A DNA stretch of 64,000 nucleotides, from assembly GCA_007674295.1 (NCBI GenBank), contig CM017447.1:124001-188000 (forward strand). The letters are read 5' to 3'. Position 1 is the first letter of the stretch, and each line of letters starts with the position of its first letter. The position numbers and the translations under genes were made by a program. The notes beneath the pieces were generated by a model. The model was given only the letters and a program-made list of their open reading frames with translations, did not search any database and was not told the DNA's origin. Positions 1 through 64,000 of this stretch are shown here, in pieces. This stretch comes from Antonospora locustae. Its lineage: Eukaryota > Microsporidia.

Positions 1-2
1 AG

Positions 3-833
3 CTTGGCAAGTACGAGTCCGAGTACATGTATCTGAAGGGAAAGCACGAACTTCGGCGAGGGGGCGACTACATCCAGTCTTTCATCAGGTCAGGTCTTCC
101 TGTTGGAAAGCTGCTGCTAGAAAGAGGTCTGATATCAGATGTGGTGTATCTGCATAAGAAGAGTCTGCTTGGAAATCTGGAAATGGAAGACTACGAGAAG
201 ATAGCAACGCTTTGTTTTGAGAAGGACAAAAAAGACATCTGTGCATCTGTAAACTACAATATAGAAGAGAGTGATGTCATCGAGCTTCTGGTCATGGCTT
301 TTAACAATTCCCGCGGAGACGTCGAGAAGTTTGTTAGATACTGTTCTGGAAGTTATCTGCTGCTTGCAGGTCTTGTGAACAAGTATCAAAAAGACCTGGA
401 AAGGGCAGTGCTCAGTGAGTGCATTGCCAACGAGGGTTTTCTGCATGGGGGGCATGCACTCCTTGAGTGTTTAGGAGATAGTTTGTCTTTGTGCATACTG
501 CGCTACATGATGTTCGAGAAAACAGGTGACAGCATGTACCTTTGTAACTTTGCAGAGCTTTTGGGTGACCGAGTTTTTGTCCACAAGAGAAGGTTCATTG
601 GAAGAGAGCTTTTTGAGGAACGCAAGCCATGTGAAACAACAAGTTATGACAAAGTCATCAAGGGAAACATCACAAAGCTAAGAAACCTCCGATCTGGCTG
701 CGTGTGGACGGATATGCTTGAGGCAAGCAAATGGCCCAGTGAGTTTCAGGAGTACAAGGAGGAGCTGCAAAAAGCGGAGAAGTTTTACTTCAGAAGCTAC
801 TTGTCTTCGGAGAATGAGCAGCGAGTGCGCTAG
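3..833 (+). CDS. C-terminal part of an unrecognised protein (5' end outside window)
   Basis: The frame is open from the first complete codon of the window to a TAG, so the first ATG at 27 is probably internal. About 276 residues are visible. They look mostly alpha-helical, with many Leu/Glu/Lys stretches and a charged C-terminus. I see no signal peptide, membrane segment or known motif. It could be part of an alpha-solenoid trafficking or nuclear-pore protein, but nothing in the residues proves it. It runs convergently towards the Pol III subunit gene, whose stop lies 66 bp away. Confidence 0.7.
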   Translation, partial: LGKYESEYMYLKGKHELRRGGDYIQSFIRSGLPVGKLLLERGLISDVVYLHKKSLLGNLEMEDYEKIATLCFEKDKKDICASVNYNIEESDVIELLVMAFNNSRGDVEKFVRYCSGSYLLLAGLVNKYQKDLERAVLSECIANEGFLHGGHALLECLGDSLSLCILRYMMFEKTGDSMYLCNFAELLGDRVFVHKRRFIGRELFEERKPCETTSYDKVIKGNITKLRNLRSGCVWTDMLEASKWPSEFQEYKEELQKAEKFYFRSYLSSENEQRVR

Positions 834-899
834 TACATTGTGCTGCAGACGAAGTGAAGAGGCAGTGTACACGATGTTTCTGCAGAAGAGCTGGGCTTT

Positions 900-2144
900 C
901 TACTTGCACTCCTTCAGAACCCAAGAGCTTGCTCGCTGTACACAAAGTTCGTCGAGAACTTCCACAACCTCTTGCATCTGCAGTGAATGTCCAAGGCCCT
1001 CGCGCAGAGATCTGAGAAGCTCGCTTTTTCTGATGCTTGCCTTTTTGCTGAAAATGCCAACTAACAGAGCACGAATGCTGCCCGGATCGTCGGAACATGC
1101 CACGTAGCAACCGTTGCTGAGCTTTACAAAGGATGCCTCTGCAAGAACACTAGCTACTTCTCCTTTGTTAAGACCTGACAAACGCACTATCTCGTGCAAA
1201 GATGCCATGCCAGCCGAGGCAAGCACTCGCTGTATTTTTGTGTGTGCATCACTCATCTCAAGAGACTCATCTTCGATTCCCAGCATCTCGTCATAGCCCT
1301 TCAGCACATACCCACACTCTGCTCTTTCGCACAGCTCTTCCAGCAAAAAAACAAATCTTTGCGGAATCTTTTGTGCCTCACAAAATGGAAGATGTCCATA
1401 TCGCGATATCTCATCAAGTATTCTCTTTCTGACCACTTGGAACTTGTGTTCGTAGAATTCGTTTTTGAGGAGATACCGTCCCTTGAAATGAACTGTCATC
1501 TCGCGAAGCACACCGTGAATATCGGGGTGGTCGAAAATCTTCTTGAGAATGCCCATGTTCACTATACGTGCGTTGAAGATGCACCTTTTCAGCCGCATCT
1601 CCTCGTCGGGCGCGCATCTTGCGACACTCTTTGGACTTTCGAGAGGAAACTGCTGAAGAGCTCTAGCATTCACGTTCTCGTGTTCCTTGACAGCATAGTC
1701 CATCTTGACAAAAGGCTCCTTCTCATATATCTTTAAAAGGTAGTTGATGTTTCTTTTTCTGTGCTCCAGCTCCTCTCTGCTTTCTATCTTCATAAACTGA
1801 AGTCCCTCAGATAACATGGTGTCTCTTATTCCATCAGCGTGCTCAAAAACAGGCTGAAGATAAAACAGATCCGACACTTTCCACAGGACAACAAGCTTCT
1901 CTTGGTGAAATACGCGCGAAAAGTACGTGTCTCGCCTGGGCTTTGAGCCAAAGCCTCCAAAAAACACAGACCCAGCATACCCGTGCATGTGTGGCTTGCA
2001 CTCTATTTTGATGTAGTTGTGGTTTGGCTTGAAGAACACGTTTAGAATGTCGAAGTCCATTTTTCCGCCTGGAAACTTGAGCAGACACATTGTACGTTCA
2101 GTGCACACAACTATTTTGTATCTGCTGGCAGCCTCTGAGCCCAT
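900..2144 (-). CDS. RNA polymerase III subunit RPC5 (yeast Rpc37-like)
   Basis: A 414-residue protein resembling RPC5/Rpc37, the Pol III-specific subunit that dimerises with Rpc53 and acts in initiation and termination. The N-terminus has the family pattern: a beta strand, then CLLKFPGG (compare YLFQYP in animals), then a strand and a loop. It is followed by the diagnostic EHRKRNINYLLKIYEKEPFV block (compare RRVQSYEFLQKKHAEEPWV). The C-terminus looks like repeated winged-helix modules. The open frame extends further upstream, but homology begins just after the ATG at 2144. Starts at 2090 or 2060 are possible but would cut into the first strand. The chosen start overlaps the start of the divergent gene at 2143. 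Confidence 0.8.
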   Translation of the reverse strand: MGSEAASRYKIVVCTERTMCLLKFPGGKMDFDILNVFFKPNHNYIKIECKPHMHGYAGSVFFGGFGSKPRRDTYFSRVFHQEKLVVLWKVSDLFYLQPVFEHADGIRDTMLSEGLQFMKIESREELEHRKRNINYLLKIYEKEPFVKMDYAVKEHENVNARALQQFPLESPKSVARCAPDEEMRLKRCIFNARIVNMGILKKIFDHPDIHGVLREMTVHFKGRYLLKNEFYEHKFQVVRKRILDEISRYGHLPFCEAQKIPQRFVFLLEELCERAECGYVLKGYDEMLGIEDESLEMSDAHTKIQRVLASAGMASLHEIVRLSGLNKGEVASVLAEASFVKLSNGCYVACSDDPGSIRALLVGIFSKKASIRKSELLRSLREGLGHSLQMQEVVEVLDELCVQRASSWVLKECK

Positions 2145-2982
2145 GCCAAAAAAAATAGCCAAATATGATTTTATAATCGTTGAACTGAGCATCAACCTGC
2201 AAGCAGTTGGACAGGTCGGAGTCTCTGTTTTTTCGAGCAAGAAGCTTGGGCAGATTTGCTTCGGCATGTTCGCCGGGCTGTGCTTTGACAAGTGGTACGA
2301 GATGACAGAGAACCGACTAGTTGAGTTCATCAGTGAAGAGGCGTACGTAGACGATGGAAATAGAGACGAGCACTCAGTCAAGAAGATGCGCGACAGAAAA
2401 TGCAAAAGAAGTCGCAAGCTCCTAAGAGCCAGAGAGCTGTGCCCTTCGTCGTTGCTTGAGCATTATGCACTCAAAGACCATTCTGCAATCAACTACATTG
2501 GGCATTCGGAACTCTCTTACATTCTGCTCTTCGTTGTGCAGAGCGAGAAAATGCTTGTTCTAGACACTAGAAAGGGGTTTTTTGCGTACAGCGTGTTCTA
2601 TAAAAATAGACTGGCAGACCTGACAGCGATAACATCTTCAGATTATTTTATTCTGAGATACGTCGAGAACAATATAAAGAAAGCGCCTCTATTCGTAGAT
2701 CTTGAAGCGTTCTACCACACATTCTTCATTCTTGGCAACTGCGACGCTTTCAAGGTTCTTGAATTCTACCGCAACTCTTTCTATCGCGTTTTTATCTACA
2801 CAGCATCGAGGGTCTACGCGACCAAGATATTCTGCAGTCTTCGCACTGATGTAGCATACCAGGACGTGAGCATGGTGGACTTTTTCTGCAGAGAGTTTCA
2901 AACCAACGAGAACGTCCATCCGCTGGTGCGATGCAACACAGGCTCTGGCTACGTGATCTCCGCAGTAAGGGTGCAATGCTAG
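2143..2982 (+). CDS. Unrecognised protein, 279 aa
   Basis: The ATG is immediately preceded by CCC, as in many genes of this window, and this decides the start. The protein is of mixed alpha/beta character, with a basic patch around residues 80-95 and no membrane span or signal peptide. I do not recognise the family. It is transcribed divergently from the RPC5 gene, with overlapping start codons, and lies 44 bp upstream of a Rad9-like gene in the same direction. A role in DNA metabolism is conceivable from that position alone. An internal start at Met 42 is possible. The opposite-strand frame at 2689-3165 has no ATG-supported or family-supported product. Confidence 0.6.
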   Translation: MPKKIAKYDFIIVELSINLQAVGQVGVSVFSSKKLGQICFGMFAGLCFDKWYEMTENRLVEFISEEAYVDDGNRDEHSVKKMRDRKCKRSRKLLRARELCPSSLLEHYALKDHSAINYIGHSELSYILLFVVQSEKMLVLDTRKGFFAYSVFYKNRLADLTAITSSDYFILRYVENNIKKAPLFVDLEAFYHTFFILGNCDAFKVLEFYRNSFYRVFIYTASRVYATKIFCSLRTDVAYQDVSMVDFFCREFQTNENVHPLVRCNTGSGYVISAVRVQC

Positions 2983-3026
2983 CTGCATTCGCGCAAGGCT
3001 GCTGAAAAGCGTAGCAACTGTTGCCC

Positions 3027-3704
3027 ATGGAATGTCGAATATCATCCGAGAGTGCAAGGCTTCTGGACCAGACAATTGGCAAGAGCACAACAAAAACAGT
3101 ATACCTTTCCACAACTGGAAACATAACGTTGCAGACTCGTCTTGAAAATTCAACCCTACACACAAACATCACTCTTCTGAATAGCTTCTTTCTAGAGCTT
3201 CAGGTGAAGAAAAACATGACAGTTGAGTTTCAGAGCACCAAGTTCCACCGCCACGAAATGGAGTTTCTTGAAATCAAGCTTGGGGACTACTTCATCGAGT
3301 TTTACTGGAAGTTCAAACAGCATACATTCACCAGAGTGCTCTGCATCAGCCACGTGACTCTGAAAAGCATCGACTTTGAGTACCAGGAAGTATTTGAGCT
3401 TGAGGGCTCGCTGATACAGGAAGTCATCCGCCAGCTGCCCTGCAATGAGATAATGTTCTGCTTTGAGGACAGAACGGTGTTTCGAAATGCGGTGGCACCT
3501 GAGAGCACGTTTTTGGCGATTCCAAACAGTTCTAAAATTCGAAATGCTGCCTTTAGTGTTATGAGAAAGAGCATTAAGGCTGCAACAGAGGGACCATTCA
3601 TGAAATACGACTTTCTTATTGACAGAAGAGAGAGGCGACTAAACATATGTGCTGAGTGCAACGGCATCATTGTTTCACATCTTACAACCATTTATGTGGA
3701 ATGA
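3027..3704 (+). CDS. Rad9/Ddc1-like 9-1-1 checkpoint clamp subunit (tentative)
   Basis: A 225-residue protein with the alternating strand pattern of sliding-clamp folds. Residues about 70-150 resemble the first half of Rad9: a short strand, FYWKFKQHTFTRVLCI (compare LHCKFGVRKTHNL in animal Rad9), then a strand and a helix ending at a second clamp strand (EIMFCFEDRTVFRN). Rad9, Rad1 and Hus1 form the DNA-damage clamp that activates the checkpoint kinase. The protein is only about the size of the clamp core, without the long phosphorylated tail of other Rad9 proteins. The start is the ATG preceded by TTGCCC. Rad1 or Hus1 remain alternatives, and similarity is weak enough that a profile search is needed. 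Confidence 0.5.
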   Translation: MECRISSESARLLDQTIGKSTTKTVYLSTTGNITLQTRLENSTLHTNITLLNSFFLELQVKKNMTVEFQSTKFHRHEMEFLEIKLGDYFIEFYWKFKQHTFTRVLCISHVTLKSIDFEYQEVFELEGSLIQEVIRQLPCNEIMFCFEDRTVFRNAVAPESTFLAIPNSSKIRNAAFSVMRKSIKAATEGPFMKYDFLIDRRERRLNICAECNGIIVSHLTTIYVE

Positions 3705-3825
3705 CACTGCACAGTAAAGTGCATACATTCTATGCTGCATCTTGCAAGAGGGTGCTTTAGTTTCCACTACTTCTGCAAGCAGGCCTTGGAAGTGAGTTGG
3801 ATTTATTTGACAAAATGTCAGCCCC

Positions 3826-5070
3826 ATGGAAGTTAAGAGAAAACTGTCAATACTTGCTGGCAGTTTCCTTCTTGTCAGCAGCATGTTTGGTGCAGGAACA
3901 ATAGCGATGCCTACGTGCTTTGTAAGGCTTGGATATCTTGGTGCAAGCATTTTCCTTGTGTTGGGTCTGCTACTCACGTTTATTTCTTTGGTGTTTCTGG
4001 CGTATGCGGCAGATACTCTGCAGATCTTCTCGTACGCAGAAATGTGCAGAGACGTTGGACAGCCTCTTGGCGTAGCTCTTGATGTCATAGTTGCCTTGCT
4101 CTGTTATGGGGCAACTGTATCGTATGGCCTGTACATGGTCAACTATGTCAAAAAGCTGTTGCCTCCGTTTGTTCATAGCGACATTCTTGGAAGAGGAATT
4201 ATAGGTCTGGCCATTCTGGCACCCCTTTTCTTCATTTCACAGCTAAAGTCTCTCCGCAAACTGAGCTTTGTCACGTGGCTGGCGCTTGGTGCAACATTGC
4301 TTGTTGTTCTGGAACTCTTGACATATGTGCTCTTCTCAAGCTACACATCCGTTGAAAACGGCCCAGTCCAGCCATTTAGCTCGGAGTATGCAAAAGGAAT
4401 CCCCATCATAGCGTTTTCGCTGGGCTGCCAACAGAACGCCGTGCCCATATACTCGGAGCTGGCGGAAAGAAGCTTCCGGTCCTCCCTGAAGATACTAACG
4501 CTTGGATGTCTCATCGCCGGCGCAATATACGAAGCAATAGGGTATCTGGGGTCAAAACTGCTTGGCTCCTTCAGGAACGACGACTTCATCGAAATATTCA
4601 CAGACAACAAGTCTGAGTTTATAAGGTACATTTCTGCAATGGGCGACAGATGGGGGTTTTTTCCGAGACTGTGTGTGTTTGCATTTACTATGGTTCTCTT
4701 TGCGGCACTTCCGCTCCAGACATTCGCAGGAAGGACTTCGCTCTTCAACCTGTGCCACAGCAAGACACCCAGCAATAAGGAAATTCTTGCGGCCACTGCT
4801 GTGCAGTTTGCCATGATATACAGCGTCGTTCTCGTTGGCACAAGCCCTGGAGATGTACTGACGCTTGTTGGAGCAGTTGCAAGTCCCGCGATTGGGTTCA
4901 TATTTCCGTCCATCATATACATGAAGCTTGTTGGGTACCGAGACATCACATTCTACCTGGGAATGCTAATGATAGGAGTAGCTGTGACAATGTCTGCGTA
5001 TTCTCTTTACAACTTTGAGCCGAAAACAGCGTGGATGAGAGGCCTACTGAGGATTCCACCGCTCAGATAG
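3826..5070 (+). CDS. Amino-acid transporter, AAAP/AVT family
   Basis: A 414-residue integral membrane protein with about 11 hydrophobic segments. The first contains MFGAGTIAMP, the family's GxGxLAMP-like signature in TM1. This family moves neutral amino acids with protons or sodium across plasma or vacuolar membranes. In an intracellular parasite that cannot make most amino acids it would plausibly serve uptake from the host or exchange with internal stores. The start follows GCCCC directly. The neighbours are unrelated, so no operon-like logic is implied. Substrate and membrane cannot be told from sequence. Confidence 0.85.
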   Translation: MEVKRKLSILAGSFLLVSSMFGAGTIAMPTCFVRLGYLGASIFLVLGLLLTFISLVFLAYAADTLQIFSYAEMCRDVGQPLGVALDVIVALLCYGATVSYGLYMVNYVKKLLPPFVHSDILGRGIIGLAILAPLFFISQLKSLRKLSFVTWLALGATLLVVLELLTYVLFSSYTSVENGPVQPFSSEYAKGIPIIAFSLGCQQNAVPIYSELAERSFRSSLKILTLGCLIAGAIYEAIGYLGSKLLGSFRNDDFIEIFTDNKSEFIRYISAMGDRWGFFPRLCVFAFTMVLFAALPLQTFAGRTSLFNLCHSKTPSNKEILAATAVQFAMIYSVVLVGTSPGDVLTLVGAVASPAIGFIFPSIIYMKLVGYRDITFYLGMLMIGVAVTMSAYSLYNFEPKTAWMRGLLRIPPLR

Positions 5071-5418
5071 CATGAGTTCTTGCAATGACAAAGCTTTCTT
5101 GTAGGTTAACTTGTATTGCACTCGACACAACTATGCTTTTCAAGCAAGAGTTTAAATTCGTCTCAGGTCCTCGCATTATTGTGCTCACACAGACTCCTTA
5201 CTGCTTTCTGAAGCCAGTCCTTTTGATAACACAAAAATAGTCTCATGCGACTTGCGGATATAATCACTGTTGTTGCCAGTTGTTGTACAGCTACAATGCA
5301 CTTGATTGCAAGTTTCTACCCGATTATGCCTGTCCTTGTGAGACATCTCAGAAACATCTGCACACTGAGCCAAGTATCAGGGCCATCTTGAATTTATTTA
5401 TTTCCAAAAATAGCCCCC
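5071..5418. other. Intergenic, nothing recognised
   Basis: A 348-bp gap between the transporter and the CTP synthase-like gene. No ORF with support, no tRNA and no repeat is visible. Just before the next gene it has an A+T-rich stretch followed by a run of five C before the ATG, probably the promoter and start signal. Confidence 0.5.
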
Positions 5419-6810
5419 ATGAGATATGTCCTTGTCACTGGAGATACAAACTACGGCACTGTGTCTGCATCTGTCACTCTGATTCTAAGGCGGCACGGAT
5501 ACAAAGCTCATCTATTCAAGATATCATGCGACATTAGCTCCGAGGTATTTGTGCTTGCTGATGGAAGCGAGGTAGATGCATGCTTTGGCAACTACGAAAG
5601 AATACTGGGGACCACATTCACAAAACACAACTGGGTCGACAACATTTCTGAAATCGACCGGGGTGATGCAGATGTCCTAGTGATAGAGTCAGCTGCAGAC
5701 GCTGATCTTGTTGACAAAGAAAATGTACTTCTAATTCGATGTGTTCAAGACGGAGAGAAGACGCTGGTGCACACGGATTCCTTTTGTTTTACGTTAAAAA
5801 GCGACTCTGTCTATAAAATTCCTTTTATTCTCGAGTCTCAGGGCTTTTTTAACGTTCTTTGGCGACACCTATGCCATGGCCGTGCCAATTCTGGCGAACC
5901 CAGCTTGGAAGAGCCGTGGGTGCGCGGCACCTCATCGGCTGGCGATATAAACGCAGGCATTCTGTCCGAAAAGCAAGAGGAGAAGGTGCTTCCTAGCACA
6001 CCAGTATCAACTTCTCCAGAGCGTGAATACTACACAGCGCAGACAGACATGCACAAGACATATGAAAAGATAGCAGCTTCCGGTAATCTTTTGTCCAACA
6101 TTGGTGAAAGATATGTGTGTTGCAGCTGTTTTGATGCTGCGCATTTCAGCAGAGTAGTGCGTATCGGCATAGTTGGAAAGTTTACAAAGGAGGAGGCGTA
6201 TCTTTCTTTGAGCCATGCGCTGGACTTCAGTGCGAATTTTCTTGGCGTAGAAATAAAAAAGATGTTCCTTGATGCGGAGGACTACGAGCTGGACTGCGTT
6301 GACTGTGTGATTGTACCTGGTGGGTTTGGAAAGAAGGGTGTGGAGGGCAAGATCCTTGCGTGCAAGTATGCTAGGGAACGGGGTGTGCCGTTCCTTGGAA
6401 TTTGCCTGGGCATGCAGGTGTCAGTGATCGACGTAGCCAGACATCTGCTGGGCCTTCGGCACGCAAGTTCGCATGAGTTTGGAGACACTCCCCACCCTGT
6501 TGTGACTTTTCTGGGCAGGCGGAGACTGGGGAGCATCGAGATTGGCCTGCAGGGAAGAGTCAGAGAAATATACCGCTCAAGCACAGTGGTTGAGAGACAC
6601 AGACACGAGTTTGGCGTGAGTCCAAAGTACATACACATGCTCGAAAGCCACTTGGAGTTGTCGTGCACGGAGGGTGTTGTTGAGGCTGCTGTTCTCAGAG
6701 ATCACATATTCCACGTTTCTGTGCAGTACCATCCAGAGTTTCTTGCGCAGCCAGACGCACCGCACCCGCTTGTGACTGAGTTGATCAAACACGGACTCAG
6801 TAAAAAGTAA
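5419..6810 (+). CDS. CTP synthase with eroded synthetase domain, intact glutaminase domain
   Basis: A 463-residue protein, against roughly 540-590 in the family. CTP synthase makes CTP from UTP using ATP and ammonia released from glutamine. The GATase half (about 247-460) is well kept: GGFGKKGVEG (301-310), GICLGMQ with nucleophile Cys329, RHRHEFGV, and VQYHPEF with His438 and Glu440. The N-terminal half is clearly related (GEVFV-like SEVFVLADGSEVD at 41-53, GNYER at 57-61, YKIPFILESQG at 132-142). However, the P-loop region reads GDTNYGTVS in place of GxxSxxGKG, the DPYxNxDxGT segment is missing, and the stretches carrying GDYLGxTVQ and KTKPTQ are deleted. I infer that it cannot bind ATP/UTP in the usual way. 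The start follows five C. No frameshift is visible inside the frame. Confidence 0.85.
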   Translation: MRYVLVTGDTNYGTVSASVTLILRRHGYKAHLFKISCDISSEVFVLADGSEVDACFGNYERILGTTFTKHNWVDNISEIDRGDADVLVIESAADADLVDKENVLLIRCVQDGEKTLVHTDSFCFTLKSDSVYKIPFILESQGFFNVLWRHLCHGRANSGEPSLEEPWVRGTSSAGDINAGILSEKQEEKVLPSTPVSTSPEREYYTAQTDMHKTYEKIAASGNLLSNIGERYVCCSCFDAAHFSRVVRIGIVGKFTKEEAYLSLSHALDFSANFLGVEIKKMFLDAEDYELDCVDCVIVPGGFGKKGVEGKILACKYARERGVPFLGICLGMQVSVIDVARHLLGLRHASSHEFGDTPHPVVTFLGRRRLGSIEIGLQGRVREIYRSSTVVERHRHEFGVSPKYIHMLESHLELSCTEGVVEAAVLRDHIFHVSVQYHPEFLAQPDAPHPLVTELIKHGLSKK

Positions 6811-6893
6811 ACACCAACCGTATTTTCAAGCTTCCGGATATCGCTAGCAACTGTTTTTCTTGTGGTGCACTAGAGCGTTATCAAGCGCAGCCC

Positions 6894-8006
6894 ATGGCCA
6901 GAAAGTATTTGCAGCCGCCGAAGAAATACATGTCGCGTGCAAACGCTATCCGGACTCTTAAACTCTCAGAGGACGACTTTGCTACACTTGCCGTTCTCCT
7001 GAACGTGATGCCCGTGAGGGCGAAGCTGCGGCAGTGCCTGGACCACATGGACACCATATACTACAGAATCGAGGATGTCCAGAAGATGATCAACACACAG
7101 CTCTATATTGATATAAACAGAAAGAACAGACTGAGCAGGATGAGAAAAGAATATCCAGGCCTTGGAAGGTACAAGAAAGACGTGGTGGTAAACTACTTTG
7201 CACTTGCGATGGCCAAGTATCCAACATTTAACTCTGCGGTGCAGGGTCTTCCATTTTCTCTAAAGATTCTCTACGTTAAGAAATGGCTTTGTATGCAAGA
7301 AAAAGACACTGCACAAGAGCCCGTAGACTGCGATGCAAAGAGTATGTGTTCAAGAGATGCTGTGTCTGCATGTGTTCGTGTGCTCCAGAGTTTTTGCAAA
7401 GTAGTAGCGCGTGACTTTCCGCTGCAGAAAGGCTTCATTGGAAAGGACGGGTTCTATCTCGGATGCTGCGTGTCAGCATGTCGGGTCGAATGGTTAGTGC
7501 CGTTTCGTCTTGAGGAGAAGAAGTACAGCAGGGTCCTTGACACGCTGTACCCTCTGTGCTTGGCACACGTTGACCTGGTGGCTACGCACCTGATGAAGCT
7601 TGCAAATGAGAGAAGCGCGAATTCAGACGTGAACACTATGCAGAGTCGTGTCCTGAATGGTGCTACCTTCAAGATAGAAAGTGATTTCTACTGTGATGTC
7701 TACGAGCTTGTCATCGCATCTGCAGGCGGGCGTGTTTCGGACAGCGATTACAAGTACGTTCTATGTGACGGAGAGATCCGCACACTGGTGGTTGGTGTTG
7801 TGTACGTGCATCCGCAGTTTGTCTTCGATGCCCTCAACAACGGAGTGCTGCCGGATGCGCAGGAGTACCGCGTAGGGTGCACGCCACCACAGCACAAGTC
7901 TCCGTTTCGCGAGGAGAGAAACGTTGCAGATGAAAACGATCTGTTCACAATGAGCAGACGAGACGGAGAAGCATATGCAAGCACTTACAAGCTGCATGTC
8001 TTGTAA
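6894..8006 (+). CDS. NOP7: Pescadillo / Nop7 ribosome biogenesis factor
   Basis: Nop7 joins Erb1 and Ytm1 in the PeBoW complex, which is needed for 27S pre-rRNA processing and 60S assembly in the nucleolus. The N-terminal pescadillo domain shows KKYMSRANAIRTLKLSEDDF, then YYRIEDVQ, and YPTFNSAVQGL around residue 110. A BRCT domain follows at about 260-330, with VYVHPQFVFDALN and the post-BRCT YRVGCTPPQHKSPF. At 370 residues it is well short of the usual 550-600, because the charged C-terminal tail is missing. The start follows CAGCCC. It lies 42 bp upstream of RRP8 in the same direction, so two 60S rRNA factors sit together. Confidence 0.95.
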   Translation: MARKYLQPPKKYMSRANAIRTLKLSEDDFATLAVLLNVMPVRAKLRQCLDHMDTIYYRIEDVQKMINTQLYIDINRKNRLSRMRKEYPGLGRYKKDVVVNYFALAMAKYPTFNSAVQGLPFSLKILYVKKWLCMQEKDTAQEPVDCDAKSMCSRDAVSACVRVLQSFCKVVARDFPLQKGFIGKDGFYLGCCVSACRVEWLVPFRLEEKKYSRVLDTLYPLCLAHVDLVATHLMKLANERSANSDVNTMQSRVLNGATFKIESDFYCDVYELVIASAGGRVSDSDYKYVLCDGEIRTLVVGVVYVHPQFVFDALNNGVLPDAQEYRVGCTPPQHKSPFREERNVADENDLFTMSRRDGEAYASTYKLHVL

Positions 8007-8048
8007 CAGGAAACAGTTACTGCCGTCAAAACCAGATGTGTTCAGCCC

Positions 8049-8666
8049 ATGAGTTTCAAGGACGAGGTGGAGAAGAGGTTAGAAGGAGGAAAGTTTCGCT
8101 TTATGAATGAGAGACTAGGCAGAGACCCACATGCAAAGATGAACATGGCGCTTTTGTCTTCGTATCACCAGGGATTTCGGGCGCAGGCTGCAAGATGGCC
8201 AGAAAAGCCAGTTGACATGATAGGGGAAAGGCTGAAAGATGACGAGCTTGTCGTGGACATGGGCTGTGGCGAGGCGGTGCTTGCCGCAAGCCACCCATTT
8301 GTTGTTTCCCTGGATCTGCATCCTGCAAGCAACCGGGCAATAATATGCGACATGAACAACGCGCCGCTAATGAACGGAAGTGCAGACGTTGTTGTCTTCT
8401 GCTTGTCTCTGATGCATGTGGACGCAGGAACACCGCTCCGTGAGGGCAGCAGAATACTCAAGCGCGGTGGAAGGCTTTTTGTTGCAGAGGCTGCGAGCCG
8501 AATTGAAGACGTCGACAGGTTCGTGCACGACGTGGAAAGCTTGGGGTTCTTGGCTGTCCTCAGGCACACGACAAGATACTTCGTAGTGGTGGAGTTCAAG
8601 AAGCTTCGTGAAGTTACGTATGCCGGGCCCATTTTGCTGAAGCCGTGCATATACAAGAGCAGATGA
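8049..8666 (+). CDS. RRP8: Rrp8-type 25S rRNA m1A methyltransferase
   Basis: A 205-residue SAM-dependent methyltransferase. Rrp8 methylates an adenine of the large rRNA (m1A645 in yeast). The family signatures appear in order: GGKFRFMNERL near the N-terminus, SSYHQGFRAQAARWPEKPVDMI, motif I VVDMGCGEAVLA (about 68-79), LDLHPA, CDMNNAPL, VVFCLSLM, ILKRGGRLFVAEAASR and YFVVVEFKK. Only the catalytic core is kept; the long N-terminal extension of yeast Rrp8 is gone. The start follows CAGCCC. It lies directly downstream of NOP7. Confidence 0.95.
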   Translation: MSFKDEVEKRLEGGKFRFMNERLGRDPHAKMNMALLSSYHQGFRAQAARWPEKPVDMIGERLKDDELVVDMGCGEAVLAASHPFVVSLDLHPASNRAIICDMNNAPLMNGSADVVVFCLSLMHVDAGTPLREGSRILKRGGRLFVAEAASRIEDVDRFVHDVESLGFLAVLRHTTRYFVVVEFKKLREVTYAGPILLKPCIYKSR

Positions 8667-8883
8667 CACATTGTAGACGCCATTGTTGCAATGAGTCTTA
8701 CTGGCAATTCAAATTGCTTCTGTATGCTGCAAGCACTTCAGAAATTCCCGCTACCCGTTTCTGGCGCTTCTTTTCGTGCGGAATGTAGCGAATTTTTGGA
8801 AGCTCGAAGTGCTGTGCAAGTGGTTTGTGTGCCAAGCAGTTTTTTCGCATCGAGGGGGGTTCTGTGTGCCCCATTCTTGGCTG

Positions 8884-10641
8884 TCAGTGCGCTCTCGCAT
8901 ATTTTATGTAGTTGTGCTTCAGAAAGCTGTACAATATTGCACGTACACGCTCCTTTCCACGCAAGTCACCGTTGAGCCACCCGCGGTAGAAGAAGACAAG
9001 TGCCCTTCCTTTGTCCATCTCGCATCCCCTTCCCCGCTCCAGCATTCTCCCCACGTCGTAGTGCGACTTTATGTGTCCTCTTGCACTTGCCTTGCTGTAC
9101 AGCGCAAATGCCTTTCTGTAGTCGGTTTCCAGAACGACACCGTCCTCGTAGCATCTTGCAAGTTTGTTGAGCGCCCTCGGCTGCCCGAGCGACGCAGCAG
9201 CTATGAAGCACCTCACGCCTTCCTCTCTATTTAGAGGAACGTCCACGCCATTGAAGTACAGGACTCCTAGGTTGCAGAGCGCCCAGGCATTGTTCTGCGC
9301 ACATGCCTTTCTGTACCACTCGATCGAGAGAGAGATATTCTGCCGAACGCCGTACCCCTCCTCGTAAAAGTATCCGACACAGTTCTGCGCATACGGGTCC
9401 CCGTGCACCGCAGCTTTCATCATATGTTTGAACGCCAGTGTCTTGTTGATCGCAGTTCCCGTGCCCAGCCTGTAGCAGAAGCTCAGACTTATATGCGATG
9501 GGGCGAAGTTGCGCTCCACTGCCTTCTTGTAGTATGCAAAGGCCAGTTTCTCATTCTTCTCTATTCCATCGCCGTTTGCATAGCAGTTGCCCAGCGAGTG
9601 GTATGCGTACACGTTCTTCATCTGTGCTGCCTTAAAGTACCAGTGGACTGCCAGCTTGTAGTTCACATCGACGCCGATGCCCTGATGGTAGCAGTGGCCC
9701 AAGTTATGCTGTGCACGGCTCAGACCCTGTTTTGCAGCCAGCTTGTACCAGTAAAAGCAGAGCTTGTTGTCTATTTCTGTGCCAATGCCCTTTTGGTAGC
9801 AGTACGCGAGGTTGCTCTGTGCCCACAAGTAGCCCATCTCAGCGCTTTTCTTGTAGTTTGCAAACGCCTGTATTTTGTCTGCCTGCACACCAAGGCCCTC
9901 CTCGTAGAAAAACGCCAGGCTGTTCAGGCCGTATGGGTTTCCCATGGCTGCAGATTTCTTGTACCATCCAAGCGCAGCGTCAAAGTCCCTCTCAACGCCC
10001 TTTCCAAGCTCGTAGCAGTATCCAACGTTGTACACTGAGACCTCCGAGTTTCTTCTTGCGCATCGTCTGTAGAACTCAAACGCTCTTTTCTCGTTAATTT
10101 GCACGCCGTAACCTTTCAGGTAGCAGAACGCGAGTATCTCGACGGCGTATATGTTCTTTTGTCTAGCGCTTCTCTTGAAAAGCCGCACTGCCTTTGCGTA
10201 GTCACGCTCAACACCGTAGCCCTCCTGATAGCAGAGACCGAGACAGTACTGTGCAAACGAGTTGCTGTACGAACTTGCCTTTCTCAGCCACCCAACGCAC
10301 TTGGGCCCGATCTGTCTTGCGACCTGAATCAGCCTGCCCGCCTCCGTACGATCTATCCTTACGCCGGAGCGGCCGTACTTTCGCAAAAACGCAAGCCTGA
10401 CGATTGCCAGGCCTACGTTACTCGAGTATCTGTAAAGTGCCAGCGCCTTTTTTATGTCCTTCTCTATTCCAATTCCAAACTCGTAGCAGAACCCCGATAT
10501 CGCCACAAAGCGCTCACTCTTTTGTGCCCTGTGCTGAAAGTACAGAAACGCCTTTTGTAGGTCAATGCAGCATCCCACACCAAACAGATACTTTTCTCCT
10601 GCACTTATGCCAAAACCGGTCTTTTGCGATGAGTTCTCCAT
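8884..10641 (-). CDS. Sel1-like repeat protein (Skt5/Hrd3 type), 585 aa
   Basis: Nearly the whole protein consists of Sel1-like repeats of about 36 residues, with the recurring pattern A...LG.CY..G.GV..D...A..WY..AA. At least 13 repeats can be counted by eye from about residue 12 to 565. Such alpha-solenoids are adaptors: in fungi Skt5/Chs4 activates chitin synthase and Hrd3 serves ER-associated degradation. No signal peptide, membrane span or CAAX box is visible, so a cytosolic scaffold is most likely. The link to chitin synthase is only a family possibility, though attractive in a spore-wall-forming organism. Confidence 0.85.
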   Translation of the reverse strand: MENSSQKTGFGISAGEKYLFGVGCCIDLQKAFLYFQHRAQKSERFVAISGFCYEFGIGIEKDIKKALALYRYSSNVGLAIVRLAFLRKYGRSGVRIDRTEAGRLIQVARQIGPKCVGWLRKASSYSNSFAQYCLGLCYQEGYGVERDYAKAVRLFKRSARQKNIYAVEILAFCYLKGYGVQINEKRAFEFYRRCARRNSEVSVYNVGYCYELGKGVERDFDAALGWYKKSAAMGNPYGLNSLAFFYEEGLGVQADKIQAFANYKKSAEMGYLWAQSNLAYCYQKGIGTEIDNKLCFYWYKLAAKQGLSRAQHNLGHCYHQGIGVDVNYKLAVHWYFKAAQMKNVYAYHSLGNCYANGDGIEKNEKLAFAYYKKAVERNFAPSHISLSFCYRLGTGTAINKTLAFKHMMKAAVHGDPYAQNCVGYFYEEGYGVRQNISLSIEWYRKACAQNNAWALCNLGVLYFNGVDVPLNREEGVRCFIAAASLGQPRALNKLARCYEDGVVLETDYRKAFALYSKASARGHIKSHYDVGRMLERGRGCEMDKGRALVFFYRGWLNGDLRGKERVRAILYSFLKHNYIKYARAH

Positions 10642-10933
10642 AAAACTCCGTGTGCTAAGTCGCCTTCTGCGTTAAATGGTTTATTTTTCACTGATTTCTG
10701 GTCCAATGGGGCGCACTGCTTGAATAATAGGTCTTTGACACTCCCAAGTCAAATCAAAATCGACATCTGAAACTCATCAGGTAGTGGACATGGAGGCGCA
10801 TGCTGTTGTATCTCTGCTGCACAACAATTACAGGCACCAACATACGGTGTACATCCAAGCAGCGTAGCACAGCCGTGCACACCTCGAGTGCAGTCCGTTT
10901 TCCGATGCAAGGGAAATAAAACACGACCCTTTG

Positions 10934-11521
10934 ATGATAAAGAAGGATGAAGAGATCATCAGCGCGCTGGAGCAGTTGGACTCGACTTTTTCGCAGATCA
11001 ACCGTGTCCTGAAACAGATAAAGAGAAAAGTGAACGAGATGGAGGAAAGCAACAGAGCGCTCATCGAAGACTGCGATCCTTGGTGCCGGTTTTTTGGGCT
11101 TGAAAGGACGGAGGCCACAGAGACGGCAGAGACGCCGCAGCAACTGGCTACGGACACGCAGAGCTTTCTGAAGCACTCGTCTCCCGTGAATCCGTTCTGC
11201 AAGGGACACAGCGGAAAGGCGGATGCAAATGCTGAAAGGGAAAACGGGGCATCAGAGACGTTCATTGACGGAAGCGTACAGGCAAGCGACACGATGGTCT
11301 CCGACCTTGTTGACTTTGACCAGGAGCTTCTTCCGGACGGCTTCAGGGAGATCGACGAGATCAGAATGATATACTATTTCATTGAGAAGCGGAGGACTGT
11401 TTCAGTGGAGGAGGTCTACGAGAGGTTCAGTAGTGTCTCGCGAGAGCTGATGGACATTCTGCTTGACGTATTGATCAGAAAGAACTTCGTGCGCCTTGAA
11501 GAAAACCGTCTTTCCGTTTAG
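10934..11521 (+). CDS. Ask1-like DASH/Dam1 kinetochore subunit (tentative)
   Basis: A 195-residue protein. The first 60 residues form a helix pair resembling the Ask1 signature: ISALEQLDSTFSQINRVLKQI, then a polar helix, then DCDPWCRFFGLE (compare WKQFFE in fungal Ask1). The DASH complex forms rings that couple kinetochores to microtubule plus ends. The middle (about 65-130) is low-complexity and acidic. The last 55 residues (EIDEIRMIYYFIEKRRTVSV onward) look like a small winged helix, which is not standard for Ask1. The in-frame TTG just upstream was ignored in favour of the ATG. A Ska1-like protein is an alternative. Confidence 0.5.
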   Translation: MIKKDEEIISALEQLDSTFSQINRVLKQIKRKVNEMEESNRALIEDCDPWCRFFGLERTEATETAETPQQLATDTQSFLKHSSPVNPFCKGHSGKADANAERENGASETFIDGSVQASDTMVSDLVDFDQELLPDGFREIDEIRMIYYFIEKRRTVSVEEVYERFSSVSRELMDILLDVLIRKNFVRLEENRLSV

Positions 11522-11951
11522 TGTTGCAGCGGCGGGTCTGGCAGCCTATTCAGAGAGGGAAACTGGACTTCTAATATGTAAAATTTATTTTTGGAGAAAA
11601 GAAATGCGAGACGGGCCTACAATGTGCGCAATTTCAAATCATTCGTTTTCGTTCTCTTCAGACACCTCGTCCATATCAGTGGAGCCTTCCATCGGGGAGT
11701 ATTCAAGGCTCCCGGCTACAGATGCAGAGAAAGCAAGCAGGCGCAGGCAGTTCATGGCGCGTTCTCATTTCGCATTATATGGTTAAGAGAGACCAATACA
11801 AGCACATGGAGTGACTCTCCTTGCTTAAAAAGGAGTTCTGAGGTCTACTTACAAAGCCGCCACAAACAAGTCGGTATCGGCACGTAGTGTGGGTCATGCT
11901 GGACCGGCAGTGCGCGCGCATCAAGACGGTTCTCGAGTTTACGCGAAAAAT
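11522..11951. other. Intergenic with one weak small ORF
   Basis: A 430-bp gap. An ATG frame at 11604-11786 (+) would encode 60 residues, Ser-rich and then basic (KASRRRQFMARSHF). It has no family support and could be chance. The rest, including the G+C-rich stretch around 11870-11950 just downstream of the tRNA, shows nothing I can name. Confidence 0.3.
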
Positions 11952-12023
11952 GCGGATGGTGAGATTCGAACGCACGACTTTCAGATTATGAGACTGACGC
12001 TCTAACCACTGAGCTACACCCGC
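11952..12023 (-). tRNA. tRNA-Met(CAT), elongator type
   Basis: A 72-nt cloverleaf on the minus strand without intron or encoded CCA. The acceptor arms GCGGGTG and CATCCGC pair along all seven positions (one G-T). The D-arm is GCTC/GAGC with AGTGGTTA in the loop. The anticodon loop is CTCATAA with anticodon CAT, and the T-loop is TTCGAAT. The T-loop begins TTC, unlike the A54 of eukaryotic initiator tRNA, so I call it an elongator. There is one mismatch each in the anticodon stem and the T-stem. Confidence 0.92.
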
Positions 12024-12395
12024 TGAACTAGCTGCACATTTATGTATTCATATTGTGCCCAAAGAAAACAAGTTTCACATTGTAAGGCAAAGCGCAAGAA
12101 TAAAATGGTTTACTGAGTAGAAAACAAATTCTTCTGTGTGTTCTCTGCGTTTGGTATTTGTAAGAAAAATAGATGTACTCTTTTTAAAGCAGTTATCTGA
12201 GTGAAGAGTCTGGCTTGTACTTCGAATTCAAGTGCAGTTGCCGTACTCTGATCTGAAAAGGCACGGCAGCGTACAAGAGTTCTCCCAGTTCAGTTTCTAC
12301 AAGGCCAATTCATCGAGAGACTTACAAAGTGGCAAACATTAGTCCCGAATAGGCCTTCCACTTTCAAAAGCGGAATAATACGGGCAAGAATTAAT
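12024..12395. other. Intergenic, nothing recognised
   Basis: 372 bp between the tRNA and the 3' end of the J-protein gene. No ORF or repeat is visible. It presumably holds 5' elements of the tRNA gene. An unannotated small RNA cannot be excluded. Confidence 0.4.
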
Positions 12396-13391
12396 TTAAA
12401 TCATAAGCGAGGGTGTGTTTCGTTCTGTAACTGTCTGTCTGGATACATTCTTTGTGTATATGTGAACGATGGTAGCCAAGACGAATGCGAGAAAGATATC
12501 AAAGAGGACTACTGATGTGAGTCCCAGCGGTAAGAAGCGCCCCGATATGAAGCATCCCACGCCAACAGACAGAATGAAGACGGGCAGCGAGATGAGAAAT
12601 AACTCGAACACCGGGATTTTTGACGCGAGGCCGAGGTGGATGACAATCGCGCTTGGAACGCAGCACCTTGCGGGGAGAGGAATTTCGAAGACCAGGCCGC
12701 TGATGAGCAGTGCGCCTACGAGAGGGTTGAGAAAAATGAGGAGGTTGTGTGCAAAGTCCCTAAGAGCGTTGTCCTGCGAAGAGTATGTCTCGTAGAAAAC
12801 GACGCTTTCAAGAAACGCCGCAGGGGTTACGTGAAGCAGCGGCAACTTTTTTCCCAAGTCGTAGTACAAAGTCGTAGACAGCACCTGAAAACACAGAAAG
12901 AACGTCTTCAGAAAGCTCAGCATCTGGCATCTCTGCTCATTTCTGTACTGTGCTTTTCCCCGCAAAAAGACACAGGTCCTGCAGAACGGAGCAAGAAGCA
13001 CAAGAGCGGCAAGAAAAAACGGCGAGAATATCGCTGTGTAGGAAGCTCCGGGTGTCAAAAGAAGCAGATATGGAAACGTGACTAGAAACACATTGAAAAG
13101 CAAGAATGACAATAAAAACGCAACTATGTTTGCTCTGTCATAGACATTCACTATGTATTCTCCTGCGTGGTTATCGTTCAGGTATTCGAGTGCTCTTTCG
13201 CCAAATACGTCGTAGTGGTACCGTCGCTTCGTGTCCTTCAGAATATGAAATGCGTTTGTGATTTCCACGAATTGGCTGCTTTTCCCCGCGTTAACGTCTG
13301 GGTGATGTTGAAAAACAAGACGCTTGTAGGACGCATTGATCTCTTGCAATGTCGCCGTCCGAGGAACTTGTAGAATTTCATACAGTCTCAT
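12396..13391 (-). CDS. Membrane J-domain (DnaJ/Hsp40) protein
   Basis: A 331-residue protein beginning with a J domain (residues 1-65): YEILQVPRTATLQEINASYKRL, then the catalytic HPD in FQHHPDVN, and ITNAFHILKDTKRRYHYDVF. J domains stimulate Hsp70 ATPase. The remainder has about six or seven hydrophobic segments, so it is a polytopic membrane protein with the J domain probably on the cytosolic face. Sec63 is not supported because no Sec63 or Brl block is visible. The start has CCCCCA just upstream. Partner and membrane are unknown. Confidence 0.85.
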   Translation of the reverse strand: MRLYEILQVPRTATLQEINASYKRLVFQHHPDVNAGKSSQFVEITNAFHILKDTKRRYHYDVFGERALEYLNDNHAGEYIVNVYDRANIVAFLLSFLLFNVFLVTFPYLLLLTPGASYTAIFSPFFLAALVLLAPFCRTCVFLRGKAQYRNEQRCQMLSFLKTFFLCFQVLSTTLYYDLGKKLPLLHVTPAAFLESVVFYETYSSQDNALRDFAHNLLIFLNPLVGALLISGLVFEIPLPARCCVPSAIVIHLGLASKIPVFELFLISLPVFILSVGVGCFISGRFLPLGLTSVVLFDIFLAFVLATIVHIYTKNVSRQTVTERNTPSLMI

Positions 13392-13851
13392 TGGGGGTGT
13401 TTCAAGCAGGTTGTTTGTTTTCCACGCGGGCTGTTTTAATTTTATTTCCAGACTCAGCAGAAAGACACCTTTCCAAAATCGCTACTGGCTCTTGCGCATA
13501 GCTACAAGCAGAGAAAAAAGTGTCATGTATTTCCGTTCTGAAAACGTATCTTCTTAAAAAATGCGCTCCAAGTTTTTTTCAACACACGTCCGATTGCACT
13601 TGTTCTCATGCAAAACGACATTTTTCGCAGAGATTGCGTCTCGATGAGGCGAAATAATGCTGCAATAAACAGCGTCCGCGCCTGATGTACATTTTTTAAG
13701 AGTTTTCTCTTGACTTCTCTCTAGTTCGAGCTAAAACGAGATTCAATCAGAAGTGACTCTTTATTACAGAACGAGTCGTGTCGTCCTTTACTACACAGGT
13801 ATGAGCAAGTTTCCTCTTTTTTTTTTGAGACATGTAAATTGGAAACAGCCC
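13392..13851. other. Divergent intergenic region, nothing recognised
   Basis: 460 bp between the J-protein and the ABCG gene, transcribed apart. It contains poly-T and poly-A runs and a C/D-box-like pair near 13640-13680 that is too weak to call. The frame of the ABC gene is open back to 13753, but without an ATG before 13801. Confidence 0.4.
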
Positions 13852-15624
13852 ATGAAATTGGAGTGGAGAAACGTTTCGGTGGTGGCTCCGCACGTGGCAG
13901 GATACAAAATGATTCTGAACAGTGTGAGTGGAAGTGCAGAATCTGGAAAACTGATGGCTTTGATGGGTCCAAGCGGATGTGGTAAGACAACGTTTCTCAA
14001 CGTATTGCGAGGATACGTGCCATACGATTACAAGACAAATGGCGATGTTCTGCTAAATGGAAAGCCCCTAAGTTCTTGGCAAGCATTAACGATTACATTT
14101 TTAGACCAGGAGGACTTTTACCTGAGCTACTACGAAGTCTACGAATTTCTTGAGTTCTGTGCTGTAGGAAGAAATCGAAATCTGTCTCGCATGGAGATAA
14201 AAAAGCAGATTGATGGGTTACTGGACCGGCTTTTCTTGAGCGAGAAACGAAACATGCAAATTTCGAAGCTGAGTGGCGGAGAGAAAAAGCGACTGATGAT
14301 TGCTAACGGACTGATTGGAAACACCAAAATTTTGTTTCTAGACGAGCCGACTACAGGTCTTGACTCGCATCTTGCACTGGAGCTCGTCCACTTTCTGAAT
14401 GAGACAGCCAGAAGCAAGAACAAGCTGATAATTATGACAATTCATCAGCCGAGTGCAAGAATTCTGAGCGTGTTTCATGACTTTGCGTTCATTAGCGAAG
14501 GCAAAATGATCTATTGCGGGGCATACGACGAATGCGACGAATTTTTTGCACAGAGGGGGTTTTTGCGGAGGGAGGACACGAACATTGCGGAGTATCTTTT
14601 TCTGCTTGGCGCGAACGAGCGAACTTTCATAAGCGATGCGAAACACGACATTGCACTGTTCAAGAAGTATGTTCAGGAGATTCCAGAAACCCCATTTATC
14701 GAAGAAAAGTCGGAAGCAAGCGTTCCCCATACACAGGGTGCGTACAGCTTTGCGTTGCTTCAGACAGTCCCTCTTTGTGTGAAGAGGCAACTCAAAAACT
14801 GCACCAAAGAGGGGTGCATTGCACAGTTGCTGTCGAAGTTTGTTTCTCTTGCATTGCTTGTTATTTCGTTTTGGTTCTCCTTTTCACAGACAGAGAGCTA
14901 CTCACAATTTCTCGAGAAGGCTCCCTCAATGTGGTTTAACATTGTAACAAGCGGCTTCATGACGTTCCTCACAAGCTCTTTGCATGACATGCAGGTCAAC
15001 AAAGTAGAAATCCGACGGTCATACTTCACCTTCTTCGAATGGCTTGTTTCACTGTTCGTTTTTCAGGCGCTCTTCTTCTTCATTTCTAGCATTGCCTTCT
15101 TTGCACCAGTGTTCTTCTCGGATTTTCTTTATCGTTTTCCGGTTTACTTGCTTTTAACAACGGTGTTTCTGCCATTCGCATTCGTGCAGAGCTTCTTCAT
15201 TCTGAACATCGTTCTCTATGAGTTTCTTTCTATGATCATTCACATGCTCATCTCTTTTATCAGAATTTTTCCCCATGTGTTTCTTCTGTACTTCAGCGGT
15301 TTCAACACCAACAGGAGATTTTGCGCACTAGCGCTGAAGTATTTGATGTTTCTTGCACAGCTTTTTCCCATGAACTTTTTTGGCAACTGTGTAGAACGTT
15401 TCTGCATCACCGTTGAGAAAGATAATGCAGTATATCAAGCTGGCATAGAGATTGACTTTGGTTTATACGCATTTCTTTCCTCAATCTTTTTTCTTTTTCT
15501 AATTTACTCAACGTTTTGCATTTTAAAGCGCAAACTCTCTACTCCGATTCGTCTGAGACTTGAGAAAAGACGTTTTGGCAAGAAGACACAGATTGACGAG
15601 AAAATGTCGCTTTATTCGATTTAA
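13852..15624 (+). CDS. ABCG-family half-transporter
   Basis: A 590-residue half-size ABC transporter in reverse order (ATPase then membrane domain), typical of the ABCG/White family. Walker A is GPSGCGKTT (39-47), the signature is LSGGE (140-144), Walker B is ILFLDEPTTGLDS (160-172), and the H-loop His is in IHQPSAR (about 198). Six hydrophobic segments follow between about 345 and 570. ABCG half-transporters dimerise and move lipids, sterols or drugs. The start was set at the ATG directly behind CAGCCC, the signal used by neighbours; the ATG at 13801 would add 17 hydrophobic residues. The substrate cannot be inferred. Confidence 0.93.
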   Translation: MKLEWRNVSVVAPHVAGYKMILNSVSGSAESGKLMALMGPSGCGKTTFLNVLRGYVPYDYKTNGDVLLNGKPLSSWQALTITFLDQEDFYLSYYEVYEFLEFCAVGRNRNLSRMEIKKQIDGLLDRLFLSEKRNMQISKLSGGEKKRLMIANGLIGNTKILFLDEPTTGLDSHLALELVHFLNETARSKNKLIIMTIHQPSARILSVFHDFAFISEGKMIYCGAYDECDEFFAQRGFLRREDTNIAEYLFLLGANERTFISDAKHDIALFKKYVQEIPETPFIEEKSEASVPHTQGAYSFALLQTVPLCVKRQLKNCTKEGCIAQLLSKFVSLALLVISFWFSFSQTESYSQFLEKAPSMWFNIVTSGFMTFLTSSLHDMQVNKVEIRRSYFTFFEWLVSLFVFQALFFFISSIAFFAPVFFSDFLYRFPVYLLLTTVFLPFAFVQSFFILNIVLYEFLSMIIHMLISFIRIFPHVFLLYFSGFNTNRRFCALALKYLMFLAQLFPMNFFGNCVERFCITVEKDNAVYQAGIEIDFGLYAFLSSIFFLFLIYSTFCILKRKLSTPIRLRLEKRRFGKKTQIDEKMSLYSI

Positions 15625-15813
15625 TAAAATAAACTGCTTGAAAATCTCACTTTTGATCGTCTATGAATGAGAATGAGAAAGAAAAAATAATCAAACGTAA
15701 ATATGTAAAGAGATTTCTTATTTATTCATTTGTTAGTCAAAGACATTCCCTTTCTTTTTGTCGAATCCTGTTCAGGCGCAGACAGGCAAAAATTATATGA
15801 TGGGTACCCCATC

Positions 15814-16716
15814 ATGCACGTGGATATGTTTCAGACGCGCATTATTGGGCAGGCACCTGCTAAGCTGATTTTATTTGGCGAACATGCTGTTCTTGACGGT
15901 GGCGGGTGCGTGGCTGTTGCACTCAGGAAGTATGGGAGGTGCTGGGTCACAAACGGTGGATTTGGCAGAATACGCCTGTGTGATGCAAATGGAGAGACAT
16001 TCGATCTCGATCAAAAACTTGGAATGAACATTCCAGGCAAAGACTTGAGCATTCGGTTCGATGTTCCGATTGCATCTGGACTCGGAACAAGTGCCATCAC
16101 ATCAATTTTGCTCTCTGCGGCAATAAAATTGGATGAAGACAACAACGACATATCTGGTTTCGTGAAGGAGAGCGTGAACCAGGTACCACTGGACGTTCTT
16201 TCTAGAGCACATGCATTTGAAGATATTTTTCATGGAATAGCATCCGGTGCTGATGTCTCCACGTCCTACTTTGGAGGTTTCATATATTTCAAGGAAGGAT
16301 TCATAAAGCGCATCTCTCCAAAAGGCTTTTTTGAATACAAAATCGTGATTCGAGACAGTAAGATTAAGAAGTGCACAAGCAAGGTGATACAAACCATTCA
16401 CCACGTAAACAGCGCGAAGATTTACGAACGCATCAAGAACATCGCTGAACAAGCCTACGAGCTCCTTAATGACACATTCCATCTTTGGGAGATCTATGAA
16501 TTGATAAGAGCTAATCAGGAATGTTTGGAGGAGCTCGGAATCGTTCCAAACGAGATGAAAGCCGAAGTGAGAAGACTTCGAGAACGGGGCATTGAATCAA
16601 AGATCACAGGGGCAGGTTGTGGTGGATTTATGTTCACTGTGATTAGAAAAAACGATTACATCGACAATAATTGGAATGATGTGGATGTGGACTTTAGCGG
16701 CTTCTGTTTTATATGA
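15814..16716 (+). CDS. Mevalonate kinase
   Basis: A 300-residue GHMP kinase that phosphorylates mevalonate on the way to isoprenoids. Motif 1 is APAKLILFGEHAVLDGG near the N-terminus. The ATP-binding motif 2 is PIASGLGTSAI, and motif 3 is KITGAGCGGF near the C-terminus, with Cys where a Gly is usual. A conserved AFEDIFHGIASGADVSTSYFGG corresponds to the family HxxxSGxD block. It is shorter than the about 390 aa of animal enzymes. The frame is open upstream to 15730, but the first ATG is at 15814 and motif 1 follows soon after. Met at 15826 is also possible. Confidence 0.92.
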   Translation: MHVDMFQTRIIGQAPAKLILFGEHAVLDGGGCVAVALRKYGRCWVTNGGFGRIRLCDANGETFDLDQKLGMNIPGKDLSIRFDVPIASGLGTSAITSILLSAAIKLDEDNNDISGFVKESVNQVPLDVLSRAHAFEDIFHGIASGADVSTSYFGGFIYFKEGFIKRISPKGFFEYKIVIRDSKIKKCTSKVIQTIHHVNSAKIYERIKNIAEQAYELLNDTFHLWEIYELIRANQECLEELGIVPNEMKAEVRRLRERGIESKITGAGCGGFMFTVIRKNDYIDNNWNDVDVDFSGFCFI

Positions 16717-16824
16717 TTTCTATTACCGTTGCTGAAGAGGATTCTTTTTTCATTACACAAATCAATTCTAATTGATGTAAAAAACACGTATTCATTTCAT
16801 TATTTTATTAATGCAATCTGCTGG

Positions 16825-17907
16825 TTAGTTAAAGGGTCTTCGGCCATTTCTTCTATTTCTTGCCCTATGCAGATTATCACTTTCGCTCATCTCAAAAATA
16901 TCGCTGTGTGATTTTTGGCTTGTTAATGCCTGTCTATCTGAGTCCCCGCATGAAAAAATGTCACTAGAGCATTCCGATGAAAAGTCAGGAACGTCGTAGC
17001 TTACATCCAGAAGGACTTCACCATACCCGAACTTTGCTCTCTCTGATTTGGTGAGGAGATGTTCAAAAGCGTACGAAACTGGTATTGAAACATATCCAGT
17101 CACTCTTGGAATAATTGTTTGTTTAAATCTCTTATTGGGATAACCGTCTGAAGAAATCCTTCTTTTTTGATGTACCGTCTCTTCTTCACACATAGAATTC
17201 CCATTATCTTCCTTTTCTTGCAACCAACTCATATTCTTTCCAAATTTATGCTTTGTAATACTTCTATAATCCACAATCTCGCTTATATCCTCATCTTTTC
17301 CTTTATCGGCAGAACTGTCAGCAATTGTCCAAAGCATTCCCCTCATAGAAAAGATATTTTCATCACGGGGTACTCGCTTGAAAATATTATTAACAGATAA
17401 GTTGTGTCGAATAGAGTTTTTCCACGTTGTAGAATCCTCCTGTGGAAATCCGTATTTGTTTTCAAAATAACTGTAAATTTCCGCAAGAGACAATTTTTTG
17501 GTTGGCGATGCCTTTAGCGCCTCAATTATGATATTCTTGTAGTTTTTTTGTAGTTTATCAGATCTCTGTAACAAACTAAAGCGAAACAACAGATTTCCGA
17601 CTTTTACAAAGCTATCGTTCTTAAGTACAAGAGACTCCCCTATTTTCATATCTTGTTCGTCTACCTTTGCACATCCATTCTCTACTTTCAATACCCAAAT
17701 CCTTCCAAGAACTAAGAATTCACATATTACACAATTTCCTAAATCTTTTACGCGAAAAAAAGCAGAGCGCACTTCATATCTCCAGTCTGATCCTATAAGT
17801 ACCGCTACACATTCATTATTATCTTCAGAAGCGCATACTTTATAATTTTTTTTGAGAGAAATAATTCCTTCAACTGCTTCATTTAATATCTCATCTTCCT
17901 TGTCCAT
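16825..17907 (-). CDS. Forkhead transcription factor, possibly with a degenerate FHA-like N-terminus
   Basis: A 360-residue nuclear factor. The winged-helix forkhead domain lies at about 125-210: KNYKNIIIEALKASPTKKLSLAEIYSYF, then TTWKNSIRHNLSVNNIFKRVPR, the recognition helix being WKNSIRHNLS. Residues about 20-115 form strands ending in MKIGESLVLKNDSFVKVGNLLF, which may be a diverged FHA domain as in fungal Fkh1/Fkh2, regulators of mitotic genes. The C-terminus is acidic and Ser-rich. The frame opens further upstream but only with TTG, so the first ATG was taken. Codon use is clearly A+T-richer than in genes left of 16 kb. Confidence 0.88.
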   Translation of the reverse strand: MDKEDEILNEAVEGIISLKKNYKVCASEDNNECVAVLIGSDWRYEVRSAFFRVKDLGNCVICEFLVLGRIWVLKVENGCAKVDEQDMKIGESLVLKNDSFVKVGNLLFRFSLLQRSDKLQKNYKNIIIEALKASPTKKLSLAEIYSYFENKYGFPQEDSTTWKNSIRHNLSVNNIFKRVPRDENIFSMRGMLWTIADSSADKGKDEDISEIVDYRSITKHKFGKNMSWLQEKEDNGNSMCEEETVHQKRRISSDGYPNKRFKQTIIPRVTGYVSIPVSYAFEHLLTKSERAKFGYGEVLLDVSYDVPDFSSECSSDIFSCGDSDRQALTSQKSHSDIFEMSESDNLHRARNRRNGRRPFN

Positions 17908-18152
17908 ATTTAATTGAGTCGCTGCTTTGATACCCCTATGTGTCAACGTTTTTGATAGTGGTCTTGAATATTTATTTTATAAACAATTCACATTTTATAC
18001 TCACTCTTTCTGTTCTTAATAAAGTAACTTCTTTTGAAAATGCATAACCCCCACTCCTCTTTTAATTAATATTTTTCTATATCTGCCATTTCTGATATAA
18101 TTCATCTTAAAGGGGTTGAGAAAAAGTAAGAAATCTGCATCTTCTAAAATCT

Positions 18153-18629
18153 TTATTTGTTATGATAAATAACAAGTTCTCTTTCTTTTTCTTCAAATCC
18201 ACACTTTTTGTAGAAAGGTATCGTTTCTTCTTTACTGCAAAGTGCCGTTTTGTAGCATCCTTTTTTCACTGATATGTCAACAAGAGCGGATACGATTCGT
18301 TTTCCAATTCCATGTTTCTGAAAATCTTTGGAAACCACTATATCTTCTATATGTCCTTTTAGAGATAGTTTGTGTATGAATTTGTATTCTATGAAAAGTG
18401 TACCTGCGCCAATGATTCTATTTTTGTAAATTGCCACTAAAATTGTGTAGTCACCTTTTGATTTAATCAGACCAAGTCTTTCTTTAAAATCTTCGTAGCT
18501 AATATCGCCTGTTTCAGTGAGTACTGAGAGACATTCTATAAATCCATTCTGATAGTCTGTTTCTGTTATCTCACGTATTCTAATCTCAGAATTTTCAGAA
18601 CCCATTTTGTGGTATCTGTTATTGAACAT
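18153..18629 (-). CDS. GNA1: Glucosamine-6-phosphate N-acetyltransferase (GNA1), GNAT family
   Basis: A 158-residue acetyltransferase of the pathway to UDP-GlcNAc and therefore chitin of the spore wall. The GNA1 blocks are present: REITETDYQNGFIECLSVLT, GTLFIEYKFIHKLSLKGHIED with the conserved HIED, the acetyl-CoA loop QKHGIGKR (QxxGxG/A), KKGCYKTALCS, and IPFYKKCGF. The usual D in KxxLDC is changed (ALCSKEE). An in-frame TTG lies further upstream; the ATG at 18629 is the first, and a second at 18605 would give a core-only enzyme. It works upstream of the chitin metabolism represented elsewhere in the window. Confidence 0.9.
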   Translation of the reverse strand: MFNNRYHKMGSENSEIRIREITETDYQNGFIECLSVLTETGDISYEDFKERLGLIKSKGDYTILVAIYKNRIIGAGTLFIEYKFIHKLSLKGHIEDIVVSKDFQKHGIGKRIVSALVDISVKKGCYKTALCSKEETIPFYKKCGFEEKERELVIYHNK

Positions 18630-18711
18630 CTTTTTTAACCTTGTATTTACCAATAATCTATGTATTTGTTTTGTAAAATATTTTTAAGGAGAAACAAACA
18701 ACATTAGGGGG

Positions 18712-19542
18712 TTATGTAAAACTTTCAAGTATTCTGTGTTCCCCATTAAATATTATCACAAACGCACCTTCTTCTTTGATCTTTATTTCAAGAACATCAT
18801 TATTTTTTATAAAGTATATTGCTTTTTCATTCTCCACAAGAAATCCTTCTAAAATTTCTGGGGTATGTAAGATTATTTTTCCAATATACAGGGCAATACA
18901 ATATTGAATGCTTTTAAATAATTCTTCTAAAGAGTAACCGTGATCTAAACAATGTAATACATATTCACATAGAGAATTGCTTTTGCTTGCAATTCCTTCG
19001 TAAATAAAGATTTTGATATCACCAAAAGTATACGTATTTTTTTCTTCTTGTGATAAAATTGCTACTAATGGTAGAGAACCTTCTAAATCAATTATTCCAT
19101 ATTTAATTTGACAACAAATAGAATTTTCTCGAAAAAAAGAAGGTGAATTGTCTTCTTTTGAAACAGCTTCTTCTTCCAGAATTGCCTTTTCTAAAACTTC
19201 TGCTGTTTCTTCAAATATTCTCATCAAGTCTTCAAGAAATCTCAGCTTTAGTACTGGGGGATTTTCTTTTTCTATTCCTTTAACATTCACCTTCCTTATA
19301 ATTTCTTTTTCCATAAGAGAATATGATTGACATCCAGTCTCTATCTCTGCACGTGCAGCTTCAAGAAGCTTCCAAACTTCCAAATCTTTCATAATCTCTC
19401 GATGAAGTATTTCTGCTTCATTTAAATAGACATTTCCAAGAGCATCCCATGAGCTCTCTAAGTTACTTTTAATGTTCTCATATATTATTTTGTCTTCCTC
19501 GGCGTGAGAGATGTTATTTTCCTGACCGACAAGAACCCTCAT
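18712..19542 (-). CDS. Unrecognised protein, 276 aa
   Basis: I do not recognise the family. Residues about 10-130 are predicted helical and acidic (coiled-coil-like EEDKIIYENIKSNLESSW and RIFEETAEVLEKAILEEEAV). Residues about 140-276 look like mixed strands and helices ending in a beta pair (GAFVIIFNGEHRILES). There is no signal peptide or membrane span. It is divergent to the RING gene across only 59 bp, so the two may share a promoter. Codon use is A+T-rich, as in the other genes of this shoulder. Confidence 0.7.
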   Translation of the reverse strand: MRVLVGQENNISHAEEDKIIYENIKSNLESSWDALGNVYLNEAEILHREIMKDLEVWKLLEAARAEIETGCQSYSLMEKEIIRKVNVKGIEKENPPVLKLRFLEDLMRIFEETAEVLEKAILEEEAVSKEDNSPSFFRENSICCQIKYGIIDLEGSLPLVAILSQEEKNTYTFGDIKIFIYEGIASKSNSLCEYVLHCLDHGYSLEELFKSIQYCIALYIGKIILHTPEILEGFLVENEKAIYFIKNNDVLEIKIKEEGAFVIIFNGEHRILESFT

Positions 19543-19601
19543 CTATGGGGTAATTCTTTCTACTTCTTGTTTTTGTTAGGGTTAACAATTAACCCCAACA
19601 A

Positions 19602-20186
19602 ATGAAAAGAAAAGAAGTACCTTTTATTAGTTTTCCTGCGTCCAAGGTAACAGAAGAAGATAATGATGGCCCTGAAATTGAAATGATTCGTAGAGAAGGA
19701 GAAATTATAAATGAAAGCCTGAGTAACACCGATACATCATACGATACTAACAGCTCACAAAGAGAATTTTTCATACATGAGGAATATTTTGATTATTTGA
19801 ATTCCAATGAAGTGAGCGATAGTTCAACTACTGAAGAAAGCTATACAAGTGGGCTTTCTGAATACGAAAATGATATAACTTTAATAAGAAGAACAAGAGA
19901 TACCTTTAGAAGAAATGACATTCTTTCACTTGACATAAACTATTTAAGAAGGGACAATATTAATGATGGGCTAAGTAATGAAGAAGTCAATAGATTATAT
20001 TCCAGTAAGTATTCTGATATTATAACAAATATTTCAGAGTGTGGTATTTGTAAAGGGGGTTTTCTTGATTTGAATATCGTTACAGAATTGCGATGTTCTC
20101 ACATTTTCCATTCTACTTGTGTTATTCCATGGGTACTTGGAAATAACAATTGTCCTATGTGCAGACAACATGTTGTCGACAGATAG
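19602..20186 (+). CDS. RING-H2 finger protein, probable E3 ubiquitin ligase
   Basis: A 194-residue protein. The C-terminal 50 residues hold a canonical C3H2C3 RING-H2 finger: CGIC, Cys-Ser-His, FHSTC, ten residues, then CPMC. The conserved Trp (IPWVLG) needed for E2 contact is present. The N-terminal 130 residues are acidic, rich in Ser/Thr/Asn/Glu, and probably disordered. There is no membrane span, so it differs from the usual membrane RING-H2 ligases. It is the last recognisable gene before the A+T-rich desert. The CCCC six bases before the ATG fits the local start signal. Confidence 0.88.
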   Translation: MKRKEVPFISFPASKVTEEDNDGPEIEMIRREGEIINESLSNTDTSYDTNSSQREFFIHEEYFDYLNSNEVSDSSTTEESYTSGLSEYENDITLIRRTRDTFRRNDILSLDINYLRRDNINDGLSNEEVNRLYSSKYSDIITNISECGICKGGFLDLNIVTELRCSHIFHSTCVIPWVLGNNNCPMCRQHVVDR

Positions 20187-20789
20187 CTTTGATACTTTAA
20201 TTGAATGAATTTATGAAATTTATGAAACTGTGAAATAAAGTTCCATTTTTAAATGCTTTTTAAATTATATGTTTATATTTATATTGAATAAAAAAACGTG
20301 CATTTCGCTATGTATAATTAGGTAATTACAAATTACAATATTTGTACATGTCTCATATTTTTAAATAATTAGATCCTTTTTGTAAATGATCAAATGAAAC
20401 ACTAAAGGAAAAAATAAATAAAAAAGTTTATAGTTTATGAACATATTTTAGATTTAATTAGATTTATATTCAAATAGAAAATCAATCATATTTTGAAATC
20501 TTGAACCCAAGACATGAAAAACATTAATTTTTTGTTTAAAGTACAAAATATTCATATACATTTTTTTAATATAAGAAGTATTTAAGTTCATTTTTAAAAA
20601 GTTATTCTCTTTACATACAAACATGAAAAGGTCTTTTAGAAACTATTTTCAGAATTAAACTTAATATAAACCTTGTAACATTATGCACAGAATCTTATCG
20701 CGATAACCAGCTAGCTTGCGCTGTTATTTTTATACAACATGCTTTTTGAGTAAAAGTATAAAATATAACAAATTTGTGCATATGCTAAG

Positions 20790-20967
20790 TAATCAGCAAA
20801 TTAAAGTGCAATAGAGACATGATAGGCCTCAACTGTAAGATGTTTTGGGGATTTTCCTAAACAGGAATACAAATAAAATTATACCTGAATTCTACATTAG
20901 GAAAATTCCCAAAACATCTTACAGTTGAGGCCTATCATGTCTCTATTGCACTTTAATTTGCTGATTA
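20790..20967. repeat. 71-nt inverted duplication (R1 copies head to head) with 36-nt spacer
   Basis: 20790-20860 and 20897-20967 are reverse complements with one mismatch. They contain GAGGCCTATCATGTCTCTAT and its complement. Each arm is also a copy of family R1: read from 20900 on the plus strand the frame gives GKFPKHLTVEAYHVSIAL. The transcript could form a very long hairpin. The near identity contrasts with the decay of other R1 copies. Confidence 0.9.
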
Positions 20968-21129
20968 TTGAAAAATACTTCATAAAAATATCTTTAAAAA
21001 ATATATTTAGAGTAAATACATGTTAGTGTAAGTTATTAGTTTAAACTGTTTTATAAGTTTTACAAATTGAGATTAGAATTTTATCACATAATATATAATA
21101 ATTATATTATATTGGTCCACTATAAATGT

Positions 21130-21470
21130 TAGGAATGAAACAGCATAGTTGGAGCGAGGATAACTTCTTTATATGATTACAAGAATTTGATATTGCGAAA
21201 GCTCGCAAGTACGAGCTTCTTGCTGCTGAATTGAAGAGAATCTACAGGTACAGATTATGCGTGATATCTTAAGCGGTTTCGTGTCACAAGAAGTGCCAGA
21301 AGGAGATCTGAGATGTTGGAGGCCCAGATTCAGATGGTGACACTATTGAGAACTTTCTGCATTTGGTTGGGTGCCGAGGCTTATTGAGTGTGGTGCTGGA
21401 AACGGTCTTCAGTGGATTGTTTCACACTCGAATGCAACGAGAACATCATTTCTGATCACTTTTTTACTTT
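21130..21470 (+). pseudogene. Decayed coding relic, possibly C-terminal part of a non-LTR retrotransposon ORF
   Basis: An island of normal composition. A readable stretch KARKYELLAAELKRIYRYRL (about 21190-21255) resembles the region near the C-terminus of reverse transcriptases of LINE-like elements (pattern KY..LA.ELKRIY). Downstream, in another frame, comes RLIECGAGNGLQWIVSHSNA (about 21380-21437), which is motif R2. Stops and frame changes show that it is dead. The family call is an inference and needs a profile search. Confidence 0.45.
21376..21450 (+). repeat. R2 repeat copy
   Basis: TTATTGAGTGTGGTGCTGG followed by GTCTTCAGTGGATTGTTTCA. It matches the complement of 23556-23665 and the other R2 copies. 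It lies downstream of the R1 arm at 20897 in the same orientation. Confidence 0.7.
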
Positions 21471-22959
21471 TTGCTGTAAAATTACTTATACAAAACAAAA
21501 AATTATGAATATTATAGTTTTTAAAAATTAATACCATAAAAACAAAAAGCGTTTTAAAAATTTTGTTTATAACTTGGACAATTTAATTGTTTTATCAAAT
21601 TATTTGATATCATAAAAATGAGAATAATTACTAATAAAAATGATATTTATGATAGTTTCTGATTGAATTTATTTAATTATTCAAAAAATTCTAATAAATT
21701 AAATAATTTATTACACACATCCAATGCTAATTATATTTCTTATATTTTTATTTTTGTAAAAACAGTTTGGCAAAATAAAAATATACATGCAAGACGCGTA
21801 AATATAAAACAATTTATTTTGATATAATAAAATTTTCATCATAATCATGTAATAAACGAAAAATTGAAAAAGAAATAATAAGAACTCACTAATAACCAAA
21901 CATATTCAAAATCTAATGAATTTATTTATAGTATAATAAAAGAAACAAATATGAATTATTTTTAAATAGTTAAAATTAAACAGTTCACCTTTATAAATAT
22001 TTATTTAAACACAAATTAAATCTTTAAGCAAACTTGAATTGTAATTTTTTGCAAGACTGGGCTTATTTATAAATTTATTTCGTTTAATAAAAACTACAAA
22101 TGGATAACATGCTCATGTTACAAATTTATTGAAATAAAATATTTTTAACAGTATAATATAATAAATATTTGTACTATGATGTACTAAAAATTTTCTGTTT
22201 ATACATAAAAACTTTTTAAATAATGTTATTACAAAATTCATAGTTAGAGATCATCATGATCCTAAATATCACTAACAGGTACTGTAACTTAGATTCAGAC
22301 GTTGGTTTCTATTATAAACATAAACTTTATGTTGTTATTTTAGTAAATAAACAACAAATTTTTATACATCTTTATTTTGTTTACTTACGTATGTTAAACA
22401 AAACATTATTTCATAGTTGAATATTTTATTTAATAAAATAATTGTAATATCAATTAATAAATTTACGTAAAATAACAGTATATATGAAACAAATGCATTC
22501 ATTTAAATATGAATATCTTATAAAACATAACTTAAATTTTATAACTATAAATATCTTATATATTTATTATTTTAATAATATTTTAGAAAACATGTTCAAT
22601 TTTTAGTCAACTAATATAGAAAGTTACAATTGTTTAAGATATGCATCAATTTATATTTCTTATATTGAAATGAAATTATTGTTATATATTAGAGCCATAC
22701 GAAATATTAAAATAAAATATTTAACAATAAATTTCGCAATATTAGGTATAAATGACAATTATTATTTTATGAATAAGTATTGTTTTGAATTATTTTACGT
22801 ATATATAAAGCCATTGTCTCCATAAATTGTACAATTTAACATAAATATAACTTAGTTATGTTTATGTTATCAGAAATAATCTAATAACAAGAATAAAAAT
22901 AAAAAAGGTTCTAAATTTTTTATATAACAGCTTTAATAAATTAAACTATTTGGAACTTT

Positions 22960-23210
22960 TATAAAACTCCTTGCTGGTTGTTTTCCAATATGCGCTTGCA
23001 TTTTGTAACAAACGTATATATTTTCTCTTTATCTATAAAATTCTTCTTTACCGAATTTTGGTGTGTATACGTGACTATTGTGACTATAGTCGTCTGCTAC
23101 AGTCTTCTTGCTACGTCCTACCTCTATCAATGGGAAAAAATGTTATAAAAAAGATATTAGTTCAAATATGTGTTACATTAATTGTAGGGAAAACTTATAA
23201 AAAATAACAA
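22960..23210. other. Island of normal composition with a 78-codon frame, unassigned
   Basis: The plus-strand frame at 22971-23207 is hydrophobic at the start and becomes basic. It has no ATG-near CCC signal and no family resemblance. It is probably another relic. Confidence 0.3.
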
Positions 23211-23555
23211 TAACATATAAATTTATTTGTTTTATAAATGAAGAAATCAGATGTAATGTTTTGATTTGAATAACTTTAATAATTTATAATATATGAAAAA
23301 ATAGTAATGTAAATTGTTTTATTGTAAAAAATTTAACTAGTGTTGTAAGTTACTGCAAAAAATATATTTTATATAAAAGCATATCATGTAAACAATATTA
23401 AATATTCTTTAAATAATATAATACTAATAATCTATTTATTTTTAAACGTTACATATACATAATAATATACTACTTATATTTAAATGAAAAATACAAAAAT
23501 TCGCATAAGGATAATTTATTAACTAAAGTAAAAAATATATCGTAAAAGAAGACAG

Positions 23556-23665
23556 TCTATTTAGAAAGGGATTTTCAATAAACACAAATGATCATTGTGA
23601 AACAACCTGCTGGAGACTGTTTTGAGCTCCACACTCAATAAACCTTACTATCTCACCTTTGACGC
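23556..23665 (-). repeat. R2 repeat copy
   Basis: On the minus strand it reads TTTATTGAGTGTGGAGCTC, then CAGCAGGTTGTTTCACAATG, then a tail ending CCCTTTCTAAATA. In frame it gives RFIECGAQNSLQQVVSQ and then a stop. It is the best-preserved copy. Confidence 0.75.
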
Positions 23666-26600
23666 TAAATAAAAAATATAGTGTAAAAGTGTTTAATTAC
23701 AACATTCTAATAGTTATGTCATATATTTGAATATGTAACTATATGATAATTGACTATAATGAGGATTTATTTTCATAAAAATAACTTTATTAGACAGAAT
23801 TTTATAAATATTCATCCGTAAGCTTCTATAAAATAAATATCTGATAAATTTTTTTCTTAAACTAATTGTTGTGTTTAATATTAATTTAATTATAGAAAAA
23901 TAATAAAATAAATATAAATATACATTTAAAAATAATAAGAACTAAAAATTAACTAGTTAATAAGCATTATAACTATCTTTCACGATAATGTTTTTATTTA
24001 TATTATCAACTTTTTAATATTTAAAATATATTAGAAGTATGATTTTGAATAAATATAGATTATGAAGTTTCCAATATTATATTATTTTATCAAATATAGA
24101 TGAAAACAAACCGTTTAGTAAAATTTATTAATAAAATTGTTGTCTTAAAAAGCGAAACACCCATATAGAGGTATGACAGACTTTAACCGACCGAAACGCA
24201 TTAGAAAAGCTTTCTACTAGGTAATTTAATAAGCTGTTACATAAAAGCATATAGAGTAATTAATACAAAATATGTTAAAAACATGCATACAAAATATATG
24301 GATCTACTAAAGTAAGCATACATGTTATAGATAATAAAGAAATGACGCTTGAATTTTAGTTAATTTTATGTATGTAAAAATTATTAGATAAATAATTTAC
24401 ATCTTTCTTTATATCATACTTTTAATGAATTCTAATGTGTCAAATTATTTTACAACATGACATTTATAAATGGAAAAATTTTTCAATAAAAAGTTTATTA
24501 AAAATAACATTTTTATAAACAAAGTAGTTAATTTATATAAAAGCCATATACATATGTAATTTATTTATATAATAAAATTTATAGCGAGATCCATTACCTT
24601 ACATAATAAACAAATAATAAATATAGTCAAATTAGTTTTTAAACCACCTAAAAAACAAAAAAGGCAAAAAAACTTAACCTACAAATTATACTAGATAACA
24701 GAGATAAAACAGGACTAGTAAAGATTTTTTGGTAATGTTCAAAACAGGTAGTGTTAATAGAACCGTTGTTATAAAATTCTATTAATTTAACTGATATAAT
24801 TAGTCTTACTATATGTAATCGTAAATAAATTACAAAAATTAATGATTAGCTAACATATAATTAATATAACAATAAGACGCTTATATAAGAAGTTAAATAA
24901 CTTTTTCAAATGAAACATATCAATTAAAATAAAATAGTATATTTTTAATAGATAACTAATTTGCAAAATTATAAAATTTAATCATTAGTTGTTGTATAAA
25001 ATATTAAAAAACATAATTTGTAAAACATATAATAATTAAACAACAGATAACATTTAAATATAGTATAAACACTTTTTATAAATAAACAATTTCATCTTTA
25101 AAAATAAAAGTTCTGTATTTAATAGTGTATTATAGGATTTAATATTTGTATATTGTAATAAATTTTAAATATTTTTATGGATTTGTATAATACTTGACAA
25201 GTTACAAAAATAGTTATTTATTATTTATCATTATATTAACACATAGCTTATTGATACAAACATTTCAATTAAGTTTATTTTTAAAATGATAAATGTTATT
25301 TGTAACAAAAAAGTAATTTTATATTTTTACTTAAAACTTGTATTATATTGCATAAAAATTAAAAAAAATATTACATGTAACATTTTAATTTAAATTACAT
25401 TATTCAAAGTTTATTACTTTTGCTATATAAAAAATATTTTAAATTACATTTTTGAATTTCTTAATACCTAAAGTTAAAAATACGACAGTAACATATCTAG
25501 TACAAAATTTTAAATCATCAACTTTTGTATTATAAAATATACTTATATTTGTTTTTATAATATTTTAATTTAAAAACAAAATTTTGAAATATTATAGATT
25601 AATATTTGAACAGTTATAACTGTATTTAAAGTTAAACATTTTGTCTTAATTATGAAGAAACAGTTACTTATAATATAATTTACTTCACAAAAATACAACA
25701 ATAACTATAACATTAAACCCATAATAATTGAATGAATGTATAATTAATTTGAATAATAACTTATGTTTAATACAAATCCATTTCCAAGATATTAATATAT
25801 TCTTTATTTAAAGAAAAAGTTGAGTTTGAATAAAGAAGCTCTGTTATGAATTACCTATGCATTGTACATTTAAGTTTATAGTTGTAATAATCAATTGTTT
25901 CAACAGGATTTCATATTAGAAATATTTATATAAATGTTATAGTTTATTACACATTCACTTTAGTTTACATAAAAACTAGTAGTTACACATTTAAAGTAAA
26001 AATCAGATTATTAACAATGAGTACTTTTACAAAAATAAAGATTTATTATATTATGCTTGGTTAACTAATACATTATGACTCCTTTAAGATCAAATTTGCA
26101 CATAAAATTATAATTTTAGTAAAAGGACTTCTTTATTTTTTGTTGATGAAAATATTAAATGGATATGGACTTCTTGTAAAAATATTAAAAAAACAAAATA
26201 ATTAGATGAATTACGATAATAATAATTATATGTTAATAAAATAACAGCATGTTATTTTTATAAATAACATTTCTTTTACAAATAAAGTTATTATTAATCA
26301 ATTTAAATTTCAAAAATAGACATTAATTACATTTTGAATATTAGTTTATATAATTGAATTAGTTGTATTATTTTAATTTATGCTATCAAATTTATTCTTC
26401 ATTAATTTAAAAACTTAATTTTTGACATAATTGTTTAGCTTTTTAGTATATAAAAATATAAATTATATGTGTAAAACATTTTTTGATTTTAAATAAAATT
26501 ATCAACTGTATATTCTTAAAAAATATTATTATCTTAATTTTATAAAATATTCCATTGTGTTACTAATAGTTTTCTAAAAATCACCATATAATTTCATAAA

Positions 26601-27602
26601 TATTTATTTAAAAACTAATTTATTTTTATAGAAAATTTCTCATAAAACATTAAAAACATAATTAAATCTCAATAAGTCAATCAAATAGATAAATTTTTAT
26701 TTTCAGTTATTTTTAATAAATACATTTGTTTGTTCTTATTAAAAAACTAAAATAGTTTTAACATATACTCAAAATGCTGATCACTAATTTTATTAAAAAG
26801 TAGATTAGGAGTTTATACAAATTTATGAAAGATTTATTAAATTTTATTTATTCTTATGAGTATCTGTTGTTTATTTTTAACTTACCGAATAACTTTAATA
26901 CGTTTATATCGATGAAATGTAGATTATAATGTTTAAATTATTTACAATGTTTTATAAAGTATTACTTATATTGAATTAGTTTTTTTATAAATTACATTAA
27001 ACATTATACGTAAGAATAAAATTCAACAAATAATCTAATTATTTATTAAAGCATGTAAATATAGACTATATTGTACTTAAGACATTTATTATATTAGGTA
27101 TTTTAAATAAATCCATTGTTTAAAACTGAAAACATTAAATTGGTTATGTAACTTATAAATTATATAGTAGTATATGAACATGTATACTAATGATTTTTAT
27201 TTGATGTTATTATATAATAAAAATTTTAAAGTTTTTAACAGTTATATTAGCAGTTCATGTAATCATACTTACAACTAATTTTATTGTATTAATAATTCAT
27301 TTAGATTGTTAAATATAAAAACACATCTGCTACAATTTTCTATACTTAAACAAGAATTTAATTTACATATCAAGCATAACATGTTTCCTCTTTAATTTTT
27401 TTTTAATTTTAAATTTTTAGTTAACATTACTTCATACAATTTATGTAATAACTTACATAAGGTTTTAATATTTTTTCCTGAATTATAAACATAAATTTTA
27501 TATAAATATACAAAATATACCTATAATAAGACGAAAACATTATATTTGTCATTTTAAAAAACAACAAAAGTACAGTAGTTCTTTTAAAAAAACATATAAT
27601 AG

Positions 27603-27692
27603 TTTATTTAGAGAGACTATTTTCTATGCACTCAAGTAGTTATTGTGAGAAACATTCTGCAAATGACCGTTTCTAACACTGGACTTAATAAA
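27603..27692 (-). repeat. R2 repeat copy
   Basis: On the minus strand AAACGGTCATTTGCAG, then TGTTTCTCACAATAACTACT, then GAAAATAG and CTCTAAATA. It has the same order of blocks as the other R2 copies. The adjacent 27693-27830 has normal composition but no match I can name. Confidence 0.65.
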
Positions 27693-30033
27693 AATCTCTA
27701 TCTTTATACACAGTACCACCATCAACATCCCACTTTCACCAACATTCTTACTCGACTCGCAACTATACACAGTGCTATTATCCTAATAATAAATAATAAT
27801 ATAATGTTAATTTTAAAATCGTTATCATGTAGTTAACATAAATTTTTTAAATTAATTATTAAAAAATACTTACCACTTAAACATGAAATTTAAATGACTT
27901 AATTTATTACATTTAAAAATTTATTTTGGATAAATGTATTTATTCTAATTCTAGTTTATGAGTAAAATTATACAATTCATTAATAAAATAAAGAAGCGTA
28001 TTATTATATTATATAAAGATTTATATAAGAATTAAAGGTATAAAAATGAAATTAAATATAGAATTTCCATAAATATTTCTACTTTGTTTAATAAAAAAAT
28101 TTATTTATATTAAAAATATATATATAATTTTTAGTTTTGATTCTATTTTAGTTTTATTTTATATTTCATGTTTTTTTTTTCAAATATAATGATTGAAAGT
28201 AAATACCTTAACAACTCTAAGTAATTTAAATAATTAAAAAATTAATTTATAAATACGAACATACCCCATTATATGCTAAAAAATAAAAGCAATCATGCAA
28301 AAAAGTAATATGTTGTTTTAAAACAATATAACTTAAATATTGTGCACCTACTAAAATGGATATAAATACACTTGATCATACATGTTGATGTATATAACTA
28401 TTTTCCTTTATATAATTCATCTTTTACTAACAGTTAGCTCCTTAATGTAATTGTATTATCTACACATGATAACTAAAGAAAAAAATGCATGAGGAATTGT
28501 GATTGCCCAAACACTTTTTAAGAATTTTAATTAAAATATTAACATTAAAGCTATTGTTACAAAAAACTTAAATACATTGCTTTACATTATTATATACATT
28601 AAATATTAAAAATAAAATAAATAAAAAATTTATATAATTATTAATAATTACAAATGCTTATTAATAATACGTGCGAATATGCTTTCTAACATGTTCTTTT
28701 TAGGCATTTTAATAAAGTTATTACAAAAAATATAATTCATACAGATTATGATTTTTATTAAAGATTTAGTAACAGCACTCATAAACATCGAGATAAAATG
28801 TATTCAAAATAAAAAGAAGTACTCATTGACATGTGTTTGCAATTCCTCGATATAATAAATAAAAACTTAGTATACGCTTAAATAAAAAGGCTTGCTGATT
28901 GTGGCCTGTTAGATGTATTGTGCGTAATATAGTTTACATTTTTTTATTCAAATTTTATTCAAAGTAAGTGACGTTAAAATACAAGAATATATATTAAAAT
29001 TAACTTCAAACGGTATACTAATGAATATGAATTTTTATTTTTTTTGTAAAACATATTAAAATTAAGCACATTAATTAAATGATTTTTTATCATAAAAAAT
29101 GTATTTTATTTATACTTTGTAAAGCTTTAGAGAAATAACAAAATTAGTTAAAAATACTTAAAACTATTAATAGTTTAATATTAACGTTAATTATTTATTT
29201 TTATACATAACTAATATTTTATTGACGTTAATATCATATTTTTGTGTTAAACATTTTGCTTTGTTTTTCATACTATTGATCTATTTCGTAATAATTTATT
29301 TTTTCAAAATATTTTAAAAAAAGACACCACCATTTGTAGATCTTTTCTGTAAAATAATGTTATGTCTGCAAGAGGATTTGTTTGACTTTTGTCAAATTAA
29401 CCCAGTTGTATATTGAATGATTAATTGTAATATGTTATAGTGTTTTAATAGTTTTTATTTTAATTCTTGTTAATTAGATACCTTATTTAATTTTTTAATA
29501 ATCATTTAACAGCATATATTGTTTTGCTATTTTAAATATTCTTGCAGTTTAACTTGTGAAGTTTCAGTAAAAAGCTTTTGTAATTATAAAAAATAACGTG
29601 ATGTATAATTACTAATGTACATAAAACTTACATTTTTTATATTTTTTAAATATAAGAATAACAAAGAATTTATAATTTGATTGTTGTTTTATTTGTTTTA
29701 TTTAAATACCTCTTTTTATTACCTGTATTTTTTTCCAATATCCATATATTACTGGTAGAATAATAAAATACACAGTATAAATTTATAGAAGTCTGTTATT
29801 TTAAATATACATTTATTTACGCAAAAATATAAAATAAAATTCACTTATAAATAAAATATATACAATATTCCTCCTTAAAAAATAAAAAAATATTTTACAG
29901 TTTAATGTTTTCTACACATGACATATATTAGATGTTATATATATATTATTTTTGCAAATTAAAATGACCGCAAAAAACAAATCATCTTATAAAATTTGAC
30001 ATTTTTTATCATTGATAAGAAAATAAAAATTAA

Positions 30034-30146
30034 TTTTTTAAGGTAACAACTCTATTAACATATACTATTTGGGAAGAAATCATCCTAAAACGTTCTTGCA
30101 AATTGCAGCTCATCGTGTGCTCGTTGCACTTTTATTCACGCTATAA
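30034..30146 (+). repeat. R1 repeat copy
   Basis: TTTTTTAAGGTAACAACTC, then TTGCAGCTCATCGTGTGCTC, then GTTGCACTTTTATTCACG. The frame IAAHRVLVALLFTL matches other R1 copies. An R2 copy follows in the same orientation about 155 bp downstream. Confidence 0.7.
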
Positions 30147-30300
30147 AAGTTAGTTATGTAGAAAAAATACATAGTGTTTACATATTTTACTATCCGAATT
30201 TTAATTTAGTATACATACAAAATGTTTTACTAAAGTTTCATAACATGTTGCAAGCTAAAAAAAGGCTATTGCATGGTGGAACTCAGAGTACTAATGTAGC

Positions 30301-30391
30301 TATGTCTATTGAGTATAGTGATGGAAACAATTTCCAAAATATTGTTCACAATAACTATTTGAGTTATGGAAAATTCTTTTTCTAAATAAAG
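30301..30391 (+). repeat. R2 repeat copy
   Basis: ATTGAGTATAGTGATGGAAA, then ATTGTTCACAATAACTATTT, then TGGAAAATTC and TTTCTAAATA. It aligns block by block with 23556-23665 (minus). Confidence 0.7.
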
Positions 30392-31311
30392 ACATATTAA
30401 ACGTTTTTACAAAAGTTTTATAATTATACGTAAATATAAAGTATTTTATAGGAAAATTATCATTATTTCTGAAATTGAATTAAACATAAATATGTAGAAT
30501 TGTAGCACTTCAATAGAAGTATGAAATGCATATTATGGGTCCAACATAATAGAAATTCTTTATTTACAAATGTATTTTCTTTAAATAGATAATTTTGCTT
30601 TAAAAGATAGATATCGTATTTCCTTAATGCAAGAATCTTGCTAGTAAAATGGTTATAATAAAAGAATTATACTATCTGATAAAGTTACTTAAAAATATTA
30701 TATACTATAATAAGTAAATTACTTGTACTAGTGCTTTTTAGACGTAAATGTTGAATATATAACTATAACAGGAATCCGTTTTATCAAAATTTACGTTACT
30801 TTATACAAGTTTATATGTTTTTACACTTTTAATATCATAATTATTACTTTATAAATTATATTTAAAAAATTTTTAAAGGTGTTAACTATTAATAAAAAGC
30901 TGTTCTATTTTTAAGATGTGTATTCTTTTTATAAAAAAACACATAAACAAACGTTACTATAAAAAATTTTAGTTTACATGGAAGAATGTAGATTGAACGA
31001 AGTTTTTATAGAATAGTTAACGCAAATATTTCTAATAATAGAATTTTTTAATTGAATATTGAATTGATATAAATACTATATTATAACTATTTTTATTTTA
31101 ATATTTAATATATTCCTTTATATACGATGAATAAACAAAGATTTCTTTTTATATTAAGTGTTTGGTATTTTTGCAAATATTATTCAGTATATAATTTATA
31201 TAATATAAAATATTTTTTTATAAATAAACAACACATTAATTATTATTAAATAAAATATATTAAAAAATTTCAGTTAGTTTTTACTTGAGATTATTTTTAA
31301 CAAAACTTAAT

Positions 31312-31430
31312 AACTTTTAAAATATATTTTCTTAAGTGCTTTAGTAAAACTTTTAAAATATATTTTCTTAAGTGCTTTAGTAAATTTAAAATATATTTTC
31401 TTAAGTGCTTTAGTAAAACTTTTAAAATAT
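31312..31430 (+). repeat. 36-bp tandem repeat, about 3.3 copies
   Basis: Units at 31312-31347 and 31348-31383 are identical. A third at 31384-31416 is 3 nt shorter, and a partial fourth ends at 31430. The shared core is TTTTCTTAAGTGCTTTAGTA. Confidence 0.9.
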
Positions 31431-33335
31431 ACATTACATAGTCTATTTTAAAATTATATTAAAATTCAAGAATTTATGTTTACATAAACTTTTCAGAATA
31501 TTTTGGTAAAAAGCTTTAATATTAATATAACTACAAATTTATTATAGATAGCATTTTCAATAAAATTTAAACGAATTTATAACTAAGAATAATTTACATA
31601 AACACGTAAGATATGAAATATGGATAAAGTTATTAACTTTAAAAAAGACATCAGATATTAATAATAAAAAATTTTATATGATTAATTTATTGTTCGTATA
31701 TATCATAAACTTATTCCGATAAAACCTTTTATTCTAATGTTGTAAATGAAACATAGATAAATAAATATATTAAGGAACCTGATGTTGCTTTAAAAAAATT
31801 ATTTTCACAAGTACAAATTAACACTTGAACTAATGTAGAACGGACACATGCTATTTTGAAACTGATCGAGAAATTATAGAAGCTCTCTAAAATGGAAATG
31901 TGAATAAAAATTTACTAAAAATTATAAATTAACTTATAATTTTAGAAATTTGCTCAAATAAGACTATATTTTTTTAATACTAAAGTTACTATTCTTGTAT
32001 AATGTATTTGTCTTTTTTTTTCAATTTGTATGCAATTTATTTTGTTTAGATCTAAATTTACCATACAGACATAGATAAATAATAATTTTAAACTTTTTTG
32101 CTATAATTAACATTTTTTAAATTAAATGTTTTATTTGTTTTTAAATTTAATATGGTAAAAAAAATTTACTGTTTTAGTATTTAGTTACTGCAAGATAAAG
32201 TACATCTCACACGTTAAGCTTTAACAGGCTTCGATTTTTTGTTTATATTCTCTAATGTTAGGGTTTTGTTAATAAAATATTAAAAAATATTAGTATTTGA
32301 TAAACAAGTCTTTAAGTTTATCATTAAATACTCAATATGTTGTACAAAAAGTTTTTTATTAAAATATAATCCTACAAATTTCCATACAGTTTAATAATTA
32401 ATACTATTACATAAATAATAAACAACTATTGAGATACTATATAATTAATATTATAAATATGAAATTGTTTATATAATTTTATTATAAATAAAATAGTATT
32501 GTTTTTAACTAAAATATTATTAATCCATACATTTTATATGTTATCATAACCAATTGATAAAGTTTCTATTAAATAATTATTTTTAAAATCTTAAAAAATA
32601 TAATTTTAGAATTATTAGAAACGGTTAAAAAACATAGATACTAGTTTATATCAGTTTTGCAAGTCGAATAAAAGTGAAAACGCAAGTATATTGTTGCAGT
32701 AAAGCATTTGCGCAGTAGCGTTATAGAATGTATAGCTGTAAATGATCTTGAACAAACGACTTCTCAATAATCACATGGGATATGAAAGCTATCTGTAAAT
32801 AAAACCTATGCAATTTTATAGATTTATTTTATATATAAATTATTAACAAAGACTTTTTTGTTATTAACTTATTTATGAATATGTTATTAAGTAAATTTTA
32901 AATTTAGAATGTTAATAGAGCCATAAATGTACTTAATATTAATTGTTTTTAGAAATATAATATTTTAGATTATATTGCTTTTAATTTTATTTATTAAAAA
33001 ATGTGATAGATTTAAGATTTAAATAATACGATTTTTATTTTAACTATTAATATGTTAGATATAATTTAATCTTAGCAAACTTAAAGCAATTAAATAATAA
33101 AAACCTAAAACGTATAATCTAATCTTTATAAAAAATTGCTTGATTTTTTAAAGTTAGAAATTATACATTTAATGTAAACATTCTAGTAATAATTTAATGT
33201 TTTTTTTTTTGTTTTCATTATAACATTAATATTGATTTTTAAATATTATTACAAATAATTTTAATTAACATAAAACCTTACAATCTCTCATATCCCATTT
33301 TGTATATAACTTTCTTATTGATGAAAAAGTAACAT

Positions 33336-33420
33336 TTTTTAAGGTAACAGCTTTACTAATGTTTCCAAATTAAGGACCTTTCCTGAAACATTCCAGCCAA
33401 TTGGGACCACCAGTATGGGC
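33336..33420 (+). repeat. R1 repeat copy
   Basis: TTTTTTAAGGTAACAGCTTT, then ACTAATGTTTCCAAATTAAG, then TTTCCTGAAACATTCC. It corresponds to the 5' part of the R1 copy at 37445-37655 (minus). Confidence 0.65.
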
Positions 33421-33540
33421 TTTAATTACAGGGTTTCTATTTGTTATATAATCTATTATTTTTCTTATATTTTTAACAATTTTTCAATAAAATAATTTAA
33501 AATTACTTAGGAGGATATAATTTCTTCAATATAACCAAGA

Positions 33541-33725
33541 AAAATAGTTGCTCTATGGTGTTACTAGTAGGGTATAGGATCCAGCTTATCCAATGTATAC
33601 ATTTGCAACAGTTATCTTCCTGTGTGCACTCATTCCTTGATAGTTAGCAATGTTCTTAGGGATAGCCGCCATGCAAGAACAAGTGCAACGATCACATGGT
33701 GTGCTGTAATAAGTCGAGAACTTTA
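33541..33725 (-). repeat. R1 repeat copy with 3' extension
   Basis: On the minus strand GTTGCACTTGTTCTTGCATG, then GCGGCTATCC, then GAGTGCACACAGGAAG and AAATGTATACATTGG. In frame MAAIPKNIANYQGMSAHRKI, aligned with IAAISQSID and MIAYRKAIAVINV in the copy at 37445. Codon-level similarity between two decayed copies shows a protein-coding ancestor. Confidence 0.7.
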
Positions 33726-35660
33726 GTAAGCTTCATAGTTAAAAACAGTTATTATATAATAGTATAACTTAAATGGTTTTTCTTATTAAAATTAGAGAAA
33801 CAATAATTAAAGTAGTTAATCTGTAAAATATTATTAACATACTTCATAAACTTAATCTAAGATAATTATTGTACTTTATTGTAAAACATATAATGATAAA
33901 ACTTTTGATTCAATTTATACATTAACAACTAAAAGCTAAGTGTGTATGAAATCTTGTGAAATTTATTTGTTATAATTTGAACGTATAAAACATTATAAAT
34001 ATTTTATTTGTTATGGCAACTTATTTATAAAATATATTTTTTAACTAATCTCAAAAAATTTATAGCAATTAGAGTTTTATTTTGTATTAAATAATTATTT
34101 TATTTTTGTTATTTAAAGAATATTATTTCATTAAATATATAATAATATTTAAAAAGCAATAACAAGATGAGTATACTTAAATCATATTGTGATACAATAA
34201 CCATTTGAAGAGTAAATTTATATAATATAAAAATTAAAAAGTAATGCTATTAAGTATATTCAAAATGAGAGCTTTTCCTCTAAACAATTGCCTAAATACA
34301 ATCATGCAGCGATACAGATGTTTTTACATTATAATAAATTCCATTAATTTTATCAAAAAACCTTGTTTTTACGCATATTTTTATTATAAGATTTAAGTTT
34401 GAAAGTTAGAACAAAAACATATTCATACATAGTAAATATAAAAGATAGAAGAATTAAACAAATACAAATTAAACAAACAAGGGAGTTTTAAATAGAAAAA
34501 TTGCATAGATATAATTAGTTATTTTCTGACCATTTAAAATAAATAATAATTGCATTAATTATTATTTTTTATTAAAGAAAAATTAGTAGTATTATAATTT
34601 TACATAGATAAGTAGTTTAATTAATATGCTAAATATAACGTTAAGTTAATGTTTCTTTATATAACAAATTGTAATACATGTTTAAGATAATAAATAACTT
34701 TAACATAACATTAATTAAAATTAAACTAGTTTTATGATTATATAAACATAAATGTTTTACAATTATATATTTTTTATGTACGCCATTTATAAATAAAAAT
34801 ATGTTTAAGTAATTATTTATATTTTTATATATTACAAATCAAAAATAAGATTCAAAGGATTTAAATAAAAATCTTTAACTCTTAGATAACAGAAAAACTA
34901 AATAACTATTTTTAGTAAACATATGTGCAATATAATGATTATTACATATAGAGATACTTATAATTAAGTAAAGTTTATTTTATATTACTAATACATAATT
35001 AGGGCTTAGTACATGAATATAGCTATTAAAATAATTTTTACTGTTATGTGTTATAAAATTATTTAACAATTTAAATAATAATTTAATTTATTGTATCTAT
35101 TTGACTTTAAGTATAATCATTTTTAAAAGTGTGTAGGGAAAATTTTAACATTTCTTAACTAAATAATATTTATACAGATAACAAAAATATTAATAACAAG
35201 TAAATGGTTTGATTTTATCTATAAGAATGAGTTTGCACAGTAGTTTAAAATTCAACTTTAAAACCCTGTTGGAAAAAATATCCCGTCATACCTATTAAAT
35301 CTACATTAAAAATGGATAATAAGTAAAATCTAAAATATTACGTGAAATTATACAATAAAGAATTTTTAATTTTTGTTGATTAAACTATTGAATCTATTAA
35401 AATAACTGCTAATTTGTTCTGCTCAGTGATGATAAAATGTGTTCTAATTTATAATTTTCTTCAGCGTTTAAAAATTAGATGCTAATAATTCAAAAATTTA
35501 ATTTCGTAAAAATATTAATTTTTATCCAATTTATATAGGTACTCAATATGTGTATTATGAATTCATAATACAATTTTTATTTTTTAATTGGACGATGGTC
35601 AAATTGAATCCAAATCAGATTTGAGAAGTAAATTTTACTATGTACGATTTAGCACTAAGA

Positions 35661-35912
35661 CTTTTATTTAGAAAGGGTTTCTTATTACAACCAAGTTTTT
35701 ATGGAAAGCCTGATTGTGACAACAGGTTCCAGCGCCAGATTCAATATTTTACCTTTGTGCTCATCTCCTCTATGCAGTAGCTCACTTGTGCCTATATTAT
35801 TCCTATGTTTGTAATAGTTTTCTTTAATATCACAATCTGAATGCAGACTATCATATTTCTCATAGTTCCTATGATTTTCGCATTTATACAAATAATATCT
35901 TTCTAAACACAT
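35661..35912 (-). pseudogene. R2 copy plus upstream relic frame (75 codons)
   Basis: 35661-35755 (minus) carries R2 blocks: TGGCGCTGGAACCTG, GTTGTCACAATCAGG and CCCTTTCTAAATA. Upstream, a 75-codon frame has NYEKYDSLHSDCDIKENYYK, in the same relative position and with the same KY..L pattern as the relic at 21190. It is probably a relic rather than a live gene. Confidence 0.45.
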
Positions 35913-37444
35913 TACTTTTTTAAGTGGTTACACCATTTAAAACTAATTTTATGAAATAGTTATGTAACTGATAAAAATATTATACAATAATACAATTAAA
36001 TAAATCAACATAACTTAAAAAGTATATTGATTCAAAACATGTTATTTAATTATCACCAACTTGTTTAAATATAAATTACTAACAAGAATTTCAAGAAAAT
36101 TTGTAAAAAAACAAAATATATTATTTAAAAATTTTAATAACAATATTATATAAATTATAATTTTTAATAATATATATAATCAATATCATGTATAAATAAA
36201 CTTTGATTTTTGATTCAATTAATACGATATGAAAAAATTAATTTTTTTAATTTCAAAAAATATTTTTATGTACAACACAACTTTTATTAATAAAGTAAAC
36301 AGAAAAGAATCAATACATATAATTTTTAGTTAATTGATTGTATATTCATTATAATAGATATTTTGGTTTACAATGTGTATGAAGAATATATTATTTTATA
36401 TCATTAATAAAAAAACTTAGAACTCATTGAAAACTTCGTATGATAACATAACACATACACATTTTTTATGAACGTATCTAATACATGACTTTGAAGAAAA
36501 GTATCTTAAAAGTGCCCTAAAGCATAAAATAAATAGTTATATTATTTATATTATATAAAACATAGTAACTTTTGTGATTTATTATTATTTTTAGATTTCA
36601 TTACTAAATTAATGTTTAATTTAGACTTAAACATTAGACCTGTCTAGTAATGGAGAATTCTGTTTATTACAGACAGTTTTAGAATGAAAGTCAGATATAT
36701 TTTAACGTCTATTTTTTAAGTAAAAACTTTATTAATATTCATAATAAGGAAATTTAATAAAGTACCTGTTGCACCCCACTTACAACCTGTCCTTTGCATA
36801 TTGTTTTTCGGGGTTTTTAAGTAACAATTTTACACATTGTAATGTTATTTATAAATAAATTCCTCATATGTTTATGAAATTGTGAAGTATTATTACTATA
36901 TATGTCAATATTTTATACAATGTATTTAATTAATACATGCATATAAGTTATATTATGTATCTAAGTTATTTTTTTATGATTCTATTTTACTTTTAGTAAC
37001 ATAATTTTTGTCAAAATTAATATCAGAAAACTATAATTTTAGAAAAAATCGTATAACATAGTAAATTTATATTTTTACTTAATAATATATTGAATTTTCT
37101 GTGCTTAACTAGTAATTTATATACATTTAATTTGACATTAATATTATTAAAATAAAAACTTATACTTTATAGGATATATAAATTCAAAATTTATTAATAA
37201 GAATACATTTTGTCATAACTTAAATAAATAACAGAAATAATTAATAACTCAATATTATTGTACTAATAATGTAAATAGAGATTTGTATACAAAAACCTAT
37301 TCATAGTATTCATATTCTATAGTGGGAAACCTGCATGATATCACTTATTGTAGCATATCAATAAACTTTCTAACTATATTTTCAGTTATTCATTCCTGAT
37401 AATGAAAAAATAATATTAAAGTATCAGGAAGTAATAGAAAACAT

Positions 37445-37655
37445 CTGATTCGTTCTATACATTGATAACGGCGATCGCCTTCCTGTATGCAATCATTTTC
37501 TGTCAAGCATCGATGCTCTGGGAAATGGCCGCTATGCGATACCATCTGGGAATAAAAGTGCAACCAGTAACATAATGAGCCTCAATCGCACAAGAATTTT
37601 TAGAATTCTTAGCTAATATGGAAATGTTAACAAAGCTGTTACCTTAAAAAATAAG
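37445..37655 (-). repeat. R1 repeat copy, longest
   Basis: On the minus strand TTTTTTAAGGTAACAGCTTT, then GATTGAGGCTCATTATGTTA, then GGTTGCACTTTTATTCC, GCATAGCGGCCATTTCC, ATTGCATACAGGAAGGCGAT and ATCAATGTATAGAACG. 37318-37370 (minus) may be its R2 partner (GTTTATTGATATG and GCAGGTTTCCCAC). Confidence 0.7.
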
Positions 37656-39079
37656 TATTTTTATTTTTAAGTGGTTAATAAATAATAAACCAATTAAGAA
37701 ACTAATTAACTTTTTTAAAACAATATCTCTATATAAAGACCATGTTTATAGAAAATTAATTAAAACATATTGTCTGATTGAATCCAATTTTATTCGTCTT
37801 TCCTGATATTACTTCTACTTAGGTTTTATTTAATTAGGTACTACAAAAATAACAACAGTATTTAATAATTGAACTCCCATGAACCAATTTGCAAAGTATA
37901 TAATATAGATCACAACCAGCCAAAATGTTTTGTTCAAAATTCTCTAAATTGAAATTTTATAAATAAAATGTTAGTTTATAAAAAATAATTAAATTCTTTA
38001 AATAAAAGTTATTTAATACAATATAATTACAAATAATATATATAATTTGAATTATATAAAATTTAATTAAGTTTTAGCTTTATAAATTAATAAAATAGTA
38101 AAAATACCTGGAAGTAATTTAAAAATTGTTATTAGGTTATAGTAAAGTAAAAGGACATAGAAGTCAGCGCATATGTTAATCTAAAAAAGCTTTGTATATA
38201 TTTTTAATGAATAATATATTGACTAAAAAGATTAAGTTATTAAAATGTATAACTAATAAAAAAATTTCCCAATATAAATACTAGAAATATATTTTTTGAG
38301 AAAAGTAGTGTGTTATTTTTCCATGTATTTAACTTTTTAATTAACAAAATTTTAACCTTTAATGTATTACAGTCATAAAAATTCAAAGCAATGATGTGTT
38401 AATACATTGTAATATAGATGTTAATAGTATTACCTATATAAAAAATTAAAAAAAAAAATATTATTGTAGATATATTTAGATAGTTTTGACTTAAATTTCG
38501 TGTAACTATTTTATCAATAAAACCCTCAATTTATGAATTTCAAGTAAAACATCATAATATCGTGTTACAACCCAATATATTATATAGACGTATTTTCATA
38601 ACGTTATTTCTGTATTATATGCTCTCTTTTTTAACAAAAAGTTTATATTTTGAAAATAAATTTATAGCTTAAAAGTAACTTAAAAATTTACAAAGATATT
38701 TGAACTATAAATCTTGTGATAATAAGTAAATATTATTTAAATTATGAACAAAACCTTATAAAATCTATTTAATATTAAATAATCAGTATTAATTAGCATA
38801 TGAGAATGTTAATTTATATGAATGATTTTGTTGCAATTAAAAAATTTTATTATAAAGAATCAGACTATTTAATATGTCATTTTAACTGTTTTTTAATATA
38901 AGTAAATATTACATTCATATTTGCACAAAGAATTAACAATTTATTAATATAAACAAAATTATCAAGGTAACTCTCTATCTATTAAGAAAAATTCCTAGAA
39001 GAATAAAGAAGATCAGGATGTTGTTGTCTATTGTGTACATCTTGGTTCATGACTTTTTAATAAAATTAAAATGACTATT

Positions 39080-39185
39080 TGCGCAAACCAAAGTGCAACT
39101 AGCGTATTGTGAGCCGCAACCGGTCTCTAGGCTTTAGGAAATTCCCCTAATAGGAATTCTAATAAACTTGTTAATAAAAAACTCA
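39080..39185 (-). repeat. R1 repeat copy
   Basis: On the minus strand ACAAGTTTATTAGAATTCC, then GGGGAATTTCCTAAAG, GTTGCGGCTCACAATACGC and TAGTTGCACTTTGGTTTGCG. In frame it gives SLLEFLLGEFPKA, one stop, then RPVAAHNTLVALWFAQIV, the most readable version of the R1 peptide. Confidence 0.7.
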
Positions 39186-39839
39186 TAATCTTAAGTAGAT
39201 GAAGTAAATAATGTGTGGCAATTGTATAAGATTTTTAAGCCTCTATCAGGTTATCAAATACTATTGTTTAAAAATAATAATTCTTATTAAAAACATAGGA
39301 TTATTTTAAGGTAATCCTTTATAAAAATAAAAATAAATGGGAGAACAAAGAATTATATAAAATTATTACCTATCGTGTATTATATGCATTTAATGTTTTG
39401 TTCTATAAATTATTGTGCTATGGCTGTATGTAATATGTTTAAACATCACTTTTGTTTTATATATTTTTAAATAAAATATCTAAATGTTCACTATAACTCA
39501 TATCTTGGAAAATTACACATTTTGCTTCTATGTAGATTGCTATCACAATGTCCTGAATTTATGCATAGTCCGTTTAACTCCATAATCTTAATTAACATGT
39601 ACGGATGACCTAAAACATCCCTTTTAATAATAAATTTATATAATTTTATTTTAAACAGAAACAAAGATCTATTTTATGTATAAAAAAAGCTTTTGTTTTT
39701 AGTTGTACATGAGCAAAGATTTTTCATCACTAATATTTTTAATAGTATTCAACTTTGTTTGACTTTTTATTTAATAAAAAAATTATTTATTACATATGAA
39801 TCGATATTATTTTATGTTTGGTGAACATTTACTACTGCT

Positions 39840-40200
39840 TCCTTTCAACGTTGGCTGGTGTCGTAACTCTCTAAGCATCCCACTTAATTTGAAGATCCTC
39901 ATGTAAAGCTAGGTGATGCCATCGTGCTGTGAAGCAACTTCAAAACGTTGGATTCTAAGTCATAATAATTGCGCATTTTTCGTTCAAATGAATACTCAAC
40001 ACACGGATTCTTAAGCAGTGACTTATGAATCGACCGAGAACCAAAGTGTTAAATGCATATGGTAGTAAGTTTTAACCTGTCGTGAGAGATTTAACCTAAG
40101 GAGTAGTAGAGAATATCTATGGCTTCTATGGTACTTAGTGCAAATAGTTACTGATCAATTTACCACGTGTGTATACACTATTTCTTAGATAAGGCCTTTC
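39840..40200 (-). pseudogene. Relic resembling the 5.8S-LSU rRNA 5' region
   Basis: On the minus strand: CTTTGGTTCTCGGTCGAT, then about 25 nt later CGTGTGTTGAGTATTC, then ATTTGAACGAAAAATGCGCA. These parallel the 5.8S landmarks TTGGTTCTCGxxTCGATGAAG, GTGxxTxxTCxxTxxTTTGAACGCACATTGCGC. Further on, GAGGATCTTCAAATTAAGTG with GGGAT resembles the LSU start GACCTCAAATCAGGTxGGA, and GAAAGGAAGCAGTAGTAAAT resembles GGAGGAAAAGAAACTAAC. In microsporidia 5.8S is fused to LSU, so one continuous copy is expected. The normally invariant GAAGAACGCAG part is lost, so it is a decayed copy. The alignment is by eye and from memory. Confidence 0.4.
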
Positions 40201-41183
40201 AAAAAACATTTTTTTAACAAGCTTTATTAACATTTACATATTGTGAAAAATTTTCATGAATTGAAAAATATTATTTTATTTTTAAATTAAAATTTTATAT
40301 AAAAATTATAAAATTACGAATATTTTCATTTTGTAACATTGTGTTTTGCTAAAACATTGGTAAAAATGCTTTAATCCAAAAAGTTATACTTATTATATGT
40401 AACAGCAAGTAGTTAAAAAGTATACTATCATCATTTTATTCTGCGAAATGACATGTACAACAACACTTTGTGTATCGTAATCCACTAATATATTTTGTTT
40501 TTAATTTTCTAAGATGATAATTTTGTTAATAAAACTATCAACAGAAAAAAAAAGGTACATTATTTTATTATAAAACCATTATACTATTAAAGTTACTATT
40601 AAGTAAATTACTTTTTTTAAAATAATATTTTTATATATAAAGGCAATGGTATTTATATCCAAATAATGGTCATGAACAGCATTCTAGAGATTTTTTTCAG
40701 CATCTGATAAATAAATCATGTCATTAATCTCTTGAATGCAATAGCCTAGAAATAATAGTAAGACATTTCAATCGTACAATATAAAAAAATAAACAAAAGT
40801 TTCCCTTTATTAAAATATTTTTCGTAACTATGTATTATTAGAAATTTAGGTATTAACCAATTTTTGGAAAACATGACAAAAAAAAGGTAGTACGTTAAAA
40901 ATAACACATAATGGATTTTATTATTCTATTTGTATTGTTACTTTAATTTTTTAAATCATAAAAATTGTGAGGTTTATTTATTATATATAATACTTTTATA
41001 TATGGTATTTTTATATTAAGTTAATACAATAACAAATGTGGCTTTGAATTATTAGTTATTATTTACATAGTGTTTACTTATATTTTAAAATATTAATCAA
41101 TAAGTTTTTTATATCGCATTTTTATTGGATGGTGTTTTTATCTGTTTTAATTAAAAGTTGAACTCAAAAAGATTTAATATTTT

Positions 41184-41300
41184 TTTAAGATAACTACTTT
41201 GTTTTATTTCTATTTATCAAGGATTTACAAAACGTAGCAGCTGGTCGTGCTCCGTCTTGTGCCTGTTGCACTTTGGTTCACAGTTTTTAAGGTAAAATAG
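41184..41300 (+). repeat. R1 repeat copy, diverged
   Basis: TTTTTTAAGATAACTACTTT, then GTAGCAGCTGGTCGTGC, then CCTGTTGCACTTTGGTTCAC. The order is that of R1, with a shorter left half. Confidence 0.55.
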
Positions 41301-42504
41301 CTTTATTTATATTTATATTTTGAAAAGATAAAAAGATTTAAAAAGTTAAAAAGCCATTTCACTGTGTTTTTGTTTATCTTACTTTATTAACTGAACAAGT
41401 TAAAGATATAATATGCAAGGTATATTAAAAAGCATTTTTTTAATAATTCCCCAAGAACTTTAGCTTTAAATTTTTATATTTCAATAAAAATTATTGGGCA
41501 AAGCTATTCTATAGCAATGCTAATTTGTCAGGAAGAGAGCATTATGAAGTTATGACCTATTTCATCTGTTGATTATAGTTAACTCTTTATGCGACATTAT
41601 TCCTAGATAAGTAACAATGATTAAGAATTTATGTATGAAAATTTTTTATAAAAACTAATGTGCAAATTATTCCGCTAGTTAACCATCTGGGACTTTTTTC
41701 AAACATATTTAATGTTAGAATTTTAATAAAACTGCTACAAAAATATATAATGTGAATTTCTTTTAAAAATAGGATCCAAATAGAATATAAAAATAAATGT
41801 TAATATGCATTTACAGATATAACAGTTTTTAATATAAGAAATGATCGATTTTAAACTTCATTTTTAAAAAAATTTATAAAAAGTTGGGTAAAATTAAAAT
41901 AAATTGTAAAATTACGTCTCCATAAGTTTTTTTATTGATTTATTATTTTTATATTTCAACCAGTTTATATAAATTTTGGATTATTTTTATAAAGAAGTAC
42001 TAACTAATAAATGTATGTATATTCTTACTAAATATGAATGAAAAATAAGAGCTTTATTTATATGAAAACAACATAAATCGAAACAGTTTTTTACAGTGTG
42101 TAGGACTTTTAATTATGCTCGATATAATAGATATTTGTGTTACACAATAGTGTGTTAAGTTAATAATATACTATCATTAAATCTACTTATGAAACTTATT
42201 AAATATGTGTTAATTTATTAAATAAAGACTTATCGTGTTATCTTTTAATTTCGTTGAAATAACTAGAAAATATTGTATTTATATACATTTGTTTTTCTAT
42301 TACATTCAATTCGGAACTATGATGTGGAGTACTAAAAAGTTAAAAAAACTTCATGTGTATATAATTTTTTCTACGATAATTAAATTTAAATTAAGATTTT
42401 TATATAGTGTATCAGTTGTGTTTTTTACTAAGTAATTTTTTATTTTGGTCATCTCATTAAATTATAAAATGCTTTAAGATAACCCTTGTGTATCATATTA
42501 GTAT

Positions 42505-42567
42505 CCTGCCTGCAAGATGTTTCACAATAATCATTTAAGTGTATAGAAGAAGTTCCCTCTAAATAAA
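42505..42567 (+). repeat. R2 repeat copy (3' half)
   Basis: CCTGCCTGCAAGATGTTTCA, then CAATAATCATTTAAGTG, then TTCCCTCTAAATAAAT. It matches the second half of 23556-23665 (minus). Confidence 0.65.
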
Positions 42568-43385
42568 TCTAAATTTACTTATATTAATTTTAAAGTAAAA
42601 CATTGTTTTTAATAGCTAACTTTTATATTTTTGCTAATATAAATCAAAACTAGAAAAAGAAACTTTTTGTAAACAGAATTAATAATAAAATATCAACAAG
42701 ATAATTTTTATAATAAAGCTCCTACTTATGCAAAGTACACGTTGTACAAAAACCGGGGTTTTAGAAATGCCAATTTTTATCATATAAATGATGAAGGTTA
42801 AATAGTCATATAATTAAAAAATTTTTATATATGAATTGTTTTTTATAGGATATATATAATTTAAATTTAAAAAACTTATGCTATTGTATTTATATAAATA
42901 AAAAGTTTTTGGTATTTATTTAATCTAGTTTTAAAATATATAGTTGATTATTACTAATTATTATATTAAAGTATTTTTAAACTAGATTAAAATATTGTTA
43001 AGTTTATAATAATGTTTCTACCTAACATTCGATACAAATAAAATTATTTACTCATTTTATTTATTCAAGTTATATTGACACTATAAAAGAAAAAAAAACA
43101 TAATCGCTTATATTTTTCTTGCTTAAACTTTTTAATTAACAGTTCTATCAAACTCCATTTAATTTGTAAAAACAAAATTGTCAAAAGTACTTTTTATTTA
43201 CTAATTGAATATTACGTTATAAAAAACAATAAACTTCGATATATCTTTAAATACAAGGTGACCTTTGAATCTTAATTTTAATTTTCCGTATTCGAAAATA
43301 ACAGGGAGAAAAGAATTTTATTACAACATGGATTAAAGGGGATTGTAATTAAGCATCAGTATCAATACTATAATTAGTGCTTTAA

Positions 43386-43823
43386 CTAACTAAGTTTTGA
43401 CAATACAGGAATAGCTTGTGCATACTTTATCTTCATTACAAGAGTCACGTCTTTCGAAAAAAGTGTAACTCTCTTTGCATGTATTGCACAACGATACGCT
43501 TCTTCAAACAGCGTGGTCAGAAAATTTTCAACTGCTTCTTGTAAACACGCCAATGCAGAACTTCCAAATCTAGCATCTGCCTTGAATTTTGATGCAATGT
43601 CTCTTACAAATCTAGTAAAAGGCAACTTCCTAATTAGACATTCTGTGCTCTTTTGATACTTGCGTATTTCTTTTAGTGCTACAGAACCTGGTTTAAATCT
43701 TGTAGGACGCTTTGCTGCTTCTGAATCCATGGATGCTGTTTTTCTAGCAGCCTTTGTTGCTAACTGTTTCCTCGGTGCCTTTCCACCTGTGCTTTTGCGT
43801 GCTGTTTGCTTAGTACGTGCCAT
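43386..43823 (-). CDS. Histone H3
   Basis: A 145-residue nucleosomal H3. The N-terminal tail is nearly canonical through residue 27 ([20 protein letters not shown]), so K4, K9, K14, K18, K23 and K27 are kept. The hinge ([15 protein letters not shown]) is one residue longer than usual. The histone fold is diverged: [20 protein letters not shown], then [20 protein letters not shown]. Loop 1 has no CENP-A-type insertion. The C-terminus carries about ten extra residues after the normal end ([11 protein letters not shown]). The start follows CCC, and the frame is open upstream only without justification. It is divergent to H4 across 215 bp. Confidence 0.95.
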
Positions 43824-44038
43824 GGGAGACAGGATATCTTGTTTAAATATAGCTAGGCGGGAAAAATGGCGGCAATAATACATATCAATACGTATACATA
43901 AATAGAATATTTATAAGATAATTAGGAAACATTAAAATAGCAGCTTCTCTACAGTTAGTTTTGATAAAAATATCCCATGCCCGCCAAAATAAGGCGGGAA
44001 AAGTAAACATAAATACATCGAAAACATGCCCTCATCAT
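43824..44038. promoter_or_regulatory. Shared H3/H4 promoter with E2F-like elements
   Basis: The 215-bp spacer between divergent H3 and H4 holds GGCGGGAAAAATGGCGG at 43856-43872. It also holds an inverted pair CCCGCCAAAATAAGGCGGG at 43980-43998 followed by AAAA. TTTGGCGGGAAA is the known E2F/DP consensus. In this A+T-rich neighbourhood such G+C-rich boxes stand out. I infer S-phase co-regulation of the two histones. Confidence 0.55.
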
Positions 44039-44341
44039 ATGAGTGGAAGAGGTAAAGGTGGAAAGGGAGGAAAGGTTGCAGCTAAACGTCATAGGCGCCA
44101 GCAACAGGCAACTGATAAAATCAGCAAGCCTTCTCTAAGAAGACTGGCTCGAAGAGGTGGTGTGAAAAGATTGGGGGCTGCTGTGTACCCCGAGATGTCT
44201 TCTATTGCTAAGTCGTATCTTGAAGAAGTTCTCAGGTACTCTGTTGTATATGCAAATCATGCAAGAAGAAAGACGGTAACCTGTATTGATATTCTGTTTG
44301 CACTTAAAAGATTGGGTATTAGGTTTATTGGATATCATTAA
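44039..44341 (+). CDS. Histone H4
   Basis: A 100-residue nucleosomal H4. It starts SGRGKGGKGGKVAAKRHRRQ, so the tail is one residue shorter than in most eukaryotes, and the residue aligned with K20 is Arg. The fold core LRRLARRGGVKRLGAAVYPE and HARRKTVTCIDILFALKRLG are clear. The C-terminal GFGG tail is replaced by IGYH. The frame is open upstream to a TTG, but homology begins exactly at the ATG chosen. Genomic context: paired with H3 and next to the desert. Confidence 0.97.
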   Translation: MSGRGKGGKGGKVAAKRHRRQQQATDKISKPSLRRLARRGGVKRLGAAVYPEMSSIAKSYLEEVLRYSVVYANHARRKTVTCIDILFALKRLGIRFIGYH

Positions 44342-44539
44342 AGCGATGTCTCGGTATTCTAATAATATACGTGTTTGTTATTTTCCTTTTGTGGGACATT
44401 TCCATGATTTTTTGAAAGGGTGAAATTTGGTTTTTAATGCAGTCTTGCTTGCATTGAGAGAAATTCTATCTATTTTAATCAGAATTTTTGCATTTTTTTG
44501 CATTTAATTATGTTGGAAAGTACCCCAGTGTAGTTAGCA

Positions 44540-44812
44540 ATGGAGGATGGAAAAGATTGCTGGGGTTCTGAAGATATTAATGTGGATGAAAGTGTGCGTG
44601 ATGGAAATCCTTCTGTGTTGGTAAATAGTAGCTGGAAAAAGGATGATGGTGATAAGGGATGGAACAGCTATGATGTGGGTTGGGGATCTACACAAGACAC
44701 AGACATGTTTTACGCCAATGATGATGAGGTCCGGGGTGGCTTTCTGATGAGAAAGAGACTTGGCATTAAGATTAAAAGCATTTTTGATGGGCAGAAATCT
44801 CTCACAAGATGA
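44540..44812 (+). CDS. Small acidic protein with WG/GW motifs, unrecognised
   Basis: 90 residues. The first 60 are acidic and contain CWGSED, NSSWKKDD and KGWNSYDVGWGSTQD, i.e. three Trp-Gly pairs in disordered acidic sequence. The last 25 are basic (MRKRLGIKIKSIF). WG/GW clusters in such sequence can be Argonaute hooks, but Trp-rich acidic peptides occur in many proteins. No family is recognised. The gene lies tail-to-tail with the next one, 71 bp apart. Confidence 0.55.
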   Translation: MEDGKDCWGSEDINVDESVRDGNPSVLVNSSWKKDDGDKGWNSYDVGWGSTQDTDMFYANDDEVRGGFLMRKRLGIKIKSIFDGQKSLTR

Positions 44813-44883
44813 CTTTTGAGAGGTGCAATCAATGTTTATTTACTGCAAACATACATAAAGATACAAATGTTCCTAGTAATATA

Positions 44884-45546
44884 CTAAACATAAAAGTGAC
44901 CATCTTTGGCTTTGACAATGGATGTAAAAATAAGTGACTTCAATTCTTTCTCAAGATTGTTTCCAAGGATCGTCTTGAGTTGTTCAAGTGTTTTTTTGCC
45001 TTTAGAAAGCTCACAATATATTCGCGATGACATGTCAGTATTGGTGTGTAAATACTTTACGGGGTTCGATAAGCTGCTTCTGATACTTTCAAACACGCGA
45101 GGTTCAAAAGAAAGCTCAACTCCTCTGTTTTTTGCTAGCTTAAACGTATCAAACGTATAATCATTTTTTGGTCTGTTTGCTTGCTGCTCTTTCAGACAAT
45201 CCGTATCTCCTACATACTTATTTATAATGCGCTTCTCAACTTCTAAATACGTGTTCCGAATATCTATAGCTTCTACAGAATCGTCTAGGAATATAAAGTT
45301 AAAGCTTCTAAACAATCGAAATGTGTAGAAAAAGTGTTCGAAGTTATCCGTGTACACGATTATTTTTAGACCAAGTGGAAAGAGCATCTTGAAGATCGAT
45401 AGTATATCGCTGGTCTTCTGATTTAAAATATAAGTCTTATCCATTCTAATATCCCTGATATCACATTTATCGCATATCTCAACACTATTATAATAATATC
45501 CGTTGGGTTTCGGAGTTGTAAAGTAAATTGTGCATGGAAAGTGCAT
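44884..45546 (-). CDS. Unrecognised protein, 220 aa
   Basis: I do not recognise the family. The first 110 residues alternate strands and helices with many aromatic residues (YFTTPKPNGYYYNSVEICDK, FYTFRLFRSFNFIFLDD). The last 45 look like a small winged helix (ELSKGKKTLEQLKTIL, then a strand pair ending KDGHFYV), as in several transcription and replication factors. No signal peptide or membrane span is visible. Codon use is A+T-rich, typical of this shoulder. Confidence 0.7.
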   Translation of the reverse strand: MHFPCTIYFTTPKPNGYYYNSVEICDKCDIRDIRMDKTYILNQKTSDILSIFKMLFPLGLKIIVYTDNFEHFFYTFRLFRSFNFIFLDDSVEAIDIRNTYLEVEKRIINKYVGDTDCLKEQQANRPKNDYTFDTFKLAKNRGVELSFEPRVFESIRSSLSNPVKYLHTNTDMSSRIYCELSKGKKTLEQLKTILGNNLEKELKSLIFTSIVKAKDGHFYV

Positions 45547-45673
45547 CTTTTTTACTTTAGGGCTCTAGGCCTCTCTTTAGCTATAAAATTAATTTTATAT
45601 TCAAAACGTGACCACAAATATCAATATCAATCAATAAGCACGAAGGAATATTCAATAACAAAAATATATTAAA

Positions 45674-45744
45674 GGATACAGCCGGAATCGAACCGGCAAC
45701 CTACAGATCTGCAATCTGCCACTCTACCATTGAGCTATGTATCC
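45674..45744 (-). tRNA. tRNA-Cys(GCA)
   Basis: A 71-nt cloverleaf on the minus strand. The acceptor GGATACA pairs with TGTATCC. The D-arm is GCTC/GAGT, the anticodon stem-loop is CAGATTGCAGATCTG with anticodon GCA, and the T-arm is GCCGG TTCGATT CCGGC. No intron is present. Confidence 0.95.
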
Positions 45745-45891
45745 ATGCCAAATAAATTAGTTATTTCTTATAGAAAAACAGTATTTAATTTTTAATCATA
45801 AATGGGACTCATCTATTCACAACGTATAGTAAAATCACTTCATCAAAGTAATAGGTTTTGATGTGTCTTAGGGTTAGAATATCTTTAACGA

Positions 45892-46875
45892 ATGGCTTCA
45901 ATCAAAATCCCAAACAAAGAACTTAATTGTATTGTTGTTCACCGTAATTCAGGTCTCATAGCAGCAGTTGGAAGACGTTCTTCTGTAGTGCTTACTGTAG
46001 ACAACGACATAGAAATGCGCGTTTTACAGAATCATCTTGATGAAGACAAAAACGAGAATCTAACCTGCGCAGCATTCTATGACGCCGAAGAAATCATCTA
46101 TTTAGCTACGAGTGGTGCTTCGGGAATAATAAAAATAGTGAATGTTAGTGAATATTGCTTTGATGGATTTCTGAGAGGACATGGTGGCTCTGTGACAGAC
46201 CTAAAAGCTCACACACGAGACGGTAAGATTATTTTCAGCGCAAGCGAAGACACGACGGTAAGAATGTGGAATTCAAGATCCAAAAAGTGTTTGGCAATAT
46301 TTGGTGGGTTCGTTGGGCACAAAGATTACGTTTTGTCGATAGACGTCAGCATTTGCGGAAAAAGACTTGTTTCCAGTGGAACTGACTGCACAATAAAGCT
46401 CTGGAACATCCCCGTGCCTCACGACGAGTGTCTTGTGAGCGTCTACATTCCGATCTACTCCTCATCACGCATTCACAAGTCGTATATCGGATGCGTGCGG
46501 TTCTACGGAGAACTCATCGTGTCAAAATCCCTTGGAAGCAGAATCGTTGTCGTTTATCCGGACATCTCAACAGAAATATACAACCATCGTATAAATTCAG
46601 ACTCCATGTTCATAGACGAATACCGGCTTTCAGAAAGCACGCAAATTCCAGGAACGCTTTCTGTGCATCTCCACAAGATGATTGTTTTTGTTCCATCTCT
46701 TCCTGGCGTTATTCTGCTGTTCGACCTGAAAGGCCTTGGAAGTGCATTTATCCCGCACATCGTCAACGTAGAAAAGAAGACGATCAGAGACGTGGTTATC
46801 GACAAAGACAGGCTATTTGTTCTGTATGACGATAACGAAATTGCCATGCATTCTCTTCTATCAACAACCAAGTAG
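45892..46875 (+). CDS. EED/ESC-type WD40 protein (PRC2 subunit homologue)
   Basis: A 327-residue WD40 propeller closest to EED/ESC, the subunit of Polycomb repressive complex 2 that binds methylated H3K27 and activates the methyltransferase. EED-specific blocks appear in order: LTCAAFYDAEE with GASGIIKIVN (59-84; EED has CAWTYDS and GSRGIIRIIN), GHGGSVTDLKAHTRD, CLAIFGGFVGHKDYV (133-147; EED AIFGGVEGHRDEV), and RIHKSYIGCVRFYGELIVSKS (193-213; EED [21 protein letters not shown]). The aromatic-cage Tyr of the second EED position aligns with Tyr63. It is shorter than EED because the disordered N-terminus is absent. No other PRC2 gene is in the window. Confidence 0.85.
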   Translation: MASIKIPNKELNCIVVHRNSGLIAAVGRRSSVVLTVDNDIEMRVLQNHLDEDKNENLTCAAFYDAEEIIYLATSGASGIIKIVNVSEYCFDGFLRGHGGSVTDLKAHTRDGKIIFSASEDTTVRMWNSRSKKCLAIFGGFVGHKDYVLSIDVSICGKRLVSSGTDCTIKLWNIPVPHDECLVSVYIPIYSSSRIHKSYIGCVRFYGELIVSKSLGSRIVVVYPDISTEIYNHRINSDSMFIDEYRLSESTQIPGTLSVHLHKMIVFVPSLPGVILLFDLKGLGSAFIPHIVNVEKKTIRDVVIDKDRLFVLYDDNEIAMHSLLSTTK

Positions 46876-46965
46876 CAGATGTGCATATCATTAAGGACGC
46901 TGCCTTCTCATTTCCTGAAATGAGGGGACCACGCGTTTCAACGCAGTGTGTCGAGGACCCCCTGA

Positions 46966-48285
46966 ATGCTCAGAACAAGCAAGAAGGATCTGTACACAGT
47001 TCCCGATCTTCCGATAAAAGAAATCATTGAGTACTACGCGGAGATTCAAATTCAGATCAAGCCGAACGATATACTAAAGCCTACAATGGCGTCGACACTC
47101 AAGCTCTTTGACACTCTGTTGGAGCTCTACAAGGGAGAAAGAACTGCAGATATTCTCGCGAAGCACAGAAACGAGGAAGACTTCGCGGACTTTGAGGAGT
47201 CGCTCTACATTGTCAGCATCTACAGAAGAATGGCTGAGTTTCTAGGGAAGATCGGTATTCAGTCCTTCTACCTGAAGAACATAGCACACCCAGACTCAAG
47301 GAAGCTTGTTGGTATTCTCAGTGTGATCGTGAACTTCTCGATGTACCGGGATAACAAGCGCGAGTTGTACGAAAGAGCGAGCAGTGCGGTGAATGAGAGG
47401 GCGAGAATGCGTGGAGAGATCGTCGCGAAGATAAAGAAAGCAGAGTGCAACCTGAAAAGATTGGAGGGAGAGGTTTCAGAAAACGAAAGGACGAAGCGGG
47501 ACCTGCGTGATGAGATAGCGCATCTGGAAGAGGAATTGCGGGAGGTGTATCGAGTGCAGAGGGCAAAGTCAGGCGAAGTGGAGAAGATCAAGGAAAGCAA
47601 GAATGTACTAAGCGACAAGCTTAGCTCGTTGCAGCTGCTCTCGCTCAATATGAAACAAGATATCGCATGTCTGAAGACGCAGGTGGTGTGCGACCCGGAC
47701 AAGCTACTTGAACTTCTGAACGAGATGCGAAGCGTGATTCTTAAGGAGAGGGAGTCGATGCGGATGTTGCAGAAAAGAAGACGTGTTTTGGAGAGGAAGA
47801 TCGAGCAGCTCGAATGTGGAGTGGAGAAGATGAGGCGACTCAACAAGACTGCGGTTGTGTTGCAGGCGGAGGACCGAAGAATTGAGAAGCTGCAGAGGGA
47901 GACACAGGAGATCGAGGCACAGATAAAGAACGATGAGGCGGCGACAAGCTCGCTGAAGATCAAGCTCGGACACGTGAACAGACAGATATCGCATCTTGAG
48001 TCGAAAGTCCTTGCGCTGCAGGACAACGACAGGAAGTGTGCTGAGTCGATTGCAGCACAGCTCGAGAACCTGAAAATTAGCTACGAGAAGATAAGCGACG
48101 AGAGAAACGCAATCAGCGGCAAAGCGCTTGAAAACATGAAGGAGTGCAAGCACATTGAGTTTGAGACGTTTAAGCTCAAGAGTCAGCACGAGGGCGACTT
48201 GACTGACATTCGCAGCCTCTTTTGCGAGCTGAAAGACGGTGTCCTTCGTTACACAGGTGCGCTGAAGAGATACATGAGCAGTTAG
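46966..48285 (+). CDS. NUF2: Nuf2, kinetochore NDC80 complex subunit
   Basis: A 439-residue protein. Residues about 10-130 form the calponin-homology domain of Nuf2 (VPDLPIKEIIEYY, FLGKIGIQSFYLKNIAHPDS, and LVGILSVIVNFSMYRDNKRE, the conserved SGIINFIxFRE block). Residues 130-430 are an almost unbroken coiled coil rich in Lys, Glu and Arg. Nuf2 pairs with Ndc80/Hec1, and the complex binds spindle microtubules. The length is close to yeast Nuf2 (451). CCCCCTGA precedes the ATG. It is the second kinetochore candidate of the window besides the Ask1-like gene. Confidence 0.92.
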   Translation: MLRTSKKDLYTVPDLPIKEIIEYYAEIQIQIKPNDILKPTMASTLKLFDTLLELYKGERTADILAKHRNEEDFADFEESLYIVSIYRRMAEFLGKIGIQSFYLKNIAHPDSRKLVGILSVIVNFSMYRDNKRELYERASSAVNERARMRGEIVAKIKKAECNLKRLEGEVSENERTKRDLRDEIAHLEEELREVYRVQRAKSGEVEKIKESKNVLSDKLSSLQLLSLNMKQDIACLKTQVVCDPDKLLELLNEMRSVILKERESMRMLQKRRRVLERKIEQLECGVEKMRRLNKTAVVLQAEDRRIEKLQRETQEIEAQIKNDEAATSSLKIKLGHVNRQISHLESKVLALQDNDRKCAESIAAQLENLKISYEKISDERNAISGKALENMKECKHIEFETFKLKSQHEGDLTDIRSLFCELKDGVLRYTGALKRYMSS

Positions 48286-48576
48286 AAGGTATTTGCGGTC
48301 TGGTTCGATAAATGTCCACTGCGTATGTTGTTTAGTGTACCCCAATAAAATAAGGTTTTGCTGTTAGCTAAGCAAAGTGCACAATAAACATAATGAGATT
48401 TTAATAAAATAAGATTTGTGTATTAATCATGAAGAGTACGACAGTCGATGTGTGCTTTATTTTGTGAATTCGAGCATTCTCAAACGAGAAAGCATCCTTT
48501 TTAATCAAATAAGGTTGGAAAGCTGTCAACAAAAATCATGAAAAAAAGCATAAAAGATATCTGCTTCTGAAAGTGC

Positions 48577-49314
48577 ATGAAATCGCTTCTGACTCTACTT
48601 GCAATCCTATGCACTGCAGCAAGCACATGCTGCAACATACGGGAGCAAGCACACGGATTCGTCTGCAAGGCGAAGCGTCATTCGCCGAGTGGCTCTTGTG
48701 TGGCTTTTTCAGAAAGCTTCAAGACGGCTGCAACGCAACCCACCCATAGGCGCCATCACCGGAAAGACTACCTGACAAAGCAGGAGTACGTACACACTGT
48801 GGTCTGTTTTCTTGAGGAGAGATACTGGCGATGCGAGTGCCACCCCTCCCGCAAGGAGGTGGAGACGGCGCTTGACTTCATCTACGAGATGCTTCACCGA
48901 AACTTCATCGGCCTCGTTGTATTCACATCGCACGTCGTTTTCGGGACGGGGGGGCTTCTGAGGCTGCAGGCAGGGGCGGAGCGGTGGGCGTCTCGCGGGA
49001 TTCTCCAAATAACAGGGAAGGAGAACTACGAGAAGCTCTGTCAAGTAACGAGAAGCAGTCTCTTCTGCGATAACCCATGCGCGCTAGCAACGCTTCACAA
49101 GGTGGCGGTTGAAGCCTCTGTGCGCTTCTGGCTCTGTCTCATCGAGAAGCACTTCGGCTGCTACGAATCAGCGAAGGTTACATTTTGGGGAACGCTGCGC
49201 CTTCTCAACCCAAGCGAGGCTCGGTGTCGCGAGTGTCTCGAATGCAGAGCGCGAATTCAAAACCGAGAGGCCGACTACAACGCGCTTCTCGCAGCTCTCA
49301 TGCGTGCGTGCTAA
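48577..49314 (+). CDS. Secreted GH19 chitinase-like protein, catalytic Glu apparently missing
   Basis: A 245-residue protein with a signal peptide (MKSLLTLLAILCTAASTCC, about 1-19). The GH19 core is recognised by FIGLVVFTSHVVFGTGG, RWASRGILQITGKENYEKL (136-154; compare YGRGPLQLTxxxNY), and Cys-rich segments consistent with an exported fold. GH19 enzymes cleave chitin with a Glu in an HETGG-type motif; here that motif reads FGTGG, with Gly123 at the Glu position. It might act as a chitin-binding or structural spore-wall protein, or use another acid. Another reading is a lysozyme-like relative. Secretion to spore wall or host interface is inferred from the signal peptide. Confidence 0.8.
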   Translation: MKSLLTLLAILCTAASTCCNIREQAHGFVCKAKRHSPSGSCVAFSESFKTAATQPTHRRHHRKDYLTKQEYVHTVVCFLEERYWRCECHPSRKEVETALDFIYEMLHRNFIGLVVFTSHVVFGTGGLLRLQAGAERWASRGILQITGKENYEKLCQVTRSSLFCDNPCALATLHKVAVEASVRFWLCLIEKHFGCYESAKVTFWGTLRLLNPSEARCRECLECRARIQNREADYNALLAALMRAC

Positions 49315-49331
49315 GCGGAAGTAAAAGTTGT

Positions 49332-49586
49332 TCACAAATCTTCCAGGTCGTCGATCTTCCTCCGGCGACGGTTTTCTACGTGCGCACGTGTGCGCGTCGC
49401 CTCAAGGCGCTCTACGAGTTCCACAAACACGCTGTCGCTAAGCGGCGCCCGTCTCCGCTGAAACTCCGCGACAACCGCATCCTCGATTATCCTCGCGCGC
49501 TCCTTGTTCAAGATTCGAATCCTTTCGAGCCTCTCAAGAGACTCTGGCACAAGAATCGCCCGAAGCAGCCGATCGTCGTGGCCCAT
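49332..49586 (-). CDS. PDCD5 family protein
   Basis: 84 residues resembling PDCD5, a small helical DNA- and chaperonin-associated protein found in eukaryotes and archaea. The pattern is complete: RAILVPESLERLERIRILNK (compare LxxxARxRLxxIxLVKPE), AVVAEFQRRRAPLSDSVFVE, then a basic stretch and acidic end (RRRRKIDDLEDL; compare RRKxxDSDED). The first helix of other PDCD5 proteins is missing. The frame extends to another ATG at 49616, one base beyond the stop of NOT1; the nearer ATG starts where homology starts. Confidence 0.8.
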   Translation of the reverse strand: MGHDDRLLRAILVPESLERLERIRILNKERARIIEDAVVAEFQRRRAPLSDSVFVELVERLEATRTRAHVENRRRRKIDDLEDL

Positions 49587-49616
49587 AAGGGCTCCGCCCG
49601 AATACACAAAACACAT

Positions 49617-52600
49617 TTATTTAATGCCCGAAACGAGCTCTAGTGCAGTGACCAGGCACACGCGCACATTGTCGCAGCTGATGCGCGCCTCCAGGCAGTT
49701 TCTGAGTTCTCGCATGCGGTACTTGTTGCGCACGATGATTCGAATCTCGTCGTAGTACTCGTTAGCGAGAGAATCCACCACTGCGTTCACGTAGCCCCTG
49801 TAGCTTCGCATGTCCCATGCGCTTCTTCGCTCAAAGAGCCTCCTTCTGATTTTGAAGTACGGCAAGGCAAGGAGGAGCGCATCGTCGATGTTTGTGACCA
49901 TGCCGTCCATAAAAAGATTCTTCAGCTCTGGAAAGCGGGGACTGCACAGATATGCGTAGACACAGTGGAACTTTGCCGACTCCTTTTTGAAGTACTCGAG
50001 CGCGTTTCCAAGAAGACTCGGACTCGCATTCAGCGCCTTTAGAATCTCGGCGGAGCACGCAGGACCGCCTTCCGAGATGCAGAAAAAGGTGGTCACAAGC
50101 TGCGGGACGACGCTAGGCCTGATGCAGAGTGCAAACTCGCTACGGAACTCCTGAAAGCGCGCGAAGAAGCCAAGAATGACGCGGTTCAGAAACTTCATGA
50201 AGAGAACGTTTTCTGAGTCGAGGCCGTAGACGAGGACGTCTGAAAGCGCGGAGAGGAAGACGTGGGGGTCGTCGACGACCTCAACGAGGCAGTCGGCTTT
50301 GACGAACTTGTAGCTCGACGGAACACGATGGAACTTCAGAAAGAAGTCCCACGCTTTGAGAAGCGCAGAGAACACAAAGGATGAGTCGCACTTCTGCTTT
50401 GTCCTGAAGTGCTCTGGACACGTAGAAAACTTGTGGGTTCGCACGACATCATCAAAGGCGGCTCCGCTCTGTTCGGGGTTCAAAAACTGCTTCAGGTCAA
50501 CGACCATTCGGTCAACGAATTTGATGCTTTGGCTCTTTGAAATGTGCTCGAGCGTGTACAAGAAGTCGTAAATCGTGCAGATCTTTCGGGGACCAAGCAC
50601 CACCCTGCGGAGAATGTCCATTCCCGTTGTTTGGCCGTTTTGGAATTCGTCGCTTGCTAGAAACTGGTCGTACTCGATGCTTGGCACCACGTTGTAGCGA
50701 AGGAGATCCACAATAAAGTCCTCCGTCACTCGCTCGTCCCGCGAATAAATCAGAAACCCTTTCACTTCGAGATACGCGCTGAACGATATCTTAAAGACCT
50801 CACAGAGCACCAAGTAAAGAAAGCTTGAGTTCGTTCTGAAGAGCGTCCCAAGGAGCTCCTTGCAGAGACTCTCCGCCATCTCATCGCAGCACTCGCTTTT
50901 CTTCACAATTCCAAGCATGTTGCAGATGCTCCTCGCCAGACTCAGTCTTAGGTTCCTTATGTTGCAGAAGCCAAGGCCCATCGTTCTTTCGTGGCCAAGT
51001 GCCTCGATTGCACTCACAATGCTCCTCAGCTCGTTCGCAATGAGGCTGAGTCTCGTGTTCGGAATCTCTTTGCCGATGCTTCGCAACTTCTTCTTGATCT
51101 CGTCAATGTCCCGCTCGGTTACCTCCTTGATTTTTATTTGGTCGTATTGCCGCCCCCTGCTCAGAATATGCAGGTCGACCACTACCTCGCCATCCTGTAC
51201 GCAGGTGCTCTTGACTCTCGTGTACACATCGCGTTTGATCACCTCTTTTGCGATTTCTAGATTGTTTTCAATTATTTGCCCCACGGATATCTTGTTGACG
51301 TCCAAACTCGCCATCTTGAAGAAGCTGCTCATATTCGATTTTATACACACTTTGAGTGGCTCGTGGGCGTTGATGTGCAGTAGACTGAGACACAAGTTCT
51401 GATACAAGTTCGGCATCCCCTTCACGTTGAAGAGACTCCGTACTTCGCTGACAGTCCGCTCCACAAGGGCCATCGTCCTCCCAACCATCGCCTTGCTTAC
51501 CTCGCGTATGCTCAGGTCAAGTGCCATCGCAATCACCTCGTCGTATTTTGAGTTTGGAAGGATGTATTTCGCCAAATACTCGGTGCTCTTTATGACCTTC
51601 GCCCTCTCTGCAAACCCGTACTGCTTTATCAGCGGCGATAGATCGACAATTAGCAGGTCCTTTACTGTTTTCAGGCTCAGAGATTCCATCATCGATGAGA
51701 TCTCGGCCTCGCTCCCGCTGTCCCGCGTACTGTGCCCACATACATCTGAATCTCTACGAAGACCCGCGACAAGAGGCGCCACATCCGCTGCATGCACATT
51801 CACAATGTCTTGAATGACACGCTTCAGCCACGGGTTGTTCATCTGGAAAACTCTGCTCTTGCCCTCCATGAGTACCGCTATCGCAAAATTCAGGAGAAAA
51901 TAGCGTTTGCTTCTTCTTGCGTCCTCAATGAACTTTCGCGTGTCAAATAGCGACAGACTGAACATTCGGTTTTTCTTAAGTGTCAGCCTTCCAATAACAA
52001 TACCGAGATTCGTCATGAACCGCGGATGCACGCACTCTTGGCAGTCGAAGTGAGTCTCGACTTTCTTGAGCACCTTGGCTACAAAGAAGGTTTCAAAGTT
52101 CGGAAATTCCTCGAGAAATGAAACCACACTGTCGGTGTTACACATACGGTACAGCAGAATATACCGAAGCATCAGCTCGTCGTCAAACGGTTGAAGCTTC
52201 TGATCAAAGATTTGCTCGTACGTCTCCACAGTTGCATTCTTGAGCCTCTCAGTAAAGCAGCTCAGGACTTGCACCTGTTTCTGCTGCCTGCTCTGCTCTG
52301 CTTCGCCTTGCATGCCCTGCGTGTAGAGTGACGCCTTGTTGATAGGAAAGGCAAGTCCTGTTGTGCTGCCCTGATTTTCGCTGCTCGTCTGCAAAAAGCG
52401 TAGAAGTTTTTCTGCAATGTATCTCTGACTTCTGCAAAAGATGTTCTCATTGAACAACTCTTCAAGCAACTCCCTGAACTTTGGCTCGTAGCTCTCGATG
52501 ACGAAGTTGCACAGCTTCATCAGGAAGTTTCTCTGCAGAATGCATCCCTCCTTCATTTTCTTAAGCTTCTTGATGTCCTTGAAGCTCTCGATCGTGGCTC

Positions 52601-53624
52601 TTAGATCGCTGAATAGGTATGAGCTTTCCACTCTGCCCTTAAACTTCAAGTAGTTTGTGTGTGTCTCTGCCCTGAACGTGCTGCTGATGCTGTCCACAGC
52701 GTGCACAAAGAAGAAGGAGCACTCTACCTCCTTCTTCAGCAGAAATAGAAGCAGTGAATGTACAAAGCTCTCCTGCTTTGCCTTGTATGCAAGAAACACG
52801 CTTGCGTTGATAATCTTTTTTTTTACACACATAACAAGAATCTCAAACGAGAACTCGTTGTTCTGGTTAAGAATCACATCAAGAAGCCTATGCTCCAGAA
52901 TAAGCCGCAGCGCGGTATCTCTGTCCAGAAGCTCTAGTTTGTTCAGCACCTTCCGGTTGCAAAAGAGATACTCAAGCACAAACGAATTCTGCTCAATCGC
53001 CTTGTGAAAAAGATCGTCAAATACGTCGCTAAACTTCGGTATGATGCTTGCAAGCCCCAGAAGACACATCTCGGGGCACTCCCCCTTGATTCTCAGAATG
53101 TGGCTTTTACTGTTCAATTGTCCGATGCACTTGAAAATCTCAACGGCATTCAAGTAAGAAACGTTGTCTCGAATTGCCTCCTTCTTGACCATCTTGTTCA
53201 GAAAAAGATTTGCGCTGATGTCAATTTGAAGGTCCAGAATGTAGTTCACAACGTTTGTCTGTGCTACTTTGTTTCCCCAGTCAAGAAGCAGCAAGTTGAA
53301 CGGAAATGTATTCTCCTTGCTGATCTTCGTCCATATTTTGAACAGCATAATAAATTGTTCCTTGCTCTCGATGTTGAAGTGCTGGCTGTCGAAGTGCTTG
53401 AAGACTTCGATCCAGTTCAGGTTGCTCTTGCTCAGACGCTCCATCATGTCGTTCAGCCTGTATGGTGCTGTTAAAATCGTGTGCATGAGGATGTTCCCGG
53501 TCTCTTCCTCTGTTATTGTGTCGCCGTCTATCTTCTTCATGGCATCTTCTGTGTTTTCCGGTCGTTTTATTTCGTCCTGCATTTCTTCTTCGATGTTTGG
53601 GCTCTTTTTTATTGCAATTGCCAT
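49617..53624 (-). CDS. NOT1: NOT1, scaffold of the CCR4-NOT deadenylase complex
   Basis: A 1335-residue protein, smaller than the about 2100-2400 of other NOT1. NOT1 holds the Caf1/Ccr4 deadenylases and the NOT module that shorten mRNA tails in the cytoplasm. It is all helical. The central DUF3819/CN9BD-like region is recognisable: ALDLSIREVSKAMVGRTMA (compare AIxELxxPVVxRSIxIA), then MPNLYQNLCLSLLHINAHEP followed by LKVCIKSNMSSFFKM (compare MMRNLTxGMAxITCREPLxxSISTNLK). The C-terminal NOT domain follows. The gene starts at the first ATG (MAIAIKKSP); the upstream GTG was not used. It is the longest gene of the window. Confidence 0.88.
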   Translation of the reverse strand: MAIAIKKSPNIEEEMQDEIKRPENTEDAMKKIDGDTITEEETGNILMHTILTAPYRLNDMMERLSKSNLNWIEVFKHFDSQHFNIESKEQFIMLFKIWTKISKENTFPFNLLLLDWGNKVAQTNVVNYILDLQIDISANLFLNKMVKKEAIRDNVSYLNAVEIFKCIGQLNSKSHILRIKGECPEMCLLGLASIIPKFSDVFDDLFHKAIEQNSFVLEYLFCNRKVLNKLELLDRDTALRLILEHRLLDVILNQNNEFSFEILVMCVKKKIINASVFLAYKAKQESFVHSLLLFLLKKEVECSFFFVHAVDSISSTFRAETHTNYLKFKGRVESSYLFSDLRATIESFKDIKKLKKMKEGCILQRNFLMKLCNFVIESYEPKFRELLEELFNENIFCRSQRYIAEKLLRFLQTSSENQGSTTGLAFPINKASLYTQGMQGEAEQSRQQKQVQVLSCFTERLKNATVETYEQIFDQKLQPFDDELMLRYILLYRMCNTDSVVSFLEEFPNFETFFVAKVLKKVETHFDCQECVHPRFMTNLGIVIGRLTLKKNRMFSLSLFDTRKFIEDARRSKRYFLLNFAIAVLMEGKSRVFQMNNPWLKRVIQDIVNVHAADVAPLVAGLRRDSDVCGHSTRDSGSEAEISSMMESLSLKTVKDLLIVDLSPLIKQYGFAERAKVIKSTEYLAKYILPNSKYDEVIAMALDLSIREVSKAMVGRTMALVERTVSEVRSLFNVKGMPNLYQNLCLSLLHINAHEPLKVCIKSNMSSFFKMASLDVNKISVGQIIENNLEIAKEVIKRDVYTRVKSTCVQDGEVVVDLHILSRGRQYDQIKIKEVTERDIDEIKKKLRSIGKEIPNTRLSLIANELRSIVSAIEALGHERTMGLGFCNIRNLRLSLARSICNMLGIVKKSECCDEMAESLCKELLGTLFRTNSSFLYLVLCEVFKISFSAYLEVKGFLIYSRDERVTEDFIVDLLRYNVVPSIEYDQFLASDEFQNGQTTGMDILRRVVLGPRKICTIYDFLYTLEHISKSQSIKFVDRMVVDLKQFLNPEQSGAAFDDVVRTHKFSTCPEHFRTKQKCDSSFVFSALLKAWDFFLKFHRVPSSYKFVKADCLVEVVDDPHVFLSALSDVLVYGLDSENVLFMKFLNRVILGFFARFQEFRSEFALCIRPSVVPQLVTTFFCISEGGPACSAEILKALNASPSLLGNALEYFKKESAKFHCVYAYLCSPRFPELKNLFMDGMVTNIDDALLLALPYFKIRRRLFERRSAWDMRSYRGYVNAVVDSLANEYYDEIRIIVRNKYRMRELRNCLEARISCDNVRVCLVTALELVSGIK

Positions 53625-53701
53625 CTTGCAAATGCGTGCAAGCCCCACGCTCTAGGGCATCACCATGCTGCTCCATTTGGAAAGACAGCAGTCACGCACA
53701 T

Positions 53702-53732
53702 ACCGTGCACACAGCATTGCTGTGTGCACGGT
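53702..53732. promoter_or_regulatory. 14-bp perfect inverted repeat in a divergent promoter
   Basis: ACCGTGCACACAGC and its exact complement GCTGTGTGCACGGT, separated by ATT. It lies in the 239-bp spacer between divergent NOT1 and the coiled-coil gene. It could be a dimeric factor site or a cruciform. Confidence 0.6.
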
Positions 53733-53863
53733 GTTCACTCTATACGCCAGTTAAAGAGAGATCAGCTACGAGATCCTGTTTTTTGCACCCTGCATGCGGT
53801 ATGCAAAGCAAGTAACGCCCCGCAGAAGACGAACTGATTTTATTTTTTCAATTTCAGAAACGC

Positions 53864-54181
53864 ATGAAAACGGTGGAGGAACAAAGAATATCCGTGTTAA
53901 ATGAGTATGCAGACGAAATACAGACGAACCTTGACGAGCGAAACAATCTTATTGCGGAATTTCTCAAGGACATCTACGAGTGTCTTCAGGACTTCACCTC
54001 AGAGCTCGACAATACGATGAAAGATAAGCAGGAGCACCTGAACACACGTCTTGGCTCGCTGTTCAAGGAAATTGAAACCCTAGAAAGAAACATCCGTGAC
54101 GTGGAGGGCTTCCTGCACAAGGTATCTTCGGAGATTTCGAAGTTCATAGAGGTGGGCAACGGGGCACCGGAAAATAGGTAA
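53864..54181 (+). CDS. Small coiled-coil protein, unrecognised
   Basis: 105 residues, nearly all helical and charged. Heptads are visible in DEIQTNLDERNNLIAEFLKD and HLNTRLGSLFKEIETLERNI. No signal peptide or membrane span. The size and style would fit small spindle, BLOC-like or prefoldin-like subunits, but no motif decides. It ends 52 bp before the convergent enolase stop. Confidence 0.65.
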   Translation: MKTVEEQRISVLNEYADEIQTNLDERNNLIAEFLKDIYECLQDFTSELDNTMKDKQEHLNTRLGSLFKEIETLERNIRDVEGFLHKVSSEISKFIEVGNGAPENR

Positions 54182-54233
54182 ACTGTGGTTTTCGCGGATT
54201 TATTCTTCTTACTATGCCAGGACATTGGTGTGC

Positions 54234-55493
54234 TCACTTTTTCTTCTCCCTAATCATCGCTTCCTCCATTCGTAGCAGTTGGTTGTACTTTGAAATTCGC
54301 TCTCCCCTGCAAGGGGCTCCTGCCTTGATATATTCTGCACCGAGACCCACGGCGAAGTCGCAAATAAACGTGTCCTCTGTCTCTCCACTGCGGTGCGACA
54401 CCATCACGTGCATCCCTGCAGTGCGCGCAAGCTTTACAGCCGCAATGGCCTCGCTCACAGTACCTATCTGATTTATCTTCACCAAGAGCGTGTCACATAG
54501 CCGCTGGTCAATCGCCTGCTGAAGCCGCTTCTGGTTAGTGACAGTCAGGTCGTCTCCAACAATCCGCACACGACCCTGCAGCCTTGCATGCAGAGAATTC
54601 CACGCCTCAGCATCATCCTCACTGAATGGATCTTCCAGGGAAAAAATCAACGGGTACTTGTCAACCAGGTCTGCGTAGAAGCTAACAAACTCTTCACTTG
54701 AGAACGTGCGACCGTTAAATTCGTATCTTCCGTCTCTGTAGAAGGAGTTGGCAGCACTGTCGATTCCAATCCTCATGTTCTCAAAGCCGTGTCCATTGTG
54801 TGTTTTTGTTATCAGGTCAAGAGCCTCCTCCACGCTCTGCACAGGCGGTGCAAAGCCACCCTCGTCACCAACATTCGTGGCCAGTGGCCCGTACTTCTCG
54901 GCAATTGTCTGCTTCAGCCTTTTGTAGAAACGCAATGCCTGCTTCAGGTTTTCGGTGTATGTGTCGTAACAGAATGTAATCATCATCTCCTGAAACGCCA
55001 GTCCATTCCCGCTGTGCATTCCACCGTTTATAACATTGAAGAACGGCTGCGGCATCTTCATTCTTGTGCCTGCTATGCGAGAAACATACTCGCGCAGACT
55101 CATGTTCTTGTATACAGCACCTGCCCTTGCAAATGCAAGCGACATTGGAAGAATTGCATTTGCACCAAGACGACGTTTGTCGTGCGTTCCATCAAGGTCG
55201 CACAGAAACAAGTCAATTTTGTCTTGCGCAGAGACCTTCACGTCCAGGCTTGCCAAATTTGGAACAATGATTGTCCTAATGTTGAAAATTGCACGCGAGA
55301 CACCCTTTCCGTCGTAATTGTCCTCCTTGTCAAGCACAACTTTGGCCTCCATTGTACCGGTGGACGCGCCAGACGGGCATGAGTCTCTGAAGACACCAAT
55401 TACTGTGTGCATGTCCACCTCAACCGCAGGAACACCCCTACTATCCAGAATCTGTCTGGCAACCACCTCCTCGAGCATGTCGCTGATCTTCAT
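54234..55493 (-). CDS. ENO1: Enolase
   Basis: A 419-residue glycolytic enzyme (2-phosphoglycerate to phosphoenolpyruvate). All signatures are visible: RQILDSRGVPAVEVD, PSGASTGTMEA, FFNVINGGMHSGNGLAFQE with the active-site loop, LEDPFSEDDAEAW and VGDDLTVTN with metal ligands, LVKINQIGTVSEAI with the base Lys, SHRSGETEDT, and YIKAGAPCRGERISKYNQLL. It is slightly shorter than yeast enolase (436). Changes are mostly in surface loops. In microsporidia glycolysis is the core ATP source, though partly spore-stage restricted. Confidence 0.97.
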   Translation of the reverse strand: MKISDMLEEVVARQILDSRGVPAVEVDMHTVIGVFRDSCPSGASTGTMEAKVVLDKEDNYDGKGVSRAIFNIRTIIVPNLASLDVKVSAQDKIDLFLCDLDGTHDKRRLGANAILPMSLAFARAGAVYKNMSLREYVSRIAGTRMKMPQPFFNVINGGMHSGNGLAFQEMMITFCYDTYTENLKQALRFYKRLKQTIAEKYGPLATNVGDEGGFAPPVQSVEEALDLITKTHNGHGFENMRIGIDSAANSFYRDGRYEFNGRTFSSEEFVSFYADLVDKYPLIFSLEDPFSEDDAEAWNSLHARLQGRVRIVGDDLTVTNQKRLQQAIDQRLCDTLLVKINQIGTVSEAIAAVKLARTAGMHVMVSHRSGETEDTFICDFAVGLGAEYIKAGAPCRGERISKYNQLLRMEEAMIREKKK

Positions 55494-55643
55494 TTGTTGT
55501 TTGCACTGCTTTCATTTTTACAAGTCTTCTGAAACTGTTTTCAGGTGCGTGCAAATCAGCCCTCATGTGTATGCAACAGTGCTGTGAACGTAGCAAGCCT
55601 TCTCTTGTTTGCACAAACATTCTGCTGAATCCTTTCCGACTGA

Positions 55644-58600
55644 TTAGCATTCCAGCACCAGGGCACGCCTCACCAGATCGCAGAAGTCACGCTGCTCAAA
55701 TATCGTGACCGGACATCGCAACGCTATTCTGGATATCTGAACAACCGGGTAGATCGTATTTTCCAATCTACATCTTTTGAACACAAAGCGGTGCTTTTCG
55801 CGTATCTCTAGCGCTTTTTCAAGCGTTGCAACCGTGACTCGTCCGCTATTGGAGATCCTGTCAACACACACTCCGTGTCCATGCTCTGTGCCAAAGCTGC
55901 AGCTCTTCAAAATACATTGTTTTCGAAGAAATTCTGTTGTGCGAAGCTTGTCTGCACTGTTACTTACAACGACAACAACAGTGCTTGTGCTATCTGCAAT
56001 CAAATTGAAAATTCGCATGCAGATTTCTTCGTCTTTATGGTCTGAAATAACTTCAAACTCGATATCTGCAGAAGCCTTGCGGAACATTCTTTCTGTAAAG
56101 TAGACAAATGCTTTGCAAGTTTTCCAAGAGCTAGCCACCTGTTCGATTGAGTTGATGCATGGGGTGTTGTACACATTCTCGGAAACATTTCTCTCCTTGC
56201 AGAGCTTAAAGTGAATGCATGGCTGCATTCCACTGCCTATTGTCCAATGTGTAGAAATACATCTGTGGCACCCGTATCTGTAGAGCTCCTCGAGACACGG
56301 TAATGTCTTTATATCTGCCAGAGAAACTTCTTGTTCAAAAGCCCAGTTTCTCTGCATGCCGCGTATTTCAATCGAGAAGTGCTCCTCAGGCAGTGGCACA
56401 AAAAAGTTTGCGTCTCCTGAAAACATTCTTGCATCCAAAATCTTGCCCTTTGCCATAAAGATGGCGTATACAGGACCTGAATTGTTGTGCTCCATCTCCT
56501 GCACAGTCTCTCTTACTATCTGCACATGTAGGAGACTTCCTGCGCTATAGAATGTCATCTTGTAGCTCGCCTGAGCGCTTTCCCTCATAAGTTGTCTGAT
56601 CTGCGTCTGAAAATTGCATGTTGCTGGAAGCAGAGAAAAAAGCCGCATTTCAATTAGCATGCATGCAGCGGCCTGAAGGAGTCTCTTCAGATTGTGTGTG
56701 ATGTAACTCTGGTCGCATACAAGCGAGAACGAGTAAACCTTGGCTCTTTTAAATGCAGCGACCACAAGAACAAGCATTTTTACAGCACATGTCTCCTCGA
56801 ACTCGATGCCAAAGTCGCTTGCAAGGTCCTTCAACGTCTCTTCCTCCTCGATCCGGTAGACGATGTTGCTGAACTCTTTCGACGCAAGTAGTGTGAGTAG
56901 GAGAGAGCGTTCGTTCTGCACACTTGGTAGCTGCTGCAACCACAGCGCAATGGTCTCGTGGCAAACATAGTAGAAGCTTGCTATTCTCCCGATCTCGGTC
57001 CCTACAAACCTCCATGACGCATACTCGTGCGCAACAGACCCTGCTTTTACACCAACCATTCCGAACTTGCTCAGCCGCTTGACAGACAAGATAACGTAGT
57101 CGCGCAATACATCGCCAATGTTCTCGTTTTCGTCAGAAACCCCGTACAAACGGGGATTCTTGCACATTCTCAGATACAGAAATGTGTCCTTCAGCCACTG
57201 GTGCCCTTCCTCGACGCTCCAGACATGCCCAAGACTTATCTCTGCGTTGAGAAGGTCCACAACAGAGTTCAGAAGCTGGCTTTCAATCGGTCTTTTGTCA
57301 GTCAGAAGCTTTGTGAATGTATCTAGCTTGTCCTTGGACGTTATCAGGATCGCTCTTCCAGTTTTGTCAAACTGTGGTCGCCCCGCTCTTCCAAAAATCT
57401 GAATCACATCGAGTATGCTGATGTCGGCAAATTTGCAGCGCTGTGCGTCGTAGTATGTTGTGCCCTTGATGATCACTGCGTTCGCAGGGAGGTTGACGCC
57501 CCATGCAAGCGTGGAAGTACATACAAGTACGCGTACCAGCTTCTCAAGAAAAAGCTTCTCCATCGCATGTCTCACGTGGCGAGGCAGCCCTGCATGGTGC
57601 ACACCGACTCCCTTGGACACAAGCTCGTTGAAGAGTCCGCTCTCGAACAGTCGCTTCTGCCTTCCGACCTCTAGAGAGCGCGCGACATGCTTTGCAGTGG
57701 CAACAGTGTCCGGCCGAGAATGTGTGAACAGGAGAACCTGACACCCTGCCGCTATCATCTCTTCAATCTTTTCAAGACATATGTCGAGAATATGATGCGG
57801 TGCGGCAGTTTCCGACCTTCTTCCGTCTTTCCTTCTGTCGCCGTAGACTCCAAGTAGCGAGACGTCCAGACTCACCGGTCTGTATGTCTCGTCAAATCTG
57901 AAAAGGCGTTTTGCCTTGATGAAGCTCGCAACGTCTTCCACGTTCGGAAGCGTCGCAGATATTCCAACGATGCGTATTGCACGCTGTTTCACCTCAATGT
58001 ATCTGAAAATACGGCACACAATCGACTCCAGAATGGCACCTCTCTCGTCCTGCAGGAGGTGAATCTCGTCTATGATCAGAAGCCTCAGCGAGTCTTCGAA
58101 GAGGTTGCGGTGTCTTCTTGTGACAACCTCAAACTTCTCCGGTGTGGAAACAAAGATGCTGTACCTCCTCGCATCTTTTCCTGATATTTCTGTGTCTCCG
58201 GTGAATTCGCAGATTCTCTCTCCCATAATCTTCTCCAGCTTTTGTACAATCTCGGTTGCCAGTGCCTTCATAGGTGCGATGTAGACAATTCTCTTTGCAC
58301 CTTGCGCCTTTGCCCGCAGAATTCCAAGAACCGCGATCTCTGTCTTTCCACTTCCCGTCGGTGCCGACACAAGCACGTTGTCGTCAGAGCAGTAGATGGC
58401 ATCAAACGTAGCTGACTGAACTCTATTGAAAAATGGAAACCTGAAGTATTTGCTTCCGTCTTTTACTTGCGCCACAGGGACAGAGCTTTCGTCGTACATG
58501 CTCCGTGACGGAATCGTTTCGAACTTGTTTTCCTGGTACTTTAGAAATTCTAGCTCTTCGTAGCGCAGAAAGCCCTGCTCGCGTTGCTTCATGAAATTTG

Positions 58601-58757
58601 TGCATACAAAGAGAACATCCTCGATATTATCAACACCAAAGATGTCAACGAGTCTTTCCTCGTAGTTCTCCTCCATGAGCGCGCTACTGATCATTCTTCT
58701 GAGTTCACGGCGCGTCACTCCAAACTTCTTCTCGTACTTCTCAAAGACACTTTCCAT
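55644..58757 (-). CDS. ASCC3/Slh1-type Ski2-like helicase with one complete cassette
   Basis: A 1037-residue DExH helicase. The first cassette has APTGSGKT (132-139), DEIH in IIDEIHLLQDE, SATLPN, and motif VI QIFGRAGRPQFD. The Sec63-like unit starts with PIESQLLNSVVDLLNAEISLG. The block KFADISILDVIQIFGRAGRP is closer to ASCC3/Slh1, which clears collided ribosomes, than to the spliceosomal Brr2, which has LSPLDVLQMLGRAGRPQYD. Both relatives are about 2000 residues with two cassettes. Here the second is reduced to some 250 residues without Walker motifs (for example SSWKTCKAFVYFTERMFRK). Brr2 remains an alternative. Confidence 0.8.
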   Translation of the reverse strand: MESVFEKYEKKFGVTRRELRRMISSALMEENYEERLVDIFGVDNIEDVLFVCTNFMKQREQGFLRYEELEFLKYQENKFETIPSRSMYDESSVPVAQVKDGSKYFRFPFFNRVQSATFDAIYCSDDNVLVSAPTGSGKTEIAVLGILRAKAQGAKRIVYIAPMKALATEIVQKLEKIMGERICEFTGDTEISGKDARRYSIFVSTPEKFEVVTRRHRNLFEDSLRLLIIDEIHLLQDERGAILESIVCRIFRYIEVKQRAIRIVGISATLPNVEDVASFIKAKRLFRFDETYRPVSLDVSLLGVYGDRRKDGRRSETAAPHHILDICLEKIEEMIAAGCQVLLFTHSRPDTVATAKHVARSLEVGRQKRLFESGLFNELVSKGVGVHHAGLPRHVRHAMEKLFLEKLVRVLVCTSTLAWGVNLPANAVIIKGTTYYDAQRCKFADISILDVIQIFGRAGRPQFDKTGRAILITSKDKLDTFTKLLTDKRPIESQLLNSVVDLLNAEISLGHVWSVEEGHQWLKDTFLYLRMCKNPRLYGVSDENENIGDVLRDYVILSVKRLSKFGMVGVKAGSVAHEYASWRFVGTEIGRIASFYYVCHETIALWLQQLPSVQNERSLLLTLLASKEFSNIVYRIEEEETLKDLASDFGIEFEETCAVKMLVLVVAAFKRAKVYSFSLVCDQSYITHNLKRLLQAAACMLIEMRLFSLLPATCNFQTQIRQLMRESAQASYKMTFYSAGSLLHVQIVRETVQEMEHNNSGPVYAIFMAKGKILDARMFSGDANFFVPLPEEHFSIEIRGMQRNWAFEQEVSLADIKTLPCLEELYRYGCHRCISTHWTIGSGMQPCIHFKLCKERNVSENVYNTPCINSIEQVASSWKTCKAFVYFTERMFRKASADIEFEVISDHKDEEICMRIFNLIADSTSTVVVVVSNSADKLRTTEFLRKQCILKSCSFGTEHGHGVCVDRISNSGRVTVATLEKALEIREKHRFVFKRCRLENTIYPVVQISRIALRCPVTIFEQRDFCDLVRRALVLEC

Positions 58758-59137
58758 TTTCAGGGCGCAATTTCATCTTCAAGTCCATTCTGCGGTCACA
58801 CTTCCTTGTGTGACAGCAACAAAAGCGCACGTAAGCAGTGATGATATTTCTGCACAAAGACATATTGTGCTTCTCTGCAGATGTGTCTGAATGTATGCTT
58901 GCTTGGTATGACTGCACAGAACTTTAGCAAAACGACAAAAAACTGCCTCCAACACAACATGCAGAGGTTGTTTATTTAGTCGTTAGTGGTGGGACTGCAT
59001 GTATCTGGTGCTTTGTACATACAACAGGAAACACTCTACATTCTTAAACTGCAACTGCTGCAATAACAACTGATTTATCTTTTTTCCATATTTGCTGATA
59101 TCACAAAAAAATAATCAGTGCGTGCAAGGACCTCCAA
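58758..59137. other. Divergent intergenic region with GATA-type and inverted-repeat sites
   Basis: 380 bp between the helicase and the GATA-factor gene. GTCACAC and GTGTGAC form an inverted repeat at 58795-58814. TGATTTATCTTTTTT near 59070-59085 contains AGATAA on the minus strand, the WGATAR core. This could allow feedback by the GATA factor itself. No ORF is supported. Confidence 0.4.
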
Positions 59138-60028
59138 ATGAGAGACATGTTAAACTACGCAATGTGGTGCTTTAAATCATCTTTCCACAACATTTCATCC
59201 TCGCATAAAGCACGAAACAAAAACTTCTACTGGAGAGTGTTGAGCCTGGACAAATACCTGTCAAGAGAGAGTGTTGAGGCTTTGAAGTGCAATGCAGAAT
59301 ACTTTGACGACTTCTTGTGTCTCAGTAGGATGCTTGGCTTTTTTCGGGAATGTGGCCTGCGGCAGAATGATCCTGACAGGTCCGATCTCAATCTCTGTCC
59401 TCGAACCACAGGTGCCCTGGATCTTTTGACAGATAAGTGCGCCGTTATGCAATGCACATTCCGGAAAACACGTTCGTGTAGTGCGGTAAAAAAGGGCTCA
59501 AGCGAAGCACCGCCTTTTCTGCGAATCCAATTCTTCAGAGAAAGCGGCAAGGAGAAGTATCACGGAACCAGACACACGGAATACAGAATACAAAGTTACA
59601 GAAACCCTAGAGACTATGCATATAACAATCATTTCTACTATTCAGAGCCCTCGGAGGAGGACAACTTGCTGCGCCAGGGTGGCATGAACAGTGTGCCATT
59701 GGCGAATAAACGCCAGGAAGGCGTTAGCGACTACATTTCAGAGAGCCACTGCATTATGCAGCGTATATACGACGTAGAAAAATCACATTTGACGGGCAGC
59801 CATGGAATCTCAGGGCTCCGCCGTGAGTGTAAAACAGCCTCCTTATGTGCACACTGCGGCACCACTAAGACGTCTCTGTGGAGAAGGCTCGGTGATGCTG
59901 TTGTCTGCAACGCATGCGGCCTTTACCACAGAATGCACGGCATCAAAAGACCGATCTCGCTCAGAAAGTCATTTATAAGAAGAAGAAGAAAACTGCTGAA
60001 TACAACCGAGAAGTGTAATGGAGACTGA
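59138..60028 (+). CDS. GATA-type zinc finger transcription factor
   Basis: A 296-residue nuclear factor. The single C-terminal finger is CAHCGTTKTSLWRRLGDAVV then CNACGLYHRMHG, followed by a basic tail (KRPISLRKSFIRRRRK). The spacing is C-x2-C-x16-C-x2-C, one residue shorter in the loop than the usual x17 or x18. The rest is Ser/Arg/Tyr-rich without known domains. In fungi such factors control nitrogen or iron genes; the target here is unknown. The promoter has a possible WGATAR site. Confidence 0.92.
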   Translation: MRDMLNYAMWCFKSSFHNISSSHKARNKNFYWRVLSLDKYLSRESVEALKCNAEYFDDFLCLSRMLGFFRECGLRQNDPDRSDLNLCPRTTGALDLLTDKCAVMQCTFRKTRSCSAVKKGSSEAPPFLRIQFFRESGKEKYHGTRHTEYRIQSYRNPRDYAYNNHFYYSEPSEEDNLLRQGGMNSVPLANKRQEGVSDYISESHCIMQRIYDVEKSHLTGSHGISGLRRECKTASLCAHCGTTKTSLWRRLGDAVVCNACGLYHRMHGIKRPISLRKSFIRRRRKLLNTTEKCNGD

Positions 60029-60094
60029 TGTCAACACTCTCTGAAGGTTGCGATACGATTCCTAGAAAGGAAGGCATTCTGGATAAACAAACCC

Positions 60095-61099
60095 ATGGAT
60101 GAGGAGTACAGGTCGCTCGTGGAGCATGGAAATCTGGTGACTACTGTCCATTGCAGACAGAAGGTGATGTTCACAAAGCGCGACTTCACCATGCTGCTTG
60201 ACTCGGATGGTATCGAAGACATCTGCGTCAAGTTGCAGCACCACTACCCGGAGGTTGTCGAGATGAAGAAGTTCACTCGTGGCGAACTAAGAAGAAAGCT
60301 GAACGAGACGCTGCTGCGGGAGATCAAGCAGAGTCTTAAAGAGCCGTCTGCCGCAGAGCAGGTCAACTTCTTCGTTGAGTGTTACAAGATACAGAACTTC
60401 TTCTTTCTGCTGAGCTGCAAGGAGTATGATGCAGAGCTAGAGCACAGCTTTGAAAAGATAGAGACGCTTGGATACTTTAACGAGCTAGACACGCTGAAGT
60501 TCTGTACAAGCATGGAGGAGGTGCATCTTTACTGCATCAAGAACACGTTTCTGGTGAACTACTGCAGCCAGAGCATGTTTAAGAAGGATTTTCACGAGAA
60601 CGACTTCTCTGTAGCAAGCACCGAGGTCCGAAAAAGGCACATCGAGAGGTACGCGCGAGGAGCTCGCGGGCAGTTTCTGAAGCTTCTTCGTCTTGAGGGC
60701 GACAAACACAACCTGGACATTGTGCTGAGCACGTTGAATTCTGAGATAAGCAGCCAGAAAAGACTTCGCTGGATGACGTCTGTCACGAACTTCACGCATT
60801 CCGAGTACAGAAGCCTTGCAGAAACAGCGGACGTCGACGAGCTACAGTCGATTCTTGGCAATACAAGGACGTATCGGACGTTCTGCGACGAGCTGAAGGG
60901 CAAGGACATGAGCTCAATATTTCTAAGAAGAGAGGTTGATGCATACATGTCAACGTTTGACATGTTCAACGACATAACATCGCTCTACGCATATCTTAAG
61001 CTGAAAGAACAGGAAATCAAAAACATCCTTTGCGTGGCTGAGTGCGTTATTCAGGGAAGACGCGACATACTGGACGAACTTATGATTCCCGTTCCGTAG
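60095..61099 (+). CDS. VMA6: V-type ATPase subunit d (Vma6)
   Basis: A 334-residue all-helical subunit that sits on the proteolipid ring and couples V1 rotation to Vo. The N-terminus resembles the family (EYRSLVEHGNLVTT, compare GFLEAIVRGY..GLLT). The C-terminal block LKLKEQEIKNILCVAECVIQ is the classic (E)xEIRNIxWIxECIAQ. Length is near yeast Vma6 (345). The start follows ACCC. It converges on the gene of subunit A with only 4 bp between stops, so two subunits of one machine lie side by side. Confidence 0.95.
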   Translation: MDEEYRSLVEHGNLVTTVHCRQKVMFTKRDFTMLLDSDGIEDICVKLQHHYPEVVEMKKFTRGELRRKLNETLLREIKQSLKEPSAAEQVNFFVECYKIQNFFFLLSCKEYDAELEHSFEKIETLGYFNELDTLKFCTSMEEVHLYCIKNTFLVNYCSQSMFKKDFHENDFSVASTEVRKRHIERYARGARGQFLKLLRLEGDKHNLDIVLSTLNSEISSQKRLRWMTSVTNFTHSEYRSLAETADVDELQSILGNTRTYRTFCDELKGKDMSSIFLRREVDAYMSTFDMFNDITSLYAYLKLKEQEIKNILCVAECVIQGRRDILDELMIPVP

Positions 61100-61103
61100 C
61101 GCT

Positions 61104-62981
61104 CTACGTGTAGTAGTGCTTGAACACAGCCTCTATTTCCCTGTGAATGTCCTCCATTTTTGCTTCTATCTCTGCCCTGTCTGCTGCCATCACAAACTTC
61201 ATCTTCATCAGCCTCAGAAAGACTTCGCTCGTTCTGCTCCGAATGTCGTTCCAGCTTGCGTCACACTTATCGATGGCCCGCATTGCGTTTTCAAAGTAAA
61301 AAATGATGTTCTTCAGCATCAGCCTTGTCTTCACAAACGGACAGTACTTGTCGTACTCCGAATACCCGTTTTGCTGGAGATAGTCCTCCTTGATCAACTT
61401 TGCAATGTCCAGTATCAACTGGTCCTTCTGGCTCAGCGACGACTTCCCTACAAGCTGAACAATCTCGTTCAGGTCCTCCTCCATCTGCAGTATCTCCTTG
61501 CACTTTGTTCTATGCGCAATGAACAGTGGGTCCTCTTTTCGATAGAACTCGTCTAGGCTTTTGAAGTACTTTGAGTAGCTCAGGTTCCAGTTGATGGACG
61601 GAAAGTGCTTTCTTTGTGCAAGCTTTTTGTCAAGGCCCCAGAAGACTTGCACAACACCAAGCGTTGCAGAAGTCACCGGGTCGCCGAAGTCGCCCCCTGG
61701 CGGACTCACCGCTCCCACTATCGTCACACTCCCCTGCCTTTCTGGGCTTCCCAGGACGTTCGCAGCGCCCGCACGCTCGTAGAAAAATGCCAGCTTTGCT
61801 CCCAGATATGCAGGATACCCCGAGTCTGCAGGCATTTCGGCAAGCCGTCCACTTATCTCGCGCAGAGCCTCTGCCCATCGGCTTGTGGAGTCTGCCATCA
61901 TCGACACATGCATTCCCCGGTCTCTGAAATACTCGCTTATTGTGATTCCAGTGTAGATGGATGCCTCTCGTGCTGCAACAGGCATGTTGGATGTGTTTGC
62001 AACAAGGACTGTTCTTTTCATAATGGATTCTTTGCCTGTTCCCTGTCTGTTGTGCATGCATGCAGCACCAACCCCGTTTTCAATCATAAGCTTCGGAAAC
62101 TCCTCTAGTAGCTCACTCATCTCATTTCCGCGCTCTCCACAGCCCACATACACAATGACATCTGAATTTGAGTATTTTGACAAGCTCTGACTGATCACCG
62201 TTTTACCACACCCAAACGCGCCAGGTATTGCTATGGTGCCTCCCTGTGCACACGGAAACAGAGAATCAAGGACACGCTGCCCCGTGAAAAGCGGCATGCT
62301 TGGGTTTATCTTCTCCTTGACGGGTCGTGGCTTTCTCACAGGCCACACCTCGAGCAGTCCAATGTCCTTTCTTCTGTCCTCGTGCTCCAGTGTAAGAACA
62401 ACGTCCTTCAGGCTGTAGAAACCCTCTTCTGCTATGAACACAACACATCCGCACTCTCCAGGTGGAACAAGGCAGCTGAGCACCATGAGCGTGTTTTCTC
62501 TCACAATCCCATAGACATCTCCCTCCCCAACTGCTGCGCCTTGTGCAACCAGAGGCCTGAACTCATACTCTTTATTTCGGTCAAGAGCAGGTGTCTCAAC
62601 GCCCTTCGGAATGTAAATGGACCGGTTCTCTTCTGCTATTGTCTTCAGAGGTCTCTGTATTCCATCAAAGATATTCTCAAAAAGCCCTGGGCCAAGCTCC
62701 ACACAGAGCGGACGATGTGTCCTGTGGACTGGGTCGCCCACACACAGCCCCGAAGTCTCCTCATAAACTTGAATGGTGACCGTATCGCCATCAATTCGTA
62801 TTATCTCCCCAACTAGGTTTTCATGGCCTACCTTCACCAGCTCGTACATGGCACAGCCGGCCATGCCCGAGCCGACAACTACAGGCCCGCTCACAGAATG
62901 AATTTTTCCTATGGAGCTTTCAGACGCAGTGTCGATGCTGAGGTTCTTGAAAATTTTTCTTAGTGCCGACGATTGTGCCAT
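61104..62981 (-). CDS. VMA1: V-type ATPase catalytic subunit A
   Basis: A 625-residue catalytic subunit of the vacuolar proton pump. Visible: [13 protein letters not shown] at the N-terminus, [20 protein letters not shown], the P-loop GAFGCGKTV (about 255), [38 protein letters not shown], and [22 protein letters not shown]. No intein is present, unlike yeast VMA1. CCC lies immediately upstream of the chosen ATG; another in-frame ATG is 6 bases earlier (ATGCCCATG). In microsporidia the pump may energise vacuoles, including the posterior vacuole used in germination; that role is inference. Confidence 0.98.
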
Positions 62982-63017
62982 GGGCATAAAATTTGGTGTT
63001 TTGTATTCTCACTGCCG

Positions 63018-63773
63018 CTACTCCTTAAGCACCACATACTTGTTGTCTGTCTCCTCCACAATAGCACATTCGTCTCTGATGAACGTTCTTATCGTGTCCT
63101 TTGCCTTGTCATCGATGTGTCTGAACCTTGCCCTCACCTCGTTGATGAGGTCCTTCAAAGTCATTCTTCCCTTGCTCAGAATCTCTCTCAGGTCCTCTGA
63201 TCCAAGACTCTGCTCCTTGTCTTCGTATGTCTTCATCAGGCTTTTCATCTTTTTGCCCGCCCTGCTCAGCTTCTTCTCAACCTGGACTTGAATCTCGTCC
63301 TCACTGTTGTCGTCGTCAAACTTATCCTGGTAGTCGATCTCCTCAACCTCTTCCTCTTTCTCTTTGGTCTCAAGGTCGGTAAGGGCTACGTCCTCAACAA
63401 TCTCGTTGTAGGAACTTTTGAGGCTGAATCTTCTCCACTCGTTTAACGGAACTACGCGCAAAGAGGACCCTACATTGATAAACGCAAAGTACTGCGACGA
63501 AATACCGATCTGTTTGCTCGTGTACACTCTGTTTTCTGCATCTGCAATCTCATAGACCTTCTCCTCTGTGCCAAGCTCATCCTCAACAACCTCGCTCCTC
63601 CGCTTTGTATTTCGAGGAGTCTCTTCGCTCTCCTCCTCCTCTTTGCAGATGGATATGGTGACTGGATGTGCCAGTGTATCTATCTTTATGCCAGATATCA
63701 GCATCCTTCTACTCCTGTCTCGGCCATTGAACACGCACTTGTATCTTTTCATACGGCTTGCAGTTTGGGGCAT
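63018..63773 (-). CDS. TFIIF alpha subunit (RAP74/Tfg1-like)
   Basis: A 251-residue general transcription factor of RNA polymerase II. Residues about 75-115 match the dimerisation part (YFAFINVGSSLRVVPLNEWR; RAP74 has YFIFMKGADG and PVSDWYNF). A long acidic linker follows (TKEKEEEVEEIDYQDKFDDD). The C-terminal winged helix has ILSKGRMTLKDLINEVRARF and ends KYVVLKE (RAP74: YLTRKPMTTKDLLKKF and MHFSLKE). It is about half the length of human RAP74. The frame runs upstream but without ATG; Met at 63752 is an alternative start. Confidence 0.8.
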   Translation of the reverse strand: MPQTASRMKRYKCVFNGRDRSRRMLISGIKIDTLAHPVTISICKEEEESEETPRNTKRRSEVVEDELGTEEKVYEIADAENRVYTSKQIGISSQYFAFINVGSSLRVVPLNEWRRFSLKSSYNEIVEDVALTDLETKEKEEEVEEIDYQDKFDDDNSEDEIQVQVEKKLSRAGKKMKSLMKTYEDKEQSLGSEDLREILSKGRMTLKDLINEVRARFRHIDDKAKDTIRTFIRDECAIVEETDNKYVVLKE

Positions 63774-63916
63774 GTGGAACTCGCATTTCCCTTTCAAGAC
63801 ACAAGCCCAGCAATGTGCTTTAAAAGCTGCAGGACAGCCGCTATGTGTGAAAGAATTTACGTGCTGTGTAGTCAACACAATCCATACTATGAATCTTCAA
63901 GAGACCCGGCGCATAA

Positions 63917-64000
63917 CTATCCTCTAAGCTCCTTCTGAAAAGATGTACGCAGGAGCTTGAGAAACTCATGGAAGTTTGTGTACTTCTTGAAGCATAGCTG
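63917..64000 (-). CDS. C-terminal end of an unidentified protein (partial)
   Basis: The minus strand is open from the window edge to a TAG at 63917-63919, giving 27 residues (KYTNFHEFLKLLRTSFQK near the end). Tandem spacing to the TFIIF gene fits the compact layout. It is too short to identify. Confidence 0.45.
   Translation of the reverse strand, partial: QLCFKKYTNFHEFLKLLRTSFQKELRG

What the first reader, a model, noticed from the sequence alone, without database searches (positions are those of the whole stretch)
20187..43385. A 23-kb A+T-rich gene desert inside a gene-dense genome: candidate regional centromere or heterochromatin block
Seen: gene spacing of tens of bp on both sides, then about 23 kb with no credible gene. 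The coding shoulders (16.8-20.2 and 43.4-45.9 kb) have shifted codon use, so composition changes gradually on both sides. Known: fungal regional centromeres are often A+T-rich, gene-free and full of dead mobile elements. Inference: this could be a microsporidian centromere, and the nearby H3, EED, Nuf2 and Ask1-like genes may be coincidence.
Basis: partly seen in the sequence, partly recalled or inferred. Interest (0 to 1): 0.88.

Follow-up and report, generated by a model that had tools for sequence, protein, structure and literature searches.

The report
Likely AT-rich centromere of a microsporidian
This gene-free, AT-rich stretch of a tiny insect-parasite genome recurs about once on almost every chromosome, which fits the long-sought centromeres of microsporidia, though no chromosome-binding experiment has yet shown it.

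Summary
The desert is real. Window 20187-43385 is 23,199 bp at 20.3% GC between flanks near 48%; its longest ATG frame (75 codons) is no longer than in shuffled sequence, and no RNA gene was found. The genome (3,170,203 bp, 17 contigs) is very probably Antonospora locustae. Sampling all 17 contigs found one such block on 16; 19 of 20 two-kb stretches taken in or beside the 15 other blocks averaged 19.9% GC with no open frame above 91 codons. C9 is the exception. Third-position GC of genes at the edges falls to 0.21-0.26 and recovers within about 3.5-4.5 kb on both sides, like the GC troughs of fungal centromeres. The genome encodes a CenH3 candidate, a CENP-C cupin, Nuf2 and HP1. Best reading: a long, epigenetic AT-rich regional centromere, kept AT-rich by local loss of GC-favouring recombination. 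No CENP-A binding data exist here. The low-GC regions are, as I recall, published (2020), and a 2026 paper likens A. locustae regions to fungal centromeres; the gradient, shared repeat and protein kit add support that I did not find in print.

The parts
20187..43385 (.). AT-rich gene-free block, candidate regional centromere (C1:144187-167385)
   Evidence: GC 0.203; longest ATG frame 75 codons
16825..20186 (.). Left shoulder: forkhead (16825-17907 -), GNAT (18153-18629 -), unknown (18712-19542 -), RING (19602-20186 +); GC3 0.32, 0.26, 0.21, 0.24
43386..45744 (.). Right shoulder: histone H3 (43386-43823 -), histone H4 (frame 43961-44341 +, ATG at 44039), unknown (44884-45546 -), tRNA-Cys (45673-45744 -); GC3 0.26, 0.31, 0.38
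21131..21456 (+). R1: retroposon-like repeat shared with blocks on other chromosomes (99% copies on C8, C13, C5; 73% on C7; short match on C15); common 3' end, different 5' ends
43003..43161 (+). 159-bp piece 99% identical to C5:87029-87187, next to a low-GC sample on C5
20790..20967 (.). Near-perfect inverted repeat, arms about 80 b; no second copy found
30259..30494 (.). Member of an old dispersed repeat (others near 23458-23650, 27566-27730, 42509-42642) with matches on C4 and C5; a link to R1 is possible but not above the shuffle null
46966..48285 (+). Nuf2 (outer kinetochore) gene near the block; position may be coincidence
   Evidence: PF03800 4.4e-24

Best explanation
The block is the centromere of this chromosome: a long (about 23 kb) AT-rich, gene-free regional centromere with no satellite array, specified epigenetically. 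Inferred mechanism: a CenH3 nucleosome domain and CENP-C sit in the block and recruit the Ndc80/Nuf2 kinetochore; HP1-type heterochromatin may flank it; kinetochore chromatin suppresses recombination over the block plus a few kb on each side; without GC-favouring repair, synonymous and non-coding sites drift to the mutational equilibrium of about 20% GC; genes cannot persist in the core and insertions are tolerated there. Shown: composition, lack of genes, recurrence on 16 of 17 contigs at sampled resolution, the GC3 gradient, the presence of the protein genes. Inferred: CENP-A occupancy, recombination suppression, heterochromatin.
For: (1) One block on 16 of 17 contigs by sampling; chance that 16 randomly placed blocks all fall on different contigs about 3e-6. 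(2) GC3 falls from 0.51-0.67 to 0.21-0.26 at both edges within about 3.5-4.5 kb; spacers fall from 0.44 to 0.32, the block is 0.20, so this is a regional process, not just loss of genes. (3) CenH3 candidate on C14 with a divergent tail and a loop 1 longer by 5 residues than two canonical-tailed H3s, 10 aligned relatives being longer by 3 or 5; CENP-C cupin just over its Pfam cut-off; Nuf2; HP1 with chromo and chromoshadow domains. (4) A repeat at 99% identity shared by blocks of several chromosomes, and a second 99% piece. (5) Anatomy like that of experimentally mapped centromeres of Magnaporthe oryzae and Malassezia (passages including abstracts of PMC6667624 and PMC7025860).
Against: No CENP-A, Hi-C, methylation or expression data. 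C9 has no comparable block at sampled resolution (gaps up to 9 kb), so the rule has an exception. A second block shorter than about 20 kb could hide between samples (largest gaps 11.7-21.7 kb off C9). On C5 a 0.37-GC sample lies between two low samples, and on C4 the samples at 148 and 156 kb read 0.30, so size and unity of those blocks are not fixed. The GC3 gradient was measured in the window only. Repeats of the old dispersed group are not confined to blocks: 2 of the 7 hits are one place at C5:2.3 kb, near a sample of 0.47 GC. CENP-C rests on 1-5 bits above cut-off; at the lax E of 10 used, 8 of 14 prokaryote controls rang, 0 over the cut-off. No Scm3 match, but that search had no working control.
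Confidence: 0.74

Rival explanations
1. A heterochromatic, late-replicating or recombination-cold block that is not the kinetochore site; the real centromeres are elsewhere (subtelomeric, as proposed for Encephalitozoon) or the chromosomes are holocentric.
For: No kinetochore data; Encephalitozoon centromeres are suspected to be subtelomeric (passages of PMC10158259); a survey found no centromeric regions by GC or repeats across its microsporidia and mentions holocentricity (passages of PMC12449221); C9 lacks a block.
Against: One internal block per chromosome on 16 of 17; CenH3 and CENP-C candidates argue for CENP-A-based, probably monocentric chromosomes.
Confidence: 0.17
2. A dead-gene or transposon graveyard without chromosomal function, AT-rich only because non-coding DNA decays to the mutational equilibrium.
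For: Young R1 copies and old repeats; frame lengths like shuffled sequence.
Against: Spacers away from the block keep 0.44 GC, and synonymous sites of genes including H3 and H4 drop to about 0.25-0.3 at its edges; random graveyards need not be one per chromosome (P about 3e-6).
Confidence: 0.06
3. Assembly artefact: foreign or AT-rich sequence joined between two gene-dense pieces.
For: Reads were not available here.
Against: Similar blocks on 15 other contigs, smooth symmetric composition gradient, repeats shared between blocks.
Confidence: 0.02

Closest known systems
Magnaporthe oryzae centromeres (CenpA ChIP-seq; PMC6667624, passages including the abstract)
   Same: One long AT-rich, transcription-poor region per chromosome; no common motif; a few repeats; AT richness was used to predict centromeres in other isolates
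   Different: 57-109 kb and at least 67% AT there; about 23 kb and 80% AT here; CENP-A binding shown there, not here
Malassezia centromeres at GC troughs (PMC7025860, passages including the abstract)
   Same: One GC minimum per chromosome, no repeat arrays
   Different: Core of about 1 kb inside a 3-5 kb kinetochore-bound region, enriched in a 12-bp motif; the block here is far longer and no motif search was run
GC-poor troughs at yeast centromeres (Lynch et al. 2010; seen only as cited in passages of PMC3845650)
   Same: Composition trough attributed there to suppressed meiotic recombination and reduced biased gene conversion
   Different: Here the trough also holds 23 kb without genes
Candidate regional centromeres of Microsporidia sp. 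MB (PMC13174016, Discussion part 1 of 2 and passages)
   Same: Gene-sparse regions on all 13 chromosomes of a microsporidian, proposed without CENP-A data; the authors mention 'similar regions in A. locustae' with locally reduced GC
   Different: MB regions are GC-rich, retroelement-dense, CpG-methylated and near rRNA genes; here AT-rich, no retroelement RT found beside telomerase, and the two SSU rRNA genes found lie about 100 kb from the C6 block
'Ultra-low GC regions' of A. locustae, about 25 kb on 16 of 17 chromosomes (Chen et al. 2020, abstract recalled; paper not held)
   Same: Almost certainly the same feature; my sampling independently gives 16 of 17
   Different: As I recall, they were linked to regulation of host defence rather than to centromeres

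Membership tests
AT-rich regional centromere (fungal type) | CENP-A/CenH3 chromatin over the locus | not testable with these tools
   No ChIP data
AT-rich regional centromere (fungal type) | One locus per chromosome | tested here: inconclusive
   One block on each of 16 of 17 contigs with unsampled gaps up to 21.7 kb; none found on C9
AT-rich regional centromere (fungal type) | Gene-free, kilobases long | tested here: met
   23.2 kb in the window; elsewhere only 2-kb stretches read: 19 of 20 have GC 0.17-0.24 and frames of 91 codons or less, the 20th (C6:78 kb, 0.35) looks like a shoulder
AT-rich regional centromere (fungal type) | Composition trough reaching into flanking genes | tested here: met
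   GC3 gradient on both sides, window only
AT-rich regional centromere (fungal type) | Genome encodes CenH3 and inner/outer kinetochore proteins | tested here: met
   CenH3 candidate, CENP-C cupin, Nuf2; Scm3 not found, without a control
AT-rich regional centromere (fungal type) | Poor transcription; heterochromatin or DNA methylation marks | not testable with these tools
   No expression or methylation data
AT-rich regional centromere (fungal type) | Conserved position in relatives | not tested
   No assembled relative was compared
Point centromere (budding-yeast type) | Short conserved motif set shared by all centromeres | not tested
   No motif search was run; only looked for local similarities above shuffled scores between block samples
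Satellite centromere | Long tandem arrays | tested here: not met
   Only short arrays in the window block, best 36 bp x 3.4

The most novel reading that the evidence does not exclude
Sixteen chromosomes carry old, fully decayed AT-rich regional centromeres, while C9, a low-GC, still gene-bearing chromosome, has a young or repositioned centromere that has not yet become a desert: a within-genome series showing how a regional centromere ages, in a microsporidian where base composition alone points to the centromere of nearly every chromosome.
Probability: 0.25. Interest if true: 0.75.

Novelty: new member of a known kind. Interest (0 to 1): 0.58.

Why it matters
Where microsporidian centromeres lie is open: recent surveys of complete or near-complete genomes could not place them (PMC10158259, PMC12449221; passages). 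If these blocks are centromeres, one species offers 16 assembled loci plus a CenH3 candidate gene, so a single CUT&Tag or Hi-C experiment can settle it. It would also show that even a 3.2-Mb gene-packed genome spends roughly a tenth of its length on long epigenetic centromeres (about 16 x 23 kb, extrapolated from the window), and it would tie base composition to chromosome segregation rather than to host interaction.

Tried and rejected
Rejected: satellite centromere; hidden RNA genes; intact retroelements: the only RVT_1 hit (1 candidate, 1 scored), on C2, is a telomerase with a Telomerase_RBD domain, and no rve integrase was found. Ten translated frames of desert GC islands gave no credible Pfam domain (best E 0.0072, below cut-off), and the one gene-like frame in R1 matched nothing. 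blastn with lax scores between blocks gave hundreds of mostly 56-60% matches that I judge to be composition artefacts; redid it with strict scores and five shuffles (best shuffled score 56): 21 pairs scored above 56, of which 11 involve loci chosen because they hold R1, 3 are within the window block and 7 join different contigs. The R1 to old-repeat link (82% over 50 bp) scored 55 there, so it is not above the null. The DNA search tool skips common words: one search did not return the query's own place, so absence of further copies is weak evidence. One search used three loci in the wrong orientation; one search replaced it. An alignment step named a file that did not exist and gave nothing. 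RIP-like mutation: dinucleotide ratios are near those of random AT-rich DNA and CpG is only mildly low (0.80 against 0.91 in the flanks), so not diagnostic. The HMG-box genes were tested as a reason for C9's low GC and lie on C17. Block next to rDNA: not so for the two SSU genes found (5 of 43 candidates scored). tRNA genes as block boundaries were looked at only by eye.
Full report
What is there. The window lies at C1:124001-188000 of a 3,170,203-bp, 17-contig genome. I take it to be Antonospora locustae: the total and contig count equal those I recall for strain CLX (Chen et al. 2020, not held); the mean GC of my 160 samples, 41.8% (five of the 160 were placed on earlier hits), is close to the 41.6% quoted for A. 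locustae in PMC13174016; and the nearest named enolase relatives are microsporidia (Astathelohania, Gurleya). Against: the same paper gives 18 scaffolds for A. locustae, one more than here. No tool named the genome.

The desert is confirmed: 23,199 bp, GC 0.203, fairly flat along its length (eighths 0.18-0.23), longest ATG frame 75 codons against 48-113 in 50 shuffles; no RNA gene; no long satellite. Flanks are gene-dense at GC 0.43-0.54.

One per chromosome. 160 samples of 300 b plus 39 gene-centred loci, 20 one-kb samples on C9 and 20 two-kb stretches were compared. 24 of 160 samples had GC below 0.27: 22 fall in one region on each of C2-C8 and C10-C17, and 2 are on C9; 0 of the 13 samples on C1 outside the window are low. 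Of the 20 two-kb stretches taken in or beside the 15 other blocks, 19 have GC 0.168-0.241 (mean 0.199) and frames of 91 codons or less; the 20th (C6:78 kb, 0.35, frame 118) looks like a shoulder. Block lengths are only bounded: 24.0-30.7 kb on C5 if it is one block; elsewhere minimum 2-20 kb and maximum 27-60 kb. On C5 a 0.37 sample sits between low ones; on C4 the samples at 148 and 156 kb read 0.30. The largest unsampled gaps are 11.7-21.7 kb outside C9, so a smaller second block cannot be excluded. If 16 blocks fell at random in proportion to contig length, all on different contigs would happen with P about 3e-6.

The exception. C9 is low in GC over most of its length (0.23-0.39 in samples, but 0.49-0.53 at 43-58 kb and 0.44-0.48 at its ends), and 18 of 20 one-kb pieces hold an open frame of 100 codons or more. 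No 20%-GC block larger than its 9-kb sampling gaps was seen; the most gene-poor piece is 93-94 kb (GC 0.27, longest frame 74). This agrees with the '16 of 17' I recall from the 2020 abstract.

Why it is AT-rich. GC3 of 28 window ORFs taken as genes: moving out from the left edge 0.24, 0.21, 0.26, 0.32, 0.47, 0.51, 0.56, 0.67; from the right edge 0.26, 0.31, 0.38, 0.44, 0.66. The edge genes include histones H3 and H4 with intact frames. Spacers beyond 3.6 kb are 0.44 GC, nearer ones 0.32, the block 0.20. A regional process therefore reaches 3-4 kb into functional genes. Suppressed recombination with loss of GC-biased conversion is the usual reading of such troughs at yeast centromeres (Lynch et al. 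2010 as cited in PMC3845650; passages); local mutation bias is not excluded.

Shared elements. The R1 repeat (21131-21456, perhaps longer) has copies at 99% identity on C8, C13 and C5, at 73% on C7, and short matches on C15 and C9. Five of these six lie in or at the edge of low-GC DNA like the blocks; the sixth is on C9. The three 99% copies end at the same 3' point within a base and begin at different 5' points, the pattern of 5'-truncated retroposons. One frame reads like the end of a non-LTR retrotransposon protein; that is recall, and Pfam gave nothing. No retroelement RT was found, so the source is unknown. A 159-bp piece at 43003-43161 is 99% identical to one at C5:87.0 kb, beside a low sample. 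An old dispersed repeat (for instance 30259-30390 and 23560-23648) has matches in the C4 and C5 blocks but also at C5:2.3 kb, outside any block seen (7 hits, 5 in or by blocks, 2 at that one outside place). Strict comparison of block samples gives 7 pairs between different contigs above five shuffles, apart from loci chosen for R1. Insertion tolerance explains this as well as targeting does.

The protein kit. Besides two canonical-tailed H3s (window and C1:323 kb) there is a third H3 on C14 (155 aa) with tail MARTAF and a loop 1 longer by 5 residues; the ten relatives I aligned (of 16 found) begin MARTAF or MARTAH and have a loop longer by 3 or 5. PDB sequence search ranks ordinary H3 first, so it does not by itself name it CenH3. 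A 395-aa protein on C4 matches the CENP-C cupin just over the cut-off (33.5 bits in the genome scan, 30.2 for the protein, cut-off 29; 0 of 14 prokaryote controls reach the cut-off). Nuf2 is in the window. An HP1-like protein with chromo and chromoshadow domains is on C4. Scm3 was not found, without a working control.

In print. Searches of an open-licence library: 'Antonospora locustae, complete genome' (43 papers, 20 listed), 'microsporidia, centromere' (74 papers, 30 listed), 'ultra-low GC, locustae', 'locustae, GC region, 17 chromosomes', 'microsporidia, centromere, Hi-C' and 'microsporidia, CENP-A' (16 papers, 10 listed). PMC12449221 reports no centromeric regions by GC or repeats in its species and does not mention A. 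locustae (passages); PMC10158259 could not place Encephalitozoon centromeres (passages); PMC10759460 on Vairimorpha necatrix does not use the word; PMC13174016 proposes regional centromeres in Microsporidia sp. MB and mentions 'similar regions in A. locustae' with reduced GC. So the feature is known and the centromere comparison has been hinted at; I did not find the case argued for A. locustae in those searches.

Verdict. A long AT-rich regional centromere of the Magnaporthe/Malassezia kind is the best explanation (0.74). C9 is the one sequence test that it does not pass; membership awaits CENP-A mapping.

Noticed in passing
G000 contig C9 (171,047 bp): Chromosome-wide low GC (about 0.35) with many open frames, a normal-GC island at 43-58 kb, and 9 of the 45 tRNA hits (63 of 124 candidates scored) on about 5% of the genome.
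   Followed up: partly
window 20790-20967: Near-perfect inverted repeat with arms of about 80 b (fold -81.6 kcal/mol against a shuffle mean of -15.6, z -21), bounded by TA, no second copy found; perhaps a mariner-type miniature element (recalled type).
   Followed up: partly
L035 (C17:46.5 kb), L014 (C9:38.5 kb), L033 (C9:61.6 kb), window 45673-45744: Several GC steps lie at or near tRNA genes, for example 0.30 to 0.55 at C17:46.5 kb; tRNA boundary function is known elsewhere (recalled), not tested here.
   Followed up: no
G000 C2:200289-201038 (L249): Sole reverse transcriptase hit is a telomerase (RVT_1 plus Telomerase_RBD), although no telomere motif is reported for A. locustae according to PMC13174016.
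   Followed up: partly
G000 C6:189014-195088: The two SSU rRNA genes found lie on opposite strands about 3 kb apart, about 11 kb from a contig end (5 of 43 candidates scored).
   Followed up: no
window 31312-31431: 36-bp unit repeated 3.4 times, the longest tandem array in the block.
   Followed up: no
G000 C17:64907-65365: Two HMG-box hits side by side, candidate part of the sex-related locus (locus recalled).
   Followed up: no
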